Part shown: positions 1 through 64,000 of the stretch, piece by piece
Layout of the letters: every line of letters begins with the position of its first letter
Numbering within the stretch: position 1 is the first letter of the stretch
NCBI RefSeq assembly: GCF_000379025.1
Contig: NZ_KB900619.1
Coordinates: forward strand, 75,207-139,206
DNA from: Orenia marismortui DSM 5156
Lineage (GTDB): Bacteria > Bacillota > Halanaerobiia > Halobacteroidales > Halobacteroidaceae
Length of the DNA: 64,000 nucleotides
Reading direction: 5' to 3'
The notes under the pieces: model-generated
The model's input: the letters and a program-made list of their open reading frames with translations, nothing else
The model's database searches: none
Told to the model about the DNA's origin: nothing
Position numbers and translations under genes: made by a program

Positions 1-100
1 TTTATGTCCAGTTGATACTTTTTAACTGATTTTATAAGCAGAATAACCAATCTCATTGTATAATCTAAGATTTAATTAACTACTCAAAACCTAAAAGCGA

Positions 101-130
101 TAAAAAAGACCACAAGCTAAGCTTGTGGTC
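101..130 (-). terminator. Intrinsic terminator of hflX
   Basis: A perfect 10-bp stem (GACCACAAGC / GCTTGTGGTC) with a 3-nt loop lies 36 bases past the hflX stop. On the minus strand it is followed by a run of six T. It ends the hflX transcript. Confidence 0.9.
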
Positions 131-165
131 TAAGAAATAATCTTCTATTTAATTTAATAATCTAA

Positions 166-1452
166 TTATATTCCTACTCTATTTTTAACTCTATCATCTA
201 CTACATAATCCCGATATCTTTCATAATCACTCTCTTTACATTCTAAAATTAACTTAGTACCCTCTGCTTCATAACTAGTTGCAGATATATTAGCATTCTC
301 AAAAAAATAAGAGACTATCTCTCCTTGATCATAAGGAATTACCATTTTACATTGAATATAATCTTTAAATAAATAGTTACTAACTAATTGAAGCAATTGA
401 TCTATTCCTGTTCTTTCTTTAGCAGATAAATAAACTCTATCTTCTACTAAATGAGGAATTACTGTATCTGTTAAATCCCCTTTATTAAATGCATAAATAA
501 TAGGAATATTTTTGACTCCAATCTCTTTTAATGTCTTATTTGTAACATCAACCATTTTCTGATATTCATCATCTGAATAATCAACAACATGAATTATTAA
601 ATCAGCTTCTGCAACCTCTTCTAATGTAGATCGAAAGGCTTTAACTAGATGATGAGGTAATCTATTTATGAATCCAACAGTATCTGTCAGCAGAAATGAT
701 CTATTATTAGATAAATTTATCTTTCTAACCGAAGTTTCTAAGGTTGCAAATAACATATCCTTCTCAAAAACCTCTTTTTCCAAAGATTGATTAAAGGTCT
801 CAAGCATGGTATTCATCAACGTAGACTTCCCAGCATTGGTATATCCAACTAAGGAAACAATAGGAATCCCACTTTTTTTGCGCCTTCTCCGTTGGATTTC
901 CCGTTGTGAAACTAAGCTTTCTAATTCCTTCTGCAAAGCTGCTATCTTATCTTCAATCCTTCTTCGACTAAGCTCCAGATTTGTCTCTCCTGCACCTCTA
1001 TTTACTAATCCGGCTCCTCCACCTTGACGATCATACTGCCTTTGACCAACTAATCTAGGAAGCATATACTGCAGACGAGCCACCTCAACCTGTAATTTTG
1101 CTTCTCTTGTTTTTGCACGCCGAGCAAATATATCTAAGATTAACATAGTTCTATCAATTACTCTTACCCCAAGTCTATCTTCAAGAACACGAATTTGAGA
1201 AGGAGATAGCTCATCATTAGCTATTACTACCTGGGCAGCTGTGTAACCTACTAACTCACCAAGTTCTTTAATCTTACCGCTACCAAGATAATGGGAATTA
1301 TTAATATGAGCTAAATTTTGGCTTAACTCCCCAACTACTTCTATATTACAGGCAGTGGCTAAGCCTTTTAATTCTTCCATTAAATAGTCAAAATCATCTT
1401 CTTGACCTTTAAGGTTTACACCTATTACTATCGCTTTGTTCTTTTTAGCCAT
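166..1452 (-). CDS. hflX: GTPase HflX, ribosome-associated
   Basis: HflX is a GTPase that binds the large ribosomal subunit and splits stalled ribosomes under heat or antibiotic stress. The 428 residues show the N-terminal HflX domain, the glycine-rich linker near residues 143-155, and a G domain with G1 GYTNAGKST at 203-211, DTVGF at 257-261 and NKGD at 323-326. A C-terminal extension follows. All nucleotide-binding motifs are intact and the length is normal. The ATG is preceded by AAAGGAG. The gene stands alone, with its own terminator downstream and a leader holding a short ORF and a terminator-like hairpin (see those entries), which suggests attenuation. Identification rests on the whole-length family pattern and is secure. 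Confidence 0.95.
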   Translation of the reverse strand: MAKKNKAIVIGVNLKGQEDDFDYLMEELKGLATACNIEVVGELSQNLAHINNSHYLGSGKIKELGELVGYTAAQVVIANDELSPSQIRVLEDRLGVRVIDRTMLILDIFARRAKTREAKLQVEVARLQYMLPRLVGQRQYDRQGGGAGLVNRGAGETNLELSRRRIEDKIAALQKELESLVSQREIQRRRRKKSGIPIVSLVGYTNAGKSTLMNTMLETFNQSLEKEVFEKDMLFATLETSVRKINLSNNRSFLLTDTVGFINRLPHHLVKAFRSTLEEVAEADLIIHVVDYSDDEYQKMVDVTNKTLKEIGVKNIPIIYAFNKGDLTDTVIPHLVEDRVYLSAKERTGIDQLLQLVSNYLFKDYIQCKMVIPYDQGEIVSYFFENANISATSYEAEGTKLILECKESDYERYRDYVVDDRVKNRVGI

Positions 1453-1495
1453 CTAAAATCTCCTTTCTTATTACAGTTGCGAAAACAGAAAAAGA

Positions 1496-1524
1496 TTGTA
1501 AATGAACACCTTGTTCACCTACAA
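1496..1524 (-). promoter_or_regulatory. Terminator-like hairpin in the hflX leader
   Basis: On the minus strand the arms TTGTA..TGAACA and TGTTCA..TACAA pair around a short loop, with one 2x2 internal mismatch, and are followed by TCTTTTTC. The hairpin lies 44 bases upstream of the hflX ATG and begins four bases after the stop of a short leader ORF. This is the layout of a ribosome-controlled attenuator. Function is inferred. Confidence 0.6.
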
Positions 1525-1528
1525 CCTC

Positions 1529-1564
1529 TCATAATCCAGAATATATATTTCTATTTTGAAACAT
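1529..1564 (-). CDS. Possible 11-codon leader ORF upstream of hflX
   Basis: An ATG-initiated ORF encodes MFQNRNIYSGL and ends in TGA, four bases before the leader hairpin. A weak Shine-Dalgarno-like TGAGAG lies upstream at a somewhat long spacing. It has no recognisable protein function. If real, its translation would let a stalled ribosome mask the hairpin and allow hflX transcription. It could also be a chance ORF. Confidence 0.35.
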   Translation of the reverse strand: MFQNRNIYSGL

Positions 1565-1621
1565 ATCAAAATACTCTCAGTAAAGATAAAATATTTATTG
1601 ACAAGTTTTACTTTTAAAATT

Positions 1622-1660
1622 ACATATTAATATTAACATAGATCTTTGAAGACTTCAAAC
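1622..1660 (-). promoter_or_regulatory. Likely sigma-A promoter for hflX
   Basis: On the minus strand TTGAAG and TAATAT are separated by exactly 17 bases. A start here gives a leader of roughly 160-180 bases that contains both the short ORF and the hairpin. The rest of the gap between hflX and the transporter (1565-1779) shows nothing else I recognise. Confidence 0.5.
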
Positions 1661-1779
1661 AGAATGAATATTATATTTGCCAGTTTTAAATAAAAGCTCT
1701 AATCCTCTCCTTTACATACTAAGACTGATTAGCTAAATAAAGTTACTAGTTATTTATAATAATAAAAAAGAAGCTACAA

Positions 1780-2484
1780 CTATCTTTGCAAACCTTTAGA
1801 AACTAAGATTTTTTCTAAACTTAAAAATAAATAATAAGCCACTAAAACCAATAAAGCAGTAGGAATAGCACCAGATAGCATTAACTGTGAATCTAAGAAA
1901 CTGATACCTGTAAATATTTGATCACCTAATCCACCTGCACCAACTAAAGCACCCAAAGCTGCAGTTCCTATATTTATAATCAAAGCTATTCTAATACCAG
2001 TTAAAATAAAGGCTAAGGCATTAGGTAACTCAACTTCCCAGAAAATTATATAAGGAGATAATCCCATACCTTTAGCAGCATCTAATAAGTCTTCACTCAC
2101 AGAATCTAATCCCACAATTGTATTTCTTGCTATAGGCAAAATCGAATATATAGTTAAAGCTAAAATGACAGGCTTCATTCCAATCCCTAAAGTACTCATA
2201 GCTAAAGCTAAAATTGCCAAAGAAGGAATTGTCTGACCTAAGCCAATGATATACATGAATAGAGATCTAAATCTCCTAAAACTATCCCTAGTCAACAATA
2301 CACCTACAAATAAACCAATAACTGTCGCTATGAACATTGATATAGATACCATAATTACATGCTCTAAGATAAGTTCTGAAATTAAATCTAAATTATCTAT
2401 AAAATAATTAAATAACACACTATTAAAATATAAAAATATAAGTGCTAATAAAGAGATCAGTGTTAGATAAGTTTTATTAAGCAC
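1780..2484 (-). CDS. Osmoprotectant ABC transporter, permease (OpuCD/OpuCB type)
   Basis: Integral membrane permease of a glycine betaine, carnitine or choline uptake system, 234 residues. About six hydrophobic segments are visible. The binding-protein-dependent permease loop is present (DAAKGMGLSPYIIFWEVELP, about residues 135-155), followed by the family's GALVGAGGLGDQI stretch near 180-195. A GTG start is used (GAAAGGAG at proper spacing), and it overlaps the end of the preceding permease by 8 bases, a sign of translational coupling. It is the last gene of a four-gene operon encoding binding lipoprotein, ATPase, permease and permease. The paired permeases are the standard OpuCB/OpuCD arrangement. 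Which osmolyte is carried cannot be read from the sequence. Confidence 0.9.
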   Translation of the reverse strand: MLNKTYLTLISLLALIFLYFNSVLFNYFIDNLDLISELILEHVIMVSISMFIATVIGLFVGVLLTRDSFRRFRSLFMYIIGLGQTIPSLAILALAMSTLGIGMKPVILALTIYSILPIARNTIVGLDSVSEDLLDAAKGMGLSPYIIFWEVELPNALAFILTGIRIALIINIGTAALGALVGAGGLGDQIFTGISFLDSQLMLSGAIPTALLVLVAYYLFLSLEKILVSKGLQR

Positions 2485-3136
2485 AATCTTTCTCCTTTCT
2501 TAAAGCTACAGGGGTAAGTATATATTCCAAACCATAAAATAAAGCATCTGTTATCATAGCCAATAATGACACTAATAAAGCACCAGCCATAATTTTCTCC
2601 TCATATACCTGCTCTATTCCTCTTTGTATAAACTCACCTAATCCCCCAGCTCCTACATACACTGCTATGGTAACTATACCTATATTCATAACCACTGCAA
2701 TTCTTAATCCAGCTATAATTCCTGCTAAAGATAAAGGTAATTCTATTTCCAATAATCTATTCCACTTTGATAAGCCCATCCCCTTAGCTGAATCAATAAT
2801 TGCTGAATCAATATCTTTAATTGCTGTATAGGTATTACTAATAATCGGTAACTGAGAGTAAAGTACCAGAGAAATAATAACCGGTATATTACCCAATCCT
2901 ACATTGAAGACAGATAATAGAGGTAACATCAATCCAAAAAGAGCAATACTAGGAATTGTCATTACTATATTCGCTATATTAATTGCTAAATCAGCCCATT
3001 CTTCTTTTCTAGAAATAAATATGCCTAAAGCAATACCAATAATTGCCGATAATATTGTTGCAATTAAAACAAGATAGAGATGTTCTAGCATCAGAACAAT
3101 TGATTTCTGCCAATTATCTATTAGAAAATCAATCAT
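2477..3136 (-). CDS. Osmoprotectant ABC transporter, permease (OpuCB type)
   Basis: First of two paralogous permease subunits, 219 residues, with about six membrane segments. The EAA-type loop DSAKGMGLSKWNRLLEIELP is present near residue 130 and the GAGGLGEFIQRG motif near 175. It forms the membrane channel together with the downstream permease. Its ATG overlaps the TGA stop of the ATPase gene (ATGA), so the three transporter genes are translationally coupled. This overlap also shows that TGA is used as a stop in this genome. Confidence 0.9.
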   Translation of the reverse strand: MIDFLIDNWQKSIVLMLEHLYLVLIATILSAIIGIALGIFISRKEEWADLAINIANIVMTIPSIALFGLMLPLLSVFNVGLGNIPVIISLVLYSQLPIISNTYTAIKDIDSAIIDSAKGMGLSKWNRLLEIELPLSLAGIIAGLRIAVVMNIGIVTIAVYVGAGGLGEFIQRGIEQVYEEKIMAGALLVSLLAMITDALFYGLEYILTPVALRKEKDCA

Positions 3137-4275
3137 AGTCCCATCTCCTGATTTCTTCTATAATTTTTAGATAGATAATCTTGGATGTCAGTAAAATCGA
3201 TAGCTCCAACCAAAGTTCCGTTTTGATCTACTATACAGAGCTTAGTGACCTCATTAGAAACCATTATTGTTAATGCTTCCTTTAGGGTTGAAGTATAAGT
3301 TAATCTAATATCTAAATCCTTGATTAAATTAATAATTTTTGATTCTTGCTGAAAGGGATTTTTTAGTATATCCTCTCTAGAAATATAACCCAATGGTCTT
3401 CTATCTTCAGAGCAAATCAATAAGTAATCTCTATTATTCTTCTTCATCAATTTTAAAGCATCTTTAACCTCTAAATCATCATATTTATAACTTATAGAAC
3501 TCATAGCTTCCTTCACTCTGACCAGATCTAATACCTTCATTGCCCTTTCTGTACCGATAAACTCTTCAACAAATTTATTCTTTGGGTCTAATAATATATT
3601 CTCTGGGGTATCAAATTGTATTAATTCTCCCTGATTAATAATAGCAATTTTATCTGCCATCTTTAATGCTTCATGAATATCATGGCTAACGAAAATAATT
3701 GTTTTGTTTAACTTCTTCTGTAAAGTTAGAAATTGATCTTGAATATTCTTGCGATTAATCGGATCTATAGCACCAAAAGGCTCATCCATCAATAGTATAT
3801 CTGGATTAGCTGCTAAAGCTCTAGCAACACCTATTCTCTGTCTTTGACCCCCTGATAGCTGATGGGGATATTTATCCTTATAAAGAATAGAATCGAGATT
3901 CATCATCTCTAGTAATTCTTCTATTCGTTTCTCAACCTTATTCTGATTCCAACCTATCACCTTGGGTATCATTCCAATATTCTCACCAATTGTCTTATTG
4001 GGAAATAGGCCTATCTCTTGAATAACATAACCTATCCCTTGTCTTAATTTAACTTCATCTTGAGTATCTATTTTTCTATTATTAATTAAGATATGGCCTC
4101 TATCTAACTCTTCTAATCGATTTGTTAGCCTTAATAAGGTGGTCTTCCCACAACCAGATGGGCCCAAAAGAACAACTAACTCTCCTTGATTTATCTTTAA
4201 GGAAATGTCATTTACTGCTGTTATTTTATGAGCTTCATTAGTAAACGTTTTGGATACATTCACATATTCTATCAA
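3133..4275 (-). CDS. Osmoprotectant ABC transporter, ATP-binding protein with CBS domains (OpuCA type)
   Basis: The ATPase that energises uptake of a compatible solute, 380 residues. Walker A GPSGCGKTT lies at 38-46. The signature LSGGQRQR and the Walker B LLMDEPFGA lie in the 140-165 region, and the switch histidine is in IFVSHD. Residues from about 255 to the end form a tandem CBS pair, which in OpuA and OpuC homologues senses ionic strength or nucleotides and gates transport. The start is TTG, following AAAAGGGGGG. It lies 54 bases downstream of the lipoprotein gene. Confidence 0.93.
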   Translation of the reverse strand: MIEYVNVSKTFTNEAHKITAVNDISLKINQGELVVLLGPSGCGKTTLLRLTNRLEELDRGHILINNRKIDTQDEVKLRQGIGYVIQEIGLFPNKTIGENIGMIPKVIGWNQNKVEKRIEELLEMMNLDSILYKDKYPHQLSGGQRQRIGVARALAANPDILLMDEPFGAIDPINRKNIQDQFLTLQKKLNKTIIFVSHDIHEALKMADKIAIINQGELIQFDTPENILLDPKNKFVEEFIGTERAMKVLDLVRVKEAMSSISYKYDDLEVKDALKLMKKNNRDYLLICSEDRRPLGYISREDILKNPFQQESKIINLIKDLDIRLTYTSTLKEALTIMVSNEVTKLCIVDQNGTLVGAIDFTDIQDYLSKNYRRNQEMGL

Positions 4276-4329
4276 GGATATCCCCCCTTTTTTACTTACA
4301 TATAAATAGCTAGTAAGTTCAAAGTAAAA

Positions 4330-5229
4330 CTATTCGATTAATCCTTGCTCTTTTAGCCACTCTGCTGCTACTTTAGAAGGATCTTCATGCTCTATATCTA
4401 CCTGGCTATTTAATTTCTGAATCTGCCTAGTAGTTAACTTAGTAGTTAATACTTTTAATATACCTTCAATCTCAGGATGTTTATTCAGTACTTCTTCTCT
4501 AACTATAGGGGCTGGATTGTAAACGGGAAAGAATCCCTTATTATCTTCTAAATTTATGAAATTAAAAGCATCAATCCTACCATCAGTAGAATAACCCATA
4601 CCAGAATCTATCTTATCCTCTTTTAAGGCCTTATAAATAATACCAGCAGACATCTTCACTACCTGATCAAAATCTATCCCATAAGTATTAGCTAAAGCCT
4701 GTAGTCCATCAGGTCTATTATAAAATTCTGAATCTGTTCCAAAAGACAGAGCTATCTCGCCAGTCTTAGCTGCTAAATCTGATATACTAGCTATCTTTAA
4801 TCTTTCTGCTTGATCTTCTCTCATCATAATTGTATAGGTATTATTATAATTTATCTTATCAAGCCAAATTAAGCCTTCTTTTGCATCTCTTCTTTTGACC
4901 CAATCATATACCTTCTCAGAATCGGTCATAATCTCTTTATTACTCTGCTTGAAATAAACTGTATAAGCTGTTCCAGTATAGTCATAGTAAAGATCTACCT
5001 CTTTAGTTTCTAAAGCTTTTCTTGCCAATATTGATTTAACACCTAATTGAGTATCTATTTCAAAGCCATTATCTTCTAATAATAATTTTGCTAGATTGGC
5101 TAAAACATATGCTTCAGTATCTGCTTTACCACCAATTACTATCTTCTTAGACCCTTTATCACTACTACACCCAATTAAAAATAAGTTTAAAATAATTAAG
5201 ATAAGTAATAAAATACTAATCCTTCTCAT
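4330..5229 (-). CDS. Osmoprotectant-binding lipoprotein (OpuCC type)
   Basis: Extracytoplasmic solute-binding protein anchored to the membrane, 299 residues. A lipoprotein signal peptide of about 20 hydrophobic residues ends in LIGC, with Cys21 as the lipidated residue. The mature part has the OpuAC-like fold pattern, for example KIVIGGKADTEAYVLANL just after the signal and YYDYTGTAY near residue 100, which belongs to the betaine/choline binding family. It is first in the transporter operon. Only 58 bases separate it from the carotenoid gene upstream and no terminator lies between, so the two clusters may be co-transcribed. The ATG follows GGGGGGAG. Confidence 0.9.
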   Translation of the reverse strand: MRRISILLLILIILNLFLIGCSSDKGSKKIVIGGKADTEAYVLANLAKLLLEDNGFEIDTQLGVKSILARKALETKEVDLYYDYTGTAYTVYFKQSNKEIMTDSEKVYDWVKRRDAKEGLIWLDKINYNNTYTIMMREDQAERLKIASISDLAAKTGEIALSFGTDSEFYNRPDGLQALANTYGIDFDQVVKMSAGIIYKALKEDKIDSGMGYSTDGRIDAFNFINLEDNKGFFPVYNPAPIVREEVLNKHPEIEGILKVLTTKLTTRQIQKLNSQVDIEHEDPSKVAAEWLKEQGLIE

Positions 5230-5287
5230 TATTCTCCCCCCAACTTATTACTACTATATATTTTTTATTCTAAATCCTTTAATACTA

Positions 5288-6772
5288 TTAATATTCTTTT
5301 ATAATCTTATCTCTCACCTGCTGCCCAGATAGAGTAACCATTGGCATTCCACCGCCAGGATTGACACTTCCACCAACAAAATATAAATTTCTATATAATT
5401 CACTATGTTTAGGAGCTTTAAATCCCTTATTCTTCTTACGATCAGCCACAACCCCATAAATAGAACCACGATTAGAATAATATCTAGTCTTTATATCTTC
5501 TGGAGTCCACATATCTTCAACTACAATATGCTCTCTTAAATCTTTTAGACCCATTCTTTCCAATTTATCTAAGACTAGCTCCTTTAATTCCAGATAATCT
5601 TCGTAGGTAAAGGCCTGGTCTTGAAGATATGGAATGTGAGGCAAAACTTTAATATTTTCACACCCTTTGGGAGCCTGACTTTTATCAGTTTTACTACTAG
5701 CAACTAAATAAATTGTAGGGTCTTTTGGAAGCTCATATTTGTTAAATACAGAATTGAAATGATCTTTAGGATCTTTAGAAAAGAAGAAGTTGTGGTGTGC
5801 TAACTCTTCATATTCACAATCAAGCCCTAGATGTAATACAAGGCCTGAACAAGCCGGTTCAAATTTCTTTTCATATTTATCAACTAAACCATCCTCTTCA
5901 GCTAATAATTCTTTATAAGCTGGTATAACTTCCATATTAGAGATGAAGATATCGCTCTTCACTAAACTATCATCAGCTAATCTAATAGCGATTAATTCAT
6001 CTCCTTCTTTGACTACTTCTCTAACTTCTGTATTCAAATAAATCTTTACTCCTAATTCTTTAAGTAATCTTTCTAAGCCTTTTGCTAAATTATACATCCC
6101 ACCTTTAACATACCAGAGTCCATATTCCATCTGTATATTTGGTAATAGATTCAACACCGCTGGTGCATTATAAGGAGAAGAACCCACATATTTAATAAAA
6201 AAATCCATAATTTGCTGCAAATATTTATTGCTTAAATATCTACTAACACCTTGGTGCATAGTTGAAAAAAAATCAAATTTAATAATAGCATTAAATAATC
6301 CATAACAAGTAATGACTTCTCTAAAAGAATCAATCCCTTGATCAAAATATCCTTTTGTTGCTAAGTCAGAGAGCTTTTTTGAATAGACTAAAAATTTATC
6401 TAACTCTCTTATGTCTTCCTTATTAAGATTGGAATTTTGGGCTAAATTTTTTTCAATATCTGCATATAAATCAATCATAGTACCATCCTCAAAAAAGGAT
6501 CTCCACTGCAACTTAATCTCTTCAAGTTCTAGATAATCATCCATTCTTCTTCCAGCCTTAGTAAATAAACCTTCAAAGATATGAGGAAGAGTTGAAATAG
6601 AAGGTCCAAGGTCAAACGAAAAGCCATTCTTCTTTAAAATATTTAATTTCCCACCTATCTTATCATTCTTCTCGTAAAGTTCTACCTCAAAACCCTCTGT
6701 TGCTAGTGATATAGCGGCAGATATACCACCCAAACCAGCTCCAATAATAATTACTTTCTTGTCTCTGCTCAT
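5288..6772 (-). CDS. FAD-dependent carotenoid desaturase (CrtN/CrtI family)
   Basis: A 494-residue flavoprotein of the phytoene or diapophytoene desaturase family. The dinucleotide-binding motif GAGLGG is at residues 11-16, followed by YEKNDKIGGK and FDLGPS. The C-terminal FAD motif reads GGSVNPGGGMPMV. In C30 carotenoid pathways such enzymes dehydrogenate diapophytoene to diaponeurosporene or diapolycopene at the membrane. It sits with a second paralogue and an aldehyde dehydrogenase, so it probably acts in one pathway with them. No diapophytoene synthase is in the window, so the substrate is unknown. The ATG follows AGGAGAGGAG. Family assignment is firm; the exact step is inferred. Confidence 0.82.
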   Translation of the reverse strand: MSRDKKVIIIGAGLGGISAAISLATEGFEVELYEKNDKIGGKLNILKKNGFSFDLGPSISTLPHIFEGLFTKAGRRMDDYLELEEIKLQWRSFFEDGTMIDLYADIEKNLAQNSNLNKEDIRELDKFLVYSKKLSDLATKGYFDQGIDSFREVITCYGLFNAIIKFDFFSTMHQGVSRYLSNKYLQQIMDFFIKYVGSSPYNAPAVLNLLPNIQMEYGLWYVKGGMYNLAKGLERLLKELGVKIYLNTEVREVVKEGDELIAIRLADDSLVKSDIFISNMEVIPAYKELLAEEDGLVDKYEKKFEPACSGLVLHLGLDCEYEELAHHNFFFSKDPKDHFNSVFNKYELPKDPTIYLVASSKTDKSQAPKGCENIKVLPHIPYLQDQAFTYEDYLELKELVLDKLERMGLKDLREHIVVEDMWTPEDIKTRYYSNRGSIYGVVADRKKNKGFKAPKHSELYRNLYFVGGSVNPGGGMPMVTLSGQQVRDKIIKEY

Positions 6773-6789
6773 ATATTTCTCCTCTCCTC

Positions 6790-7283
6790 CTAATATATAT
6801 AAGGAAATATCTTATAACGCTTATTCTTCCAGCTAATATACCTCTTTCCTATTATCTCTTCCATATATCTTTCTTCCTCTTTTATTCGCCTGCTTAATAC
6901 CATAGATATAATTGGAATCACTACTATAATTCCAATTATATTAACAAAAACAAAAATTAATCCTGATGTCAATAGAAGTAAACCTAGATAAGAAGGATGT
7001 CTAATCATCTTATAAAGATCTATACTGACTAACTTCTGTCCTTTAATCGCTCTAAGCTATCTATTAAAATTTTCTTTTAATAAATCCAACACTTAAAAAA
7101 TAAACCTATTAGATAAATAACCAGACTAAAACTTCTAATCCAACTTCTTAGAAAAGAATTTATATTTCCTATAACAAAAATTAAAAATAACCCCCTGTCA
7201 AATGAATAGAAATTACTGATAATTGATTTCTTGCGAGAGGGAAATATCAGAAAACAAGATAACCATAATATACCAATTAGCAC
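6790..7283 (-). pseudogene. Broken isoprenylcysteine-carboxyl-methyltransferase-like gene
   Basis: The 3' part reads KGQKLV..DLYKMIRHPSYLGLLLL and then EEERYMEE..YISWKNKRYKIFPY. This is the conserved C-terminal catalytic region of ICMT/phospholipid methyltransferase-like membrane proteins (RHPxYxG, EExxL). The 5' part (about 7077-7283) encodes membrane segments in another frame, ends in TAA, and continues to a further stop. The C-terminal frame itself has an upstream TAG. At least one nonsense change and one frameshift therefore separate the halves, and no single start yields a whole enzyme. It lies between the aldehyde dehydrogenase and the CrtN-like gene and once may have methylated a carboxylated carotenoid. 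That role is a guess. Confidence 0.75.
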
Positions 7284-7321
7284 AAAAGAAATATTCTCAA
7301 AATTAAACTATAATAGTACAT

Positions 7322-8860
7322 TCATCTAACATCCTCACCTCTTATCATAGCAAAGATAATCTTAATCATTCCTTTTAACTTCTTTGCTAAGCTTATATCA
7401 GAGTAATTAATTAAAATAAATTCTTTTATCAAATTATATAATTTGGAGGAATATGGAAAAAAATTAAACTCCTTCTCTCTTCTACTTTTATTAATTGATA
7501 CGGCTGTTTCTATAGAAAAGGAATGTAAACCTTCGGGACCATGATACTTAGCAATTCCACTATTTTTTACCCCTCCAAAAGGGAGATCTGGATTACCGAT
7601 ATTTTTTAGTACATCATTAATGTAGTTATTACCTACCTTTAGTTTATTTACTACTCTCTTAGCTTTATTTAAATCATTACTCCAAACACTAGAATTCAAG
7701 CCATAATCAGAGTCATTAGCTAAATTAATAGCTTCTATTTCTCCCTTAAAAGGCATAATTGCTACTACAGGACCAAAAGTTTCTTCTTGCATCACTAACA
7801 TCTCATGATTTACATCCTTTAAAACTATTGGACTAAAAAAATTACCCTGCTGCTTAATCTCTGTCATCAACTCTGCACCTTTAGCTACAGCATCTGAGAT
7901 ATGCCTTTTAATGACTTCAAGCTGCTTTGGATAAGTAATAGCACCAATATCAGAATTCAAGCCACTTCCTACTTTTAATTTATTAGTTCTTGCTACTACC
8001 GCTGAAACAAATTCATTATAAATACTTTCTTCTACATAAACCCGTTCTATTGAAACACAGTATTGACCAGTATTAGCAAAAGCTCCATAAACTGTAGCTT
8101 CTACTGCCCTATTGAAGTTTGCATCAGCAAAAACTATCATTGGATCTTTACCACCCAATTCTAATTCAACTGGAATTAAATTCTCCGCTGCTTTAGCCAT
8201 AATCTTCTTTCCTGTTACTACACTTCCAGTAAAGAAGATCTTATCCGGTTCTGCTTTAATTAACTGCTCTCCAGTATCTGCTCCTCCTTGTAAAACTTGA
8301 ATCAGATTAGCTGGCATTTTAGCCTTAATAACTATTTCTTGAATTAAATTCCCCACTAATGGAGTAATTTCTGAAGGTTTTAATAAGACTACATTTCCAG
8401 CTAGTAGCGCTGAAATAGCTGGTACTAAGGACAACTGTAGGGGAAAATTCCAGGGTGATATAATTGCTACTATGCCTAAAGGCTTATACTCAACATAAGA
8501 TTGATGATTAAAGAATAATAAGGAGTTCTTTCGTTTTTGGGGTTCTAAGATCTTTTTTGCATTCTTCTCATAGTACTTAATTATCTCTAAAGTAGGTAAA
8601 ATATCACTCATCAGAGCTTCAAGATTTACTTTTCCAGTATCTGCTACTACTCTTTGGATTATCTCTTCTAAATCATTAATTAATAACTCTTTTATTCTTC
8701 TTATACATTCTATTCTATCTTCCAAACTAGAAGATCTCCAAAGACCAAATGCTTGCTTAGCCTTTATTTTAGCTGCTTTGATTTCATTAATAGTTGCTTT
8801 AGGATATACTCCATTTACCTTCCCATTAATAGGATTAGTAGAAATTAAATTATCAGACAC
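7322..8860 (-). CDS. Aldehyde dehydrogenase, probable carotenoid aldehyde oxidase (CrtNc/AldH-like)
   Basis: NAD(P)-dependent aldehyde dehydrogenase, 512 residues. The oxyanion Asn is in PWNFP (Asn138), the general-base Glu in LELGGKD (Glu234) and the catalytic Cys in NTGQYC (Cys268). The C-terminal FGGVKNSGIAKYHG motif is also present. Compared with the usual 450-500 residues it has a longer hydrophobic C-terminus, like membrane-associated ALDHs acting on lipophilic substrates. Lying 13 bases after one CrtN-type gene and upstream of another, it most likely converts a carotenoid terminal aldehyde to the acid, as staphyloxanthin-type AldH or CrtNc does. The GTG start follows AAAGGGG. Confidence 0.8.
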   Translation of the reverse strand: MSDNLISTNPINGKVNGVYPKATINEIKAAKIKAKQAFGLWRSSSLEDRIECIRRIKELLINDLEEIIQRVVADTGKVNLEALMSDILPTLEIIKYYEKNAKKILEPQKRKNSLLFFNHQSYVEYKPLGIVAIISPWNFPLQLSLVPAISALLAGNVVLLKPSEITPLVGNLIQEIVIKAKMPANLIQVLQGGADTGEQLIKAEPDKIFFTGSVVTGKKIMAKAAENLIPVELELGGKDPMIVFADANFNRAVEATVYGAFANTGQYCVSIERVYVEESIYNEFVSAVVARTNKLKVGSGLNSDIGAITYPKQLEVIKRHISDAVAKGAELMTEIKQQGNFFSPIVLKDVNHEMLVMQEETFGPVVAIMPFKGEIEAINLANDSDYGLNSSVWSNDLNKAKRVVNKLKVGNNYINDVLKNIGNPDLPFGGVKNSGIAKYHGPEGLHSFSIETAVSINKSRREKEFNFFPYSSKLYNLIKEFILINYSDISLAKKLKGMIKIIFAMIRGEDVR

Positions 8861-8873
8861 AGGATCAGCCCCT

Positions 8874-10397
8874 TTACTTGCTAACTTCTAAATTAATACC
8901 TTCTTGTTCATAATGAGCAAAATTATATTTCTTAGCAATTTCTTTAGCCACAATTCTACCCGATTCATAAATAGTAGGTAAACCACTACCAGGATGGGTT
9001 CCTCCACCCACTAGCCACATATTAGAAAACTCTTCAAATTTATTATGAGGTCTAAAGATCAGCATCTGATCTAAACTATGAGTTAAATTAAAGCAAGCAC
9101 CATAGCCTACTTGTAATCCTTCTTTCCAATTTAAAGGAGTTATAATCTTTTCATATTTAATATGCTCTTCAATATCTTCTAATCCTGCCCTCTGCTTTAA
9201 TAGAGCTATAATTAAATCTCTAAATTCTTCTTTATTCTCCTTCCAATCAATGTCTGCTTTCAAATTAGGAGTAGGGACTAAGATATATAATGTAGAATGT
9301 CCCTCTGGTGCCAAGGTAGAATCAGTTATTGCTGCATTTTGAATATAAAAGGAAGGATCTTCAGATAAAATCCCTAAATCTTCTATCTCCTTTAGATTTT
9401 TTTCATAATCATTAGCAATAAAAATGTTATGATGTTCTAAGTGATCATAAATTTTATCTATGCCTAAATAAAGCATAAACGTGGAGCAGGAATACTTCTT
9501 TTTGTCTAGATTTTTGTCACTATATTTTCTACGTTTCGCATTGGGAATAAGCTTTCTCATCGCATAAGCAAAATCAGCATTTAAAACTATCTCATCAAAC
9601 TTTTTATATTTATCATTAGTTAATTTTAACTCACTAGCCTTCTTATCATTAATTTTAATCTCTTCAACCTCTGATTTTAGTTCTAATTTTCCTCCTAACT
9701 CTAAGAATAATTTTGCCATCGCCTCCGATAATTCATTTATTCCACCAGTTACATGATAGATTCCCCATTTATACTCTATAAAGGATAGTATACTAAAAAA
9801 AGAAGGACAGGTATAAGGAGACATCCCTAAATATTTAGATTGAAAGGTAAAGGCAATTTTAATTCTTTCATCATCAAAATGATTACCTAAGTCATCCCAT
9901 AAAGTTGTAAAAGGTCTAATTATCGGTAGTATCTTTAAATTTTCTGGTGCAAATAAATCAAAAATATTATTATAGGATCTCTTGAAAATCGGTAGAGTTC
10001 TTGATATTTTATTATTATTATCTTTTACATAACTATCAAAGCCTTCAGCATCACTAGGGCTCAACTTAGAAATTGATTCTTTCATTTCCTCAATATTATT
10101 GCTAGTACACAGGCTGCTACCATCACCAAAGAATAACTTATAATGTGGATTTAGTAGTTCTAGATCTACATAGTCATGTAAATCTCTACCACATTCAGCA
10201 AAAATCTCTTCTAGCAAAGATGGCATCATTAGAAATGTTGGTCCTATATCAAACTTATAGCCCTCTGCTTGAATTGAAGAGTTACGCCCCCCAACCCTAT
10301 CTTTTTGTTCATAAATTGTAACTTGAAAGCCTTCTTTAGCCAATAATAAACCTGCTACTAAACCACCTGGTCCTGCTCCAACTATTCCTACTTTCAT
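8874..10397 (-). CDS. FAD-dependent carotenoid oxidase/desaturase (CrtP/CrtNb or CrtI type)
   Basis: A second flavoprotein of the carotenoid desaturase superfamily, 507 residues. It has GAGPGG at residues 7-12, YEQKDRVGGR, FDIGPTF and the C-terminal GGGTHPGSGLP. It is clearly a diverged paralogue of the 494-residue enzyme in the same cluster. In C30 clusters the second member (CrtP or CrtNb) oxidises terminal methyl groups to aldehydes, and the following aldehyde dehydrogenase fits that order. CrtP-type oxidation uses O2, which is odd for an anaerobe, so a desaturase function is an alternative. It is first in the cluster; AAAGGGAGG precedes the ATG. Confidence 0.78.
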   Translation of the reverse strand: MKVGIVGAGPGGLVAGLLLAKEGFQVTIYEQKDRVGGRNSSIQAEGYKFDIGPTFLMMPSLLEEIFAECGRDLHDYVDLELLNPHYKLFFGDGSSLCTSNNIEEMKESISKLSPSDAEGFDSYVKDNNNKISRTLPIFKRSYNNIFDLFAPENLKILPIIRPFTTLWDDLGNHFDDERIKIAFTFQSKYLGMSPYTCPSFFSILSFIEYKWGIYHVTGGINELSEAMAKLFLELGGKLELKSEVEEIKINDKKASELKLTNDKYKKFDEIVLNADFAYAMRKLIPNAKRRKYSDKNLDKKKYSCSTFMLYLGIDKIYDHLEHHNIFIANDYEKNLKEIEDLGILSEDPSFYIQNAAITDSTLAPEGHSTLYILVPTPNLKADIDWKENKEEFRDLIIALLKQRAGLEDIEEHIKYEKIITPLNWKEGLQVGYGACFNLTHSLDQMLIFRPHNKFEEFSNMWLVGGGTHPGSGLPTIYESGRIVAKEIAKKYNFAHYEQEGINLEVSK

Positions 10398-10451
10398 TAT
10401 AGATTCGACCTCCCTTTTTATCTCAAGCTAGATTAATTATTCGTCTATTTT

Positions 10452-12332
10452 CTACTTTAATTCAAACTTTTCTATTATCTCAAATAATCCATTAGATTCT
10501 TCTTCTAAATAGTCACTGGTCTGATTAACTTCTTCTACCATAATCACATTATCTTGAGTTAATGAATTCAATTCTTCTATAGCTATCTGAATCTGTTCAG
10601 CTGCTGAGCTCTGTTCATCCATAGCAACTGCAATCTCCTCTATCCCCCGAGATGTCTTCTGGCTATTTTTGATAATATTCTCTAATGAATTATCTGCTTC
10701 TACAATTAAACTACTCCCTTCATCAATCTTATTAATGATATTATGAATTAAATTTTCAATCTTCTTAGATGAATTAGCAGTTCTTAAAGCCAAATCTCTT
10801 ACCTGTTCTGCTACAACAGCAAAACCTTTACCATGCTCACCTGCACGAGCAGCTTCTATTGCTGCATTTAACGAAAGTAAATTGGTCTGAGCAGCAATCT
10901 CATTAACCAAAGCGATAATATCAGATATTTCTTCACTCCTCTTACTAATATCTTCCATTGAATCAATGGTCTTCTTTATAACCTTAGATCCCTCTTCAAC
11001 AAAATCAACCGTATTCTTTGATAATACATCGGTATCTTCAGAATTAGCTGCTACCTCTTGAATAGAAGCAGTCATCTCCTCAATAGTAGCGGATAACTCT
11101 TCTAAAGCAGATGCCTGATTTTAAGTTCTCTCAGCTAGATTACTATTATCACTTGCAATTTGATTAGATGATTTACTTACAGACTCAGCCGATGATCTTA
11201 TCCTCTTTAATATTCCATTTAACGATGATATAGTCTTATTAATATCATTAGACATCTCGCCTAACTCATCATTTGACTTAAATTCTACTTCTGAGCTTAA
11301 ATTATTATTAGCTATCTTATTCATGATACTTTGCACCTTTTTAACTGGTCTAATTATTAAAAAGAATATTAATAATCCACTTAACAGAATAATAACTAAA
11401 GCTATTATCCATGTCATCTTATATACCTTTTTTATAAGGTTATTCAAAGGTTCCATAACCTCTGCCTCATCTACCTCTGCAATTAAAACCCAGTTATGAT
11501 CTTTAATTTGCAGTGGAGTATGATAACTTAAAACCTTAATATCACGATAATCTTTAATTGTATCTACTCCTTCTTCTCCCTGTAAAGATTTTCTTACACT
11601 TGAAGTATTAACCTCTTTTTTTAGGATATCTTTGCCATTACCAAATCTAGAATTTGAGCGCATTAAGTAATCAGAACCTACTAAGTAGGTCTCTCCACTC
11701 CTACCCATTCCAGTTCTCTCCTGCATAATATTATTAATCTTATCTATTGGAACTTGTAGGGCTATCACACCTCTTAGTTGATTATTTTTATCCTTTATCG
11801 GGGCAGAGACAAAAGCAGCAATACCTTTACTTGCTTCATAATAAGAAAAATCAATTATACTTAATTCTTTTCTTCCTTTCTTATAAGCCTTGGCTAGACC
11901 TGAATCACGATAAACTCCATTCTCCAAATTAGTAGCATAATCATCTTCTTTCTCTACAGTATAAATAACATTTCCCTCAAGATCCATTAAGAAAGCATCA
12001 TACCACCCATGTTCCTCTTTTAATAAATCTAGATAATCACTAACCGCTTTATCTAACTTTTTATTAACCCTTCTATCATAATCACTAAAATTAATTCTTA
12101 AAATAGGAGACTTTGCTGAAATACTTAGATCACTTAATAATTCATCAAAATATCCTTCTATAGCCTTTTTCTTTAATGCACTAATTGCTTTCAATTCACT
12201 TTCAGACTCATCAACTAATGTTTTAGAATAGTTTTGATAACTATAATACGATGATATACCCAGACTAATTATTAACATTAGTATAAAGAAAAATATTAAT
12301 TTAAAACCAATACTTATCTTGATCTTTTTCAT
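10452..12332 (-). pseudogene. Methyl-accepting chemotaxis protein gene with an in-frame TAA
   Basis: A transmembrane chemoreceptor: N-terminal membrane segment near residues 10-30, an extracellular Cache-like domain, a second segment near 285-305, HAMP, and the cytoplasmic signalling domain with the conserved tip [20 protein letters not shown]. The reading frame is continuous over 627 codons except for one TAA at 11121-11123 (codon 404). There the family has Gln, in a stretch reading LAERT(stop)NQASALEE. A single CAA to TAA transition explains it. As written, translation stops before the signalling helices, so the receptor should be silent unless the stop is suppressed or is a sequence error. 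The start ATG follows CTAGGAGGAG. No other frame damage is seen. Confidence 0.85.
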
Positions 12333-12697
12333 GAGTTATCTCCTCCTAGGAACCGAACTTATCAAAAATATTAGCCTAAAAATGAACTTTATCAGATCAA
12401 TAAAGAGAATAATCATCTTGATAGAGTAATGAATATTCTTAGTAAAGTTCCTACTAGCCTTTATTTTAAATTTGCTACTCAACAAATGATAAAAAAGTCA
12501 TCATTCTTTCCACTATATCCATATCTTTTTTTCCACTAATATTAAATCTCATTCTCCAAAATATAACTCATGTCTGTTATAGACTATAATTAAAATCATT
12601 CCTAAAGCAAAAGGACTTATAGCAACAAAAAAGAATGAAAATAATTAAAAGATGAATCAGAATTTCTAATATAAGATGAGAGAAGGAATTATCTAAG
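12333..12697. other. Intergenic region upstream of the chemoreceptor gene
   Basis: About 365 bases with no gene on either strand. It holds the chemoreceptor ribosome binding site and presumably its promoter. A weak AATGAT/ATCATT stem around a T-run lies near 12490-12515. I looked for a c-di-GMP riboswitch and did not find the conserved sequence blocks. Confidence 0.4.
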
Positions 12698-12731
12698 TTA
12701 AAGGAATAGCTTGACTAAGCTATTCCTTTAA
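12698..12731 (-). terminator. Hairpin at the end of the flavodiiron gene
   Basis: A 15-bp perfect stem (TTAAAGGAATAGCTT and its complement) with a GACT loop overlaps the TAG stop of the flavodiiron gene. The run of T after it is poor, so termination may be partial. Confidence 0.6.
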
Positions 12732-13910
12732 CTTCTTAGCTATATTTTTAGCTAATAACTTAGCATCATCAAAATCATCATTATCAGGTGAACATTTCAT
12801 TTCAATTGGTGGGTCAATAAAATCACAGCCACTCTTAGCAGCAAAATCCTCTAATCTACTCAAAGCTCCTCCACTCCAACTATAAGAACCTATAATCCCT
12901 AAACTATGATTTTTAAGGTTTTTATTCTCCAAAATTCTTAATAAGTAATCCATTGGCGGAAAGATACCAGTATTATAAGAACAACTTGCTAAGATTAAAC
13001 CTTCATATTTCCAGATATCATTTATTATATAGGAGACATGAGTTGTAGAGATATTATAAACTCTAATATTCTTAATTCCCTCTTTAGATATATTTCTAGC
13101 CACAGATTCTACTAACTTTTCAGTATTACCATACATAGAACCATAAACTATAACTACACCTTCTTCAGTCTCTTGTTTACTCCAACGACTATAATCATCA
13201 ATAATTCTTTGAGGATTATCTCGCCAAATAGGACCATGAGTTGAAGCAACCACTTCAATATCCAAACCATCTAACTTAGATATTGCTCGTTGTACCATAG
13301 GAGTATATTTACCGATGATATTAGAAAAATATCGCCTAATCTCATCTTCATAAAATTCAATATTTACTTCATCATCAAAGATTCCTCCATCCAAAGTACC
13401 AAAGCCACCAAAAGCATCACCAGAAAATAATATCTTATCTTTACTATCATAAGTCATCATTGTTTCTGGCCAATGAACCATTGGAGTTAAATGAAAATTA
13501 AGTTTATGCTCTCCTAAATCTAAATGGTCACCATCACCTATAATTTTTACATTATCAACAATTTTATAGAAGCCTTCTAGCAAGCCAATTGTTTTTTTAT
13601 TTCCCACAATCGTTATCTCTGGATATGCCTCTTTAAAAGCCTTGATTGCTCCAGAATGATCAGGTTCAATATGATTGATTATCAGATAATCAACCTCTCT
13701 TTCACCTAAAAGATCCTTTATATTTAATAAATAAGAATCAATATGAGTATTTTTCACTGTATCAATTACTGCTACTTTCTCATCTTCAATTAAATATGAA
13801 TTGTATGATACCCCCGATGGCAAAGGTCAAATCGCCTCAAATAATTCTGTACTCCGATCATTAACTCCTATCCAATAAATATCATCAGTTATAGAAACAA
13901 TATTACTCAT
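12720..13910 (-). pseudogene. fprA: Flavodiiron protein (FprA type) gene with an in-frame TGA
   Basis: Flavodiiron proteins reduce O2 to water or NO to N2O in anaerobes. They carry a metallo-beta-lactamase-like di-iron domain (here HIEPDHSG, a metal His in STHGP) and a C-terminal flavodoxin domain (VYGSMYGNTEKL). A start at 13910 has a GAGGAG ribosome binding site eight bases upstream and gives the family N-terminus, DDIYWIGVND. Codon 28 (13827-13829) is TGA, in LFEAI(stop)PLPSGVSYNSYLI, where homologues as I recall them have Trp. One TGG to TGA transition explains it. A TTG at 13823 could restart translation and give 367 residues lacking the first strands. Frame and motifs are otherwise intact. 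Confidence 0.82.
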
Positions 13911-14115
13911 ATTCATCTCTCCTCTGCAGAATTTATTTAAAAGATTTAATTCCATAGCATAGAGCCTATATCTGCCTTATATTTCTTTAAAACAAACCTT
14001 ATATTTCAAGGTAATGGGGAGGCCTTCTTAATAAAATTTGTCCAGTATTTATCTCCTTATAAAAGACATAGGCCCTATGTTATAGAAACAAATCAATGAA
14101 CCATGAATTAAATAA

Positions 14116-14763
14116 TTATCTTCGTAAAGCAAATAATAGCCTTTCTATCTCATCTAAAATATCACTTTCTGTCTTAGCTCCTACAAAAGATTCCTCCCCA
14201 TTAATTATGAGCTTAGGTATAGAGCGAACATTATTCTTAGCTGCTAAATTTGGAAAAGCATTAACATCTATCATATCAGCAGTTATATTATCATTTTCTA
14301 ATGCTAACCTTTGAGCCGAAATTAGAGTCTTAGAGCAATAAATACAATCTAAACTAACAAAAACCTCTAAATGTACCTTATGATCTATAAGAGCTATTCT
14401 TTGCGATAAATTAAAATTTAGTGCTTCCTTTTCACCAGATACTTCTAGTAAGCAGGTAATAAAAGAATTAATCTCATAACCTATCGGAGCACCATAGAAT
14501 TTAATCCCACTCTCTTTATTATCTTCATCCAAGATAATAATCGCTGGTACTTTGTCAATCTCATATCTTTCAGCTCTTGATTTGTTAGCCTTAATATTAT
14601 AAATCTTCAAGTCTATTTTGTCTGATAAATCTGAAATTTCTTTTAGAAATTCTGTTGCTTCACTACAAAGCTCAGATTCATCTTTAAAGTAAATAATATT
14701 AACCTTTTTTTGTAGCCACCCCAAATAATCTCTTAATTCTTTTTTTACCTTATTGCTAAACAT
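14116..14763 (-). CDS. Glutaredoxin/thioredoxin-fold protein (protein disulfide oxidoreductase type)
   Basis: A 215-residue protein with two thioredoxin-like halves. The second half has a redox motif CIYC (near residue 138) followed by the cis-Pro loop VRSIPKLIING, so it should be active in dithiol exchange. The first half keeps the fold pattern (NIIYFKDESELC, then DKVPAIIIL) but has only one Cys at the equivalent place, so it is probably inactive. This resembles the AhpF N-terminal or PDO-type tandem thioredoxin fold. It is monocistronic, lying between the flavodiiron and AbrB genes, which suggests thiol homeostasis linked to oxidative stress. The partner is unknown. GGTAGGTG precedes the ATG. 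Confidence 0.75.
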   Translation of the reverse strand: MFSNKVKKELRDYLGWLQKKVNIIYFKDESELCSEATEFLKEISDLSDKIDLKIYNIKANKSRAERYEIDKVPAIIILDEDNKESGIKFYGAPIGYEINSFITCLLEVSGEKEALNFNLSQRIALIDHKVHLEVFVSLDCIYCSKTLISAQRLALENDNITADMIDVNAFPNLAAKNNVRSIPKLIINGEESFVGAKTESDILDEIERLLFALRR

Positions 14764-15004
14764 AGTCTACTTCACCTACCTTTAATTTGCTAATTTTAGA
14801 ATATATTCATAGGCTGCAGCCAAATCAACAATCCTCTGCAATTATTAACACATCATAAATTTCATTAGATCAGATCCCTAAGCTATAATTTGATCTTTAA
14901 ATTTTTTACTTATAATAGTAAATATCAACTTTTTTCATTTCCACTAAACCAAAGTTATTTAAATTTGGCTATAAATTTAATGAATTATCAAAATAGAAAG
15001 CTTA

Positions 15005-15253
15005 TTATTCCTTAACTTCTAAAAGTTGCTCTAAGCAATTACTACAAATCTTCTTATCTTCAAAGGTAACTACATTATCTGATTCATTACAAAATACACA
15101 AGCTGGCTTATACTTCTTAAAGATGATCTTCTCCTCATCTATATAAATTTCTAAAGGGTCTTTAACTTCAATCCCCATTCTCATCCTTAACTCTTTAGGT
15201 AATACTACTCTTCCTAAACCATCAACATTTCTAACAATACCTACTGATTTCAT
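15005..15253 (-). CDS. AbrB-family transition-state regulator
   Basis: An 82-residue DNA-binding protein. The swapped-hairpin AbrB domain occupies residues 1-50 (GIVRNVDGLGRVVLPKELR). The C-terminus carries two CxxC pairs (CVFC and CSNC), probably a small zinc site, as in clostridial AbrB proteins. I place the start at the second ATG, because AAAGGGAG lies just before it and overlaps the earlier in-frame ATG. A close paralogue of the same length is at 56066 on the plus strand. AbrB proteins repress post-exponential and sporulation genes. Targets here are unknown. Confidence 0.9.
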   Translation of the reverse strand: MKSVGIVRNVDGLGRVVLPKELRMRMGIEVKDPLEIYIDEEKIIFKKYKPACVFCNESDNVVTFEDKKICSNCLEQLLEVKE

Positions 15254-15312
15254 GATAACACTCCCTTTCATTTTAATTTAATATAGCTACTAGCTTGATT
15301 TATTTTAATAAA

Positions 15313-15344
15313 GATAAATGGTAGAATTAATTCTACCATTTATC
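15313..15344 (-). terminator. Terminator downstream of hcp
   Basis: A perfect 32-base palindrome (GATAAATGGTAGAATT and its complement) lies 10 bases after the hcp stop. On the minus strand it is followed by TTTATTAAAATA. Confidence 0.85.
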
Positions 15345-15353
15345 TCTTATAGA

Positions 15354-16979
15354 TTATCCCATCATTTCCATTAAATCTTCTTCAACTGTAGAATTAGCTT
15401 TAATATTAAATTTTTCAATCAACACCTTTAATACATTCTCAGATAAAAATGCTGGTAACTTAGGCCCTAAATAAATATTTCTTACTCCCAAGTATAGTAA
15501 AGCTAATAAGACCAATACAGCTTTCTGCTCATACCAGGCTATATTATAAGAGATAGGCAAATCATTAATATCTTCTAATTCAAAGACTTCAGCTAATTTC
15601 TGTGCAATCAAAACCAAAGAATAGGAGTCATTACATTGACCTGCATCTAAAACTCTTGGAATACCTCCAATATCACCTAAATCCAGTTTATTATATCTAT
15701 ACTTAGCACAACCTGCAGTCAGAATTACTGTATCTTCTGGGAGTGACTTAGCAAAGTTTGTGTAATAATCTCTATCACTATCACGCCCATCACATCCTCC
15801 CATTACAAAGAAACGTTTGACATCTCCATTCTTTACAGCCTCTACAACTTTATCAGCTACACTAAAGACTGCATTATGAGCAAAACCACCCATAATATGA
15901 CCTTCTTCTATCTCTTGTGGAGCACTACATTCTTTGGCAGCTTCAATGATCTGTGAAAAGTCTTTTACTCCACCTTCTACTCTATCATCTATATGAGCTA
16001 CCCCCTCAAAACCAGCAACTCCTGTAGTATAAACTCTATCTTTATAAGAATCCTTTGGCGGGACCAAGCAATTTGTTGTCATTAAGATTGGCCCATTAAA
16101 CTTTTCAAACTCCTCTTTTTGAGCCCACCAAGACCCACCATAATTTCCTACAAAATGATCATATTTCTTAAAAGCAGGATAAGAATTTGCTGGTAGCATC
16201 TCACTATGAGTATAGACATCTACTCCAGCACCCTCAGTCTGCTCCAATAATTCCTCTAAGTCCTTTAAATCATGTCCACTAATTAAGATCCCAGGATTCT
16301 CCCTCACACCAATATTTACTTGAGTAGGCTCAGGATGGCCATATGCTTGAGTATTGGCCTTATCAAGTAAAGACATTGTATTTACTCCCATCTTACCACA
16401 CTTAAGTACTAAAGCAACTAACTCATCAACTGATAAAGTATCATCAGTAGTAGCTGCTAATCCTTCTTGCATGAAGGTCATAATTTCATCATCCTTCTTA
16501 TCAAGTACATAAGCATGATGGGCATAAGCTGCAATACCTTTGATTCCATAGATTAATAACTCCCTTAAAGATCTAAGATCCTCATTTTCTGTAGTTAAAA
16601 CCCCTACTTCTTGAGCTTTATTATAAATATCATCATCACTCTCTGGTGTCCAATTACTAGCTTCTGTTAAATCTTCTTTAACTAATGCTTTTATATTATC
16701 TCTTAAGCTTAATCCTTCTCTGATAGTATTCATAAAATATTCTGAATCGAAGTTGGCATTAGTAATAGTAGCAAATAAGCTATCCATAATAAACTTGTCC
16801 ACTTCTTTACTGCCTTGATTTAATTCTTTAGCCTTAAGATTGTAGATTGATAAATCCTTTAATAAATAAATCAATAAATCCTGTAAATTAGCCACTTGAT
16901 CAGTCTTACCACAGACCCCCATCAATGTACACCCTTCATTTCTAGCTGTCTCTTCACATTGATAACAGAACATTTTCAT
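15354..16979 (-). CDS. hcp: Hydroxylamine reductase / hybrid cluster protein
   Basis: Hcp carries an Fe-S cluster and a hybrid Fe-S-O cluster. It reduces hydroxylamine in vitro and NO in vivo, protecting against nitrosative stress. The 541 residues have the N-terminal cluster cysteines at 5, 8, 17 and 23 (CYQC, then GC and VCGK), as in the class found in strict anaerobes. Later motifs include [22 protein letters not shown] and [10 protein letters not shown], which contain hybrid-cluster ligands. It lies 22 bases after the wrbA-like gene, so the two likely form one operon. The start with AAGGGGG is clear. Confidence 0.96.
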
Positions 16980-17001
16980 TAATAAAATCCCCCTTTTAGA
17001 T

Positions 17002-17616
17002 TTATTTAGCTAACTGCTTAGCAGTAATTTCTGCTACATGCTTACCTTGAAATCTAGCTGCTGCCAATTCATTCTCGCTAGGCATTCTACTTCCATCACC
17101 TGCAGCAATAGTTGTCGCACCATAAGGAGTTCCACCACTGATCTCATCCATTGTCATCTGCCCTGCAAAACTATAAGGCAAACCTACCACAATCATACCA
17201 TGATGCAATAAAGTAGTGTGAAAGCTTAAAATAGTAGATTCTTGACCACCATGTTGAGTAGCGGTACTTATAAATACACTACCAACTTTGCCAATTAAAG
17301 CACCTTCTTGCCACAAACCTCCAGTGGTATCTAAAAACTGTCTCATCTGCCCAGCCATATTACCAAATCTAGTTGGAGTTCCAAAGATTATTCCATCTGC
17401 AGCCTCTAAATCTTCTAATGTACACTCCTCTATATCTGCAAACTGATCTTGCAACTCCAAGGCTCCTAATTCTTTAAGAAAATCTTGATCCATAGTTTCA
17501 GCTATTCTTTTTAATTCTACTTCAGCTCCTTCTACCTCTTTAACACCTTCAGCTACAGCTTGAGCCATTTTATAAGTATGTCCATACATCGAATAAAAAG
17601 CAACTAATATCTTCAA
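17002..17616 (-). CDS. wrbA: NAD(P)H:quinone oxidoreductase, WrbA type
   Basis: FMN-binding flavodoxin-like enzyme that makes two-electron reductions of quinones, about 204 residues. Visible motifs are the FMN phosphate loop [13 protein letters not shown] near the N-terminus, [18 protein letters not shown] near residue 80 and [15 protein letters not shown] near 115, all typical of WrbA. I choose the TTG at 17616, which has AGAAGGGGG at proper distance; the ATG 33 bases upstream lacks a site. It is first in an operon with hcp, joining redox cycling defence and NO detoxification. Confidence 0.92.
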
Positions 17617-18009
17617 AATAAAAACCCCCTTCTTAATTTTAAATAACAATCCTTCAACTTAAAGGATTAACTCGCCTAAATACACTCTATCTTTTTTATT
17701 TCGATCAACTGCATTGATTTTATTTACAAAATATTATAGCAAAATATTCTTAAATAACCTCCCTCCTTTATTTCAAAGATAACTTTTAAACTTTAATCAA
17801 GAAGTTTTATATAGAATTTAACTTTATTTCTTTCTTTAAACATATAATAACATCTGTCACTCTCTAGCTATTAACAAATGAATAACAAAGTAATCACAGA
17901 TTCATTTTTTTAATTTTTTATACTATAATAATCCCAAACAGTCATAAGATACAATTTAAAACAATCACTTCTACCTAAGATATAAAGTGGCTTCTTAATT
18001 TCAACGGAA
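17617..18009. other. Intergenic region upstream of wrbA-hcp
   Basis: About 390 AT-rich bases with no gene on either strand. They must hold the wrbA-hcp promoter. I see no clear consensus promoter, CRP/FNR-type palindrome or riboswitch here. Confidence 0.4.
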
Positions 18010-18159
18010 GGTTATGCCAAGTCGATTCGGTAGTACCACGATCAACATTGCGTCTTAATATAAAAGATCGTGGTTATGCCAAGTCGATTCGGTAGTGCCA
18101 CGATCAACATTGCGCATTACTATAAAAGATCGTGGTTATGCCAAGTCGATTCGGTATCA
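18010..18159. repeat. 62-bp tandem repeat array of hairpin units
   Basis: Two and a half copies start at 18010, 18072 and 18134, a period of exactly 62 bases. Each contains GGTTATGCCAAGTCGATTCG. Within the array GATCGTGG and CCACGATC flank this core, so each unit can fold into a stem-loop. The stretch is much richer in G and C than its surroundings. No ORF runs through it and no recombinase lies nearby. Origin and role are unknown. Confidence 0.85.
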
Positions 18160-18165
18160 GATAAA

Positions 18166-18205
18166 AATAGATATGCCTATGGTTATAACCATAGGCATAT
18201 CTATT
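18166..18205 (-). terminator. Terminator of the phosphatase gene
   Basis: A perfect 40-base palindrome (AATAGATATGCCTATGGTTA and its complement) is followed on the minus strand by TTTTTATC. It abuts the 62-bp repeat array. Confidence 0.85.
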
Positions 18206-18228
18206 AAGATTAGATCTACTACTCTACT

Positions 18229-19329
18229 TTAGCTCTTAGCTGAAAGTTTATCTTTTAATTTTTGAATTTGATCATTAGTTAATTTTAATCTATTTTTAAA
18301 ATAACTATCAGTTAGCTGAGTTAAATTTCTCTTAAAATCAGCTCCTAACATCTGTACAAAAGCATAAGCAATTAAGCTTTCATCACGATACTCACCAATT
18401 CCTAACTTATTAGATTCTTGGTAATCAGTTACTATTTCTTCCCAAGTAGCCCCCATCAGCGAAGCCAAAACTGCTGATATAATTCCAGTCCTATCAGTTC
18501 CTATTCGACAATGAATTAAAAATGGAGGAGAATTATTATCATCAAGTATAAATTCAACAATCCTTTTTAACAAATTAGCAAAGTCATCACTGTCAGTTAT
18601 ATAGTAGAACATATCATAATTATAACCTTTATTAGTGTAGATAGCATGGTCATTATCTACAATCTTTTTATAATAATTTAAGTCTGTTGGAATATTCTCT
18701 TCACTATCAGATAAGTTAATTATAGAATTGATTTGCTTAACTTCTATTAACTCTTGTACCATCTTAAGCCGTTTATTTTCTAACGGATGATCAGCTCTTG
18801 ATGCCTTAAAGGGGTGATATGATCTATATAATATATTTTCACCTATATCACCTGAATTAATCGCCCTAAAGTTAGTCAATTCCTCATCAGATTTATACTC
18901 TAACTTATACTCTGCTATTTTAGAGTTAAGCTTTTTAATTTTAGTAAATTTACTGTTATCTAAATGGATAATCTGATTATAGCCGTTGATGTAATTATCG
19001 TAGAACTTATGCTCTAAAGATAAGGATTCTGGAGCTTCTAAAGAATGGCTACCATTGATTATAAACCTAAACTCTGCCTGTCCAGAACTACCTGGAATAT
19101 TTACTTTATGGATATCTTTTTTTAGGAACCATAAACTATTAGAAACCTTCTTTAAATCAAAAGTACTCCTCCAAGCAGTAAAGCTTCCCTTTAGTGAAAC
19201 TTTATTCACAGCTATACCTCTTAATTTTTTCTGATATACTCTTTTCTCAAATATGAAAAAAACTTTATCATTATTAACTACATATCCTTTAAGCTTATCC
19301 TTATAAGTAATCTGGTGTATAATTTTCAT
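18229..19329 (-). CDS. Tyrosine/dual-specificity phosphatase with a CBM48-like N-terminal domain
   Basis: About 366 residues. The C-terminal two thirds match the bacterial protein-tyrosine-phosphatase family (Y_phosphatase3 type). They include FRAINSGDIGENILYRS, INLSDSEEN, and the catalytic P-loop HCRIGTDRTG (Cys-x5-Arg) near residue 275. The first 100 residues look like an early-set glycogen-binding fold: LKGSFTAWRSTFDLKK, then WFLKKDI and AEFRFIINGS, resembling AMPK-beta/CBM48. Such a fusion recalls glucan phosphatases of plants, but no starch or glycogen gene is near. Substrate could be phosphotyrosine, phosphoinositide or phosphoglucan. Start chosen at the second ATG after AGGATGG. The phosphatase call is firm, the CBM48 call moderate. 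Confidence 0.78.
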   Translation of the reverse strand: MKIIHQITYKDKLKGYVVNNDKVFFIFEKRVYQKKLRGIAVNKVSLKGSFTAWRSTFDLKKVSNSLWFLKKDIHKVNIPGSSGQAEFRFIINGSHSLEAPESLSLEHKFYDNYINGYNQIIHLDNSKFTKIKKLNSKIAEYKLEYKSDEELTNFRAINSGDIGENILYRSYHPFKASRADHPLENKRLKMVQELIEVKQINSIINLSDSEENIPTDLNYYKKIVDNDHAIYTNKGYNYDMFYYITDSDDFANLLKRIVEFILDDNNSPPFLIHCRIGTDRTGIISAVLASLMGATWEEIVTDYQESNKLGIGEYRDESLIAYAFVQMLGADFKRNLTQLTDSYFKNRLKLTNDQIQKLKDKLSAKS

Positions 19330-19360
19330 CACCATCCTATAATCTTTAATAAAAATTAAG

Positions 19361-19443
19361 GCTTAACACCAAACTTTGTGGTTAATATTAATTCTAGATT
19401 TAAATTTTATAAATCATTTTATTGGTGTTGCTTTGTGTTAAGC
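19361..19443 (-). terminator. Inverted repeat between the flavin reductase and phosphatase genes
   Basis: GCTTAACACCAA at 19361 can pair with TTGGTGTT at 19422 or with GTGTTAAGC at 19435. On the minus strand the structure is followed by CCTTAATTTTTATT. It probably ends the flavin reductase transcript, although the loop is large (about 50 bases). Confidence 0.45.
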
Positions 19444-19470
19444 AGTGCTAAAAATAAGGTTTTAAAAGGC

Positions 19471-20001
19471 TTATTTTTTCTTACTATTTAAATAAGTAGG
19501 AGCAGATTTAGGTGATTTACCTTTAAGTACCTGATAATAATAATCATAGGTCATAGGAGTTTTATCATTAATCATTTCCGAATTAACTATCTTAGAGATA
19601 AATAGTGTATGAGTCTCAACCACAACACTATCAATCACTTCACATTCAATATTAGCCACAGTATGTTCTAATAGGATTGGAGCACCAGTTACCCCATATT
19701 TATAATCTAAACCTTCAAACTTATTGATCTCTCTACCTTTTCTAAAGCCAAATCTACCAATAAATTTCATCGGAGTCTCTTCTGCTAAAATAGAAATACT
19801 CAAAACAGCACTATCTTTAATAAATTCATGAGTTAGATGATCTTTATTAATACAAACTGCTATCGTTGGTGGCTCAGCACTGGTCTGAGTAATAGCATTA
19901 GCAATTAATCCATTTATTTCATCTCCACTTTTAGAGCTAATCACATATAAACCATAATTAATCTTCATCAAAGCTTCTAAACTAATCTCTTGTGGATCCA
20001 C
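19471..20001 (-). CDS. Flavin reductase-like FMN-binding protein
   Basis: About 176 residues of the split-barrel flavin reductase family, which bind FMN and include flavoredoxins and the partners of rubredoxin-linked diflavin systems. Visible family blocks are INYGLYVISSKSGDEINGL, ANAITQTSAEPPTIAVCIN, and SISILAEETPMKFIGRFGFR. The start is GTG at 20001, eight bases after GGAGGTG; the TTG further upstream overlaps that site. It likely shuttles electrons to the flavodiiron or rubredoxin system encoded elsewhere in this window, but direct evidence is lacking. Confidence 0.85.
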   Translation of the reverse strand: MDPQEISLEALMKINYGLYVISSKSGDEINGLIANAITQTSAEPPTIAVCINKDHLTHEFIKDSAVLSISILAEETPMKFIGRFGFRKGREINKFEGLDYKYGVTGAPILLEHTVANIECEVIDSVVVETHTLFISKIVNSEMINDKTPMTYDYYYQVLKGKSPKSAPTYLNSKKK

Positions 20002-20198
20002 AGACTTCACCTCCAAATTAAATCAAATAAGTGATCATATGCCTATAAAAAATATCCTTGCAATGATTGGCTAAGTAGAAATCTTTAGTTTTAGAAAAAG
20101 CAGCTATCAATATAGAATACTCTACATTCCAACCATCACAAGAATCTAAGAACTCACAACTAATAAAATCTCAATTTCCTAAGAGTTAACAATCATTT

Positions 20199-21053
20199 TT
20201 ATTTAAACTCTTGTAAAAAGTCTACTAACTTCTCACTCTTTTGACTCTTACCGGCTAATTTTTTTCCTTTAATCTGAGGATGCTTCTCTCTAAATAGAGG
20301 TCTTTCATTCTTATAGATAATACCTAATGGAATCTTATCTCCCCACTCTTCAGCCTTCTCTAATGCTTGCTGGTAATTACTAGGATCATAAGATTCATCT
20401 AAGCTATATACTCTCTGACTATACCACTTATAAGTGTTAACTTTATTAAAAGAGACACAGGGTTGTAAAATATCTACTAATGCATATCCCTTATGATTTA
20501 AAGCAGCCTTAATCATCTCTTTTAAATGCTCTGAATCCCCCACAAAGCTTCTAGCTACAAAACTAGCCTCCATAGCAACTGCAAACTTAATAGGATTAAA
20601 AGGCTTAGCAGTGATTCCATTTGGTTGTACTGCAGTCTTTGTCCCCTCTCCAGAAGTAGGAGAAGCCTGCCCTTTAGTCAGACCATAAATTTGATTATCA
20701 TGAACCAAATGGGCTATATCGGGATTTCGCCTAATATTATGCAGAATATGATTTCCTCCTTCTCCGTAGGTATCACCTTCACCTGATTCTACAATGACCT
20801 TCATCTCAGGATTAGCAATTCTCATCCCAATTGCTGGTGGTAAAGCCCGACCATGAAGCCCATTAAATCCATTAACCTTAATATAATGAGGCATCTTAGC
20901 AGCTTGACCTATTCCTGTAAACATAGTAAGCTCTGATGGTTTTAGATTTAATTCTGCAAGTGCCTCTGCTAAAGCTTTTCTTAAAGGAATATCACCACAA
21001 CCTGGACACCAAGCAGTCTCTCGATCAATTTCATAAATACTGATATTAGACAT
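20199..21053 (-). CDS. korB: 2-oxoacid:ferredoxin oxidoreductase, beta subunit (KorB-like)
   Basis: Thiamine-diphosphate-binding subunit of a 2-oxoacid:ferredoxin oxidoreductase, 284 residues. WCPGCGD at 15-21 and the ThDP/Mg loop ESGEGDTYGEGGNH near residue 90 are intact, followed by DNQIYGLTKGQASPTS. It works with the adjacent KorA subunit in oxidative decarboxylation of a 2-oxoacid (2-oxoglutarate is most likely by pattern) to the acyl-CoA and reduced ferredoxin. The subunit has no ferredoxin domain of its own. Its ATG overlaps the KorA stop by one base (TAATG). Confidence 0.93.
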   Translation of the reverse strand: MSNISIYEIDRETAWCPGCGDIPLRKALAEALAELNLKPSELTMFTGIGQAAKMPHYIKVNGFNGLHGRALPPAIGMRIANPEMKVIVESGEGDTYGEGGNHILHNIRRNPDIAHLVHDNQIYGLTKGQASPTSGEGTKTAVQPNGITAKPFNPIKFAVAMEASFVARSFVGDSEHLKEMIKAALNHKGYALVDILQPCVSFNKVNTYKWYSQRVYSLDESYDPSNYQQALEKAEEWGDKIPLGIIYKNERPLFREKHPQIKGKKLAGKSQKSEKLVDFLQEFK

Positions 21054-22750
21054 TATCTAATCACCTCTTCTGCTCTATGATAAATTTCTTTTCCACTAAA
21101 TGGTCTACCATCATACTTTAATATCTGGTAATTTGCTGCAATTCCACTTTCACTTCTAATCAATTTAGCAAATTGTCCTGTAGCATTATTCTCAACCACT
21201 ATTAATTCAGCTGAATTATTATTAATTAATTCTATCAATTTTGATGTTGCTAAAGGCCATACATCACTAAAAGATAACAGCCCTATTCTATTGCCTTCAT
21301 CTTCCAATAACTCTCTAGCCTCTAAAAGTGGGCCATAAGTAGATCCCCAGCCTACAAGTAAGTAATCGATCTCTTCTGGACCTATATATTTAGGTTCTAA
21401 CAAATCTTCAGCTATTAACTTTTCTAACTTCTTAGCTCTCTTATCAACCATCTTAATTCTAGTCTCAGAATCTTCTATAATATGCCCCTTTTGATCATGC
21501 TCATCACTATCAATTAGGACTACATCATCAACTATCTGACCTGGATAAGCCAAGGGAGAAATACCATCTTCAGTAAATTGATAACGTTTGTAATCCTTTA
21601 TCTTAGCTGCTTCTTCATCACTGATAAATCCATCTTTGATCTCTAAAGCTTCAAAGTCAAAATCTTTAATATTCTTCTTTGAATCTGCTAAAAATTGATC
21701 ACTTAAAATAACCACAGGCATTTGATAATTTTCAGCTATATTCATTGCTCTAAAGCTCTGATAAAAAGCATCTTCATTATCCCTTGGAGCTATTACCATT
21801 AATGGAAAATCACCTTGTGATGCATTAATCGCAAATAATAAGTCACCTTGCTCTGTTCTAGTAGGTAATCCTGTCGCAGGACCAGGTCGTTGCACCTCTG
21901 CTATTACTAATGGAATTTCAGCAATTCCAGCTAGACCCAAGGCTTCTACCATCAAAGCAAATCCTCCACCAGAACTCCCTGTCATTGAACGTATTCCACT
22001 ATAAGAACCACCTAAGGCCATCATAATTGCAGCAATCTCATCTTCTGCCTGCTCTACAACTATCCCTAATTCATTCTCTTTACTTGCTATATAGTTCATT
22101 ACTCCAGTAGCTGGTGTCATTGGATATGCAGAATAAAATTGAACCCCACCTGTAATTGCTCCTAATCCAAGAGCTTGATTACCATCAATTAAGATTTCAT
22201 CCTTTCTTGGAGAAACTTCTGGCAGCTTTAGCTTAACCTCTAACTCTTCATAGCCTTTCTCTAAAGCTTCTAAATTGGTCTTTAAAACATCTTCACCTTT
22301 GCTAGCAAAGTAATCCTTTATAACCTCTTTACTTAGATCTAAATCTAATCCTAATAACTTTAGTACTGCACCAACAAAGACAATATTAGCAGCTTTATGA
22401 TTACCAACCTCTTTGGCAACTTTTTTAGCTTCTATGGATATTAATTCTTTATCCAAATCTTCCATTATACCATCATATAAGATATAGCCATCATCACTCA
22501 CTTTATCTTGATGGACCTTAATTGTCTCTTGATTTAAAGCCAACAAAATATCTTCTTTAACCTCAGGTCCGCTGACCTCTTCTGTACCAAATCTAATACT
22601 CATAAAATTATGTCCACCACGCACTCGAGATTCGTAATCTTTACTAGAATAAATATTAAACCCCATTCTGAAAAAAGTCTTAGATAAAATCTTATTCAAA
22701 GTTGCTAAACCTTGACCTGCTTCTCCACCTATTACCAAGTTTAATTTCAC
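21053..22750 (-). CDS. korA: 2-oxoacid:ferredoxin oxidoreductase, fused gamma-alpha subunit (KorA-like)
   Basis: A 565-residue subunit. An N-terminal gamma domain (GGEAGQGL, SRVRGGHNF, about 1-180) is fused to the alpha pyrimidine-binding domain (GNQALGLGAITGGVQFYSAYPMTPAT, then EQAEDEIAAIMMALGGSYSG and TGSSGGGFALMVEALGLAG). The QRPGPATGLPTRTEQGDL block is typical of KorA. The GTG start has GGAGG eight bases upstream; an out-of-frame ATG lies between. Gene order korA-korB is standard. It supplies reduced ferredoxin for the anaerobic metabolism suggested by the other genes. Confidence 0.93.
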   Translation of the reverse strand: MKLNLVIGGEAGQGLATLNKILSKTFFRMGFNIYSSKDYESRVRGGHNFMSIRFGTEEVSGPEVKEDILLALNQETIKVHQDKVSDDGYILYDGIMEDLDKELISIEAKKVAKEVGNHKAANIVFVGAVLKLLGLDLDLSKEVIKDYFASKGEDVLKTNLEALEKGYEELEVKLKLPEVSPRKDEILIDGNQALGLGAITGGVQFYSAYPMTPATGVMNYIASKENELGIVVEQAEDEIAAIMMALGGSYSGIRSMTGSSGGGFALMVEALGLAGIAEIPLVIAEVQRPGPATGLPTRTEQGDLLFAINASQGDFPLMVIAPRDNEDAFYQSFRAMNIAENYQMPVVILSDQFLADSKKNIKDFDFEALEIKDGFISDEEAAKIKDYKRYQFTEDGISPLAYPGQIVDDVVLIDSDEHDQKGHIIEDSETRIKMVDKRAKKLEKLIAEDLLEPKYIGPEEIDYLLVGWGSTYGPLLEARELLEDEGNRIGLLSFSDVWPLATSKLIELINNNSAELIVVENNATGQFAKLIRSESGIAANYQILKYDGRPFSGKEIYHRAEEVIR

Positions 22751-22814
22751 TCATATTACCTCCTTTAAGATTAATTTCAACCATATATCGAACTATCAAT
22801 GAATATAGCTTGAA

Positions 22815-23033
22815 TCAGACTGGATCATAAGTATAAATAACTGAAAGAAATCCTTTAGCTACTGACGAAGCTCTAACATAGCTATTAATATCAACAAAGT
22901 CTCTTCCAGATGAGCCTAAATCAACAAGATTACTCCCATTCACTTTTATTTCTGGTCTATTTATTGCTTTTTGATCAATAAGATCCCAGCCTTGATTATT
23001 AAATGGCAGTAAAGAAGAATTTACAAGGGTCAT
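22815..23033 (-). CDS. Hypothetical protein, 72 residues
   Basis: Unrecognised. The start at 23033 (ATG) has GAGGTG at good spacing, better than the GTG three codons upstream. The protein is rich in Asn, Ser and Val, with no membrane segment, signal peptide or Cys; the sequence ends in VIYTYDPV. It is the third of three closely spaced genes after the encapsulated ferritin (17-base gap to the second), so it may belong to that operon. The korA gene starts 64 bases further on. Confidence 0.6.
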   Translation of the reverse strand: MTLVNSSLLPFNNQGWDLIDQKAINRPEIKVNGSNLVDLGSSGRDFVDINSYVRASSVAKGFLSVIYTYDPV

Positions 23034-23050
23034 TAAGATCACCTCAATTT

Positions 23051-23272
23051 TTAATTTATTCTATTAATTTCCTTAAATTGATAGGCCCTTTCTCTAGTTA
23101 ATAGATTTAACTCTTTAATATATTCTTCTAGCTCTTGTTGAAAGTCTTGGATTAATTCCAAATTACTCTGTTCTTTAATAGACTCATTAACCAACTTTGC
23201 TTCTGTATATCTCATCTTTCTAATGCATGATGCCATCTTAGAATTTAGAAAACAGATAGTCTCTTCTTTCAT
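23051..23272 (-). CDS. Hypothetical protein, 73 residues
   Basis: Unrecognised. The start MKEET follows GGGAGTG. The protein is helical and charged, with two Cys near the N-terminus (ETICFLNSKMASCIRKM) and a probable coiled coil from about residue 30 to 65. It lies 31 bases downstream of the encapsulated ferritin gene, in the same direction. It might be a partner or regulator of the ferritin cargo. That rests on position only. Confidence 0.6.
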   Translation of the reverse strand: MKEETICFLNSKMASCIRKMRYTEAKLVNESIKEQSNLELIQDFQQELEEYIKELNLLTRERAYQFKEINRIN

Positions 23273-23303
23273 ATTTATCACTCCCATTAAGAGTAAATAT
23301 CGA

Positions 23304-23657
23304 TTATTTTAGCCCCTTGATACCTAAAGAATTATCTAAACTACCTTCACTCTGACTATGATCATGTCCCTCATCTTCTATAGCAGTAATATCACCTTTT
23401 GTAAATAAAAATTCACGTAAGTACTCATCCCATTTAGTATAATTTCTCCTTAGCCACTCTAACCCCATACATGCATGCTCTATCTCCTCATCACGATTAT
23501 GCTCTACTATTGCTTTTAATTGAGGATCACTAGTAGCTGCTGCCCTTTGGTTATACCAATCTACTGCTTCCATCTCTTCAATTACACTTTGAATCATTCT
23601 ATGAAATTCTTTTACCTCTTCTGGTAGATTTGTCTCATGATATCCTTCACTTGCCAT
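23304..23657 (-). CDS. Encapsulated ferritin-like protein with cargo-loading tail
   Basis: A 117-residue member of the encapsulated ferritin (EncFtn) family, which forms a ring-shaped ferroxidase inside an encapsulin shell and stores iron. The core matches EncFtn closely: EEMEAVDWYNQRA, then HNRDEEIEHACMGLEWLRRN and LFTKGDITAIE. Candidate iron ligands, by memory of the Rhodospirillum protein, are Glu28, Trp34, Glu58 and His61. An acidic, His-rich linker leads to a C-terminal SLGIKGLK, which looks like an encapsulin targeting peptide. No shell gene is in the window; normally it lies next door. Start ATG follows a G-rich stretch. Confidence 0.9.
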   Translation of the reverse strand: MASEGYHETNLPEEVKEFHRMIQSVIEEMEAVDWYNQRAAATSDPQLKAIVEHNRDEEIEHACMGLEWLRRNYTKWDEYLREFLFTKGDITAIEDEGHDHSQSEGSLDNSLGIKGLK

Positions 23658-23675
23658 AATTAATAGCCCCCTTGT

Positions 23676-23752
23676 TTTTTAGGTGATAGGTTATAGGGGT
23701 TAGTAAGACCTTTCTATGTCCTAGCTCCTAACGCCTAACTCCAAAACTATCG
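23676..23752. repeat. Dispersed intergenic repeat, copy 1
   Basis: The segment begins TTTTTTAGGTGATAGG, contains ATAGGGGTT and a series of CCTA words, and ends CCAAAACTATCG. A second copy, in inverted orientation, is at 55733-55815. The two halves can pair through TAGG and CCTA words, giving a stem-loop. It lies just upstream of the encapsulated ferritin gene and could affect its expression. It has no coding capacity. Confidence 0.65.
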
Positions 23753-23867
23753 AATTATCATTCTATAACCACAAATTTAAATCTCGTTCTAAAGTTGAAT
23801 GACTATAATTATCACTTATCACCCCCATAAAGTTATTTGCTAACTAATAAAAGTAATAATCAACTCT

Positions 23868-24212
23868 CTAAATCCTCTCTTCTAATAAATTTATTGCTTC
23901 CTCTAGTGTCTTAACAAAGACATCGTCACCTAATAACTCTTTTAAATTTAGAATATAAAAGATCTCTTCTACATCAGAGTTTAAATTGCTAATTAGATAA
24001 CTAGCATTTTTATTATCTTGAAAGAGCTTAATTAAATTTCCTATTCCTGTAGAATCAACAAATTCTACACCTGCAAAATTAAAGATAATCTTATCATAAT
24101 TTTTATTTGTTTCTTTAGTTTTAGCTACTAAAGTATCTACTGTAGACATATCCAATTCACCCTGCATATCTATAATAGCTATATCTTTTCTCTGCTCTAC
24201 ATTAATTTTCAT
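23868..24212 (-). CDS. STAS-domain anti-anti-sigma factor
   Basis: A 114-residue single STAS domain of the SpoIIAA/RsbV type. The phosphorylation motif is VDSTGIGNL with Ser54. Such proteins bind an anti-sigma or switch kinase when unphosphorylated and release it when phosphorylated. Last gene in a group with a HATPase kinase-like protein and a PP2C phosphatase, which makes a full partner-switching set. The only odd neighbour is fapA between it and the kinase. Its start has TAGGAGG. Confidence 0.92.
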   Translation of the reverse strand: MKINVEQRKDIAIIDMQGELDMSTVDTLVAKTKETNKNYDKIIFNFAGVEFVDSTGIGNLIKLFQDNKNASYLISNLNSDVEEIFYILNLKELLGDDVFVKTLEEAINLLEERI

Positions 24213-24232
24213 TTTAACTACCTCCTATCAAA

Positions 24233-26224
24233 TCAAAATAAAGAGATCTTAGCTGATTTATCAAGATGAGCTGAAATTTTATCCCAATTTTTTTGGAATT
24301 TATACCTTCTATTCCCTATCTTTATTGATGTATTTATAAATAATTTATCTGCTATCACCTTCTTATCTTCTGGAACAATTACTTCAACTTGACTACCTGA
24401 TGAACTACCTAGCTCTTTTACTTTCACATCTTCATCAGCTTTAATCTTGCCCCCTCTAAAGAAGCCAGGCTGTCCACTTATCTCAACCCTCGCGTTAGAG
24501 GTTAGCTGAGAATTGTAAACCCCTTCCCCTGTAACTAAAATATCTCCGCTAGCAGTTAACTTTGAATTTTGAATATAACTAACTATAATTTGGGGATTAG
24601 ACTTTTTTATTGAGTCTAAAATATTACATACTAAAGTAATTAATTCTTTTAAATCTTTCAGCTCTGCCAAAGTATTAATATAACAGATACCTGTCAAATT
24701 AAATTTCTCCTTTAACTTAACAATTAATAGTTTCATCTCTTCAAATACTTCATCAATCTCTATATCTTGATTTAAATCATCAAGGCTTTTTAATATCTTA
24801 TAAATATCACTAAACTTACTACTAATTAATAGTTGAATAACTTCTTTATAACCTTTAAGTTTAATATCTTCAGTCTTAAAGGCTTGGTTAGACATTAACT
24901 CCTTTAAGGCCAAATTCAAACTTTCAAGCCTTTCTGCAAGCTTTCTTAAGTGATCATAAGCCTCTTTGTAATAGACTGATAGCTTGCCTACAATAATTTC
25001 ACTACCAACTACATTTCCTTTAATTTTCACACCCTGTTCAGCCTCTAAATAAGCGCTATTAACATTACGCTTAACTATAATCTTTCCTGTAGCCTTAACT
25101 CGAAAATTATCACAGACATCTCTAGATATAATTACATCACCATTAAAATTAATATTTCCCACTGACATATCTACATCACCCAAAATATCTAAAACTTCAA
25201 TTACACTAAGTTTGCCTTTATTAATAGTTGGTCTACCAGATTTCAAAGCTACTGCTTTATTATCTACTAGCTCCACACTCTCTTCATCTATTGACCACTC
25301 TATATCTTTGGGTGCTTCAACCTCTATCTCTTCACCGAAGATATTATATCCACTCTCTCCTACAACAGCAGGCTCTTTTTTAGCTATCAATTCTCCCTGT
25401 TGGACAGAAGTAACTTGATTCATAGTAAAATAATCAATCTTATCTTTGTCATCATCTTCAGTAATTTTCTCTTCATTAAAAATATATCTAATCACACTAT
25501 CCTTACTTTTTACAGGCTCTTTACCATCAGCAATTAAAAACTCTTCATTAGTTTCTGCTAAAGCTTGCTGTATCTTTGTATGTTTTAAACCATAACTAAT
25601 CTTTAATTCTGATAATTGATCATAGATATCATCTAGTTCTACTTTTTTAGCTTCAATCTCTTCAATCTTTTCTGCTACAACTATATACTCTTGTGAAGAA
25701 GATGGAATTAATTTAGGTTCAAAATGGCAGCCATTTTCTTGAATCACTGTTATATACGCCGAAAATTCATCCTCACTTACTCTAATTTTAACCTCTGAAA
25801 CTGCTTCTCTATCAACAGCTTCTACCTTTACTTCTTTATCCTCAGATAAGATAATCCAGTCATCAACTTCTTCTTGATTAAGATATAATTTGATCCCCTC
25901 GCCTGCTTTGATAACGGGATATCTTTTCTCAACCTCCTGAGTTAAAGAGAGGATATTATTTTTCAACTCAACTGAATTTTTATCTTCATTTTGATCTTTA
26001 ATAGTCTCTTTCTTATCTAAGCCATCTTCTTTATTCTCTTTTCTATTGTTAACAGTAAGTTTTACTTTGGCCTCCCTTTTCCCAAAACCCAAAAACCCTT
26101 CTCGTCCTTCTTCCAAAACCTCTATATCTACCTCTTCTCTACTGCACTCTAACATTTCTAAGCCCTGCTCTATAACTTGACTAATACTTTCCCCCCTAAA
26201 AATCACTGAAACAGATTTACTCAT
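24233..26224 (-). CDS. FapA-family protein (DUF342) with N-terminal Jag_N-like domain
   Basis: A 663-residue protein of the FapA/DUF342 polymer-forming family. Residues 1-55 are a Jag_N-like domain (ISQVIEQGLEMLECSREEVDIEVLEEGREGFLGFG). The central part carries the FapA beta-helix (GDVDMSVGNINFNGDVIISRDV, VNSAYLEAEQGVKIKGNVVGSEIIVG). A coiled region follows at about 410-540, then more helix repeats. FapA-type proteins influence flagellar assembly and cell-surface structures. It is embedded between a STAS protein and a HATPase, whose stop its start overlaps by 8 bases, so it is probably an output or scaffold of this signalling unit. Confidence 0.85.
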   Translation of the reverse strand: MSKSVSVIFRGESISQVIEQGLEMLECSREEVDIEVLEEGREGFLGFGKREAKVKLTVNNRKENKEDGLDKKETIKDQNEDKNSVELKNNILSLTQEVEKRYPVIKAGEGIKLYLNQEEVDDWIILSEDKEVKVEAVDREAVSEVKIRVSEDEFSAYITVIQENGCHFEPKLIPSSSQEYIVVAEKIEEIEAKKVELDDIYDQLSELKISYGLKHTKIQQALAETNEEFLIADGKEPVKSKDSVIRYIFNEEKITEDDDKDKIDYFTMNQVTSVQQGELIAKKEPAVVGESGYNIFGEEIEVEAPKDIEWSIDEESVELVDNKAVALKSGRPTINKGKLSVIEVLDILGDVDMSVGNINFNGDVIISRDVCDNFRVKATGKIIVKRNVNSAYLEAEQGVKIKGNVVGSEIIVGKLSVYYKEAYDHLRKLAERLESLNLALKELMSNQAFKTEDIKLKGYKEVIQLLISSKFSDIYKILKSLDDLNQDIEIDEVFEEMKLLIVKLKEKFNLTGICYINTLAELKDLKELITLVCNILDSIKKSNPQIIVSYIQNSKLTASGDILVTGEGVYNSQLTSNARVEISGQPGFFRGGKIKADEDVKVKELGSSSGSQVEVIVPEDKKVIADKLFINTSIKIGNRRYKFQKNWDKISAHLDKSAKISLF

Positions 26225-27461
26225 TACCTACACCTCCTTCTTTTACTCCCTTTTCTAAAATCACTATTGTCCCCCTCTTATCTGTCTTCAAAAATAAGCA
26301 ATCACTTGCCATAAACATCACTGAAAAGCCTTGTCCCAAAGAAAAATTCTCAGATCCAGAATAATTCTTCATTAAAGTCGCCTTTGGCAACTCTTTAAAA
26401 TCGATTCCCGTGCCTTGATCACTAACTATAATCCTTAATTTATTCTGATATTGATTGACTAAAAGCTTAGCTGCTCCACCATGCTTTAATCCATTTGTCA
26501 TAGCTTCAGAAAGAGCTAAAGTCAAATGAAGTTCTTCTTTATTTCCAAAGTTAAACTCTTCAATCTCAGCCTTAAAGATATCTCTAATAATCTTTATATC
26601 TTCAGCTTTCTTAATATCAGCACTAAATAATCTGCTCCCTTTCTCTAAAAGCTTACTAAGTTCATCTTCTTTAAAGATTAATTTAAATTTCCCATTAGTG
26701 GCTGCTTCTATCACATCACGATAGATCTCTAACTCCCTAGCTTTATTTCTTCTTTCCGTATTAATTATATCTGTAACATCAATTGCAATCATACCAGCAG
26801 ACTTATAATCCATTGGTACAGCATGTAAATCATAAATTCTTTCTCCTGTTTCATCTACAGTCATTTCTCTACTATAATGCCCATCTTTTAACGATTTTTT
26901 AATGAAGTTACTTAGATAAGATTCTCCCAAAGTTATTGAACCATAACCAGTTAAATTCTTGATCTTACCCCTATCATATTTAAAGACATCTGCTATCTCT
27001 AACTCATCCAATAGTTCTGACTTCTCAATCTCTGCTTTTAACTGCTCTCTAATCAATTCCTGACTATCTTGAGGTAATGACTCGGTTAGTTTATTTATTA
27101 TTTCTTTAGAAGAATAAGTTAGTAATTCAAAGTCCTCTTTACTTAATCTACCTCTCTCTTCTTCTTCTCTAATCACTTTTGTAATATCAAAGGATTGATA
27201 AGGTGCTATCCCCTCTAAATTAACTGTTTTTACAATCACTTCTAAATCATTAATCAGTTTAATCTTATATTTACCTCTAGGGACATCACTCTTTAAAACT
27301 ATCCCTATGGGGCTTAGTAATTCTAAGACCCCAGAAAATAACTCTCCATTATCCAGATGCTCTAATTGAACCTTAAATCTCTGCTGAGGACGCTTAGCTA
27401 AAAATTTTCCACTAATTATATCTTTGCAATTTATTCTCTTATCACTATCTGTATTTTTCAT
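26217..27461 (-). CDS. PilZ-like/PAS-containing protein with anti-sigma type HATPase domain
   Basis: A 414-residue cytoplasmic protein. The N-terminal 100 residues resemble a small beta-barrel of PilZ type (KRPQQRFKVQLEHLDNGELFSGVLELLSPIGIVLKS), although the c-di-GMP binding RxxxR is only partly recognisable. A PAS-like domain follows (about 150-240). The C-terminal 150 residues form an RsbW/SpoIIAB-like ATPase with N-box ALSEAMTNGLKHG, G1 box DQGTGIDF and G2 box SLGQGFSVMF. It should phosphorylate the nearby STAS protein and is the target for counteraction by the PP2C encoded just upstream, whose stop its start overlaps by 17 bases. Confidence 0.83.
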   Translation of the reverse strand: MKNTDSDKRINCKDIISGKFLAKRPQQRFKVQLEHLDNGELFSGVLELLSPIGIVLKSDVPRGKYKIKLINDLEVIVKTVNLEGIAPYQSFDITKVIREEEERGRLSKEDFELLTYSSKEIINKLTESLPQDSQELIREQLKAEIEKSELLDELEIADVFKYDRGKIKNLTGYGSITLGESYLSNFIKKSLKDGHYSREMTVDETGERIYDLHAVPMDYKSAGMIAIDVTDIINTERRNKARELEIYRDVIEAATNGKFKLIFKEDELSKLLEKGSRLFSADIKKAEDIKIIRDIFKAEIEEFNFGNKEELHLTLALSEAMTNGLKHGGAAKLLVNQYQNKLRIIVSDQGTGIDFKELPKATLMKNYSGSENFSLGQGFSVMFMASDCLFLKTDKRGTIVILEKGVKEGGVGNE

Positions 27462-29091
27462 TACTCTCCCCCCCTAAAAATTTACAGATGATTAGACTAA
27501 TATCATCTGGGAAAGGAATGCCTTCTGAAAAACTATAAATCTCTTCTACTAACTTTTCTTTTATATCTTCAGCAGATAGTTGATTGTTTTCTATCAATAT
27601 CTGATTTAATCTATTTAATGTAAATCTCTCTCCTAGCTTATTCTGAATATCAATTAAACCATCGGTATAAATCAATAATATATCGCCATGGTTTAATTTT
27701 AATCTATGCTTAGCATAACTATAGTCTTCTTTTACACCACATAAAATTCCACGTTCAGCCAGATTAATTATCTTCTTCTCCTTCTTAGACCATAATATAG
27801 GTTGGTTATGAGCAGCATTACTATAGATAAAACTCTTATCAACAAAATCAAAGGAGCCATAAAATGCAGAAACAAAAGTAGGACTATTCTTCAAATCATG
27901 GTAGAGATTATTATTAATATTCTTTAAAACTTCAGATGGACTCTTATCTAATCTACTTAAAATATTTAAAGCACTATGAACTGTTGCAACTATTATTGCT
28001 GCTGGAATCCCCTTGCCCATTACATCAGAGATGAATAGATTTAACTTATCGTTAGTTTGCTTAAAAGCAAAATAGTCTCCTCCCACCTCTTTAGCGGGAT
28101 TGTAATAAATTGCCAATTCTAAGTCCTCAAGTTGGGGAGTCTGTTTAGGAATAAAAGAATTCTGAATCTTAGAAGCTATCTCAATCTCTTTATCTAATTT
28201 ATTCTTTTCTATTTCTTCTTTTAAAATCTTTATCTTAGTTATCCCACCCTTTAAATAAATAGAAAAAGCCTGTATTACTTCTTTAACAAATTTACTATAA
28301 TCTTTTTTCATATCCATCACTACTATGATTCCTAAGATTTTTCCTTCAGCTCTTAAAACCTCTACAAAAAAATTAAAAGGAGTCTCTGAAAATTCTTTGT
28401 CTAAAATTTCGTCTAACTCTTCTCTATTAAAATAACCTTGACTCTTGATTAATCTTTTAATTAATCTAAAACTTTTACCCTCTAATTTATAATTGAACTC
28501 CTTCTTTATATAACTATTATCATCGAAAATATTATTCAAAAATATAAAACCATGGGTAGAATCAATTCTGAGTAATAATGTCTTTAATAGCTGCTCAGAA
28601 AACTTATCAAAGTCTTCTAAGTCTCTCATACTTGCAAAAATAGTAGATAGTTTATTGACTTCATGGATAGATTGGTATTGATCTTCAAAATACTTCTGCT
28701 GCATCTTTTGATAACAATACTGGCATTGTTCACTTATCTCACTAATTCTATAGATAATATAGCTATTATTACTGCTACTGACTTGCTGTAAATTGACCTC
28801 TAAATATAAAACATCACCATCAGCTAAAGTATAATCACTTATAAATTTATATCTTTTAGTATTCTTCTGATTATTAATCTCTTTACTAGCCTCATAAATC
28901 TGTCTAATTCCCAAAGACTTAAGATTATGCCCTACTAAGCCTTTATCATCTTCATATTCAAATAATTTTAATGCAACTTGATTTACCTTAACTATCTCCT
29001 TAGAATCAGCATCTATAATAATAAGAGCATATTGGCAAAACTCACAAAAATGATTATTATTTAGAGGATTGAATCTCTCTAGATCAAACAA
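27445..29091 (-). CDS. PAS-GAF PP2C (SpoIIE/RsbU-like) serine phosphatase
   Basis: A 548-residue sensor phosphatase. It has an N-terminal PAS domain (about 15-120), a GAF-like domain (about 150-290), a coiled linker ending in EIEIASKIQNSFIPKQ, and a PP2C domain with metal-binding aspartates in GGDYFAF, ISDVMGKGIPAAI and YTDGLID. It has four Cys in the PAS region (CEFCQYA, CQYC), which could bind an Fe-S cluster or metal and sense redox. It dephosphorylates a STAS partner. The TTG start follows GGAGGTG. It is first in the partner-switching operon. Confidence 0.9.
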   Translation of the reverse strand: MFDLERFNPLNNNHFCEFCQYALIIIDADSKEIVKVNQVALKLFEYEDDKGLVGHNLKSLGIRQIYEASKEINNQKNTKRYKFISDYTLADGDVLYLEVNLQQVSSSNNSYIIYRISEISEQCQYCYQKMQQKYFEDQYQSIHEVNKLSTIFASMRDLEDFDKFSEQLLKTLLLRIDSTHGFIFLNNIFDDNSYIKKEFNYKLEGKSFRLIKRLIKSQGYFNREELDEILDKEFSETPFNFFVEVLRAEGKILGIIVVMDMKKDYSKFVKEVIQAFSIYLKGGITKIKILKEEIEKNKLDKEIEIASKIQNSFIPKQTPQLEDLELAIYYNPAKEVGGDYFAFKQTNDKLNLFISDVMGKGIPAAIIVATVHSALNILSRLDKSPSEVLKNINNNLYHDLKNSPTFVSAFYGSFDFVDKSFIYSNAAHNQPILWSKKEKKIINLAERGILCGVKEDYSYAKHRLKLNHGDILLIYTDGLIDIQNKLGERFTLNRLNQILIENNQLSAEDIKEKLVEEIYSFSEGIPFPDDISLIICKFLGGESNEKYR

Positions 29092-29247
29092 ATCTTCACC
29101 TCCAGCTACATAAGATCATAAATCTCTAAAAGCAATAATCTACTTTGAAATTATCTATACTAGATTTCATTGATGATAATTCCAAAGTTTTCTTCAATGA
29201 TTATATGGGCTTTTGGATAACTATCCTTTAATTAATATCTTCAAGTT

Positions 29248-29508
29248 CTAACAAAATACCTCTTGATTCATATTTTCTTCAATTAAGTCTCTCCCTTTAT
29301 TGCTTAGCCAAAACACCTTTTTCTCACCATCAACATCTCCATCTAATAAACCTAATATCTTGGATCTCTCTAAGGCCTTTAATAGATCAATCTTATTAAA
29401 ACCCTTTTCCTCAATATCATAAAGACAAACAGGAGTTCCAGCTAAATAGATACACTTCAAAATCTCTTTATCATTTAGTTCACTAATTAAATATCTTTTA
29501 TTTTTCAC
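29248..29508 (-). CDS. Small winged-helix-like protein, 86 residues
   Basis: Not assigned to a named family. The pattern of helices (LNDKEILKCIYLAGTPVCLYDIEE, DLLKALERSKILGLLDGD, then a strand VFWLSNKGRDLIEEN) fits a winged helix like those of PadR or MarR cores. It may bind DNA or act as an adaptor. A GTG start follows GAGGTGG. It stands between the PP2C and HD-GYP genes with gaps of 157 and 257 bases and may be transcribed alone. Confidence 0.6.
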   Translation of the reverse strand: MKNKRYLISELNDKEILKCIYLAGTPVCLYDIEEKGFNKIDLLKALERSKILGLLDGDVDGEKKVFWLSNKGRDLIEENMNQEVFC

Positions 29509-29732
29509 TTAAACCACCTCTTTGATATTATTTTATAGTTAGAAGATACTCTAAACGTAAAAGCTACTGCCTATCCAAGAGACAACAGAATATCATAAGC
29601 TATCCATAAGCCCAAATCTATAGATAAAATACTATCTTATCTGCATTTTAATTTATAGTCATCCTAGCTAAATTAAAATCTAAATCTATCATTTAAGTTA
29701 TAATCTAAAAATTTTTAACTAATCTCGAATAA

Positions 29733-29785
29733 AATATTCAAATATTCCCTAACTAGCAGACTCAACTAAAGGGTATTTGAATATT
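29733..29785 (-). terminator. Terminator of the HD-GYP gene pair
   Basis: AATATTCAAATA..CCCT pairs with AGGG..TATTTGAATATT around a loop of about 19 bases. The hairpin overlaps the final codons of the gene and is followed on the minus strand by TTATTCG. Moderate strength. Confidence 0.55.
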
Positions 29786-31022
29786 CTGTTATAACCTCAC
29801 CCTGAGCTTTATTCCTGATAAAATTAAGCTCTCTATAATTGTCATTTACTACTGTTACAATCTCACTATCTAATGCTCCACTTTCTACCATAGAGGTTAA
29901 TACATCTAAAGCTCTATCTTGGCTCATAGCACTGCGATAAGGTCTAGTTTCTGTAATTGCTGAAAAGACATCAGCAACTCCCATAATCTTACTGCCAGTA
30001 GGTAATCTATCTCCTTGCCGATGAAATGGATACCCTCTACCATCTACACGTTCATGATGATATGCTGCCCATTCCTTAATCTCTTCTAAGGGCTTAATTG
30101 GATCTAGGATCTCATAAGTATAAAAAGTATGGGTTCTGATAATATTCATCTCTTCTTCTGTCAGCTTAGCTGGCTTTTCTAAAATTTCTTTAGGCATAGC
30201 TAACTTACCCAAATCATGAAAATAACCTGCAATCTTCATTCTTCGATAATCATCTTCGAGCCATCCCATTAATTCAGCAATCTTTTGAGCAGTAACTGCC
30301 ACTCCTTTAGAATGGGTAACAGTAAAGCTACTTCTAAAATCTATTATCTTACTAAATAGCTTGCTGAAATTAAGCAATCCATCCAAATTTAATCTGATCT
30401 TTATAGTATTGAACTCTGACATTAACATTCTCTTAATAATATTTGGTCTAACACTCCTAAGCCAAAATTCTTCTCTTTTAGCTAGATTCAAAAAAGCTTC
30501 AACAAAAGTTGGATTAAATCTGACCCCAGAATGTTCTTTGATCTTCTCTATTATATTAGTTCTCTGATTTAAGATATCAAACTCTCCATCAATTAAGATT
30601 GCTATTCTATCAGCCAAACTTAAAATATGACTTTCAATAGGTACTGGATTTCCGCTATAAAATAGGCCGTGACCATAATTCCATTTCGAATGATGATAGC
30701 GGATAATAGGAGCAATATTAGCTAGGGGAGCAAATTCTTTAATCAGTAGATAACCTATTTCTGCATGCTTAGGCTTCTCTCTAATATCAAACTCTAGTAT
30801 CTCGGCTCTATCCTTATATGAAAAAGCACCAATATCATGAATAGCTGCAGCTAAGACCATATTCTTCCTCTGTTTTTCACTAAAATTTAGCTCTTCAGCT
30901 AATCTATAACTAATATATGCTACTTGTTCTTGATGAGTAGTTGAAGTATTATCAATTATATTAATCACATGTGATAAACTTAGAATCATATCAAACAAGG
31001 GAATATCAAAGATCTTGTCCAT
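29766..31022 (-). CDS. Tandem HD / HD-GYP protein, probable c-di-GMP phosphodiesterase (paralogue 1)
   Basis: 418 residues with two HD-type halves. The N-terminal half has AAIHDIGAFS and HAEIGYLL..YHHSKWNYG. The C-terminal half is a full HD-GYP domain: HDLGKLAMPKEILEKPAKL, then HTFYTYEIL, HHERVDGRGYPF and DVFSAITETRPYR. HD-GYP domains hydrolyse c-di-GMP. There is no receiver or membrane segment, so the first HD half probably serves as sensor or dimerisation unit. The start moved three codons to the ATG after GGAAGGTG, giving the same length as its paralogue 56 bases upstream, from which it clearly arose by duplication. Confidence 0.88.
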   Translation of the reverse strand: MDKIFDIPLFDMILSLSHVINIIDNTSTTHQEQVAYISYRLAEELNFSEKQRKNMVLAAAIHDIGAFSYKDRAEILEFDIREKPKHAEIGYLLIKEFAPLANIAPIIRYHHSKWNYGHGLFYSGNPVPIESHILSLADRIAILIDGEFDILNQRTNIIEKIKEHSGVRFNPTFVEAFLNLAKREEFWLRSVRPNIIKRMLMSEFNTIKIRLNLDGLLNFSKLFSKIIDFRSSFTVTHSKGVAVTAQKIAELMGWLEDDYRRMKIAGYFHDLGKLAMPKEILEKPAKLTEEEMNIIRTHTFYTYEILDPIKPLEEIKEWAAYHHERVDGRGYPFHRQGDRLPTGSKIMGVADVFSAITETRPYRSAMSQDRALDVLTSMVESGALDSEIVTVVNDNYRELNFIRNKAQGEVITEYSNTL

Positions 31023-31078
31023 TACTTTCACCTTCCTATTATCACTCTATTTGTAAAGAAAATCTGATAAAATAAAGA

Positions 31079-32335
31079 TTAAAATAATTCCTGATATTCT
31101 TTCACAGCATTCTCTTGTGCATCTTTGCGCAAGAGATTTACTTGCTCATAATTATCTATTAAAATAGCAACAATTCTACCATCTAACTTATTATCTTCAA
31201 CCATAGACTTAATAATCTCCAGCACCTTATCTTTCTCCATTCCCTTACGATAAGGTCGATCCTCACTTAAAGCAGTAAAGACATCAGATACAGCCATAAT
31301 CCTGCTACCTTCTGACATCTCTTTCTTATCATGACGAAATGGATACCCCTTACCATCTAAACGTTCATGATGAAAAGCTGCCCATTCTTTAATATCACTT
31401 AATGATTCGATTGGGTCTAATACATAATAGGTATAAAAGGTATGACTCCTTATAATATTAAACTCTTCTTCAGACAACTTACCAGGCTTCTCCAAGATTT
31501 CAGTAGGAACAGCTAATTTCCCTAAATCATGAAAATAACCAGCAATTCTCATCTTTTTGCATTCATAATCTGACCAACCTATTAATTCCGCTAATTTTTC
31601 TGCTACTATAGCAACCCCTCGGGAATGAGTTAAGGTAAAAGGACTTCTAAAGTCAATAATTCTACTGAATATCTTACTTAAATCTAATAGCTCATCGATA
31701 TCTAAGCTAATCCTATTCTGCTTAATCTCTTCAGCCAAAACTCGTTTTATTAAATCTGGTGTAACACTACTTAACCAAAACTCTTCTCTTTCTGCTAATT
31801 CTAAGAATACCTTAACCAACTGTGGATTAAACTTTTTAGCTGAATTAATCTTTATCTTCTTTATAATTTCATCTGCTTGATTCAAAATATTCTCTTCACT
31901 CTCAATCAAAATAGATATTTTATCTGCTAAATGTAGAATTTGACTACTTAAAGGAAGCTCTATTCCAGCCAGATTAGTATTTTCGCCATGATTCCAATCA
32001 AGATGATGGTATTTGATTATCTTTGAAATTCTAGAAAAGAACTTAGATTCTGCTAATAAAGCAGCACCTATCTCTGAATGCTTTAACATTCCACTTGTAT
32101 CAAAATCCAATACTTCCAACTTGTCTTCAAAAGAAAAGGCCCCAATATCATGAATAATCGCTGCCAAAATTAACTCTTCCCTCTCTTTAGAATTTAATTC
32201 AAAGCCCTTAGCTATCCTAAAAGATATATAAGCCACTTGTTCTTGATGAATATTAGCAGAATAATCTAAAATGTTGACTATATTTGCTATCGACGTTACC
32301 ATCTCGAACAGATTAATATCTATCTTTTGCTTCAT
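31079..32335 (-). CDS. Tandem HD / HD-GYP protein, probable c-di-GMP phosphodiesterase (paralogue 2)
   Basis: 418 residues, close paralogue of the next gene. N-terminal HD motifs: AAIIHDIGAFSFEDK and HSEIGAALL..YHHLDWNHG. C-terminal HD-GYP: HDLGKLAVPTEILEKPGKL, then HTFYTYYVL, HHERLDGKGYPF and DVFTALSEDRPYR. All metal-binding residues of HD-GYP enzymes appear present. It is 24 bases downstream of an unknown 113-residue gene and precedes its duplicate. Keeping two nearly identical cytoplasmic phosphodiesterases in tandem is unusual; they may form heteromers or differ in the N-terminal sensing half. Confidence 0.88.
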   Translation of the reverse strand: MKQKIDINLFEMVTSIANIVNILDYSANIHQEQVAYISFRIAKGFELNSKEREELILAAIIHDIGAFSFEDKLEVLDFDTSGMLKHSEIGAALLAESKFFSRISKIIKYHHLDWNHGENTNLAGIELPLSSQILHLADKISILIESEENILNQADEIIKKIKINSAKKFNPQLVKVFLELAEREEFWLSSVTPDLIKRVLAEEIKQNRISLDIDELLDLSKIFSRIIDFRSPFTLTHSRGVAIVAEKLAELIGWSDYECKKMRIAGYFHDLGKLAVPTEILEKPGKLSEEEFNIIRSHTFYTYYVLDPIESLSDIKEWAAFHHERLDGKGYPFRHDKKEMSEGSRIMAVSDVFTALSEDRPYRKGMEKDKVLEIIKSMVEDNKLDGRIVAILIDNYEQVNLLRKDAQENAVKEYQELF

Positions 32336-32359
32336 ATTACTAACCTCCAGACAATCAAA

Positions 32360-32701
32360 TTAACTCATATCTAAAAATGACTTAGGTAAGGCAATATTTA
32401 ATTTACCCAATTCAAAATCTCCTACTCGAATCGTAGCTTCTACAGTCTTATCATCTAGATAACCTCCAGCTGCTAGCTCTTTAATATTAAATAAAGCTAC
32501 TGTACCTTGATCACAACTTTCCTTGACATCATTTGCTACCAGACGATTATCTCCATCTCCCTCTCTACGGAATAGTTCAATATCTCCTGACTCTAATACA
32601 CAGTTATATATCTTCACAGCCAAATAGCCAGGCTGATCTCCACTATCTATTATTTCAAAATTAACTTTTTTAAATTTCTTTTTAGCTTTAAGCTTTTCCA
32701 T
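32360..32701 (-). CDS. Hypothetical beta-rich protein, 113 residues
   Basis: Unrecognised. A basic N-terminus (KLKAKKKFKK) is followed by alternating strands (VNFEIIDSG, YLAVKIYNCV, DIELFRR, TVALFNIKEL, VEATIRVGDFELGKLNIALP), suggesting a small beta domain. The two Cys residues are not in a motif. No signal peptide or membrane segment. GAGGAGGTG precedes the ATG. It is directly upstream of the HD-GYP pair (24-base gap) and downstream of a chemoreceptor, so it may belong to this c-di-GMP and motility unit. Confidence 0.65.
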   Translation of the reverse strand: MEKLKAKKKFKKVNFEIIDSGDQPGYLAVKIYNCVLESGDIELFRREGDGDNRLVANDVKESCDQGTVALFNIKELAAGGYLDDKTVEATIRVGDFELGKLNIALPKSFLDMS

Positions 32702-32763
32702 TGCTACACCTCCTCAACATAACCCTTCTATTTCTTTAACTCTAGCTTATTAATTTAATTAAG

Positions 32764-32862
32764 TGGGAAAGCAAGATAATATATGATACTGATATTCGGG
32801 AGGTAAATTCTATTATCTAAGGGGAAGAATGTCGATACCATATATTAATCCTTACTTTCCCA
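32764..32862. repeat. Long near-perfect hairpin (about 99 bases)
   Basis: TGGGAAAG at 32764 pairs with CTTTCCCA at 32855. The arms continue inward (AAGATAATATATGATAC against GATACCATATATTAATC, then GATATTC against GAATGTC), leaving a purine-rich loop of about 29 bases. It lies between the chemoreceptor stop and the 113-residue gene. It may be a MITE-like element, an RNA processing site or a weak terminator; no T-run follows. Confidence 0.7.
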
Positions 32863-32877
32863 TGCTCCAGGATTTAT

Positions 32878-34896
32878 TTAAAAATCTATATCTAAATTAT
32901 CAATTTCATCTAGATTAATATCTTGCTCCTTAAGAAACTTCTGCTTCTCCTTCTTGCTCATTGATTTCGATTCAGAATCAAACTTATCTTTTAAGAAAGC
33001 AATTAACTCTTTATTCTTTTGCTCTTTATCATTAACTTTAAATTTGCTAATGGTCTTAGTCATCTCCATAGCTTTATCATTCAACTCTTCACTGGAGCTA
33101 GCTATCTCCTCTACCATTGCTGCATTATCTTGGGTACCTTGATTAATATCCTCCAAAGCATCTTGAGTCTGCTCTATTGCTGCAGCCTGTTCACCAGCAG
33201 AGTTAGAGATATTAACAATAGAATTATGAACTTTAGAGCTATTATCAATAATCTTATTTAAAGTGTCACCAGTCTCACCTATCAGTTGATTACCTTCCTC
33301 TATCTTCTTAATTATATTAGTTATTAGCTTAGCTATCTCACTAGCTGATTTACCTGTTCTTTCTGCCAAATTCCTAACCTCATCTGCTACTACTGCAAAG
33401 CCTTTACCATTCTCATTAGCCCTTGCTGCCTCTACTGCTGCATTCAAAGCCAATAAATTAGTCTGTGAGGCAATCTCATTAACTGTAACTATAATCTCAG
33501 AGATCTTCTCACTATATTGATTTACCTCATCCATAGCCTCAATCGTCTCTTCTACAACCTGTGCTCCCTGATCAATGACCTCCATAGTCTCCTCAGATAA
33601 CTTATTTGCTTCTTCTGAATTATCAGCCACCAGCTGCATTGATGCACTAATCTCTTCTATAGTGGCAGATATCTCTTCTAGTGAGGAGGCATTATTTTGA
33701 GTCCTCTGCGATAATTCATCATTACCCTCTGCAATCTCATCAGAAGAGTTAGCTATAATTATAGCTGCTTCCTTAATTCGATTGATCAAAGTACTTAAAG
33801 AATCAATCGTTTCATTCAAATCTTCTGCCATTCTTCCAATCTCATCCATACCTCTGCTCTTTACTTTCTCTGTCATATCACCTTTGGCAACCTTGGATAG
33901 TACTCGACTTATTCTATTAATTGTCCTTGATACAAAGGTGGTTACTAGAAATACCACTACAAATATAATTATAATCAACATGAAATATCCTTTACTAGAT
34001 TCAGCTACGAGCCTATCTGAAATACTAAGCATCTCAGATCTAGGAACCGTCAAAGCCAAAGACCAACCTACTCTCTTAATCGGATGATAAAATACATACT
34101 TCTCTTCACCCTTAAAAGTATATCTGCCAAATCCTTCTTCACCAGCAATCATTCTTCTACCTATCTCTAATAATCCTTGACTATTACGATCATTATCTAA
34201 GATATTTACTCCATTAGAACTTGGATGGGCAAAAATATTCCCTCTCTGATCTACTAAGTAACCGTAGCCAGTTTCACCAACCTTTAAACCTCTTATCTCT
34301 GCTGCCAATTTTTCTAAAGGAATAGCCTGTCCCAAAAATCCTATTAGCCTATTATCTTGGTCAGTTAATGGAGTAATCATCACAATTATACTCTGACCAT
34401 CTAGCCTTGATTTAATTGGATCACTAATTACAAAATTCATCTCTTCTTTAGCATTTTTGAAATACTTTCGATCACTTAAGTTCAAAGTTTTTTCATTATC
34501 TAAGCTCCAAGCACTCCCCTTAGTATCTATTAATAAGATAGCATCTTTTGCTTTATCTCCTGCTTTTTGCTGAGTTGTGGTAGCATTATCAACCTTACCT
34601 AATCGATTTAGTAAACTATCTATCTCTTCTTGATTTTGATTCCAATTCTTATCCAAATCCAACATCTGAGACATTACAATCAATTCATTCTCTTGAGTAT
34701 CTAGCCAATTATCGACTAGATTAGAAGTACTTTTTGCTTGCTCCATCCCACTGGACTCTATCATCTCTACTAAATTCCTATTAATCACTTTAGTATTATT
34801 ATCCATCGTCCAGAATATAACCACTACAGCTGGAAGCAAAATAAAGACTAATAATTTATTACGCAAGGTTATTCTTCTTTTCAAAAATTCTAACAT
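32878..34896 (-). CDS. Methyl-accepting chemotaxis protein with double-Cache sensor
   Basis: 672 residues. A membrane segment near residues 12-30, a large periplasmic dCache_1-type domain (about 35-280, with [11 protein letters not shown] and [20 protein letters not shown]), a second segment near 285-310, HAMP, and the signalling domain with tip [27 protein letters not shown]. The C-terminus extends about 50 residues beyond the signalling helix as a charged tail ([20 protein letters not shown]) rather than a CheR-tethering pentapeptide. A cheR gene lies 141 bases upstream in the same direction. Start set at MLEF, after AGGGGTGG. Confidence 0.92.
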
Positions 34897-35037
34897 AGTA
34901 CTAACCACCCCTAATTTGATAATTTTTTTATGAATATAATAATTAAAATTCCTCTTATATAAAATTAATTCAGAATATTAAGAAAATTAAAATTTTATTA
35001 AACCATGCATTAGAACTTAAACCTCACCAAAAAAGTA

Positions 35038-35874
35038 CTAGTCTAGTTTCTGATAAGTAGTTATATTAGCAACCCTCCACTTCTTATCAAAACTATCTAT
35101 AGCAAACATAGTATCAGAGTTCCCCAGAAATAAATAACCCCCTTCTCTTAAAAGCTTATAGAATTTATTACTAATCTTCTTTCTAGTATGGTGGTCAAAA
35201 TAAATAAATACATTTCTACAAAATATAAAATCTAATTTAGATTTTATAGGATAGTAACTTCCTGGCTTTAGGTTTACTTTTTTAAAGACTATCTTCTCTC
35301 TTAAGTTCTTTCTGATTTTAAAATAAACTTTATTATTCTTTTTAATTAACTTGAAATACTTATTAATTATTGCTTCAGAAACACCCTTTAGTTCTTCCTT
35401 TGAGTATACACCTTCACAAGCCTTATAAAGCACCTCTTTGTTAATATCAGTAGCCAAGATCTTAAAATCCCAATCTTGCCCATCAAAATATTCACTCAAA
35501 ACTATAGCTATGCTATAGGCCTCTTCACCACTAGAACATCCAGCACTCCAGCACCTGATTTTTTTTGTATCTTTATTAGCTTCCAGCTCAGGTAAAACCT
35601 TAGAGATAAGATAATCAAAATGATGATCTTCTCTAAAAAAACTTGTGACATTGGTAGTAACAAAATTTATTAAGTTATCAAACTCTTCCTTCGAGTTAAT
35701 TAAAAATTTATAATACTGATCAAAATTCTCTAAATCTAACTCTATCAATCGGCCAATTAATCTAGATTTAAGCATTGCTTTCTTATTCTTCTTCAACTTG
35801 ATGCCAATAGAATTATAAACTAACTGGCTTATTTTTCTAAAGGTTCTATCACTAATACAATATTCTTTTAGCAA
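35038..35874 (-). CDS. cheR: Chemotaxis protein methyltransferase
   Basis: CheR methylates glutamates in chemoreceptors using S-adenosylmethionine; 278 residues. An N-terminal helical domain (1-80) precedes the methyltransferase core: NVTSFFREDHHF, CWSAGCSSGEEAYSIAI (SAM loop), ILATDINKEVL and DFIFCRNVFIYFD. The start is TTG after AGGGGATGG. It is encoded just before a chemoreceptor and after an unknown 215-residue protein, so it probably serves that receptor. No other che genes are visible. Confidence 0.94.
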   Translation of the reverse strand: MLKEYCISDRTFRKISQLVYNSIGIKLKKNKKAMLKSRLIGRLIELDLENFDQYYKFLINSKEEFDNLINFVTTNVTSFFREDHHFDYLISKVLPELEANKDTKKIRCWSAGCSSGEEAYSIAIVLSEYFDGQDWDFKILATDINKEVLYKACEGVYSKEELKGVSEAIINKYFKLIKKNNKVYFKIRKNLREKIVFKKVNLKPGSYYPIKSKLDFIFCRNVFIYFDHHTRKKISNKFYKLLREGGYLFLGNSDTMFAIDSFDKKWRVANITTYQKLD

Positions 35875-35939
35875 GATACCATCCCCTATTAATTAGCAGG
35901 TTATGTGATTTTATAAATCTAGATTAAGATTAGTACTAA

Positions 35940-36587
35940 CTATAATTCATTCTTAACCTTTAAAGCTTCTTCATAGCTTAAATCCTTTATTTGGTCAATA
36001 GGCATTAGATCCATTAACTTTATAATTGGAATATCAGCTAAGATCTCTAAAATTTCCAGGGGAATCTCCCCTATCTCTTCTTCCAATTCACTGGCATTGA
36101 TCTCAAGTCTTTCTTCCTTCCATCTATTTCTATTACTTCTAGTAAAACCAGTAGAAACAATTGTCTTCCATTGATCTAATTCCATCATTCCTTTTTCATA
36201 AAAGTGATTATTTCTTAATTTATTTAAGCTATTAGATAATCTATGCTTCATATTCAAATCTACTTTATTCGAAAATAATAGATTCTCATCTGTGACAATC
36301 ATATCCCCCTGCTTCATTATGGTATCTTCTAACCTTTCTTTAACAAAATTTACTATTGCCATCACCAATAAATCTTCATCAATAAACTCCTCATCCACTA
36401 AATATAACATTCTCTCTTCAATTTCTTCTAGAATTTCATCTTCACCATAATTATTAGAATCGTTAATACTTCCTAAACTTAGCAAGATTGATTCTAATAA
36501 AGATTTAAAGTCATTAACCTTAGGATCAGCAGTTAACTTATTCCAACTATTTAAAGACTTGATTAGTTCATTAATTTCAGAGACCAT
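35940..36587 (-). CDS. Hypothetical acidic helical protein, 215 residues
   Basis: Unrecognised. Mostly helical and acidic, with stretches such as EDEILEEIEERMLYLVDEEFIDEDLL, and a C-terminal run (EIPLEILEILADIPIIKLMDLMPIDQ). A single basic segment, TRSNRNRWKEER, lies near residue 150. No signal peptide, membrane segment or known catalytic motif. The start after AAGGGGTG is better than the upstream ATG. It sits between a Spo0E-like gene (14-base gap) and cheR (65-base gap). It may connect chemotaxis and phosphorelay signalling; this is only positional. Confidence 0.6.
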   Translation of the reverse strand: MVSEINELIKSLNSWNKLTADPKVNDFKSLLESILLSLGSINDSNNYGEDEILEEIEERMLYLVDEEFIDEDLLVMAIVNFVKERLEDTIMKQGDMIVTDENLLFSNKVDLNMKHRLSNSLNKLRNNHFYEKGMMELDQWKTIVSTGFTRSNRNRWKEERLEINASELEEEIGEIPLEILEILADIPIIKLMDLMPIDQIKDLSYEEALKVKNEL

Positions 36588-36601
36588 TACTATCACCCCT
36601 T

Positions 36602-36802
36602 CTATTTATAATTAAAGATATTAAAATGATCATTTTCATTATTTATTTGACAGCTCTTCATATAGTTTAGTATTTCTTGGTCTAGAGCTCTGCTGATTGC
36701 TTGTACATCATCATCTAATAGATTCCCTTTTTTAATAGCAAGGGTTACCATCTTATCCTTTAACAGATCAACCTCTCTTCTAACACTATCTTTTGTAGCC
36801 AT
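36602..36802 (-). CDS. Spo0E-like aspartyl-phosphate phosphatase
   Basis: 66 residues, the size of the Spo0E family, which dephosphorylates the response regulator Spo0A and delays sporulation. The helical hairpin and the signature SRALDQEILNYM (Spo0E consensus SxxLDxxI) are visible at about residues 42-54. It is first in a run with an unknown protein and cheR. GAGGGGTG precedes the ATG. Its presence suggests a Spo0A phosphorelay and therefore probable sporulation ability. Confidence 0.75.
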   Translation of the reverse strand: MATKDSVRREVDLLKDKMVTLAIKKGNLLDDDVQAISRALDQEILNYMKSCQINNENDHFNIFNYK

Positions 36803-37109
36803 AAATAAACTTCACCCCTCTTCTTTATATCATCTTAAATTAATGTAGAAATAATAGGAGGGCTATAAAATTTGGCTATTATATATATTTTCAACTCTTA
36901 AGCTAAATCTAATAATTAGAAATATTATCTCATCTTTTATTTGAATTACTTGCTTTTCTATCTTTATCATAATTATAGCACCCTATTCTATCTAATTAAT
37001 CACAATTAACTTACAATTAAGTCACAAAGAATAAAATTCAAAAAATATTCTGATAATAAGTAAATTTAATAGTTAAAACTTATTAAATAAAATATACTTA
37101 AATTGCAAT
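36803..37109. other. AT-rich intergenic region between the Spo0E-like gene and the IS element
   Basis: About 305 bases with no gene on either strand. It must hold the promoter of the Spo0E-like gene. I see no clear operator, riboswitch or terminator. Confidence 0.4.
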
Positions 37110-38305
37110 ATTAAATTGAACTAGTTTCAAACTGTAATAATTTGGTTAATTAGTTATATAGAATTTCTCTTAGTTGATCTTCAAAAGCTTCATCAGGAGT
37201 TAGGTATCCTAAAATTTTTCTTGGTAGAGTATTACACCAGTTTTGAACTCTAGCAATAGATTCAATAGAGAATTCACTTATACTTCTGCCTTTAGGTATA
37301 AAACGTCTTATGAGACCATTATGACGTTCATTGGTACCTCTTTCCCATGATGAATAGGGATGAGTAAAATATACTTTTGTATCAACTATTTCTTCTATAA
37401 CACCTAGCTCTGAAAATTCAGAGCCATTATCGCAGGTAAAGCTTTTAAATACATTAGAAAAAAGCTCTCCAGAGTCTTTGATTAGTTTTAATATAGCATT
37501 TTGAACAGATTCAGCTGTTTTACCAGGAATTTTACGAATGATTTCTTTACGAGTCATGCGCTCTGTCATAGTGAGTAAAACTTCATCATTTTTATTCTTT
37601 TTACCAATAACAGTGTCAATTTCCCAATGCCCAAATTCACTGCGATCATTAATATTTTCAGGGCGTTCATCGATACTTGTGCCAAGTTTCTTTTTATTAC
37701 GCTTAAGACATTTTGATTTTGAAGAACGTTTAAGCTTCAATGGCAAATCAATATTGCTAATCTGAAGTAGTCCAAGATCTATATAGTTATATAGAGTTTT
37801 AGTGCATACCATCTCTGACTTTGAGAATTTGTTATGCAGCTTTGCTGCACCACAAATAGAATCAAGAGATTGTTTATGCTCGCAAAATAACTCTATAACA
37901 TAATCAATGAATGTTTCACATTCTAAAAGCTTAAATTTCGGTCCGCAATTTTTACGATTAGATTCATAAACTTTTTGACCAGCGTCAGGGAAGTAAATCT
38001 CTACAGTTTTATTGCCTTTAATTTGGGAAACTGTACCACGCTTTAACTCGTTTCTAATTGTATTAGAAGCTCTACCTAGACGTTTTGCAATAGCATAAGG
38101 CGACATTCCTTCGGAATGTAACAATGCAATTTGACCACGCTCATAAGCATTTAGGTGTTTATTTTTTCGGGATTTTGGTGTATCATTTAAGTAGTCCATA
38201 GTGTGCACCCTCCTGTAATTTTTTGTTTTGTGGTGATTCAATTATATTACAGTTTGGTCCACTATGGGCATTTTTTTATTAATTTTTTTATTAGTTCAAT
38301 TTAAT
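37110..38305 (-). mobile_element. IS30-family insertion sequence
   Basis: About 1.2 kb enclosing one transposase gene. Identical 14-base terminal inverted repeats, ATTAAATTGAACTA, lie at 37110-37123 and 38292-38305. A second matched pair, CAAACTGTAATA, lies just inside (37128 and about 38260). The spacing of the two pairs differs between ends, so the outer boundary is approximate. I could not define a target duplication. It sits between the Spo0E-like operon and the large regulator cluster. Confidence 0.8.
37150..38199 (-). CDS. IS30-family transposase
   Basis: 349 residues. An N-terminal helix-turn-helix (ERGQIALLHSEGMSPYAIAKRLGRASNTIRNELKRG) and a DDE catalytic core: GHWEIDTVIG, FTCDNGSEF and ERHNGLIRRFIPKG. 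The frame is intact and all three catalytic acidic residues are present, so the element is probably active. The start is the ATG after CAGGAGGG; an upstream ATG in frame lacks a site. Confidence 0.95.
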   Translation of the reverse strand: MDYLNDTPKSRKNKHLNAYERGQIALLHSEGMSPYAIAKRLGRASNTIRNELKRGTVSQIKGNKTVEIYFPDAGQKVYESNRKNCGPKFKLLECETFIDYVIELFCEHKQSLDSICGAAKLHNKFSKSEMVCTKTLYNYIDLGLLQISNIDLPLKLKRSSKSKCLKRNKKKLGTSIDERPENINDRSEFGHWEIDTVIGKKNKNDEVLLTMTERMTRKEIIRKIPGKTAESVQNAILKLIKDSGELFSNVFKSFTCDNGSEFSELGVIEEIVDTKVYFTHPYSSWERGTNERHNGLIRRFIPKGRSISEFSIESIARVQNWCNTLPRKILGYLTPDEAFEDQLREILYN

Positions 38306-38370
38306 TATACAATCAACCTAAATAAAATATATTAATAAAACTCAGAACTATTGAACTTAATATGGAAAAT

Positions 38371-38395
38371 AAAAAGCACCAAAAGGTGCTTTTTT
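38371..38395 (-). terminator. Terminator of regulator A
   Basis: AAAAAGCACC, an AAAA loop and GGTGCTTTTT form a perfect stem, overlapping the TAA stop of regulator A. On the minus strand the stem ends in TTTTTATTTTCC. Confidence 0.85.
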
Positions 38396-41300
38396 AAATG
38401 ATAATTGAATGATAATAATTTTTTATATTACTATTAGGACTAATATTTAAATCTTCTTCTAAAACTTTTTTGCAAACTTGATAGGTCTTAATAGCAAATT
38501 CTCTTCTATTAATCTGATCATAACTCTTCATCTTATATAAATAAGCCCGTTCAAAATATTTATCAATCTTCAAAATTCTATTAGCTAAATTAATATTAGC
38601 CTTATATTCTTGATTATCATAATAGTAAGCCAATACTTCATCAGCCACTTCTACAAACAAATTCTCTAAGCGTTCTCTCTCCCTTATAATAAAATCACTA
38701 TAAAGATCACCAGCTAAGAAATCTCCTTGATAAAGGTCAACTGCCTTCTTATAATAATTCATCCTAATTATCTCATCTCTAGCCTTATTACCTCTTTCTA
38801 TTAATTCTTCAAAAGTTTTAACATCATAAAAATAGGAGAATTGATTAGATAGCCCATAAGATAATCCATTTTTAACAATAAAATAACTATCTGTCCTAGA
38901 CTTTCTATCTGGCTCTAAAATCTTATTTAAACTATTCAAACTAACATTAAAGCTATGAACTGCAGATTTTTGATCTTTATCTGGCCATAATATATCACAA
39001 ATTCTATCTCTAGGAATCATCTTATCGTAGTTTACTAGAAATAATTTAAATAATTCCTTAGCATTCTTCCGCTTCCATTCACTTGAATCAACTTTATATT
39101 TATCTCGATATAATTCTAATCTTCCAAAAGCCTTAATCTTCAATGAATATCCTGGAGCCCGATCAAAGGAAGCTAAATCAATCTTCTTCAATATTTTATT
39201 AATATATTCACTTTCAATATTATTTTTCTTCGCTTCAATTAGCATCGGAATGATTCTATTTGGATCTCTAAAGCCAAGCATAGAAGACTTAATTAGTAAT
39301 TCCTCACAACCCCCTTCTTTAATGATTTCTAAGCCTTGCTGTAAATATTTATAACAAGATTCTTTATTTTCATCTTTATAATTCACTAATGCCAACAACA
39401 ATAAGGTTGAAGCCAAATACATTCTATTATTTAAACTCATTAACTTATCTTTAGATTCCTCTAAATAATAAGAGCAACTTTCTCTATCACCTTTAAAGTA
39501 ACAGCTAGTAGCTATTACCCTTGAAATCATACTACTTAAAAATTTATAGTTTCTCTCCTCTAATAACTTTAAATCTTTTAGACAACTCTCTATACTCTGC
39601 CCACCTTCTCCATAAAAAGAATCAGCAAGAAGTGATTTAGCCCTTAATTCAAACTCATGCCAGAAAAGATTGAGTTTTTTGCTATCTAATACAGCTTTGA
39701 AGTTAAGATAACTATTCTTCAAATCTTCATATCCTTCTAGCCCTAAGAACTCATAAACATTGCTCAGATAATAGTTGAAAAATTCTTCTATCAGCTCACC
39801 TCGATTTGAGTTTTTATTCCAAATATACTCTAAAGCCTCATACTTCTCTCCCCTGATTAGTCTAATCACTACTGGCAAAGTGATAGTATAAAATAATCTA
39901 CAATCAAAAAAGCTCTTTCCTTCTAGCTCTAGACTGTCAATTAATTCTTGGCACTGTCTGAAGTTCCCCTTAATAAGACAGATATATGCCTTTAACTCCT
40001 TATAGAGTTCTTCTTCAACTTGACTATCTGCTAGTCTCTTCTCTGCTTCTTTTAAGTTAGAATCTATAATATTCTCTATAATCTCTAAATATAAGAGCTC
40101 TCTTCTTTCCTCCACAGAAAAAGATTCTTTAAATTTATTTAGCTTATCTATATATACTAGCAAATTCCTAGACATTAAAAAGGAATATATCTTAGCAATT
40201 TTAAATAAGACCTTGATCATAAGTTCATCCTCTTCATTCACTAACATATCTTCAGCCTGCAAATAGATTCTAAGTGCATTATCAATTTCATCCTTCTTAA
40301 GATAAAGGTCTCCTTGGTAGATGAGCAATCTAGGATTTGAAGCTATCTTATCCTCTGGAAGATGATCTAAACACTTCTCTAATAGATTAAATTCTTCATT
40401 TGCTAACCATCTATCGGAATTTTTATTGATTAAATTTATTATTTCTTTATCTTCTTCTGTATCTAAAACATGATAGGCTAAATCCTCATAAAAGTTTAGA
40501 TCTTCATATACCTCTCTTACTTTCTGTTGTGAAAATTTCATATCATAGAGGTTATTGGCCTCTTCTCTTAAAAATGATTGAAAGATATTATGATATCGAA
40601 ATATATTCTTTTCTTCTCTATAGATAAATACTCCTCGATTGATCAGTTCTTGAATTATCTCTTGACTATTATCTATCTCTAATAATTTATTACATATATC
40701 AGTATTAAGGTTTCTTAAAATTGATGTCTTTAAAAGAAATTCTTTTAAAGTTGGATCACCTGATAATTTGTCCAAAACCTCATACTTTAAATAAGTAAAT
40801 ATCACCTTAAAACTGGCTTTATCATTCAAAATTTTCTCTAACCCAACTCCCTCTTTAATCCTCCTAGCAATCAAATCAACAACTAAAATCCAACCTTCAC
40901 TAATCTCTTTGATCTGTCTAATCTCACTTTTTGAAAGGCACAACTTATACTCTGATAAAAATAACTCTTCAATCTGATAACTATCTAGTATAAATTCTCT
41001 ATCTTCAATTTTCATTGCCTTAGCCATTAATTCCCAATAATCAAACTTTGGATAATTAATATAGCCTTGATTGATAATTATTAAATGAAAATTCTTTTCT
41101 AACATATCTATAAATAATTCGAAATAGCAGCAAAAATCATCACTTAAAGAAATTAACTCAAAATTATCAACTATTAAAAATATATCTTTTTTAAGTTCTG
41201 CTAATACTTTAATTAAAGATTCTATAAACTCTTCTCCCTGAATTTCACCAGCTTTAAATTGAGTTATGATCTTTTTAGCTCTTTCAAATTTATCCGCATA

Positions 41301-41555
41301 ATCAAACTCTAAAAATGATACTATATTTTCCCAAAATTCAAAAATACCCGTTTTACTCTTTAAACTATACCAATAACTACTCTTAGGGTAATTCTTGTGG
41401 AAAAATTTAGCTACCTGCTTTGTCTTTCCATAACCCGACTTACCCTCAATTAGGGTTAATGAATATCTTGGAATCTTCTTTAAATTTTCTATTATCTTCT
41501 TATTTTCCCAATGATTATTTCCTCCTGGCAAATAAAGCTCTGCTCTGTTTATCAT
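38394..41555 (-). CDS. STAND-type ATPase / BTAD transcriptional regulator A
   Basis: 1,053 residues. An N-terminal P-loop ATPase of MalT/STAND type (Walker A GKSGYGKT at 38-45, Walker B FLIVDNFEL near 118) is followed by a winged-helix-like arm (about 280-350) and a long helical, TPR-like region (about 400-820). Then come an OmpR-like winged helix (FGRLELYR..KRKNAKELFKLFLVN, LWPDKD, LNSLNKILEP) and a C-terminal BTAD helical domain (EELIERG, YQGDFL, ERAYLYKMKSYDQ). DNA binding is thus near the C-terminus, unlike AfsR-type SARPs. One of four paralogues here; ligand and targets are unknown. Start set at the ATG after GGGGAGGG. Confidence 0.85.
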   Translation of the reverse strand: MINRAELYLPGGNNHWENKKIIENLKKIPRYSLTLIEGKSGYGKTKQVAKFFHKNYPKSSYWYSLKSKTGIFEFWENIVSFLEFDYADKFERAKKIITQFKAGEIQGEEFIESLIKVLAELKKDIFLIVDNFELISLSDDFCCYFELFIDMLEKNFHLIIINQGYINYPKFDYWELMAKAMKIEDREFILDSYQIEELFLSEYKLCLSKSEIRQIKEISEGWILVVDLIARRIKEGVGLEKILNDKASFKVIFTYLKYEVLDKLSGDPTLKEFLLKTSILRNLNTDICNKLLEIDNSQEIIQELINRGVFIYREEKNIFRYHNIFQSFLREEANNLYDMKFSQQKVREVYEDLNFYEDLAYHVLDTEEDKEIINLINKNSDRWLANEEFNLLEKCLDHLPEDKIASNPRLLIYQGDLYLKKDEIDNALRIYLQAEDMLVNEEDELMIKVLFKIAKIYSFLMSRNLLVYIDKLNKFKESFSVEERRELLYLEIIENIIDSNLKEAEKRLADSQVEEELYKELKAYICLIKGNFRQCQELIDSLELEGKSFFDCRLFYTITLPVVIRLIRGEKYEALEYIWNKNSNRGELIEEFFNYYLSNVYEFLGLEGYEDLKNSYLNFKAVLDSKKLNLFWHEFELRAKSLLADSFYGEGGQSIESCLKDLKLLEERNYKFLSSMISRVIATSCYFKGDRESCSYYLEESKDKLMSLNNRMYLASTLLLLALVNYKDENKESCYKYLQQGLEIIKEGGCEELLIKSSMLGFRDPNRIIPMLIEAKKNNIESEYINKILKKIDLASFDRAPGYSLKIKAFGRLELYRDKYKVDSSEWKRKNAKELFKLFLVNYDKMIPRDRICDILWPDKDQKSAVHSFNVSLNSLNKILEPDRKSRTDSYFIVKNGLSYGLSNQFSYFYDVKTFEELIERGNKARDEIIRMNYYKKAVDLYQGDFLAGDLYSDFIIRERERLENLFVEVADEVLAYYYDNQEYKANINLANRILKIDKYFERAYLYKMKSYDQINRREFAIKTYQVCKKVLEEDLNISPNSNIKNYYHSIII

Positions 41556-41763
41556 ATTAACCCTCCCCACTACTTTCTCTAACAATCAATCCTAATAAAA
41601 ACACAATTTACATATATAACCATCAAATTTCTACATTTATCTACTTTTATTATAACAAAGATTGCTTTCATAACTATTACATATCACTTACAAAAGCTTT
41701 ACAAAATTGAATTTAAAGAGAACTGTCATAAAGAAACATAAGTCGACAAAATACTCCTAACAC

Positions 41764-41790
41764 AAAAAAACCACCCTTTCAGGTGGTTTA
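41764..41790 (-). terminator. Terminator of the GGDEF-EAL gene
   Basis: AAACCACC and GGTGGTTT form the stem with a CTTTCA loop, followed by a T run on the minus strand (TTTTTTTGTG). It lies 11 bases past the gene's stop. Confidence 0.8.
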
Positions 41791-41800
41791 ATAAACATAT

Positions 41801-43878
41801 TTAATTCAAAAAATATTCTTCTACCTCTTTAGCACTTACTGGTTTAGAAAAGAGATATCCTTGACCTATATTACAACTATTATTTCTCAAAAAAGATAAT
41901 TGTTCTCTAGTTTCAATACCTTCAGCTATGATACTAAAGTTTAAATTATTCCCCATATTAATAATAGTCTTAGCTAAAACCTGCTTTTTAGCTTTAGTTA
42001 CTAGACCATCAATAAAGGACTTATCGATCTTGAGACTATCAATCGGTAGATCACTTATAATATTCAATGATGAATATCCTGTTCCAAAATCATCAATTGA
42101 AACAGTTACACCTATCTCTTTTAATGCAATTAATTTATGATTTAGGTCACTTACATTTCTCATTATATTCTCTGTTATCTCTATCTCCAAAAATTCCGGT
42201 TTTAGAGATGTTTCTTCAATTACTTTTTTTACACTATCAACAAAATCATCTTCTTGCAACTGTCTAATCGATACATTAACAGCTACACGAATAGGATCAA
42301 AACCAGCATCTTGCCATCTTTTATTCTGTTCACAAACTGTACGCAGTATCCATTTACCCATAGGAACAATTAATCCTGTCTCTTCTGCTATTGGTATAAA
42401 CTCAACTGGAGATATCATTCCTTTCCTAGGGTGCTTCCATCTAATCAAGGCTTCAATTCCAGTTAATTTCTCTGTACTTAAATCAAATTGGGGCTGATAG
42501 ATCATAAATAGTTCATCATTTCTGATGGCTTTTTTCAGATCATTCTCCAACTCTATCTTATTATAATATCTCTTCTCTATTTCACTATTATAAAACTTAT
42601 AATTTCCTCCTACTCTCTTTTTAGCTTCATACATGGCTATATCAGCATGTTTTAGTAAATCTTCTAAATCCTCTCCCCCTTCTGGATAGCTACTAATCCC
42701 TATACTAGCAGAAGTAGCTATGCTATTTCCTCCTACCATAAAGGGATAAGAAATCTTGTCAATTATTCTTTGCGATACTTTTTTTATTATAGCTTTAGAT
42801 TCTTCTTCCATTAGAATAATAAATTCATCTCCACCTAATCGTGCTACAATATCCTTCTTTCTAACTGAACTCTTTAACCGTTTTGCTACTTGCTCAAGAA
42901 AGATATCGCCTGTATTATGGCCTAGAGTATCATTGATTAATTTAAATCTATCTAAATCAATAAATAAAATATTAAAGTTCTTTATCTCAGCTTTAGATAT
43001 CAACTCTTCAATATAATTATAGATATAATATCTATTGGGCAATCCAGTTAACTGGTCATGATTTGCAATATACTCAATCTTATCCTTCATATCTTTCTCT
43101 TCTGTAATATCCTTGGCTATACCGTAAACACCCACTAGCTCATTATTAGCTTTCATAGGAAAGACCTTCACAGCTAAATCTAAACTTTTATTCTCCTTAT
43201 TTAAAATACGACATTCAAAACTTTGTGCTTCTCCATTAAGGGCTTTCTGATAATAGCCCCATACTTCCTTACATTCCTCTTCAAAGACTAAATCTTCAAA
43301 ACTCATCTTTAATAGTTCTTCTTGATTATATCCAGTTAACTTTTGTGAAGCAGAGTTAACTGAGGTAAATTACCATCAGAATCAGAGGCAAATACTGAAT
43401 CAGGATTATATTCAAATAAAGATTGAAAACGTTCTTTATTCTCTTTAATACTATTCTCTATCTCTTTTCTTTCTGTAATATCTTTAAATACTGTAATAAT
43501 CACTTCATCACCTGAAATATTAGTAATTTGACAAGCTAACTCTACTAATGCCTTATCACCATCAGCTCTATCAATCTCTATCTCGTGCCAATCTAAATCC
43601 CCATCATCATATACCTCATTTATCCTATCTATTAGCACTTGATTATAATCTGCTGATATAAAATCAAATACCGACCTACAAATTATATCTTCTAAAGATT
43701 TGACTCCCAAAGTATCTAGAGCTAATTTATTAGCATATAGAATTTTCTTCTTTTGGTGAATTAAGATTGGTTGAGGAATTGATGCTATTAAATCTCTGTA
43801 AGTCATATTTTCCTGCCTTAAAAAAAGGATACATTCTCTCATATTACTTATACTTCTAAACTTCTTATCCTTCTTCAT
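41801..43878 (-). pseudogene. PAS-PAS-GGDEF-EAL gene broken by a one-base frameshift
   Basis: Makes or degrades c-di-GMP when intact. The 5' part encodes two PAS domains (start ATG at 43878 after GAGGTGG). At about 43367-43371 the frame changes: DSDGNLPQ... ends at a stop near 43336, while the +1 frame reads FTSVNSASQKLTGYNQEELLKMSFEDL and continues without break. Adding one T to the TTT run restores 692 residues. The 3' part has PAS, GGDEF (ARLGGDEF), EAL (GIEALIRW) and DDFGTGYS all intact. A restart could give a GGDEF-EAL protein of 501 residues. Could be phase variation in a T-run, a fixed mutation or a sequencing error. Confidence 0.85.
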
Positions 43879-43990
43879 CAGATCCCACCTCTTTCTCGTG
43901 TGCAAATATTATAATTTTAATCTATATTAATACCATAAAATTTCTGATATTTAAATTCAACCTTTAACTCAACCATTGTTTTCAATGTGA

Positions 43991-44033
43991 TTTTAAACCA
44001 TATTGACCAGATTATTCTAAACCATATTGTCAA
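43991..44033. repeat. Two direct repeats upstream of the GGDEF-EAL gene
   Basis: TTTTAAACCATATTGACCA and TTCTAAACCATATTGTCAA are spaced 24 bases apart, about 115-155 bases upstream of the GGDEF-EAL start codon. The spacing near two helical turns suggests an activator or repressor operator. No factor is known. Confidence 0.4.
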
Positions 44034-44040
44034 AATAAAA

Positions 44041-44070
44041 ATAAGGCCCAGGAAAAATCCTAGACCTTAT
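44041..44070 (-). terminator. Strong terminator not assigned to a gene
   Basis: On the minus strand ATAAGGTCTAGGA and TCCTGGGCCTTAT form a 13-bp stem (two G-U pairs) with a TTTT loop, followed by TTTTATTTTG. The next upstream gene has its own terminator at 44713, so this one ends a separate transcript. Confidence 0.8.
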
Positions 44071-44442
44071 CTTCCATAAATACTAGTTCATAGATTATTA
44101 GATGTAAACTAAATTTGATAATCTTATTTTAATTCAAATCTTTTTAAATATGCTGATTGATAAGTTTTCCTAAATATTCCTACACACATACTTAAGCAAT
44201 TTCTCCTATAATGAAAAATCTTCATTAACTTCAATTTTTGTTAAATCTCTACTTTAATAATAAGTAAATATTTTGATGCTTAAAATATCAAATATTAAAT
44301 TTTATCCCTGTTAAATCTATTAAAATATTCCTTCTATAGCTCTTTTTATAATCACTAGTACTAAAAATTTTATTAGTAGGGAGGTTTAGTCAACTAATCT
44401 AATATAAATTATAGATTGGAAGACTATTTAAATTGGAATCCA

Positions 44443-44461
44443 AACGATAATAGTTATCGTT
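44443..44461 (-). promoter_or_regulatory. Fur-like operator
   Basis: A perfect 8-3-8 palindrome, AACGATAA TAG TTATCGTT. Compared with the 7-1-7 Fur consensus it matches 11 of 14 positions. It begins just downstream of the predicted transcription start, where a repressor would block polymerase. Confidence 0.6.
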
Positions 44462-44470
44462 CTTGATTAA

Positions 44471-44499
44471 ATTATACTACTACTTTCCATCATTGTCAA
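44471..44499 (-). promoter_or_regulatory. Consensus sigma-A promoter
   Basis: On the minus strand TTGACA and TATAAT are separated by exactly 17 bases, a perfect consensus match and the best promoter in the window. It drives no visible gene, only the predicted small transcript. Confidence 0.8.
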
Positions 44500-44712
44500 G
44501 ATTATTTATGTATTTCTTGTCGAATTTTGAGTTTTTCTTCTTTGCTTATTTTTTTTAGTGTCAACTTTTACTCCTAAAGATCATATATTAGCTAAAGATT
44601 AGTAGACTTCATTAAATAATGATCATGGATAAGTAAGGAGTAAATAAGTTAACTAGTTATTCCTTACTGCAACTTTACACCCAAATTAAAACTTTTTATT
44701 TACAAAATAACA

Positions 44713-44736
44713 AAAAGAGCCTATTCAGGCTCTTTT
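44713..44736 (-). terminator. Terminator of regulator B
   Basis: AAAAGAGCC and GGCTCTTTT form a perfect stem with a six-base loop, overlapping the stop codon of regulator B and followed by TTGTTATTTTG on the minus strand. Confidence 0.8.
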
Positions 44737-47700
44737 AGAGTGTTATCTCTTGATAGTATCCTTCTATCTCTTGATTAGGTGATATATTCAATTCCTCTGC
44801 TAAAATTTCTTTACATCTTTGATAAGTCTTAATTGCATAGCTACGAAGATTAAGTTGATTATAAGACTTCATCTTATATAAATAAGCAGCTTCATAGTAC
44901 TTATCCAACTCTAAAGCTCTATCTGCTAATTCTATAGATTCATTATAATCACCATTCTGATAATAATAAGCAATGAGATCATAACTTATCTCCAAATACA
45001 TCTGTTGTAACTTCTTTCTCTCTTTAATTATCTCTTGATCATATAAATCTCCAACAATAAAGTCCCCTTCATAAATATCTAGAGCCTGTTGATAGTATTT
45101 TATCTTTATTAACTTACTATCAGCTTGCTTACCTCTCTCAATTAATTCCCCAAATATGTCTACATCAGATCGATAAGTAAAATTATTAACCAAGCCATAA
45201 TTATCTCTATCTTTTATAATAAAGTAAGGTTTCTCTCCAGCTTCTCTATTTGGATTTAAAACCTTATTTAAACAAGATAGATTAACTGAAAAACTCCGAT
45301 AAGCATCTGCTTGCTCAAGATCTGGATATAATATCTGACAGATCTGATCCTTAGAAAGAAAATCACCACGATGAACCAAAAAGAGTTTGAATAAATCTTT
45401 AGATTTTTTACGAACCCATTTACTCTCATCAATTAACTGATTTCCTCTATAGATCTTAAGCCGTCCAAAGGCTTTAATCTTTAATGAATATCCTGGGGCC
45501 TGATCTAGCTCACTTAGATCAACTTGATCTAGGAGTCGGTTGATATAATCAACCTCCACACCTTGCTTTCTGGCTTCAAGTAATAAGGGAATAAACTCAT
45601 TTGCATCCTTTGGCAGTAAATAATTTGAGCTTATAAATAAAAAGTCGTACTTTTCTTCTTTAGCAATGCTTAAGCTCTTATTAATATAATTAATAAAATT
45701 ATTATTTTCCCCTTTCGCATAATAAACTGCTGAAATTAATAATAATGAATGAGCTACTAGAAAGTCATTATCAGCAACATCAAAATTTTCAATAGAAACT
45801 TTAAATAACTTTAAAGATCTTTCTAAATCCCTTTCATAATAATATTTCATTGCAATATCTTGATTGAATAATCCTATATAAAGCTTATCTTTTCTCTTTT
45901 CAGCAAATTCTAAACCTAACTCACTATACTCTAGTACCTTCTCTAAGCTACCATAAGAGACTTCACAAGAGACTATAGTTTTTAATAGTTCCACTCTATA
46001 CCAAGATGCTTGATAAGGACAACTATCAATCCTACTTAATTTATTCAAATAGAATTCTTTTAATTCTTCTCTTGGCTCAATATAGAAGAACTCAGATACC
46101 TGTGCCAAATAATACTCAGCAAATAATTTAATTATATAATTGTCCTTTTCTAGCTGCTTTAAAATATATTCTTGAACTTCATAAAAATTCCCTAAAAAGA
46201 AATTTAGAAAAATAGGTATTAATAAAGTAGTATAAGTATATAGCTCTTCAATAGGTTTATCAATCTGATTTAACACTTTTTTAGCACTTCTAAATTTACC
46301 CTTAGTAAATAATAAATTAGCTAATAATTCATTATAATACTTACTACCTTCCAACTTAGCAATTAACTCTGTTGCCTTCTTATTATCTCCCCTAATAATA
46401 TTTGAGATTACTCTTAAATAAATCAACTTTTCTCCTTCAAATTCTGATAGTTGACCTTCAAATTCCATTAACTCTTCTACATAATCTAAAAGCTTATTGG
46501 AATTAAAAAAAGCATAAACTTTAGCAACTTTAAAAAGAGCTCTCTTTAAATGCTTTCTATCTCCACTTCTGCGAAATAAATCTTCTGCTTGCTGATATTT
46601 AGCTAAAGATTGATATGGATCATTTTTTGACAAGTATAAATTACCTTGATAGAGGTAGAGAATAGGGTTATCATCAAAATCTTCTTCATCCAAATAAGTA
46701 AAAACTTCTCTTAAGACTCTATATTCTTTGTAGATTAATTTTTCTTCATTTTTTGCCATAATATCAAATAATTTATCTTTATGATTAGCTTCACAGCAAT
46801 AATAAATCGCTTCTTTAATCATCCCTAATTCTAAATAAGTATCTATTAAATCACTATAATCAAATTCACTATAAAGCTGTTTAAATTTATCCTTTAAGAA
46901 ATCTCTAAACAAACTATAATAACGATAGCTTTCTTGATCTATCTTCTTTACTAGCCCAAACTTATCATTGATAAAATTTATAATCTCTTGACTATTATCT
47001 ATCTTCAAGAAATGATTACAAATCTCAATATCCAATTCTCTTAACAGAGAGGTCCTCAATAAAAACTCAATTAAACTTTTATCATCTAATTTTCCAAGTA
47101 CTTGATAACTAAAATAAGTATCTAATACTTCAAAGTTACTATAGTCATTAAGAAATTCTTCTATATTATCTCCATCATAAGCCTTCGCAATAATATCAAC
47201 TGCTAACAGCCAGCCTTCACTCTTATTATATATCTGCTCTAGCTCAGATTTTGAGAAATCTAAATTATACTCTAACAATAATAACTCCTTTAACTCTCCT
47301 TGATCTAGAATAAATTCATCCTCTTTAATAAACTGCGCTCGCCCTATAACATTCCATCTATCTAATTGTGGAAAACAGAGGTCTTCTCTTGAGATCAGTA
47401 CTAAATGAAAAGAACTAGGCATTAAATTTATAAAATAACTCAAACTATTAATTATCTCTTGATTATCAGCAATTATTTCAAAGTTATCAATTACTAATAA
47501 TAGATCATTGTTAAAGTTATTAAAGATTACTTCTACTAAATCATTGATTATATCCCTAATATTTAATTGACCTTGCTCACAGTCATTTATAATCTCTTCC
47601 ATATCTCCTTCTAAATTATCATTATAAAAAATAGTTGCTTTAATGATCAATTTCCAGAAGAGCTTAGTATTTAATTCAATGTCATCACTCAAATTAAGCC

Positions 47701-47890
47701 AAATAAATTCCTTACTAAAATTATTGGTTATAAAATTAGACAAACTACTTGACTTCCCAGTTCCAATTCCTCCTTTAATAATCGTCAAAGGATAACTCTT
47801 GATCTTAGTATATTTATTATGTAAATCTTTATCATACCATTTATTAAAGTGATAATTAGGCCTTATAAAATACTTATTTGTATTATTCAT
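44735..47890 (-). CDS. STAND-type ATPase / BTAD transcriptional regulator B
   Basis: 1,051 residues, paralogue of A, C and D with the same domain order. Walker A is GGIGTGKS at 40-47 and Walker B LLLVIDNFEI near 128, both intact. The helical middle region is the most diverged part, suggesting a different ligand or partner. The C-terminal winged helix (FGRLKIYRGNQLIDESKWVRKKSKDLFKLFLV) and BTAD (YEGDFIVGDLY, EAAYLYKMKSYNQLN) are preserved. Start set at MNNTN after GGAGGG. A terminator ends it, and regulator C upstream has its own, so it is probably transcribed alone. Confidence 0.85.
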   Translation of the reverse strand: MNNTNKYFIRPNYHFNKWYDKDLHNKYTKIKSYPLTIIKGGIGTGKSSSLSNFITNNFSKEFIWLNLSDDIELNTKLFWKLIIKATIFYNDNLEGDMEEIINDCEQGQLNIRDIINDLVEVIFNNFNNDLLLVIDNFEIIADNQEIINSLSYFINLMPSSFHLVLISREDLCFPQLDRWNVIGRAQFIKEDEFILDQGELKELLLLEYNLDFSKSELEQIYNKSEGWLLAVDIIAKAYDGDNIEEFLNDYSNFEVLDTYFSYQVLGKLDDKSLIEFLLRTSLLRELDIEICNHFLKIDNSQEIINFINDKFGLVKKIDQESYRYYSLFRDFLKDKFKQLYSEFDYSDLIDTYLELGMIKEAIYYCCEANHKDKLFDIMAKNEEKLIYKEYRVLREVFTYLDEEDFDDNPILYLYQGNLYLSKNDPYQSLAKYQQAEDLFRRSGDRKHLKRALFKVAKVYAFFNSNKLLDYVEELMEFEGQLSEFEGEKLIYLRVISNIIRGDNKKATELIAKLEGSKYYNELLANLLFTKGKFRSAKKVLNQIDKPIEELYTYTTLLIPIFLNFFLGNFYEVQEYILKQLEKDNYIIKLFAEYYLAQVSEFFYIEPREELKEFYLNKLSRIDSCPYQASWYRVELLKTIVSCEVSYGSLEKVLEYSELGLEFAEKRKDKLYIGLFNQDIAMKYYYERDLERSLKLFKVSIENFDVADNDFLVAHSLLLISAVYYAKGENNNFINYINKSLSIAKEEKYDFLFISSNYLLPKDANEFIPLLLEARKQGVEVDYINRLLDQVDLSELDQAPGYSLKIKAFGRLKIYRGNQLIDESKWVRKKSKDLFKLFLVHRGDFLSKDQICQILYPDLEQADAYRSFSVNLSCLNKVLNPNREAGEKPYFIIKDRDNYGLVNNFTYRSDVDIFGELIERGKQADSKLIKIKYYQQALDIYEGDFIVGDLYDQEIIKERKKLQQMYLEISYDLIAYYYQNGDYNESIELADRALELDKYYEAAYLYKMKSYNQLNLRSYAIKTYQRCKEILAEELNISPNQEIEGYYQEITL

Positions 47891-48065
47891 TACTCCCTCC
47901 AATAGTATAAAACAATAATACTGCTCCTTTATTAATAGTTCTAAAAATCATTATATTTCTAATTAATATTATCATAGCTATAGAAAATTTTATAATAATC
48001 TCATTTATATAATAATATATCTTACTTACATAATAATTACAAAAATAATTTTATAGCTACAAATA

Positions 48066-48091
48066 AAGAAGAAGAGCTATATAGCCCTTCT
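48066..48091 (-). terminator. Terminator of regulator C
   Basis: AAGAAGAGCTA pairs with TAGCCCTTCTT (one mismatch), four bases after the stop of regulator C. On the minus strand TTTATTTG follows. Confidence 0.65.
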
Positions 48092-48094
48092 TAA

Positions 48095-51000
48095 TTACTT
48101 TATTAATTTATAATATTCTTCTATTTCAGAATTTGGTTTGATACTTAGGCAATTTAACAGATTATCTTTACATTCTTCATAAACTTCAATCGCTAAACTA
48201 ATTAATCCTAACTGCTTATATGATTTCATCTTATATAAGTAAGCACTCTCATAAAGGGAATTTACCGCTAAAATCTTATTAGCAATAGTAATACTAATAC
48301 CATAGTTTTCTCTTTTATACTCATATTCCATAACCTGATGGCATATCTCTAGATATAGTCTCTTCAACCTCTTTCTCTCTTTAATTATTTTAAAATTATC
48401 CTGATCCTCATTTAGAAAATCATCTTGATATAGATTTATAGCTTGTTTGTAATAGTTTATTCTTATTACTTCCGCTTTAGATTCTTTTGCTTTATCAATT
48501 AGTTCTTCAAAAAAAGAAACATCATATAAAGTAGAAAAAGTATTAGAAATTCCATATAAGTTGCCATCTTTTCTAATAAAGAAAGGTAATTCTCCTCTCT
48601 TTCGATTTGGTTCTAATACTTTATTCAAACTACTTAATGTTACTGAAAAATTAAGCTTAACCTTATCTTCACCCTTGTCAGGCCATAATTCAGTACAGAT
48701 TAATTCTCTAGATAATAGCTTACCATAATTAAGCAAGAATATCTTAAGCAGCTCTTTGGCCTTCTTCCTCTTCCACTCTTGCTCCTTAATTTCTTCATTA
48801 CCACGATAAACCTTAAATCCTCCTAAAGCCTCTATCTTAATTACATATCCCGGTGCATGATCTATTTCTCCTATATTCATCTTAGAGAATAATTTATCAA
48901 TATACTCCACCTCTATTCCTGCTGCTTTTGCCTTTAATAGTATTGGCAGAAATAGATTAGGGTCTGCAGTTAACGTAAAATTTTTCTGTAAGAATAGAAA
49001 GTCAAACTTCTTTCTTCTACATATTTTGAATAATTCTCTTGCTGTATCTTTAAACAGATCATTATTGCCTTTCTTATAATTAATCAATGATAACCAAGCT
49101 AAAGGCCTACATAAGAACAAATTGTTATTTAATTCAGAGAACTCATCTCTGATATCTATCAATAGCCTTTCAGCTTTATCTATATTGCCATTGAAATAAT
49201 AAGAAATAGCTGTGTAATACTTAAATATACTGATAAAAAATAGATCATTTCGTTTCCTAGCATGTTCTAAACCTTCCTTTGAATATGAGATAGCTAATTT
49301 AATATCTCCATTAAATAAATCCCAAACTATTAAATACATCAGTGAATGAAATCTATGAAAAGAATTTCCCACAAATAAATTTTCATTATTTTCTTTTAAT
49401 AATTCCATATACATTTTTTTTAGATCTATTTTAATAAAAGGAGCTAATAGAAAGGACTGTATCAAATAGAAATCTCCAAATTTATCAACAAAAATATTAG
49501 CTTTTATAAAACCATTTAATATATAATTTTGTAACTTGTACATATTACCTTTAAGTATATTAATTAATGCTGAGAAAACAATCGTATTATAGAAATGATA
49601 ATCAATAATTTTTCTTCTATTATCCTGATCTAAGTATAATTCTATTTTATGCAAATCACCTCTAATAAAAGATATATGGGCCTTTATCTCTTGAAGAACA
49701 TTACTCTCTACATCAATATCTAGCGCTTCTTCCTCTACTTCTATTAGATCACTTGTAATTACTTTAATTAAAATATTAAACTTTTTATACTGTTGTCGAT
49801 CAGCTTGAGAAAAGAAAGTCTTATACTTATCTAAATCCTTCATATAATCTATAGATTTATTAGAATTAGTAAATATCAATAACTTGATCATCTTCTGCAA
49901 AGCCTTAATTATACCTTCTATATCTTGACCTTCTCTAAAAATATCTAGTCCATATTGATAATTGCACATTGCTTTCTTTATATTTAAATTATTGAAATTC
50001 AAGCAACCCTTGACCAAAAACAAATATGGATTCTTCAATAAGGTATCCTTAGATACCTTATTCTTAAATAAATTTCTTAAAAGATCACTTTCCTTCTCTA
50101 TTAAATAATCAGAATTGTCAACTATTAAATCAAAAACCTCTTGTTTATTAAAGTTAGAGGTGTGATAAAACATTCCTTGAATATCATCAAACTCAGCATA
50201 AGCATTTCTAGCTTCTTTTTCTAAAGCTTCATAATCATAAAGATCTTTGGCCATTGATTTTAAAAAGCTCCTTAATATATTATTATATTTATATCTCCCT
50301 TCAGAAATTTCTTTAACAAAGCTACATTCAGAATTTAATCTTTCTAAAAGTTCCTGGCTATTACTTATGCCTAGCATTAAATTACATATTTTTAAGTCTA
50401 ACTCATCTAAGATCGATGTCTTAATTAAAAATTCTACTAACAAAGGATTATCCGCTGCAAAGTCTCCAGATAACTCTTCTTCAAAATAATCAAATATAAC
50501 CTTAAATACATCTCTACCTTCAATAATTAAATCTAAATTCTTCTTAGTTTGGAGATTCTTAGCCAATAAATCTACTGCCAATAGCCACCCTTCAGTCTTT
50601 AGATAAAACTCCTTTAAATTTGATGGAGAAAGTGAAAGATTATACTCCCTTATCAATAACTTATCTAACTGTTTCTGATCTAAAGCGAAATTCTCTTCAT
50701 CAATTACTTGTACCTTATCTTTAATAATTCCAATTGATACTTTAGGCCAATTAATAACCTTTCTAGTAATAAACACTAAATGAATATTATCAGGAATCCA
50801 TTCCACAAATAAATTCAATGATTCTATAATAACTTTATTATTTAGCAAATCTAAATAATCAAAAACAATAAAGATATCATCAGCTAAACAATCAACAAAA
50901 GCATTACTTAACTTTTGGATAAATACTTTAATATCTAAATTATTTTTAGATAACTCAGCTAATAGTTTCTTCTTTCTCTTAATAAAGTTATTATCTACTT

Positions 51001-51259
51001 TGATAGCATTAATAAAATCTATCCAAAAAGAATGTAAATTAGTTTTATTATCTATCAAATACCAGCTTACTCTCTCTATACCTTTTTTTTGAAAGTAAGT
51101 TAATAGACACTTCCTCTTTCCAGAACCGACTTTAGCTTGAATAACTGTAAGAGGATAGTCTTCAATCCCATTATATTTATTATAGATATCACTATTATGC
51201 CATTCACTAAAAGTAAATTTTGATAACTCTGATTTAAAATCAATGCTTAGCCCATTCAC
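48095..51259 (-). CDS. STAND-type regulator C with degenerate ATP-binding motifs
   Basis: 1,054 residues, paralogue of A, B and D. The P-loop reads AKVGSGKR at 42-49: the first Gly is Ala and the final Thr/Ser that binds Mg-ATP is Arg. The Walker B is FIVFDYLDLL, with Tyr replacing the usual Asn after Asp134. ATP hydrolysis, and perhaps binding, is therefore likely lost. Helical region, winged helix (GGFKVYRGNEEIKEQEWKRKKAKELLKIFLLN) and BTAD are intact, so it should still bind DNA, perhaps as a constitutive or heteromeric partner. It starts with GTG 39 bases after regulator D and is probably in its operon. Confidence 0.82.
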   Translation of the reverse strand: MNGLSIDFKSELSKFTFSEWHNSDIYNKYNGIEDYPLTVIQAKVGSGKRKCLLTYFQKKGIERVSWYLIDNKTNLHSFWIDFINAIKVDNNFIKRKKKLLAELSKNNLDIKVFIQKLSNAFVDCLADDIFIVFDYLDLLNNKVIIESLNLFVEWIPDNIHLVFITRKVINWPKVSIGIIKDKVQVIDEENFALDQKQLDKLLIREYNLSLSPSNLKEFYLKTEGWLLAVDLLAKNLQTKKNLDLIIEGRDVFKVIFDYFEEELSGDFAADNPLLVEFLIKTSILDELDLKICNLMLGISNSQELLERLNSECSFVKEISEGRYKYNNILRSFLKSMAKDLYDYEALEKEARNAYAEFDDIQGMFYHTSNFNKQEVFDLIVDNSDYLIEKESDLLRNLFKNKVSKDTLLKNPYLFLVKGCLNFNNLNIKKAMCNYQYGLDIFREGQDIEGIIKALQKMIKLLIFTNSNKSIDYMKDLDKYKTFFSQADRQQYKKFNILIKVITSDLIEVEEEALDIDVESNVLQEIKAHISFIRGDLHKIELYLDQDNRRKIIDYHFYNTIVFSALINILKGNMYKLQNYILNGFIKANIFVDKFGDFYLIQSFLLAPFIKIDLKKMYMELLKENNENLFVGNSFHRFHSLMYLIVWDLFNGDIKLAISYSKEGLEHARKRNDLFFISIFKYYTAISYYFNGNIDKAERLLIDIRDEFSELNNNLFLCRPLAWLSLINYKKGNNDLFKDTARELFKICRRKKFDFLFLQKNFTLTADPNLFLPILLKAKAAGIEVEYIDKLFSKMNIGEIDHAPGYVIKIEALGGFKVYRGNEEIKEQEWKRKKAKELLKIFLLNYGKLLSRELICTELWPDKGEDKVKLNFSVTLSSLNKVLEPNRKRGELPFFIRKDGNLYGISNTFSTLYDVSFFEELIDKAKESKAEVIRINYYKQAINLYQDDFLNEDQDNFKIIKERKRLKRLYLEICHQVMEYEYKRENYGISITIANKILAVNSLYESAYLYKMKSYKQLGLISLAIEVYEECKDNLLNCLSIKPNSEIEEYYKLIK

Positions 51260-51298
51260 TTAACCACCACCATTATAGCTATATTAAAGCCTTTTACA

Positions 51299-54200
51299 TT
51301 AATTTGTAATTAATTTGTAATAATCCTCTATTCTTTTATCTATCGTAATATTTAATTCATTGCTTATAATATCTTTATATTCTCTATAAGTTTCAATTGC
51401 AAAATTCCTTAAACCCAATTTATAGTAAGACTTAATCTTATGAAAATATGCATCTTCATAATAATTATCAATATCTAAGATCTTATCTGCAATTTTAATA
51501 GTCTTTCTATACTTATCCCCTTTACAATAGTAAAGCAATAACTCACTACAGATATTCAAAAATAATATCTTTAACCTATCTCTTTCTTGATTTACGAAAT
51601 CAAGGTGCAAACAATCCCTAATATAATCTCCTTTATAAAGGTCAATAGCCCTTTGATAATAACTAATCCTAACTATCTCCTCTTTGCAAGATCTTCCCCT
51701 GCTTATAAATTCTTCAAATAATTCAACATCATAACTATACCTAAAACTATTATTTAATCCATAATAACTACCATTACTTTCAATAAAATAACTATCTTGA
51801 TCCGATTCTCTCTCTGGTTCTAAGACCTTATTTAGTGAATTTAAGGTAACATAAAAGATATTTTCAGCATCTTCTTGAGCCTTATTAGGCCAGAGTAAAG
51901 AAGAGATCTGATTACGATGGATCATCGAGTTTGAATTAACTAACAATAATTCAAACAATTCCTTGGCTTTTTTTCTTTTCCATTGACTTTCTTTAACCTC
52001 TTCTCTTCCACGATATAATTTTAAACCACCAAAGGATTCTATCTTTAATCCATAGCCAGGAGATTCTTCTATACCTTTGGCATCAATCTTTTCTAATAAT
52101 TGATTAATATAATCTACCTCTAAATTAAACTTTCTTCCTGCTAATAATAGTGGAAGTAATAAGTTAGGATCTCTAACCCCAAATAAAGTAGCTCTCAAAA
52201 AGATGTTATCATAGCCTTCTTCTTTTGCAAGCTTAAGAGCTTTTTGAAAAACATCTTTAAAAACTTTAATATTATCACTTTTATACTCTGATAAAGCTGA
52301 CCATAATAAAGCATAGAAGAGATGAATTTTACTATTTATAATTTTAGCAACATTAATACTCTTCTTAAAAAATATCTTTGCTTTCTTAAAATCATTCTTG
52401 AAATATAAATTAACTCCCATACATCTCAAAAATGTACACTTCCCTAAATTATTATTATTATCAAAACTGTCCTTTAAACCTTTAGCAGCATATTTTAAAC
52501 CATCTTCTATAATACCATAAAATGCTTCCCATAAACTTAATTTATATAATAACTGAAATCTAAACCAAGGAATACCGAAAGATAATTTATCTAATTTTTC
52601 TATTAAAGATAAATACTTATTCTTTACTATATTTAAATCATAAAAATCTAAAAATTCACTAATATTTAATAGAAAATAATCTTTTAAACTCTTAATAACT
52701 AAATTATCTGATCTTATACCCTCTAAAATATACTTTTCTGCTTTTAATATCTCTCCTGTTGATAAAAAATAAAATATAGGAACAAAATAAGTATATAAGA
52801 AAACACAGCTAAAATCATCTATTTCTAAGTCTAGAAAAGCAGTGTCTAAAGCGATAAATTTTCCTTTAATTGCATTGAGATGTATCTTAGCTTCAAAGTG
52901 AAAACTATGATCATGATCTAATGATTTTAATACTTCCTTTGCTTTGTTGACCTTGCCATTATAAATATAATAACCAGCCTTATAAGAAAGAAATTTCTTC
53001 TCCTGAGACTGGCTAAAGTGATCTTTATAATTATCTAGTTTATCTAAATATCCTTTTAACTTATTTGATGTAAAGAATATATAATATTTAGCCAGCCTAA
53101 ATATTATTTCAATTCTTTCTTCAAGCTCAACAGAGTTATTTTCTGCTTTTTGATAACTTTTTAAAGCAAGCTTAATTCTTCCTTTATTAAATAATAAATC
53201 ACCTTTATAAATGTATAGGATAGGATACTTATTAAAAATATCTTCAGATAAAAATTCTAAAACTTTCTCTAGAAAATCTAATTTTTGCTTAAAGAATTCT
53301 TCTTTAACTTGCAATAACTCAACAAGGTCCTCTTCTCGCTCTAATCTCATACTATGATAGATTAATTTCTCTAAATTATCTTCCTTAAGATAAATATCCT
53401 TAGCCTTAATATGTAGATCTTGCTCGTTATAACTATTAACAAAGTAATTTTCTAAAAAAGAATGAAAAATATTATGATATCGATATTCTCCTTGCTCTAT
53501 TCTTTCAATAAAACAACCCTTATCAATTAACTCTTCTAATAATTGTTGACTATTATTTATTTCTAAAAGTTGATTGCATATTCTAACATCCAAGTCTTTT
53601 AAAACCCTAGTCTTACTTAAAAAATCATTGTAGACAGCTTCTTCCTCTAAATCATCTACTAAGTCATATTGAAAATAATCAAAAATTAATTTTGAGGTGT
53701 TCTTATTAAAGCAGTCTTCAAAATCCTCACCTTTCTTAAGCCTTCTTGCTACTAAATCTATTGCTGCTATCCAACCTTCTGCCCACTTATTTAGCTTTTT
53801 TAGCTTATTGGCCGATAAAAGAAGATTATAGGTACTAGCCAAAAAATTCTCTACTTCTTGATTATTTAATAGAAAATCTTCTTCTTTAACCTCAAATAAC
53901 TTTCCAACTACCTTCCAATAACTCAATTTAGCTAAAGGAACCTTCTTTCTACTCACCACTACTAGATGAAAAGATGCTGGTAAAGCTTCTATAAATTTAC
54001 CTAATAATTTTAATATATTTTCATTTGCCGAAACTTTATCAAAATTATCAATCACAAAAATACTTTGATCAATAAATTCTTTATCAATCAAAGTATTTAA
54101 TAATTTAAGTAATCTATCTAAGCTAAGCTTTTCTTTGTTAAATTTTTGAATCAGATTATTTAGTTTCTCTCTTTGATGACTATTATTATATTTTAAGCAC

Positions 54201-54460
54201 TCTAAGATATTAAGACAAAAATTAATTTCATCTACATTATCTTCTTTAATACTATAATAATAAAGTTCTTGATCCCAATTCTTTTCTAAATAATCCAATA
54301 AAGTAGTTGTCTTTCCAGTACCTAATCTCCCTCTAATAATTGTAATTGGAAATTCTTTAATAAAGCTATACTTCAACCATAGTTTTTTATTCTTCCATAC
54401 CTTATTCTTAATCTTAGGTAATATATATTGTGACTTCAAAATTAATTTATTGTCTATCAA
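51299..54460 (-). CDS. STAND-type ATPase / BTAD transcriptional regulator D
   Basis: 1,053 residues, same architecture as A-C. Walker A GRLGTGKT at 44-51 and Walker B SIFVIDNFD near 137 are intact. C-terminal winged helix: FGGLKLYRGREEVKESQWKRKKAKELFELLLVN, then SLLWPNKAQ and LNSLNKVLEP. BTAD: YKGDYIRDCLHLDF and EDAYFHKIKSYYKLG. It starts with TTG after TAGGAGG. No terminator separates it from regulator C, so C and D form an operon. A PAS-XRE regulator gene lies 108 bases upstream. Confidence 0.85.
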   Translation of the reverse strand: MIDNKLILKSQYILPKIKNKVWKNKKLWLKYSFIKEFPITIIRGRLGTGKTTTLLDYLEKNWDQELYYYSIKEDNVDEINFCLNILECLKYNNSHQREKLNNLIQKFNKEKLSLDRLLKLLNTLIDKEFIDQSIFVIDNFDKVSANENILKLLGKFIEALPASFHLVVVSRKKVPLAKLSYWKVVGKLFEVKEEDFLLNNQEVENFLASTYNLLLSANKLKKLNKWAEGWIAAIDLVARRLKKGEDFEDCFNKNTSKLIFDYFQYDLVDDLEEEAVYNDFLSKTRVLKDLDVRICNQLLEINNSQQLLEELIDKGCFIERIEQGEYRYHNIFHSFLENYFVNSYNEQDLHIKAKDIYLKEDNLEKLIYHSMRLEREEDLVELLQVKEEFFKQKLDFLEKVLEFLSEDIFNKYPILYIYKGDLLFNKGRIKLALKSYQKAENNSVELEERIEIIFRLAKYYIFFTSNKLKGYLDKLDNYKDHFSQSQEKKFLSYKAGYYIYNGKVNKAKEVLKSLDHDHSFHFEAKIHLNAIKGKFIALDTAFLDLEIDDFSCVFLYTYFVPIFYFLSTGEILKAEKYILEGIRSDNLVIKSLKDYFLLNISEFLDFYDLNIVKNKYLSLIEKLDKLSFGIPWFRFQLLYKLSLWEAFYGIIEDGLKYAAKGLKDSFDNNNNLGKCTFLRCMGVNLYFKNDFKKAKIFFKKSINVAKIINSKIHLFYALLWSALSEYKSDNIKVFKDVFQKALKLAKEEGYDNIFLRATLFGVRDPNLLLPLLLAGRKFNLEVDYINQLLEKIDAKGIEESPGYGLKIESFGGLKLYRGREEVKESQWKRKKAKELFELLLVNSNSMIHRNQISSLLWPNKAQEDAENIFYVTLNSLNKVLEPERESDQDSYFIESNGSYYGLNNSFRYSYDVELFEEFISRGRSCKEEIVRISYYQRAIDLYKGDYIRDCLHLDFVNQERDRLKILFLNICSELLLYYCKGDKYRKTIKIADKILDIDNYYEDAYFHKIKSYYKLGLRNFAIETYREYKDIISNELNITIDKRIEDYYKLITN

Positions 54461-54568
54461 ATTATACCTCCTACTTTTATTAGCAAATTATATCTTTAAC
54501 CAGACACAATTCTATCAGCTTAGAATAAATATATTAATTACGTTAGTAAGCCATTAACTATCAAAGCT

Positions 54569-55162
54569 TTATAATATCATATCTAATAGTTCTTTAATAT
54601 TAACTTCTAGAGCACTAGCAATTAATTTTAAAGAATTTATTGTGGGATTACGTTGGTCTTTTTCTAGAGAACTAATATAGGATTGTGATAAATTTGATCT
54701 TTCAGCCAAGTCTTTCTGAGTCAAAGCATTTTCTTTCCTTAATAATCTGATTTTACTACCAATACTTCTATATCTTGAAATTTTTTCCTTGATATCTTCT
54801 TCAATCTCTATACTGTCAAAATTATTTATAATATCTGTAATATCCATGGCAGCAGTTGTGGCACCAATTATTTCGCCTTGATTATTAATAATTGGGTCTG
54901 CTATTATTTTGTAAGAAATATCTCCCCTACTTAACGGAAATTTAATAACTGCTATCTCTCTAGTTCCAGTTTCAATAACTCTTCTCTTCAACTCTTGTAA
55001 TTTAAAGCTTCCTGGATTAGGATCAATCTCATAATCAGTCTTCCCTATTACCTCCTTTGCAGAAAAATCTGGATAGGGATTGAAAATCCATGTATATCTA
55101 AGTTCTTTATCGACTCTGGCTAAGATAATTTCTTTATTTTTCAATATTTCTTTATAACTCAT
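54569..55162 (-). CDS. PAS-domain XRE-family transcriptional regulator
   Basis: 197 residues. An N-terminal PAS domain (about 1-115, with GKTDYEIDPNPG and PIINNQGEIIGATTAAMDITD) is joined to a C-terminal helix-turn-helix of the XRE/Cro type (IGSKIRLLRKENALTQKDLAERSNLSQSYISSLEKDQRNPT). Such proteins sense a small ligand or redox state and bind DNA. It lies upstream of the regulator D-C pair in the same direction and may control them. Start ATG lies downstream of AGAAGGAG. Confidence 0.9.
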   Translation of the reverse strand: MSYKEILKNKEIILARVDKELRYTWIFNPYPDFSAKEVIGKTDYEIDPNPGSFKLQELKRRVIETGTREIAVIKFPLSRGDISYKIIADPIINNQGEIIGATTAAMDITDIINNFDSIEIEEDIKEKISRYRSIGSKIRLLRKENALTQKDLAERSNLSQSYISSLEKDQRNPTINSLKLIASALEVNIKELLDMIL

Positions 55163-55334
55163 ATTATTCCTTTAACTCCTTCTACATTATTATTAAATCA
55201 TTTGTTGTATCTCTTAATAAATTTTATACTTTCTATTCTTATTAGTTATTTATTAGTTACTATAAAGGAGCAACTTTCAAACCACTTAATGTAAATGATT
55301 AATTTTAAATTATTCTATACTGATGATGTAGATA

Positions 55335-55392
55335 TCCAACCTTCGCACCCCAAGAATATTTCCTCGGAAAAATCATCCGCGGGGCATGGTAA
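55335..55392 (-). other. GC-rich structured segment, possible small RNA or small ORF
   Basis: A GC-rich block in a region that is otherwise nearly all A and T. On the minus strand it can fold as a three-way junction: GCCCC with GGGGT outside, CGGA with TCCG, and AGGAA with TTCTT inside. The same strand also has a 22-23-codon ORF beginning ATGATTTTTCCG. Either could be the functional part. It matches no family I know. Confidence 0.4.
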
Positions 55393-55732
55393 AAATAAGA
55401 TTTTAATTTACTTTTTAGAGTTGTTTATATACATGTCTTAAATACACAAGAATATTAACCTGCATGAACAGCCTAATTATAGGATTTATAAATTAATGTA
55501 ATCATTTTTGCTCATTTATAGTTAGTTATCTATTTTTTATCTATTCTTAATTTATTTTATATTTTCCTTCTAATATTACTATTGTGGTATGTTTAATTCT
55601 TTTTTATTCTTATATTAAATTAAAGCTTAGCTTTAATTTATACTTCTCTAACTATAAATAATCAATCTAATATCATTAATATGATGTCTTCTGCTAGTAA
55701 AAGAAATGGTACAATAGATAGATATTGCGACA

Positions 55733-55815
55733 GTTTCGGCGCTAGGAGATAGGCGATAGGTATTAGGAAAAACTAACGCCCAACCCCTATGACCTATCAC
55801 CTAAAAGTATCGCAA
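55733..55815. repeat. Dispersed intergenic repeat, copy 2
   Basis: The reverse complement of this segment matches 23676-23752: TTTTAGGTGATAGG, ATAGGGGTT, several CCTA words, CGAAACTGTCG. Internal TAGG and CCTA words allow a long stem-loop (TAGGCGATAGGTATTAGG against CCTATGACCTATCACCTA), bordered by ATTGCGA and TCGCAAT. It is probably a non-coding repeat family of this genome. The rest of 55163-56065 holds the abrB promoter and the GC-rich segment; I see nothing else. Confidence 0.65.
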
Positions 55816-55935
55816 TATACCCATAAAAAGACACTGTTTATATTAAGATTTAACTAGCACAATGCGCTAATATAAATAAAACCAAAGAATGAATTCTTCT
55901 ATATAACACAAATATTAATTTTTTTCTTTTTAATA

Positions 55936-55964
55936 TTGATAATTATTACTATTAATGTTATAAT
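55936..55964 (+). promoter_or_regulatory. Sigma-A promoter of the plus-strand abrB
   Basis: TTGATA and TATAAT are separated by exactly 17 bases. A start near 55971 would leave a leader of about 95 bases. Confidence 0.75.
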
Positions 55965-56065
55965 TAAATTAGAAAAGGAAACAAATCACTTATAATCAAA
56001 TAAATAACTTTTACATCCCTCCCTAAAAATAAATTTAAATTAATCCTAAAAAGGGGGTATAAATA

Positions 56066-56314
56066 ATGAAAGCAACTGGTATCGTGCGTAAAATTGATGA
56101 TTTGGGTAGAATAGTTATTCCAATTGAACTTAGAAGGACTTTAAATATTGATGTGAAAGATCCTTTAGAGATTTATGTAGATAATGAAAAGGTGATCTTT
56201 AAGAAATATGAACCAGCTTGTACCTTCTGTGGTAACGCTGATAATACTATTAATTTTAAAGACAAAATTGTCTGCCATGAATGTCTAGCTAAGATTCATA
56301 ATCAAGTTGGTTAA
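56066..56314 (+). CDS. AbrB-family transition-state regulator (paralogue)
   Basis: 82 residues, the same length as the AbrB at 15005 and closely similar. The AbrB DNA-binding half is TGIVRKIDDLGRIVIPIELRRTLN. The tail has CTFCG and CHEC, a likely zinc pair. It has a strong promoter with 17-base spacing at 55936, an AAAAGGGGG ribosome binding site, and a perfect terminator just downstream. It is one of only two plus-strand genes in the window. It presumably competes or heteromerises with its paralogue. Confidence 0.92.
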   Translation: MKATGIVRKIDDLGRIVIPIELRRTLNIDVKDPLEIYVDNEKVIFKKYEPACTFCGNADNTINFKDKIVCHECLAKIHNQVG

Positions 56315-56326
56315 TATCTAAAAGCC

Positions 56327-56370
56327 AAAAAGAGAAGTAGATTGTATTAATACAATCTACTTCTCTTTTT
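56327..56370. terminator. Terminator of abrB (bidirectional)
   Basis: A perfect 44-base palindrome, AAAAAGAGAAGTAGATTGTA and onward to its complement, followed by ATTTTA. It could serve both strands. Confidence 0.85.
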
Positions 56371-56383
56371 ATTTTAAATTATA

Positions 56384-56446
56384 TTATTGATCAAATAATC
56401 GCAAAAAGGAATCTACTAACTTAGGATCAAAAAAAGCTCCTCTTCT
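56384..56446 (-). pseudogene. Remnant of an HD-GYP C-terminus
   Basis: The last 20 codons before TAA read GAFFDPKLVDSFLRLFDQ, matching the end of HD-GYP domains (compare GVLFDPKIVNIFVDL in the last gene of this window). An in-frame TAA lies directly upstream, so nothing else of the gene remains. Together with the GGDEF fragment at 56564-56737 it is the scar of one GGDEF-HD-GYP gene with a large internal deletion. Confidence 0.7.
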
Positions 56447-56504
56447 TTAATTCACATAAGATATAACTCAACAAAATAATAGTTATTGCTATAATAAATA
56501 GCAT
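56427..56504 (-). CDS. Possible 25-residue membrane peptide
   Basis: The ATG follows a very strong ribosome binding site, GGGGAGGAG, at six bases. The sequence MLFIIAITIILLSYILCELK is a single hydrophobic segment followed by a basic tail. It overlaps the HD-GYP remnant in another frame. Single-segment peptides of this size often stabilise membrane complexes. With no neighbour to suggest one, it could equally be chance. Confidence 0.4.
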   Translation of the reverse strand: MLFIIAITIILLSYILCELKKRSFF

Positions 56505-56563
56505 TATTAACTCCTCCCCATAAGATTATAGCCACTTATAACAATAAAAAATCATAACTAATT

Positions 56564-56737
56564 TTAAGCTACTGCCACCCTATTTCTACCATTTTTCTTT
56601 GCTTGATATAAAGCTTTATCAGCTCTTTCAATTATTGTCTCTAAGTCTAAATTACCTTTTGTATAACTGACACCTAGCGCTACTGTTAGCCTGCTATTAG
56701 GCTGCGGTTCTTCACCTTCAAATCTATAGTTTTCTAC
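56564..56737 (-). pseudogene. Remnant of a GGDEF domain
   Basis: 57 codons open after a TAG: LTVALGVSYTKGNLDLETI followed by ERADKALYQAKKNGRNRV, then TAA. This is the C-terminal third of a diguanylate cyclase domain without the GG(D/E)EF motif. No start or ribosome binding site precedes it. It cannot be functional. Confidence 0.85.
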
Positions 56738-56835
56738 CTAATAACCAATAAGGTATCAGATAAAATTAGAGTATATTATGAAATAAATTAATTATCATTC
56801 TATCAGCTTCAAGATTATAAATTTTAGACAATATT

Positions 56836-57771
56836 CTATATTTGGAGCATTAGCTCTGAACTCTTAACTTCCATTAATTCTCTGGGATAAGGATTAAAAA
56901 ATCGCTGTTTCTTTAAATGACTAACCTGATAGTTATTAATCCAAGAACTTATCATATATTGAAGTATACTTAAAGGTGCTTGATTTAGCTGATATTCCTC
57001 TAAAGATTTTAAAAAGATATCCTTTTCTGTTGGCAATAAATATTTGGAAAAGAATCTAAAGCAATTTAATAAAATACTTATACTATTGGCAACATTAATC
57101 TCTGATGATAAGGCTTGATATAGTTTTAATTCATATTTTCTTAACACCCTTGCTAAACTATCCCTTGAGGAAGTTGATATTAAATCATTTAGTTCTTCTA
57201 TATATTTACTACCATAAGCAAATATAAGTAATTTGTTCCCTTGATGAAAATTAAGTAAACTATCTAAAGAACTAGATTTTTGAACTCTACGAAATCTAGC
57301 CCATAAAAATATCTTTCTCAAAAATTCTTCTCTAATACTAATATCATCAATTCTACTATGACTTTCTATTATTGACTTAGAGTTTAGTAAGCTTATTGCT
57401 TTAATAAATAGTCCTATCTCTTTACCAAGATAAAGATCACCATAGGACTTATAAAATTTACAGTTCATACTATTACAAGAAGATAGCTCACCTTTTAATA
57501 TAAATCCATCTATTTCTGACAGAAGATCAACTAAATCTTCATTAAGTACTTTTATTTCTTCTATCAGTTTATTTTGATTGTATAAATTATTCTTCTTTAT
57601 CAATATCTCTTTTAATTCAGTCAAATTAAGATCTGCTTCAGGGCAGATAGTAATGATTTCAAGATAGTCTTCTAATTTTTCAAAAAAAGTATCATTATGT
57701 TTATTGCAATTACTACAATCATAAGCTAAACATTTACTAATAACTAATTTGGGCTTTACAAATTTATTCAC
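56836..57771 (-). CDS. DUF523-DUF1722 protein (YbgA type)
   Basis: 311 residues with two joined domains of unknown function. Residues 5-150 resemble DUF523: KLVISKCLAYDC (Cys14, Cys19, Cys22), ITICPEADLNL, and GFILKGELSSCN. The conserved cysteines suggest metal or Fe-S binding. The typical SPSCG motif is altered to LSSCN. Residues 170-300 are the DUF1722/YbgA domain: SLLNFHQGNKLLIFAYGSKYIEELN, PLSILQYMISSWI and FFNPYPRELM. In other bacteria such fusions lie near thiouridine or DNA photolyase genes; not here. GTG start with GGGGGAG. Confidence 0.85.
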   Translation of the reverse strand: MNKFVKPKLVISKCLAYDCSNCNKHNDTFFEKLEDYLEIITICPEADLNLTELKEILIKKNNLYNQNKLIEEIKVLNEDLVDLLSEIDGFILKGELSSCNSMNCKFYKSYGDLYLGKEIGLFIKAISLLNSKSIIESHSRIDDISIREEFLRKIFLWARFRRVQKSSSLDSLLNFHQGNKLLIFAYGSKYIEELNDLISTSSRDSLARVLRKYELKLYQALSSEINVANSISILLNCFRFFSKYLLPTEKDIFLKSLEEYQLNQAPLSILQYMISSWINNYQVSHLKKQRFFNPYPRELMEVKSSELMLQI

Positions 57772-57862
57772 TCCTATCTCCCCCTTTCAACTAAACTATT
57801 TGGTAGATTTATTATAAATCTCTCCCTTTACCTGAATCCTTTATCTCGATCAGTTTAATTAT

Positions 57863-59785
57863 CTAATCTACTTCAAATTCATGAACTAAATTTTTAACCT
57901 TGTTAGCTACTTCTGATAATTCCTCTGCAGACTCAGTAATTTCATCAATAGCTTGAATAATATCTTTAGTAATAACTTTTATCTCACTATTTTCATCATT
58001 TAATTTCTTCATAGAAATATTAACATTTTGAAAATCATTATTTGTATCTGTAATAGCTTGGTTAATCTGCTCAAATAACTCTCCTGCTTGATCAATAATT
58101 TCTTTCCCTTTGTTCACCGCTTGATTTGCATCTTTTGAAGACTCTATAGCTTGATCAGATGTTAATTTAATATCTTCTATTAGCTTTGATATTTTAGCAG
58201 TAGACTGACTGGCATCTTCAGATAAATTTCTAATCTCATTGGCTACAACATCAAAACCTCTACCACTTTCACCTGCCCTAGCTGCTTCTATAGAAGCATT
58301 TAAAGATAATAGATTGGTCTGTTCTGTTATCTCCTTCATTAACTCTACTACATTCTCTATCTCTTCTAATCTTTTGTGTAAGAGATCTATTTTTTTATTT
58401 GAAGATTCTACTTTTTCTTTTATAACATCTGTCTCAACAATCACTTCATTAATGGTCTCTCTACCTTCATCACTAATAGCACTTACTTCTTCTGAAGCAG
58501 AACTTACTGTAGCAAAATTATTATATAGACCTTCCAACCTGCTACTCATACTATTAATAGTCTCAACAACATCTTGAATAGTAGCATTAGACTCTTCTGC
58601 TGATGATGCTAATTCTTCACTATTAGAACTTAAAAAGTCTATAACTTCTATAAGTTCCTTGATTAATTCACTCAAATTAATTATTGTATTATTAAAAGAA
58701 TCTGCCAAATCACCAAATTCATCTTCAGATTGCTTTTCAATTCTGATCTCCAAGTTTCCTTCACTTAATTTCTTCATCTTATCCTTTAAATTATTTATAT
58801 TCCCTATTATTCTTCCACTTACTAAGCTGGAAACAAAGATTGCTAACAAAATACCCAAAAATATTATTGTCAAATCAAAGTAGAGTTGCCTTTTTAATTT
58901 ATCTTTAATTATATTTTTATTTGAAACCACCTGTAAGATAACATCATTATTTATACTAGCTAATTTAATCATATTATAAGTATATTTCTTCAAAACTCCA
59001 TTCTGATTTTCTTCTTCAATTACTAACTTTGAATCTGACTCTAATTTATTATTAATCATATCTCTATGACCTTTAGGAAGATTATAATCAACCTCACCTA
59101 AACTTCTTAAATCTGCTTTATCAAAAATTCTAACCTTATCAATTATCTCTCCCTTTTGGATATCCTTTATTATACTTTTAAAGTTAGAATCTTTAATAAT
59201 ATCATTGAAATCTTCAGCATACCATGCAATTTCTAAGATATAATCACTATTAGCAATAGGTTGATAGCTAAACTTCTTCAATCGATTTGTACCTACCTCT
59301 AAGCTCATCTTCTCTGTAACAAACTTCCCATCTTCTCTTACCTGCTTCAAAAAATATTTAAATTCACCACCAATAGCTTCAATTAAATTCAATCCTAAGT
59401 TTTCTTCTACCGTTGACTTAACTAAAGTGCCTTCTCTATCAATCAAATATATATCAGATACTCCATAGTTACTACTTAAATGTTCTAAATCTCCATTAGA
59501 AATATCACCATTAAGCTGTTTATACTCTTCAATTAAATTATTAGATATTTCCTCCATCTTATAGTTCATATTAGCATCTATAATCTCATAGCTTAGATCT
59601 AATAATTGTATAGACTGTTCTACTTTAGCTATAGTCTTTCTCTCAGTTGCCACATACTCCTCGATTAAATTATTTCTACTAATATAAATATCAAAAATAT
59701 TAGTTATCGACAAAATAACAACAACCATCAAAACAAGCTGCAACATTAACTTATTTCTATAAGAATATTTAATATTAAATATTTT
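57863..59785 (-). CDS. Methyl-accepting chemotaxis protein
   Basis: 640 residues. A membrane segment near 12-32, an extracellular sensor of about 240 residues, a second segment near 275-297, HAMP (about 298-350) and the signalling domain with tip [38 protein letters not shown] set the start at MKIF, after ATGGAGTTG; the earlier in-frame ATG lacks a site. The sensor has few matches to known Cache motifs, so the ligand is unknown. A stable hairpin lies about 60 bases upstream. Confidence 0.92.
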
Positions 59786-59845
59786 CATAATTATCAACTC
59801 CATTCTAGGTAGTGACAATAAATATAATAATTTATAAGCATTATA

Positions 59846-59878
59846 GGGGATCTTACTCCCTCCTATGATAAGACCCCC
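59846..59878 (-). promoter_or_regulatory. Stable hairpin in the chemoreceptor leader
   Basis: GGGGGTCTTA and TAAGATCCCC form a 10-bp stem (one G-U pair) around a 13-base loop that includes AGGAGGGAG. No T-run follows, so it is not a terminator. Possibly an RNA stability or regulatory element. Confidence 0.4.
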
Positions 59879-59905
59879 AATAATACTTACAAAAAAATTT
59901 ATAAA

Positions 59906-59938
59906 TGAGAAAGTTGTAAATTATCTTTACAACTTTCT
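59906..59938 (-). terminator. Terminator of the superoxide reductase gene
   Basis: GAGAAAGTTGTAAA and its complement form a perfect 14-bp stem with a 5-base loop, 16 bases after the stop. On the minus strand ATTTATAAATTTTTTTG follows. Confidence 0.85.
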
Positions 59939-59953
59939 CTAAAAGATTATTCT

Positions 59954-60328
59954 TTACTCTTTCCACAAGCCATGTATATTACAAAACTCTCTTACCTCTA
60001 TAATATCTTCTTTAACCACATTAAACTCTGCTATCGGTTCTTGATCTGCTTCTAACTCGGCACGAAGAACTTTATCTTCAGTTAATACTTCAATAAATTT
60101 AATTAGATGATCTTCTACCATTGGATGCAAAGTACTTCCAACAGTAACCTTGACTCCACCATCAATTTCTTCTAATACTGGAACATGCTTTTCAGTACTG
60201 TAGTCAGCTGTCTGTGCCTCTAATTCTTCCATTTCCTCACCACAACAAACTATAGCTACTCCTCCAGATTGTAATAACTCTACTACATTACCACAATGAT
60301 TACATTTATAAATATTTCTAACTTCCAC
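59954..60328 (-). CDS. dfx: Desulfoferrodoxin / superoxide reductase
   Basis: Reduces superoxide to hydrogen peroxide using electrons from rubredoxin. 124 residues. The N-terminal desulforedoxin iron site has Cys9, Cys12, Cys28 and Cys29. The catalytic centre has His48 with the preceding Lys47 (EKHVP), His68 and His74 (STLHPMVEDH), and Cys116 with His119 (CNIHGLW). All ligands are present; this is the two-iron type. It follows the rubredoxin gene by 67 bases and ends in its own terminator. GTG start after GGAGGG. Confidence 0.96.
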   Translation of the reverse strand: MEVRNIYKCNHCGNVVELLQSGGVAIVCCGEEMEELEAQTADYSTEKHVPVLEEIDGGVKVTVGSTLHPMVEDHLIKFIEVLTEDKVLRAELEADQEPIAEFNVVKEDIIEVREFCNIHGLWKE

Positions 60329-60395
60329 AGCAATCCCTCCTAGTTATTATAATCAGATAACAGTCTAGCTTTTAGCTATAAAAGCAAACTAATAA

Positions 60396-60554
60396 TTATT
60401 CTTCTTCAAACATATCCTTTCCTACTCCACATAATGGGCATTCCCAATCATCTGGAATATCTTCAAAAGCAGTACCTGCTTCAATTCCACTATCTGGATC
60501 CCCCTGTTCAGGATCATATACATAGCCACATACTGTACAAACATATCTTTTCAT
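60396..60554 (-). CDS. rub: Rubredoxin
   Basis: A 52-residue electron carrier with one Fe(Cys)4 site: [16 protein letters not shown] (Cys6, Cys9) and [13 protein letters not shown] (Cys39, Cys42). It is the expected electron donor to the superoxide reductase encoded next to it, and possibly to the flavodiiron protein. AAAGGGGGAG precedes the ATG. Confidence 0.97.
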
Positions 60555-60660
60555 CGTTAACTCCCCCTTTTATAGATTACTTTTACTTTTCTATATCATA
60601 TCATGGCTTTATATCTAGTAATTAACAAATCAATTACAAATTAATCACAACAGCATTTAT

Positions 60661-60689
60661 TTGAACATAATTATAAATTTCTTTATACT
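60661..60689 (+). promoter_or_regulatory. Promoter of the bacteriohemerythrin gene
   Basis: TTGAAC and TATACT are separated by 17 bases, about 95 bases upstream of the bacteriohemerythrin ATG. Confidence 0.6.
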
Positions 60690-60789
60690 TTTGGCTCTAA
60701 ATTCAAAAGCAAGGAGGAAATCAGAAGTAACTCTAGAAAGATATCATTATGAATTCAACTAAATTTATAGCTAAAGGAGGAATAAACCT

Positions 60790-61209
60790 ATGATTATAAA
60801 GTGGAGTGATGACCTAAATATTGGTATTGAAAAAATCGACAAACAGCATAAAGAAATTTTTACTCAAAGTAATTACTTTTTAAAAAAAATAAAAGAAGAT
60901 AAAGATAATCCCACTGAGTTAAAATCAAATATAGAAGATTTATTCTATTTTTTAACTGATTATTTTATAACTCATTTCAATGATGAAGAGAGATTACAAC
61001 AAAAATATAATTATCCTAGATATGAACAACACAAGAAGGTTCACAAAAATTTTATTGAAAGAATCAATCAAATAAAATATAGTTTCTGGAATGAAGATCA
61101 TGATATAGATTATCTTAAACATGAAATTAAAGATGAAATATTAGTTTGGCTAAAGGATCATATCATTAAAGAAGATAGATTAATTAGCGAGTATATTAAG
61201 GAACAGTAA
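60790..61209 (+). CDS. Bacteriohemerythrin
   Basis: 139-residue O2-binding di-iron protein with the four-helix hemerythrin fold. The seven iron ligands fit the family: His20 (DKQH), His62 and Glu66 (HFNDEE), His81 and His85 (HKKVH), His124 and Asp129 (HIIKED). In anaerobes such proteins deliver or sense O2, often together with chemoreceptors. It is transcribed divergently from the rubredoxin-superoxide reductase pair. AAAGGAGG precedes the ATG, and a bidirectional terminator follows. Confidence 0.95.
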   Translation: MIIKWSDDLNIGIEKIDKQHKEIFTQSNYFLKKIKEDKDNPTELKSNIEDLFYFLTDYFITHFNDEERLQQKYNYPRYEQHKKVHKNFIERINQIKYSFWNEDHDIDYLKHEIKDEILVWLKDHIIKEDRLISEYIKEQ

Positions 61210-61252
61210 AATATATATTTATTAAAAATCTAATTTCAAATCTATCACATAT

Positions 61253-61291
61253 AAAAAACACCAGCAATCTAATAGATTGCTGGTGTTTTTT
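61253..61291. terminator. Bidirectional terminator
   Basis: A 19-bp perfect stem (AAAAAACACCAGCAATCTA and its complement) with a one-base centre, giving T-runs in both directions. It ends bacteriohemerythrin on the plus strand and the PAS gene on the minus strand. Confidence 0.9.
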
Positions 61292-62117
61292 ATATTTTTA
61301 AAGAGTCCTTGATAAAATCATAATTATCATCATCTTTTATTAAATAAGATATAACAGATATTTCAGCTTCAATCCTTTCACTACTACTAAGCTTAATATC
61401 TGTGTTATTAACTAAAAACTCAACTTTATTAGCTATCACCTCTAAATCACCTTGATAAATATCATCTATTAAGATTATAAATCTACCCTCTGTATAATGG
61501 ATAGAAGTATCAATAAAAGCTAAATTATTTTTTAATGTATTTGCTATTGCTTTCAATAGCTCATTACTTAATATCGAACTATAATTTGCGACTATATTAA
61601 ATAAATTTATTACTTCTATAACTATAATACCTGCAGAAATACCAAATTCATTTACTAGCTCAACCTTCTTATTGATCTCTTCTTTTAAAAGATTCTTCTT
61701 CCGTTCAATAATATTATAATAATCCTTTTCTTCAGTATTATCTAGTTTAGAACCACTATCATATCTAAAGATCTCTACTGCTCCAATAATCTCTTCCTCT
61801 TCATCTCTAAGAGGTAACATTCTTAATAAGATCGGAATTCTATATCCATCTTTATGGCGCAAATAAACACTCTTTTCTAACTTCTTTCCCTCTTTTATTG
61901 TAGCTAATAATGGACAATAATCTTTACATAACTTGAGTCCATCCTCATCTATATATTCTAACATATCAGTAAAACAATGTTTATTTAATACTTGTTTAGA
62001 CTTATAACCGGTAATTTCCTCTGCTGATCTATTCCAATGAGTTATTCTTCTATTATTATCTATGACAGCAATCCCATCAAATAGATCATCACTAATTAAT
62101 TCAAAGTAATTATTCAT
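61290..62117 (-). CDS. PAS protein with a degenerate GGDEF domain
   Basis: 275 residues. An N-terminal PAS domain (about 1-125; LFDGIAVIDNNRRITHWNRSAEEITGY, then GYRIPILLRMLPLRDEEEEIIGAVEIF) with three Cys (KHC, LCKDYC). The remainder follows the fold of a GGDEF domain, but the motif position reads YTEGRFIILI, so EGRF replaces GG(D/E)EF and cyclase activity is unlikely. It may bind c-di-GMP or GTP or act as a sensor. Start is the ATG after GGAGGTGA. It overlaps the stop of the GGDEF-HD-GYP gene by 8 bases. Confidence 0.8.
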   Translation of the reverse strand: MNNYFELISDDLFDGIAVIDNNRRITHWNRSAEEITGYKSKQVLNKHCFTDMLEYIDEDGLKLCKDYCPLLATIKEGKKLEKSVYLRHKDGYRIPILLRMLPLRDEEEEIIGAVEIFRYDSGSKLDNTEEKDYYNIIERKKNLLKEEINKKVELVNEFGISAGIIVIEVINLFNIVANYSSILSNELLKAIANTLKNNLAFIDTSIHYTEGRFIILIDDIYQGDLEVIANKVEFLVNNTDIKLSSSERIEAEISVISYLIKDDDNYDFIKDSLKI

Positions 62118-64000
62118 TATCTTCACCTCCACTTTCATTCATTAAATCTACAAATATATTCACAATTTTTGGATCAAATAAAACACCAGAAAGATCTTTA
62201 ATTTCCTCTATAGCTTCTTCTTTGGAAAGTGAACCTTCATAATAATATTTTGAATTAATGGTATGATAACTTCTATGAGTAATTGCATCATAAATATCTA
62301 TTAAATGCATGATACGAGCTAATAATGGAATATCCTCTTCTTTTAATCCCTCTGGATAGCCTTCTCCATTCCAGTCTTCATGATGATAAAGTATTTCATT
62401 AGCAATAACCCTTAATTCTGGAAAGCTCTTAGCAATATTGTAACCCACTTCACTATGCTTCTTTAAATTTTCAAATTCATCTTTATCAAATAATCCTTCT
62501 TTTTTAAATACATCTTTAGAAAGGGCAAGTTTACCTATATCATGATATTTAGCCAATAAAATTAATCTCTCTATCTCTCTGTCAGATAGCTCTAATTTCT
62601 GTCCAATCTTTTCAGATAATTCTATTAATCGAAAAGTATGGCCTATACCTTCATAATTAGATGACTGTAGTTTATCTGTTAAAGATTTTAATAATGGGTT
62701 ATCTTGACTATCCTTTTTATCCTTCTTATCTTCATACATCATCTTTTCAGCTTTATTAAAGGTATCCTCTATCTTCTGCCTTTCATCTGTTTTACTAGCA
62801 ACTCCCAAGGCAATTTGAGGAGGTAAAGGTTCAAAATTAGAATTTTTAAATTTATCTTCAATTCTTTTAATAACCTTTTTGGCCTCTTTATTAGCAGTTC
62901 TAGGCAGAATGATACCAAACTCATCTCCACCCCAACGAGCTATAATATCCTCTTTTCTTGTAGCATCTTCTAATATATTCGAAATTTCTTTTAATAAATT
63001 ATCCCCTGCTTCATGGCCAAAGACATCATTTGTTAACTTAAGTCCATTGGCATCTCCTATAATTATACTCAATGGCAATTGACGCCGAGTATCCAATCGA
63101 TGCAATTCCTCCTCAAAAAACTTACGATTATAAAGGCCAGTTAAAGAATCATGATAACTTAAAAATCTCATCTGTTCTTCTAACTCTTTACGATCACTAA
63201 TATCAATAACTGATACAATACTTCGATTAGTCCTAGGTATCAATTTAACCTGTAAGATAACAGTCTTAATATTTGATGATTTATCCTTTAGCTGCAATTC
63301 ATATTTTTTAGGAGCACCAATACAATGATCTCTTCTCTGTTGATGATAAGATAATATCTTATACAGATCACCTTCATTAATAACTAACTCAGTACTGCTC
63401 ATCTTTCCTTCTATCTCTTCTTTCTCATAACCCAACAAATCAACAAACTCCTGATTAACTAATGAAATTGTAGTATCCTCTTCAATTATACACTTGGCAG
63501 TCCCTGTATTTTCAAATAATACTCTATACTTCTCTTCACTTGCTTTAAGCCGATCTTCAGCAATCTTCCGCTTTAAAATATTCATAACCAGAATAAATAT
63601 CACAAAACACAAAGCAATAATAACTATACTTACAATCCAAATCTTCTTCTTATGAGTTCTGTAAAAGGAATAGGGCTGATTAACCACCTTACTATTTGAA
63701 GGTAATTCAGTTCTATTAATTCCCATCCTCTGCAATTGCTGATAATCAAATATAAAATGATTAGGAGCAACTTTTATCTCTGATTCTTTTCCTTTAAACA
63801 GATCTAAGGAAATTTCTGCTGCCATCTTCCCTTGAGTATAGCCACTACTTAGTTTTCCACCTACAATACCATGACCAATATAAAAATCCCAAAAACTATA
63901 TATAGGTAAGTCACTATGTTCAACAATCTTACTAGATACCCTTTCTACCACAATATTATCCCCAGAATTATCCTTTAGAGAAGAACTTAAAATTATAACA
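62110..64000 (-). CDS. PAS-GGDEF-HD-GYP protein with periplasmic sensor, partial at the window edge
   Basis: A membrane-bound c-di-GMP enzyme, open to the 64000 edge, so its N-terminus is missing. The visible part begins in an ABC-type sugar or tripartite substrate-binding-like sensor (YIGHGIVGGKLSSGYTQGKMAAEI), then a membrane segment (IVSIVIIALCFVIFILVMNIL). A PAS domain, GGDEF (RWGGDEFGIIL, intact) and HD-GYP (YHDIGKLALSKDVF, HHEDWNGEGYPEGL) follow. Both catalytic halves look active, allowing synthesis and breakdown to be balanced by periplasmic ligand binding. It is translationally coupled to the degenerate PAS-GGDEF protein. Confidence 0.88.
   Translation of the reverse strand, partial: VIILSSSLKDNSGDNIVVERVSSKIVEHSDLPIYSFWDFYIGHGIVGGKLSSGYTQGKMAAEISLDLFKGKESEIKVAPNHFIFDYQQLQRMGINRTELPSNSKVVNQPYSFYRTHKKKIWIVSIVIIALCFVIFILVMNILKRKIAEDRLKASEEKYRVLFENTGTAKCIIEEDTTISLVNQEFVDLLGYEKEEIEGKMSSTELVINEGDLYKILSYHQQRRDHCIGAPKKYELQLKDKSSNIKTVILQVKLIPRTNRSIVSVIDISDRKELEEQMRFLSYHDSLTGLYNRKFFEEELHRLDTRRQLPLSIIIGDANGLKLTNDVFGHEAGDNLLKEISNILEDATRKEDIIARWGGDEFGIILPRTANKEAKKVIKRIEDKFKNSNFEPLPPQIALGVASKTDERQKIEDTFNKAEKMMYEDKKDKKDSQDNPLLKSLTDKLQSSNYEGIGHTFRLIELSEKIGQKLELSDREIERLILLAKYHDIGKLALSKDVFKKEGLFDKDEFENLKKHSEVGYNIAKSFPELRVIANEILYHHEDWNGEGYPEGLKEEDIPLLARIMHLIDIYDAITHRSYHTINSKYYYEGSLSKEEAIEEIKDLSGVLFDPKIVNIFVDLMNESGGEDNE

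Follow-up and report, generated by a model that had tools for sequence, protein, structure and literature searches.

The four large paralogous regulators encoded side by side in Orenia marismortui, which we called g1 to g4, are most likely activators of chemotaxis and oxygen-defence genes in their vicinity, acting through a DNA site with a triple repeat. With a probability of about 0.7, we consider them to be signal-gated activators with a MalT-like STAND front and a C-terminal SARP output acting on local promoters that carry 11-bp repeats. The sequences themselves give the domain composition, the operator with the spacing of its repeats, and the joint occurrence of operator and regulator; we infer DNA binding, activation over repression, ligands and a role in the oxygen response.

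All four genes are on the minus strand of the 64-kb stretch of DNA that we analysed (the window), in the transcription order g1 (51299..54460), g2 (48095..51259), g3 (44735..47890) and g4 (38394..41555). Their reading frames are intact, each with over 1,050 codons, and the full-length proteins of ~1,050 residues are 32-37% identical. The g3 and g4 genes have ATG starts behind good ribosome sites, g1 starts with TTG and g2 with GTG. Intrinsic terminators lie 3' of g2 (48069..48092, minus strand), g3 (44713..44736, minus strand) and g4 (38371..38394, minus strand), and an Rfam search of the window gave no match. The 3.46-Mb genome, assigned to the order Halanaerobiales in a genus that includes Orenia metallireducens MSL40, codes for four BTAD proteins, which are g1 to g4 themselves. 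Thus, coordinates, profile matches and an AlphaFold model of g4 confirmed the original prediction of a cluster of four ~1,050-residue paralogues with the order ATPase, TPR, winged helix and BTAD.

Over their N-terminal ~430 residues, g1-g4 resemble MalT (NCBIfam NF003420, E 1e-30 to 6e-45; PDB 8bob), with scores of 106-154 bits that do not reach the MalT equivalog cutoff of 537 bits, and their C-termini match BTAD (PF03704) above cutoff (E 1e-11 to 6e-15). The g4 model, built on 24 relatives with a mean pLDDT of 89.9, comprises a NOD, helical/TPR repeats, a winged helix of the OmpR type (~805-902) and a BTAD (~908-1052), so that the SARP module occupies residues ~800-1053 of 1053. Foldseek analyses matched the front of g4 to MalT (8bob) and its back to the SARP modules of AfsR and EmbR, with AfsR superposing at 3.5-3.8 Å over ~250 residues. 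The TPR middle resembles domain III of MalT (1hz4) by fold. APC/C, IFT-A and many other helical-repeat matches were set aside as unrelated, having only the repeat architecture in common. Both the profiles and the model therefore bear out that the SARP module sits at the C-terminus of the STAND sensor rather than at the N-terminus.

The family is thus MalT-like in front and AfsR-like behind. It shares with Escherichia coli MalT the succession of NOD, arm, superhelical repeat sensor and C-terminal DNA-binding effector, the similarity in sequence of the first ~430 residues and the folds of the NOD and the sensor. However, the effector of MalT is a LuxR-type HTH, in contrast with the SARP-type winged helix and BTAD found here, the operator here consists of 11-bp direct repeats, and no maltose genes were seen adjoining the cluster. 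As they have no LuxR HTH and score far below the cutoff, g1-g4 are not MalT orthologues. Streptomyces AfsR has the three modules in common with them, including a superposable SARP module, and its operators also have 11-bp direct repeats near the -10 (PMC10936776). In AfsR, however, the SARP module is N-terminal and followed by NOD and TPR, and the neighbours here are chemotaxis and oxygen-defence genes, not an antibiotic cluster. PimR and other SARP-LAL proteins similarly have a SARP module fused to a large ATP-binding half of the LuxR-family type, and the PimR operator comprises three heptamers with 4-bp spacers (PMC5930380), but the PimR module is N-terminal and its targets are regulators of polyene biosynthesis in Streptomyces. 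With a SARP module at the opposite end, g1-g4 are not standard large SARPs. The accessible part of a recent SARP review describes N-terminal SARP modules only (PMC10972967). MalT and the large SARPs are each well studied; a literature search with most subscription journals outside its coverage found no description of, and no operator for, C-terminal BTAD proteins or MalT-type sensors joined to a C-terminal SARP module. The architecture is not uncommon in Bacillota, with 16 of 299 genomes positive at a strict cutoff, and therefore many unnamed members must stand in databases.

We determined the mean pairwise identities of g1-g4 domain by domain. The winged helix (51%; 47-58% for individual pairs) and the BTAD (46%) are the best conserved domains, followed by the NOD (30-33%) and the TPR middle (28%), in agreement with the earlier proposal that the DNA-binding parts are alike and the helical middle has diverged. 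At the sequence level, the input of these proteins is thus diverged and their output conserved. A Walker A motif (GxxxxGK[ST]) and a Walker B motif are present in g1 (GRLGTGKT), g3 and g4, but g2 departs at the last position of the former (AKVGSGKR, with R replacing the S/T) and is the only one of 24 family members devoid of the Walker A Ser/Thr. The Walker B Asp is followed by Asn in most members from the Halanaerobiales, by Tyr in g2 and by a second Asp in nearly all outgroups. ATP-Mg binding by g2 may thus be abnormal, and our guess is that the Asn could slow switching off.

When the intergenic regions of the two Orenia species were compared by footprinting, conserved blocks stood out upstream of g4 and of the Spo0E-CheR-MCP operon, and a weight matrix derived from these two blocks yielded further sites. 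The predicted operator consists of three or four TTGTRA repeats with 11-bp spacing that precede an extended -10; a good -35 is missing. Upstream of g4 (41649..41703, minus strand), it reads TTTTGTAAAGC TTTTGTAAGTG ATATGTAATAG TTATGAAAGCA, then TGTTATAAT; with its extended -10, the repeat array is exemplified by TTTTGTAAAGC TTTTGTAAGTG ATATGTAATAG TTATGAAAGCA ATCTTTGT TATAAT. The other predicted operators of the window, all on the minus strand, precede the Spo0E-CheR-MCP operon (36972..37026; conserved in O. metallireducens), the rubredoxin-superoxide reductase genes (60595..60649) and wrbA-hcp (17844..17898). A rough consensus of 15 sites is wTTGTrA-N4-wTTGTaA-N4-wTGTnA, then TTAGAwAG, then TGtTAwwAT. 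In a leave-one-out analysis, 14 of these sites scored 33-50 bits and the remaining one 13, and the best non-site match in the examined loci scored 7 bits, setting aside weak operator-like repeats before g3 (47985..48044, minus strand) that reach 14 bits versus at least 33 for nearly all accepted sites. No clear operator was found for g1 or g2, and hence the comparison of the four upstream regions suggested with the original prediction gave an operator for g4, weak repeats only for g3 and nothing clear for the other two. A strict version of the pattern matched the window four times, versus no match in 100 shuffles, and five of the six strict sites of the O. marismortui genome are on the contig of the cluster, within ~50 kb around it. 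In SARP operators, the repeats are 11 bp apart and the 3' repeat is 8 bp from the -10 (PMC10936776; PMC5930380). The predicted sites have the same layout of 11-bp direct repeats ending near the -10, with the last repeat ending ~9-11 bp from it.

The view that no target lies next to the cluster proved wrong, as four transcription units of the window, g4 and others on both sides of the cluster, each have a predicted operator upstream. One probable target operon codes, in this order, for a Spo0E-like small protein (36602..36802), a 218-residue protein without Pfam match (35940..36596; also conserved in this position in O. metallireducens), a CheR methyltransferase (35038..35874) and a dCache-HAMP-MCP chemoreceptor (32878..34908), all on the minus strand, like the following genes. 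Other probable targets are the genes for rubredoxin (60396..60554) and desulfoferrodoxin/superoxide reductase (59954..60328), downstream of which a HAMP-MCP chemoreceptor is encoded (57863..59818), and those for a WrbA-like flavoprotein (FMN_red/flavodoxin; 17002..17649) and a hybrid-cluster protein of the Prismane family, hcp (15354..16979). A rubrerythrin-like gene slightly beyond the edge of the window (L047 1733-2224) also has a site upstream, and a strict site on another contig (C2) lies before a non-coding repeat. As for the suggestion that the regulators might act on each other, self-regulation is likely, because g4 is preceded by an operator.

The non-coding repeat, of ~240 bp, has several copies in the genome, about four of them long. 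One copy is in the window (55295-55535, minus strand) and another on C2 (~270173-270498), the latter directly behind the strict operator site. In O. metallireducens, the position of the rubredoxin-superoxide reductase operon has retained an operator (L043 7177-7420) though the genes are gone, and what seems to be a short remnant of a rubredoxin-like sequence comes after it.

We propose the following mechanism for these regulators. The MalT-like STAND ATPase would hold the protein inactive until the TPR middle meets a ligand or partner. In MalT itself, a closed ADP-bound NOD keeps the protein off, and ATP and inducer lead to its assembly (PMC10427625, PMC6468293, PMC4381067). ATP binding and self-assembly would then expose the C-terminal SARP module, winged helix and BTAD, and several copies could sit side by side on three or four TTGTRA units 11 bp apart. 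Binding just upstream of the extended -10 would recruit RNA polymerase in the manner of AfsR, the SARP modules of which sit side by side on 11-bp repeats over the -35 region and contact sigma region 4 (PMC10936776). We favour activation rather than repression because the sites have an extended -10 and no good -35. The targets would be mostly local, i.e. g4, the Spo0E-CheR-chemoreceptor operon, rubredoxin-superoxide reductase, wrbA-hcp and rubrerythrin, and the role of the regulators might be to couple oxygen defence to taxis. In strict anaerobes, this would connect STAND switches, which are relatives of immune and cell-death receptors, with taxis and oxygen defence, and the predicted operator and targets make the family amenable to direct gel shift or reporter testing.

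The operator co-occurs with the regulator across genomes. Among 13 whole Halanaerobiales genomes, the strict pattern was found in five of the seven that encode a full-length regulator (13 sites) and in none of the six that do not (one-sided p 0.016), and a reversed-pattern control gave no match in any of the 13. A looser pattern (three TTGTDA with one mismatch) was dropped as a test, as it matches most genomes, often far from any regulator. We also searched the 13 genomes with a second model trained on Orenia sites only. In four genomes of other genera that were outside its training, the top genome-wide site is located 0.1-1.1 kb from the regulator (G007, E 3e-9; G005, 7e-7; G001, 1e-4; G006, 1e-3), and the chance of four such placements is ~1e-9. 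The best E values in regulator-free genomes were only 0.04-0.36. The site of G006 is devoid of the usual -10, the regulator gene of G005 also has a site of its own, and a further genome (G008) has a weak site beside its regulator (E 0.09, rank 3).

Chemotaxis genes are also recurrent neighbours. Each of the seven Halanaerobiales genomes that encode a full-length regulator has a methyl-accepting chemotaxis gene no more than 3.5 kb from it, for an expectation of 0.04-0.14 per genome, derived from the total of such genes in each. The joint chance, with one genome per genus, is ~3e-7, a figure inflated by common ancestry; the 3.5-kb limit was chosen after the data were seen. The Spo0E-like small protein is often encoded by the first gene past the operator, above the Pfam cutoff in O. 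marismortui, O. metallireducens and G008 and as a weak match in G005, where a CheA-CheW-CheR-CheD-MCP set comes after it. In G007, a site precedes rubredoxin-superoxide reductase and then rubrerythrin genes. The putative oxygen-defence theme comes mainly from O. marismortui and this genome.

In distant Bacillota, single-copy relatives of the regulator adjoin three TGTAAC repeats at 11-bp spacing. At 8 of 12 such loci (L045, L055-L061), the top triple TGTAAC of a 9-20 kb stretch is no more than ~320 bp from the end of the regulator; at L053 the distance is 923 bp, at L046 the regulator is flanked by one on each side, and none was found near the regulator at L054 and L062. These triplets have 0-3 mismatches at 11-bp spacing versus 4-7, mostly 5-7, at other spacings, and since several of the loci are G+C-rich, an A+T-rich background does not explain them. 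The operon past the site varies by lineage and includes genes for an SDR dehydrogenase, a CoA-transferase, a KAS III-like enzyme, a thiolase and the Liv transporter, none of which were found near the Halanaerobiales members. As distant relatives have equally spaced TGTAAC triplets before other target operons, the operator appears to have been conserved with the family and its targets changed, making this a candidate case of an operator kept across a phylum while the regulon was altered. It is an even bet that Bacillota-wide activators of the STAND/C-terminal SARP type kept three or four TGTAA(C/G) at 11 bp, and that their targets were rewired from acyl-CoA, thiolase and branched-chain-transport genes to oxygen defence and chemotaxis in the Halanaerobiales, where a multi-copy sensor array would converge on shared promoters. 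At L055, L058 and L060, the gene immediately upstream of the distant regulator is a conserved one of the FapA family.

These distributions bear on another possible owner of the site. OmpR-type winged helices, too, recognise direct repeats with a period of about 11 bp, and the operator half-site presumably resembles the WalR box; a response regulator of the OmpR family might thus be the one that uses the repeats (WalR-like TGTWAH-N5-TGTWAH or Pho-box type), with the BTAD genes near them by accident. We find this quite unlikely, as the strict site is missing from all six related genomes without a full-length regulator, the top genome-wide site adjoins the regulator in four other genera, and the TGTAAC triplet recurs next to it in distant Bacillota with quite different neighbours. 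In another reading, close to the original suggestion of different ligands and a distant regulon, four sensors with four ligands would act on separate distant regulons and the local sites would have little weight. The sensor middles, only 28% identical, and the separate terminators of g2, g3 and g4 fit that idea, but we regard it as unlikely given the concentration of strict sites around the cluster and the identities of the winged helices, which make very different operators improbable.

Local activation by the four proteins is compatible with a decaying cluster, in which activity is limited to one or two members (g3/g4), with g1 and g2 as relics or helpers. The degenerate Walker A motif of g2 and the deletion of g1 and g2 in O. 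metallireducens point in that direction, yet four intact frames and conserved DNA-binding modules speak against it, and we hold it to be a possibility of modest likelihood. As STAND ATPases with TPR repeats, for which Foldseek ranks Avs4 and Avs5 lower down, g1-g4 also evoke Avs-like anti-phage defence proteins. Their effector, however, is a C-terminal DNA-binding SARP module with a matching operator, and as they have no nuclease or other toxic effector domain we rejected this hardly credible assignment.

Related genomes inform the history of the cluster. At the same locus, O. metallireducens has only the orthologues of g3 (58% identity) and g4 (44%). In a tree that resolves the branching inside the Halanaerobiales clade for g2-g3 and the orthologue pairs, g2 groups with the g3 pair (98/97) and g1 falls outside both orthologue pairs, and thus g1 and g2 are older than the split of the Orenia species. 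A PAS-HTH_3 regulator is encoded upstream of g1 (54569..55162, minus strand), and the first 62 codons of its gene remain in O. metallireducens, in frame and directly 5' of the g3 orthologue. The simplest reading of these sequences is that a single deletion took g1 and g2 together with the remainder of the PAS-HTH gene. The remnant runs into the g3 orthologue as a 1132-codon open frame (L043 8189-11587). The amplification proposed earlier is thus old rather than fresh, O. metallireducens having lost two members and kept a deletion scar. Among the 13 Halanaerobiales genomes, copy numbers range from 0 to 4, with 6 devoid of a full-length member and G007 harbouring a tandem pair. A genome of the same genus without the cluster (G011) has an 868-codon open frame that matches only the MalT-like NOD (L012). 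A block conserved 5' of the PAS-HTH gene (TACCACAATAGTAATAT..., 55555-55589) is present once in each of the two cluster-bearing Orenia genomes and was rejected as an operator.

The IS30 element, the Fur-like site and the broken c-di-GMP gene noted originally are all present. The IS30-type transposase gene (37150..38241, minus strand) is between g4 and the Spo0E-CheR-MCP operator and is missing from the corresponding place in O. metallireducens. The element (37118-38305) has ends like ATTAAATTGAACTA / TAGTTCAATTTAAT and is ~90 bp upstream of the operator, which is undamaged. A PAS-GGDEF-EAL gene between g3 and g4 (41801-43905, minus strand) is split by a frame change near 43340 and is absent between the orthologues of O. 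metallireducens. Finally, the region 44060-44499 (minus strand), also between g3 and g4, has a perfect sigma-70 promoter (TTGACA-17-TATAAT) with a Fur/PerR-like palindrome, AACGATAACTATTATCGTT (~44440), just downstream, followed by ~380 bases without obvious gene and a strong terminator-like hairpin. It has short partial matches only in other genomes of the order, and its transcript is a candidate iron- or peroxide-controlled small RNA.

Follow-up and report, generated by a model that had tools for sequence, protein, structure and literature searches.

The question raised by this locus is what a consensus promoter with a Fur-like box at its start site might be driving, when the stretch up to the next terminator holds no convincing reading frame. 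The locus lies in the window, i.e. the whole 64,000-nt stretch of Orenia marismortui DSM 5156 DNA analysed here, and a preliminary description had proposed an iron-sparing small RNA, a small peptide gene or the ruin of an iron uptake gene. Of these three, a small regulatory RNA fits best, and the form of it that we prefer, with a rough probability of 0.45 judged from the sequence, is a lineage-specific noncoding RNA that is repressed by a Fur-family protein and acts on ribosome-binding sites. The argument draws on the following features:

44713..44736, minus strand: terminator of the upstream BTAD-regulator gene (terminator scan)
44494..44499, minus strand: -35 hexamer TTGACA (sequence reading)
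44471..44476, minus strand: -10 hexamer TATAAT, following the -35 hexamer after a 17-nt spacer (sequence reading)
44036..44464, minus strand: inferred ORF-less transcript of about 420-425 nt (promoter-to-terminator reading)
44443..44461, minus strand: predicted Fur-family operator AACGATAACTATTATCGTT, an inverted repeat (8-3-8) that spans about +3 to +21
44379..44385, minus strand: ACCUCCC, complementary to Shine-Dalgarno sequences and predicted to be unpaired
44124..44234, minus strand: longest ORF, 36 codons from TTG or 33 from an internal ATG
44041..44070, minus strand: intrinsic terminator, a 13-bp stem that includes two G-U pairs and is capped by a UUUU loop, then a T-rich tract
41801-43905, minus strand: PAS-GGDEF-EAL gene, 3' of the terminator and on the same strand

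The TTGACA-17-TATAAT promoter was confirmed on the minus strand, where it matches the consensus at 12 of 12 positions. Perfect promoters of this form occur 86 times genome-wide compared with 4 times in a reversed control, hence a chance match was rejected and the promoter of the locus is very likely real. The transcription unit is closed on both sides, as the upstream BTAD-regulator gene has a terminator-like site of its own (44736-44713), and the 13-bp terminator that had been placed some 400 bases on is indeed present, about 420 nt past the start (44070-44041), with a predicted energy of -17.9 to -23.9 kcal/mol; a simple terminator scan did not list this stem. The expected transcript has a G+C content of 23%, with about 370 nt between the inverted repeat and the terminator stem, and a moderate fold z-score of -2.5, which is probably driven in part by the two end hairpins. 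Outside the unit, an inverted repeat with 15-nt arms (87%) lies at 44632-44668, between the terminator of the upstream gene and the promoter, and two 23-nt direct repeats (83% alike) occupy 43990-44036, between the terminator and the PAS gene.

The earlier statement that no ORF exceeds 33 codons holds for ATG starts, but the longest frame reaches 36 codons if a TTG start is allowed. Its product is basic and not conserved, a 21-codon version has an AGGAG 13 nt 5' of its ATG, and a ribosome-binding site at normal spacing was found for none of the ORFs of the transcript, including the 33-codon start. Seventeen of the 86 perfect promoters, the one in the window included, are likewise not followed within 420 nt by an ORF of at least 25 codons that is preceded by a Shine-Dalgarno sequence. 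Known RNAs are present at 8 of the 16 others (RNase P RNA, four tRNA units, two T-boxes and one c-di-AMP riboswitch), so that an RNA can reasonably be expected as the product.

The operator had been described as a perfect 19-base palindrome, which it is not: AACGATAACTATTATCGTT consists of perfect 8-nt arms flanking a CTA centre without pairing, and would form a 5' hairpin as RNA. The count of 11 out of 14 matches (3 mismatches) to the Fur 7-1-7 consensus was reproduced. For the statistics, the sequence 3' of all 86 perfect promoters was used, that of the window included, and a Fur-like site was defined as a 15-mer with at most 3 mismatches within about 35 nt of the -10 hexamer. Such sites follow 10 of the 86 promoters, compared with 1.3 expected from shuffles, and near-perfect 19-nt inverted repeats follow 5 (1.6 expected); the two coincide only at the promoter of the window (1/86, 0.03 expected), a combination that arose in 5 of 20,000 shuffles of the window sequence. 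Genome-wide, neither the pattern AACGATAA-N3-TTATCGTT with at most 3 mismatches (54 compared with 99 in the control, per strand) nor the Fur consensus with at most 2 mismatches (243 compared with 220) is enriched, and the enrichment of Fur-like sites appears at start sites only. Operators placed a few nucleotides past the -10 hexamer are also found at genes for an FTR1 iron permease, a DUF2325 protein, a solute-binding protein, a pyruvate-formate-lyase-like (PFL-like) protein and an AhpC-family protein, and by sequence comparison the repeat in the window matches these Fur-family boxes of the source genome, which lie over the promoter or start site. On the enrichment counts at the 86 perfect promoters, the repeat at 44443..44461 is thus probably a Fur-family operator and the promoter very likely real; the enrichment of both elements and the recurrence of the box support the earlier picture, in which such an operator sits on a terminated transcript without an ORF.

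Which member of the family would bind there is less clear-cut. The source genome encodes four Fur-family proteins above the Pfam cut-off, of which three have Fur and one has PerR as the best NCBIfam model, all below the curated equivalog cut-offs; one of the three Fur-model proteins was called Zur-like because a ZnuA-type gene adjoins it, and the best PDB match of the PerR protein is the peroxide operon regulator 2fe3. The four genes lie at C7:95706 (Fur), C1:368501 (Zur-like), C1:933925 (PerR) and C2:377612 (Fur-like). The boxes at the start sites of the FTR1 iron permease, DUF2325 and solute-binding-protein genes are of the TGATAAY type, and the window box fits their core GATAAY-N-RTTATC. 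Its AACGATAA arm is not found in these three boxes and is shared with PFL-like and peroxiredoxin promoters: the arm recurs at the PFL-like gene in the source genome (G000), G001 and G002, in the last of which the gene was identified by its N-terminus only, and G000 and G003 have it at AhpC-family genes. The two G000 sites are a selected sample, as they were found with the window's own pattern, while those in G001-G003 were found with a pattern omitting the AAC bases, which matches 22 places in 13 of 61 genomes compared with 6 in the reversed control. Because AACGATAA is otherwise seen at PFL-like and peroxiredoxin promoters, PerR and Fur paralogues deserve serious consideration, and the regulator of the window transcript may be one of these instead of Fur. 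The earlier label iron-sparing therefore keeps its Fur-family operator, but its reference to iron is not secured. A search of a paper on Clostridioides difficile perR for PerR-box terms found none.

The third element is the ACCUCCC at 44385-44379, the single C-rich motif of the transcript, which is predicted to be 74-98% unpaired. ACCUCC arises in 0.35% of shuffled transcripts of the same composition, and ACCTCC lies within the first 420 nt of 2 of the 86 perfect-promoter transcripts, namely that of the window and L142; in L142 it has the look of a ribosome-binding site for an antisense start. For the window, no start codon lies at Shine-Dalgarno spacing from the plus-strand GGGAGGT. The significance of the motif is post hoc, as the search for it was prompted by the C-rich regions of the small RNAs FsrA and IsrR, and what is present is one predicted instance of their trait, unpaired C-rich sequence with complementarity to ribosome-binding sites. 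When 251 start regions, a set in which iron loci are over-represented, were scanned for duplexes in an exploratory way, a bias towards iron proteins was not apparent and the top matches were mostly unannotated.

From these features we infer transcription, a repressor, a trans-acting function and targets in the form of the following model. A consensus sigma-70-type promoter would drive a noncoding RNA of ~420 nt, which a Fur-family repressor (Fur, PerR or a Fur-like paralogue) sitting over the start site would keep off. Upon loss of the metal-bound repressor, by iron starvation or, in the case of PerR, by peroxide, the RNA would be made and would end at its own terminator. The single-stranded ACCUCCC could then pair with ribosome-binding sites, so that translation of the target mRNAs would fall, as proposed for FsrA and IsrR. 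In this way, iron shortage or exposure to oxygen could lead the window RNA to shut down the translation of other genes.

Homology searches bear on this reading and on its rivals. Rfam covariance models, which had been named as a check, gave 0 matches in the window at the gathering score and chance-level ones at E up to 10, and a search of the region for tRNA and tmRNA returned none. With blastn at an E cut-off of 1, 60 of 61 genomes gave matches, most of them short and rich in AT, and no orthologue was found in 60 relatives, which counts against a small RNA. The best non-self match (54.5 bits, next best 44.6) falls in genome G006, on the 3' end of a gene for a P-type ATPase, and was rejected as a homologue; by a rough judgement it is AT-rich background, given the slow fall of match numbers with score and the lack of any tblastn match in G006 at the protein level. 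Phage records did not match the region, and plasmid records gave two weak 45-base matches, in Streptococcus only. A pattern for the anti-Shine-Dalgarno region, read as strings only, matches in 46 of 199 genomes with no evident orthologue among them; several of these matches in relatives look like ribosome-binding sites of antisense genes. A wider pattern scan of genome contigs gave 5 places, none of which has a clear -35 hexamer and terminator.

The neighbourhood offers two other explanations. The transcript might be the leader of the downstream PAS-GGDEF-EAL gene, starting at ~44464 and either stopping at the terminator or reading through to ~43870 under the control of a ligand or protein. 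The gene lies on the same strand and starts at about 43870, about 170 nt past the terminator, no sigma-70-type promoter with at least 9 of 12 matches is listed between the two on the minus strand, and riboswitch or T-box leaders account for 3 of the 16 comparable ORF-less perfect promoters. No riboswitch or T-box was matched by Rfam, however, and no competing antiterminator was found, the best upstream segment reaching -9.4 compared with -18.5 kcal/mol for the terminator stem, and in the assembly as given a frameshift near 43306-43370 breaks the gene itself into 189 and 501 codons; we hold a leader to be unlikely. The same frameshift would fit a locus in decay, in which promoter and operator are left over from a lost gene and the lineage-specific block 41600-44700 is going to ruin. 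The upstream regulator has an orthologue (58% identity) in G002, a genome of the same genus, and directly next to it, with 362 bases between, lies the likely orthologue of the 38394-41585 regulator (44%); the PAS-GGDEF-EAL gene and the transcript are both absent from this syntenic place, which also counts against a small RNA, and as the flanking regulators are adjacent there, the block is either lineage-specific or was lost in G002. Four paralogous regulators of ~1055 residues stand near-tandem in the window (38394-41585, 44735-47902, 48095-51259 and 51299-54460), and a BTAD domain is present in the two of them that were scanned.

Decay is also favoured by the one AT-rich blastn match to the ATPase 3' end in G006, but this likeness does not extend to the protein level, where G006 gave no match, and the 12/12 promoter, the symmetric operator and the strong terminator are undecayed. 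A six-frame Pfam search of the transcript region returned nothing at E up to 5, and tblastn in 26 genomes, with part of one frame and the longest ORF as the only queries, gave background (best non-self E 0.004 and 0.016, respectively). The ruin of an iron uptake gene is thus unsupported, and the longer ORF or remnant in relatives that would have marked a decayed coding gene did not turn up by tblastn in these 26 genomes; we regard a decaying locus as rather improbable. Less probable again, and in our view quite doubtful, is a small-protein gene under Fur-family control, comparable to FbpABC, which would encode a basic peptide of 21-33 residues ending at 44124. The window ORF is basic, and a better-formed case exists elsewhere in the source genome: the unit L087:2068-1870 (minus strand, G000:C5 about 80167-79970) has a perfect promoter, a Fur-like box and a terminator, and at L087:1984-1907 (minus strand) a 26-residue ORF, MNANYTYFATALFLMNRRNNDNDNGK, with a good ribosome-binding site and no Pfam match, hence it is a candidate for a small protein under Fur-family control. 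For the window, in contrast, the AGGAG stands 13 nt before the only suitable ATG, the 33-codon start has none, and nothing similar rose above background in the 26 genomes, so that the small-peptide reading is left with a slight chance and neither a good ribosome-binding site nor a homologue. The preferred reading, a Fur-family-repressed regulatory RNA, rests on the ORF-less, terminated unit with its operator, but the iron-sparing role first attached to it is not secured.

A second ORF-less transcript, of about 100 nt, turned up in the operator pattern search and is relevant to this reading. L213 (G000:C1:32852 to about 32740, minus strand) has a TTGATA-17-TATAAT promoter, a perfect Fur box, TGATAATAATTATCA, at its start and the motif AUUUACCUCCUAAAA; a strong terminator lies some 100 nt past the start. 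In its ACCUCCU, the chance of ACCUCC is 0.21% and CCUCC is predicted to be 94-99% unpaired, and judged by these traits L213 looks much more like FsrA than the window feature does. Blastn of the two RNA regions gave only short background matches. L213 also has a PAS-GGDEF-EAL gene beside it, and as this gene is only 41% identical to the one beside the window RNA, the pair does not stem from a recent duplication. The L213 RNA was not found in G002 by the anti-Shine-Dalgarno pattern, and the only match to this pattern in G001 looks like an antisense ribosome-binding site. The sequence past the L213 terminator resembles what we take to be the 5' end of a group II intron; an Rfam search of L078 found nothing for this likeness. 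Another possible short RNA is L142 (G000:C2:139007-139140, plus strand), a unit without a credible ORF in which a perfect promoter is accompanied by an imperfect Fur-like site and followed, about 100 nt on, by a terminator-like hairpin. It is conceivable, if on the unlikely side, that two anti-Shine-Dalgarno RNAs without relation to each other operate in the source genome, each with a Fur-family repressor of its own: L213, short and responsive to iron, and the long window RNA with a PerR-type AACGATAA operator. The window RNA would then be a peroxide- or oxygen-induced translational repressor RNA, and a pair of candidates from another lineage, one of which may respond to peroxide or oxygen, would directly test how easily a start-site operator plus CCUCC gives new riboregulators.

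Several known RNAs invite comparison. RyhB of enterobacteria is Fur-repressed, as the window RNA may be, but differs from the window RNA in sequence and size, and Rfam has no match in the window. SR7/S1136 of Bacillus subtilis and OxyS of Escherichia coli are alike in being regulatory RNAs tied to stress, with S1136 under PerR and OxyS under OxyR control. In the parts of the literature available to us, SR7 also encodes a small protein (PMC8464778), and titles and abstract openings on Fur-box sRNAs in Clostridium and small RNAs in Halanaerobium name no such RNA as that of the window. In the available portions of its descriptions, FsrA of B. subtilis is Fur-repressed and ORF-less, and its C-rich regions, which are single-stranded, are proposed to base-pair at ribosome-binding sites (PMC8464778; PMC12871923); it is 84 nt long, has two C-rich regions and FbpABC helpers, and the C-rich regions had no part in the pairing that was confirmed in vivo (PMC8464778). 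The window RNA shares with it the predicted Fur-family operator, the lack of an ORF and a C-rich motif predicted to be unpaired, but is about 420 nt long, with one C-rich motif and no Rfam match, and L213 is closer in size. IsrR of Staphylococcus aureus, again from part of its source, has Fur boxes at its promoter, unpaired C-rich regions and a terminator, and with 174 nt and three C-rich regions is conserved across a genus (PMC9410917). A start-site Fur-like box, a C-rich region predicted to be unpaired and a terminator recur in the window RNA, which in contrast is found in one genome only and has a single C-rich motif; its length of about 420 nt, compared with 84 and 174 nt, is long for an RNA of this kind and counts against the small-RNA reading. 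By Rfam, size and conservation the window RNA is a member of neither family, yet if our reading is right, it would by analogy work as FsrA and IsrR do.
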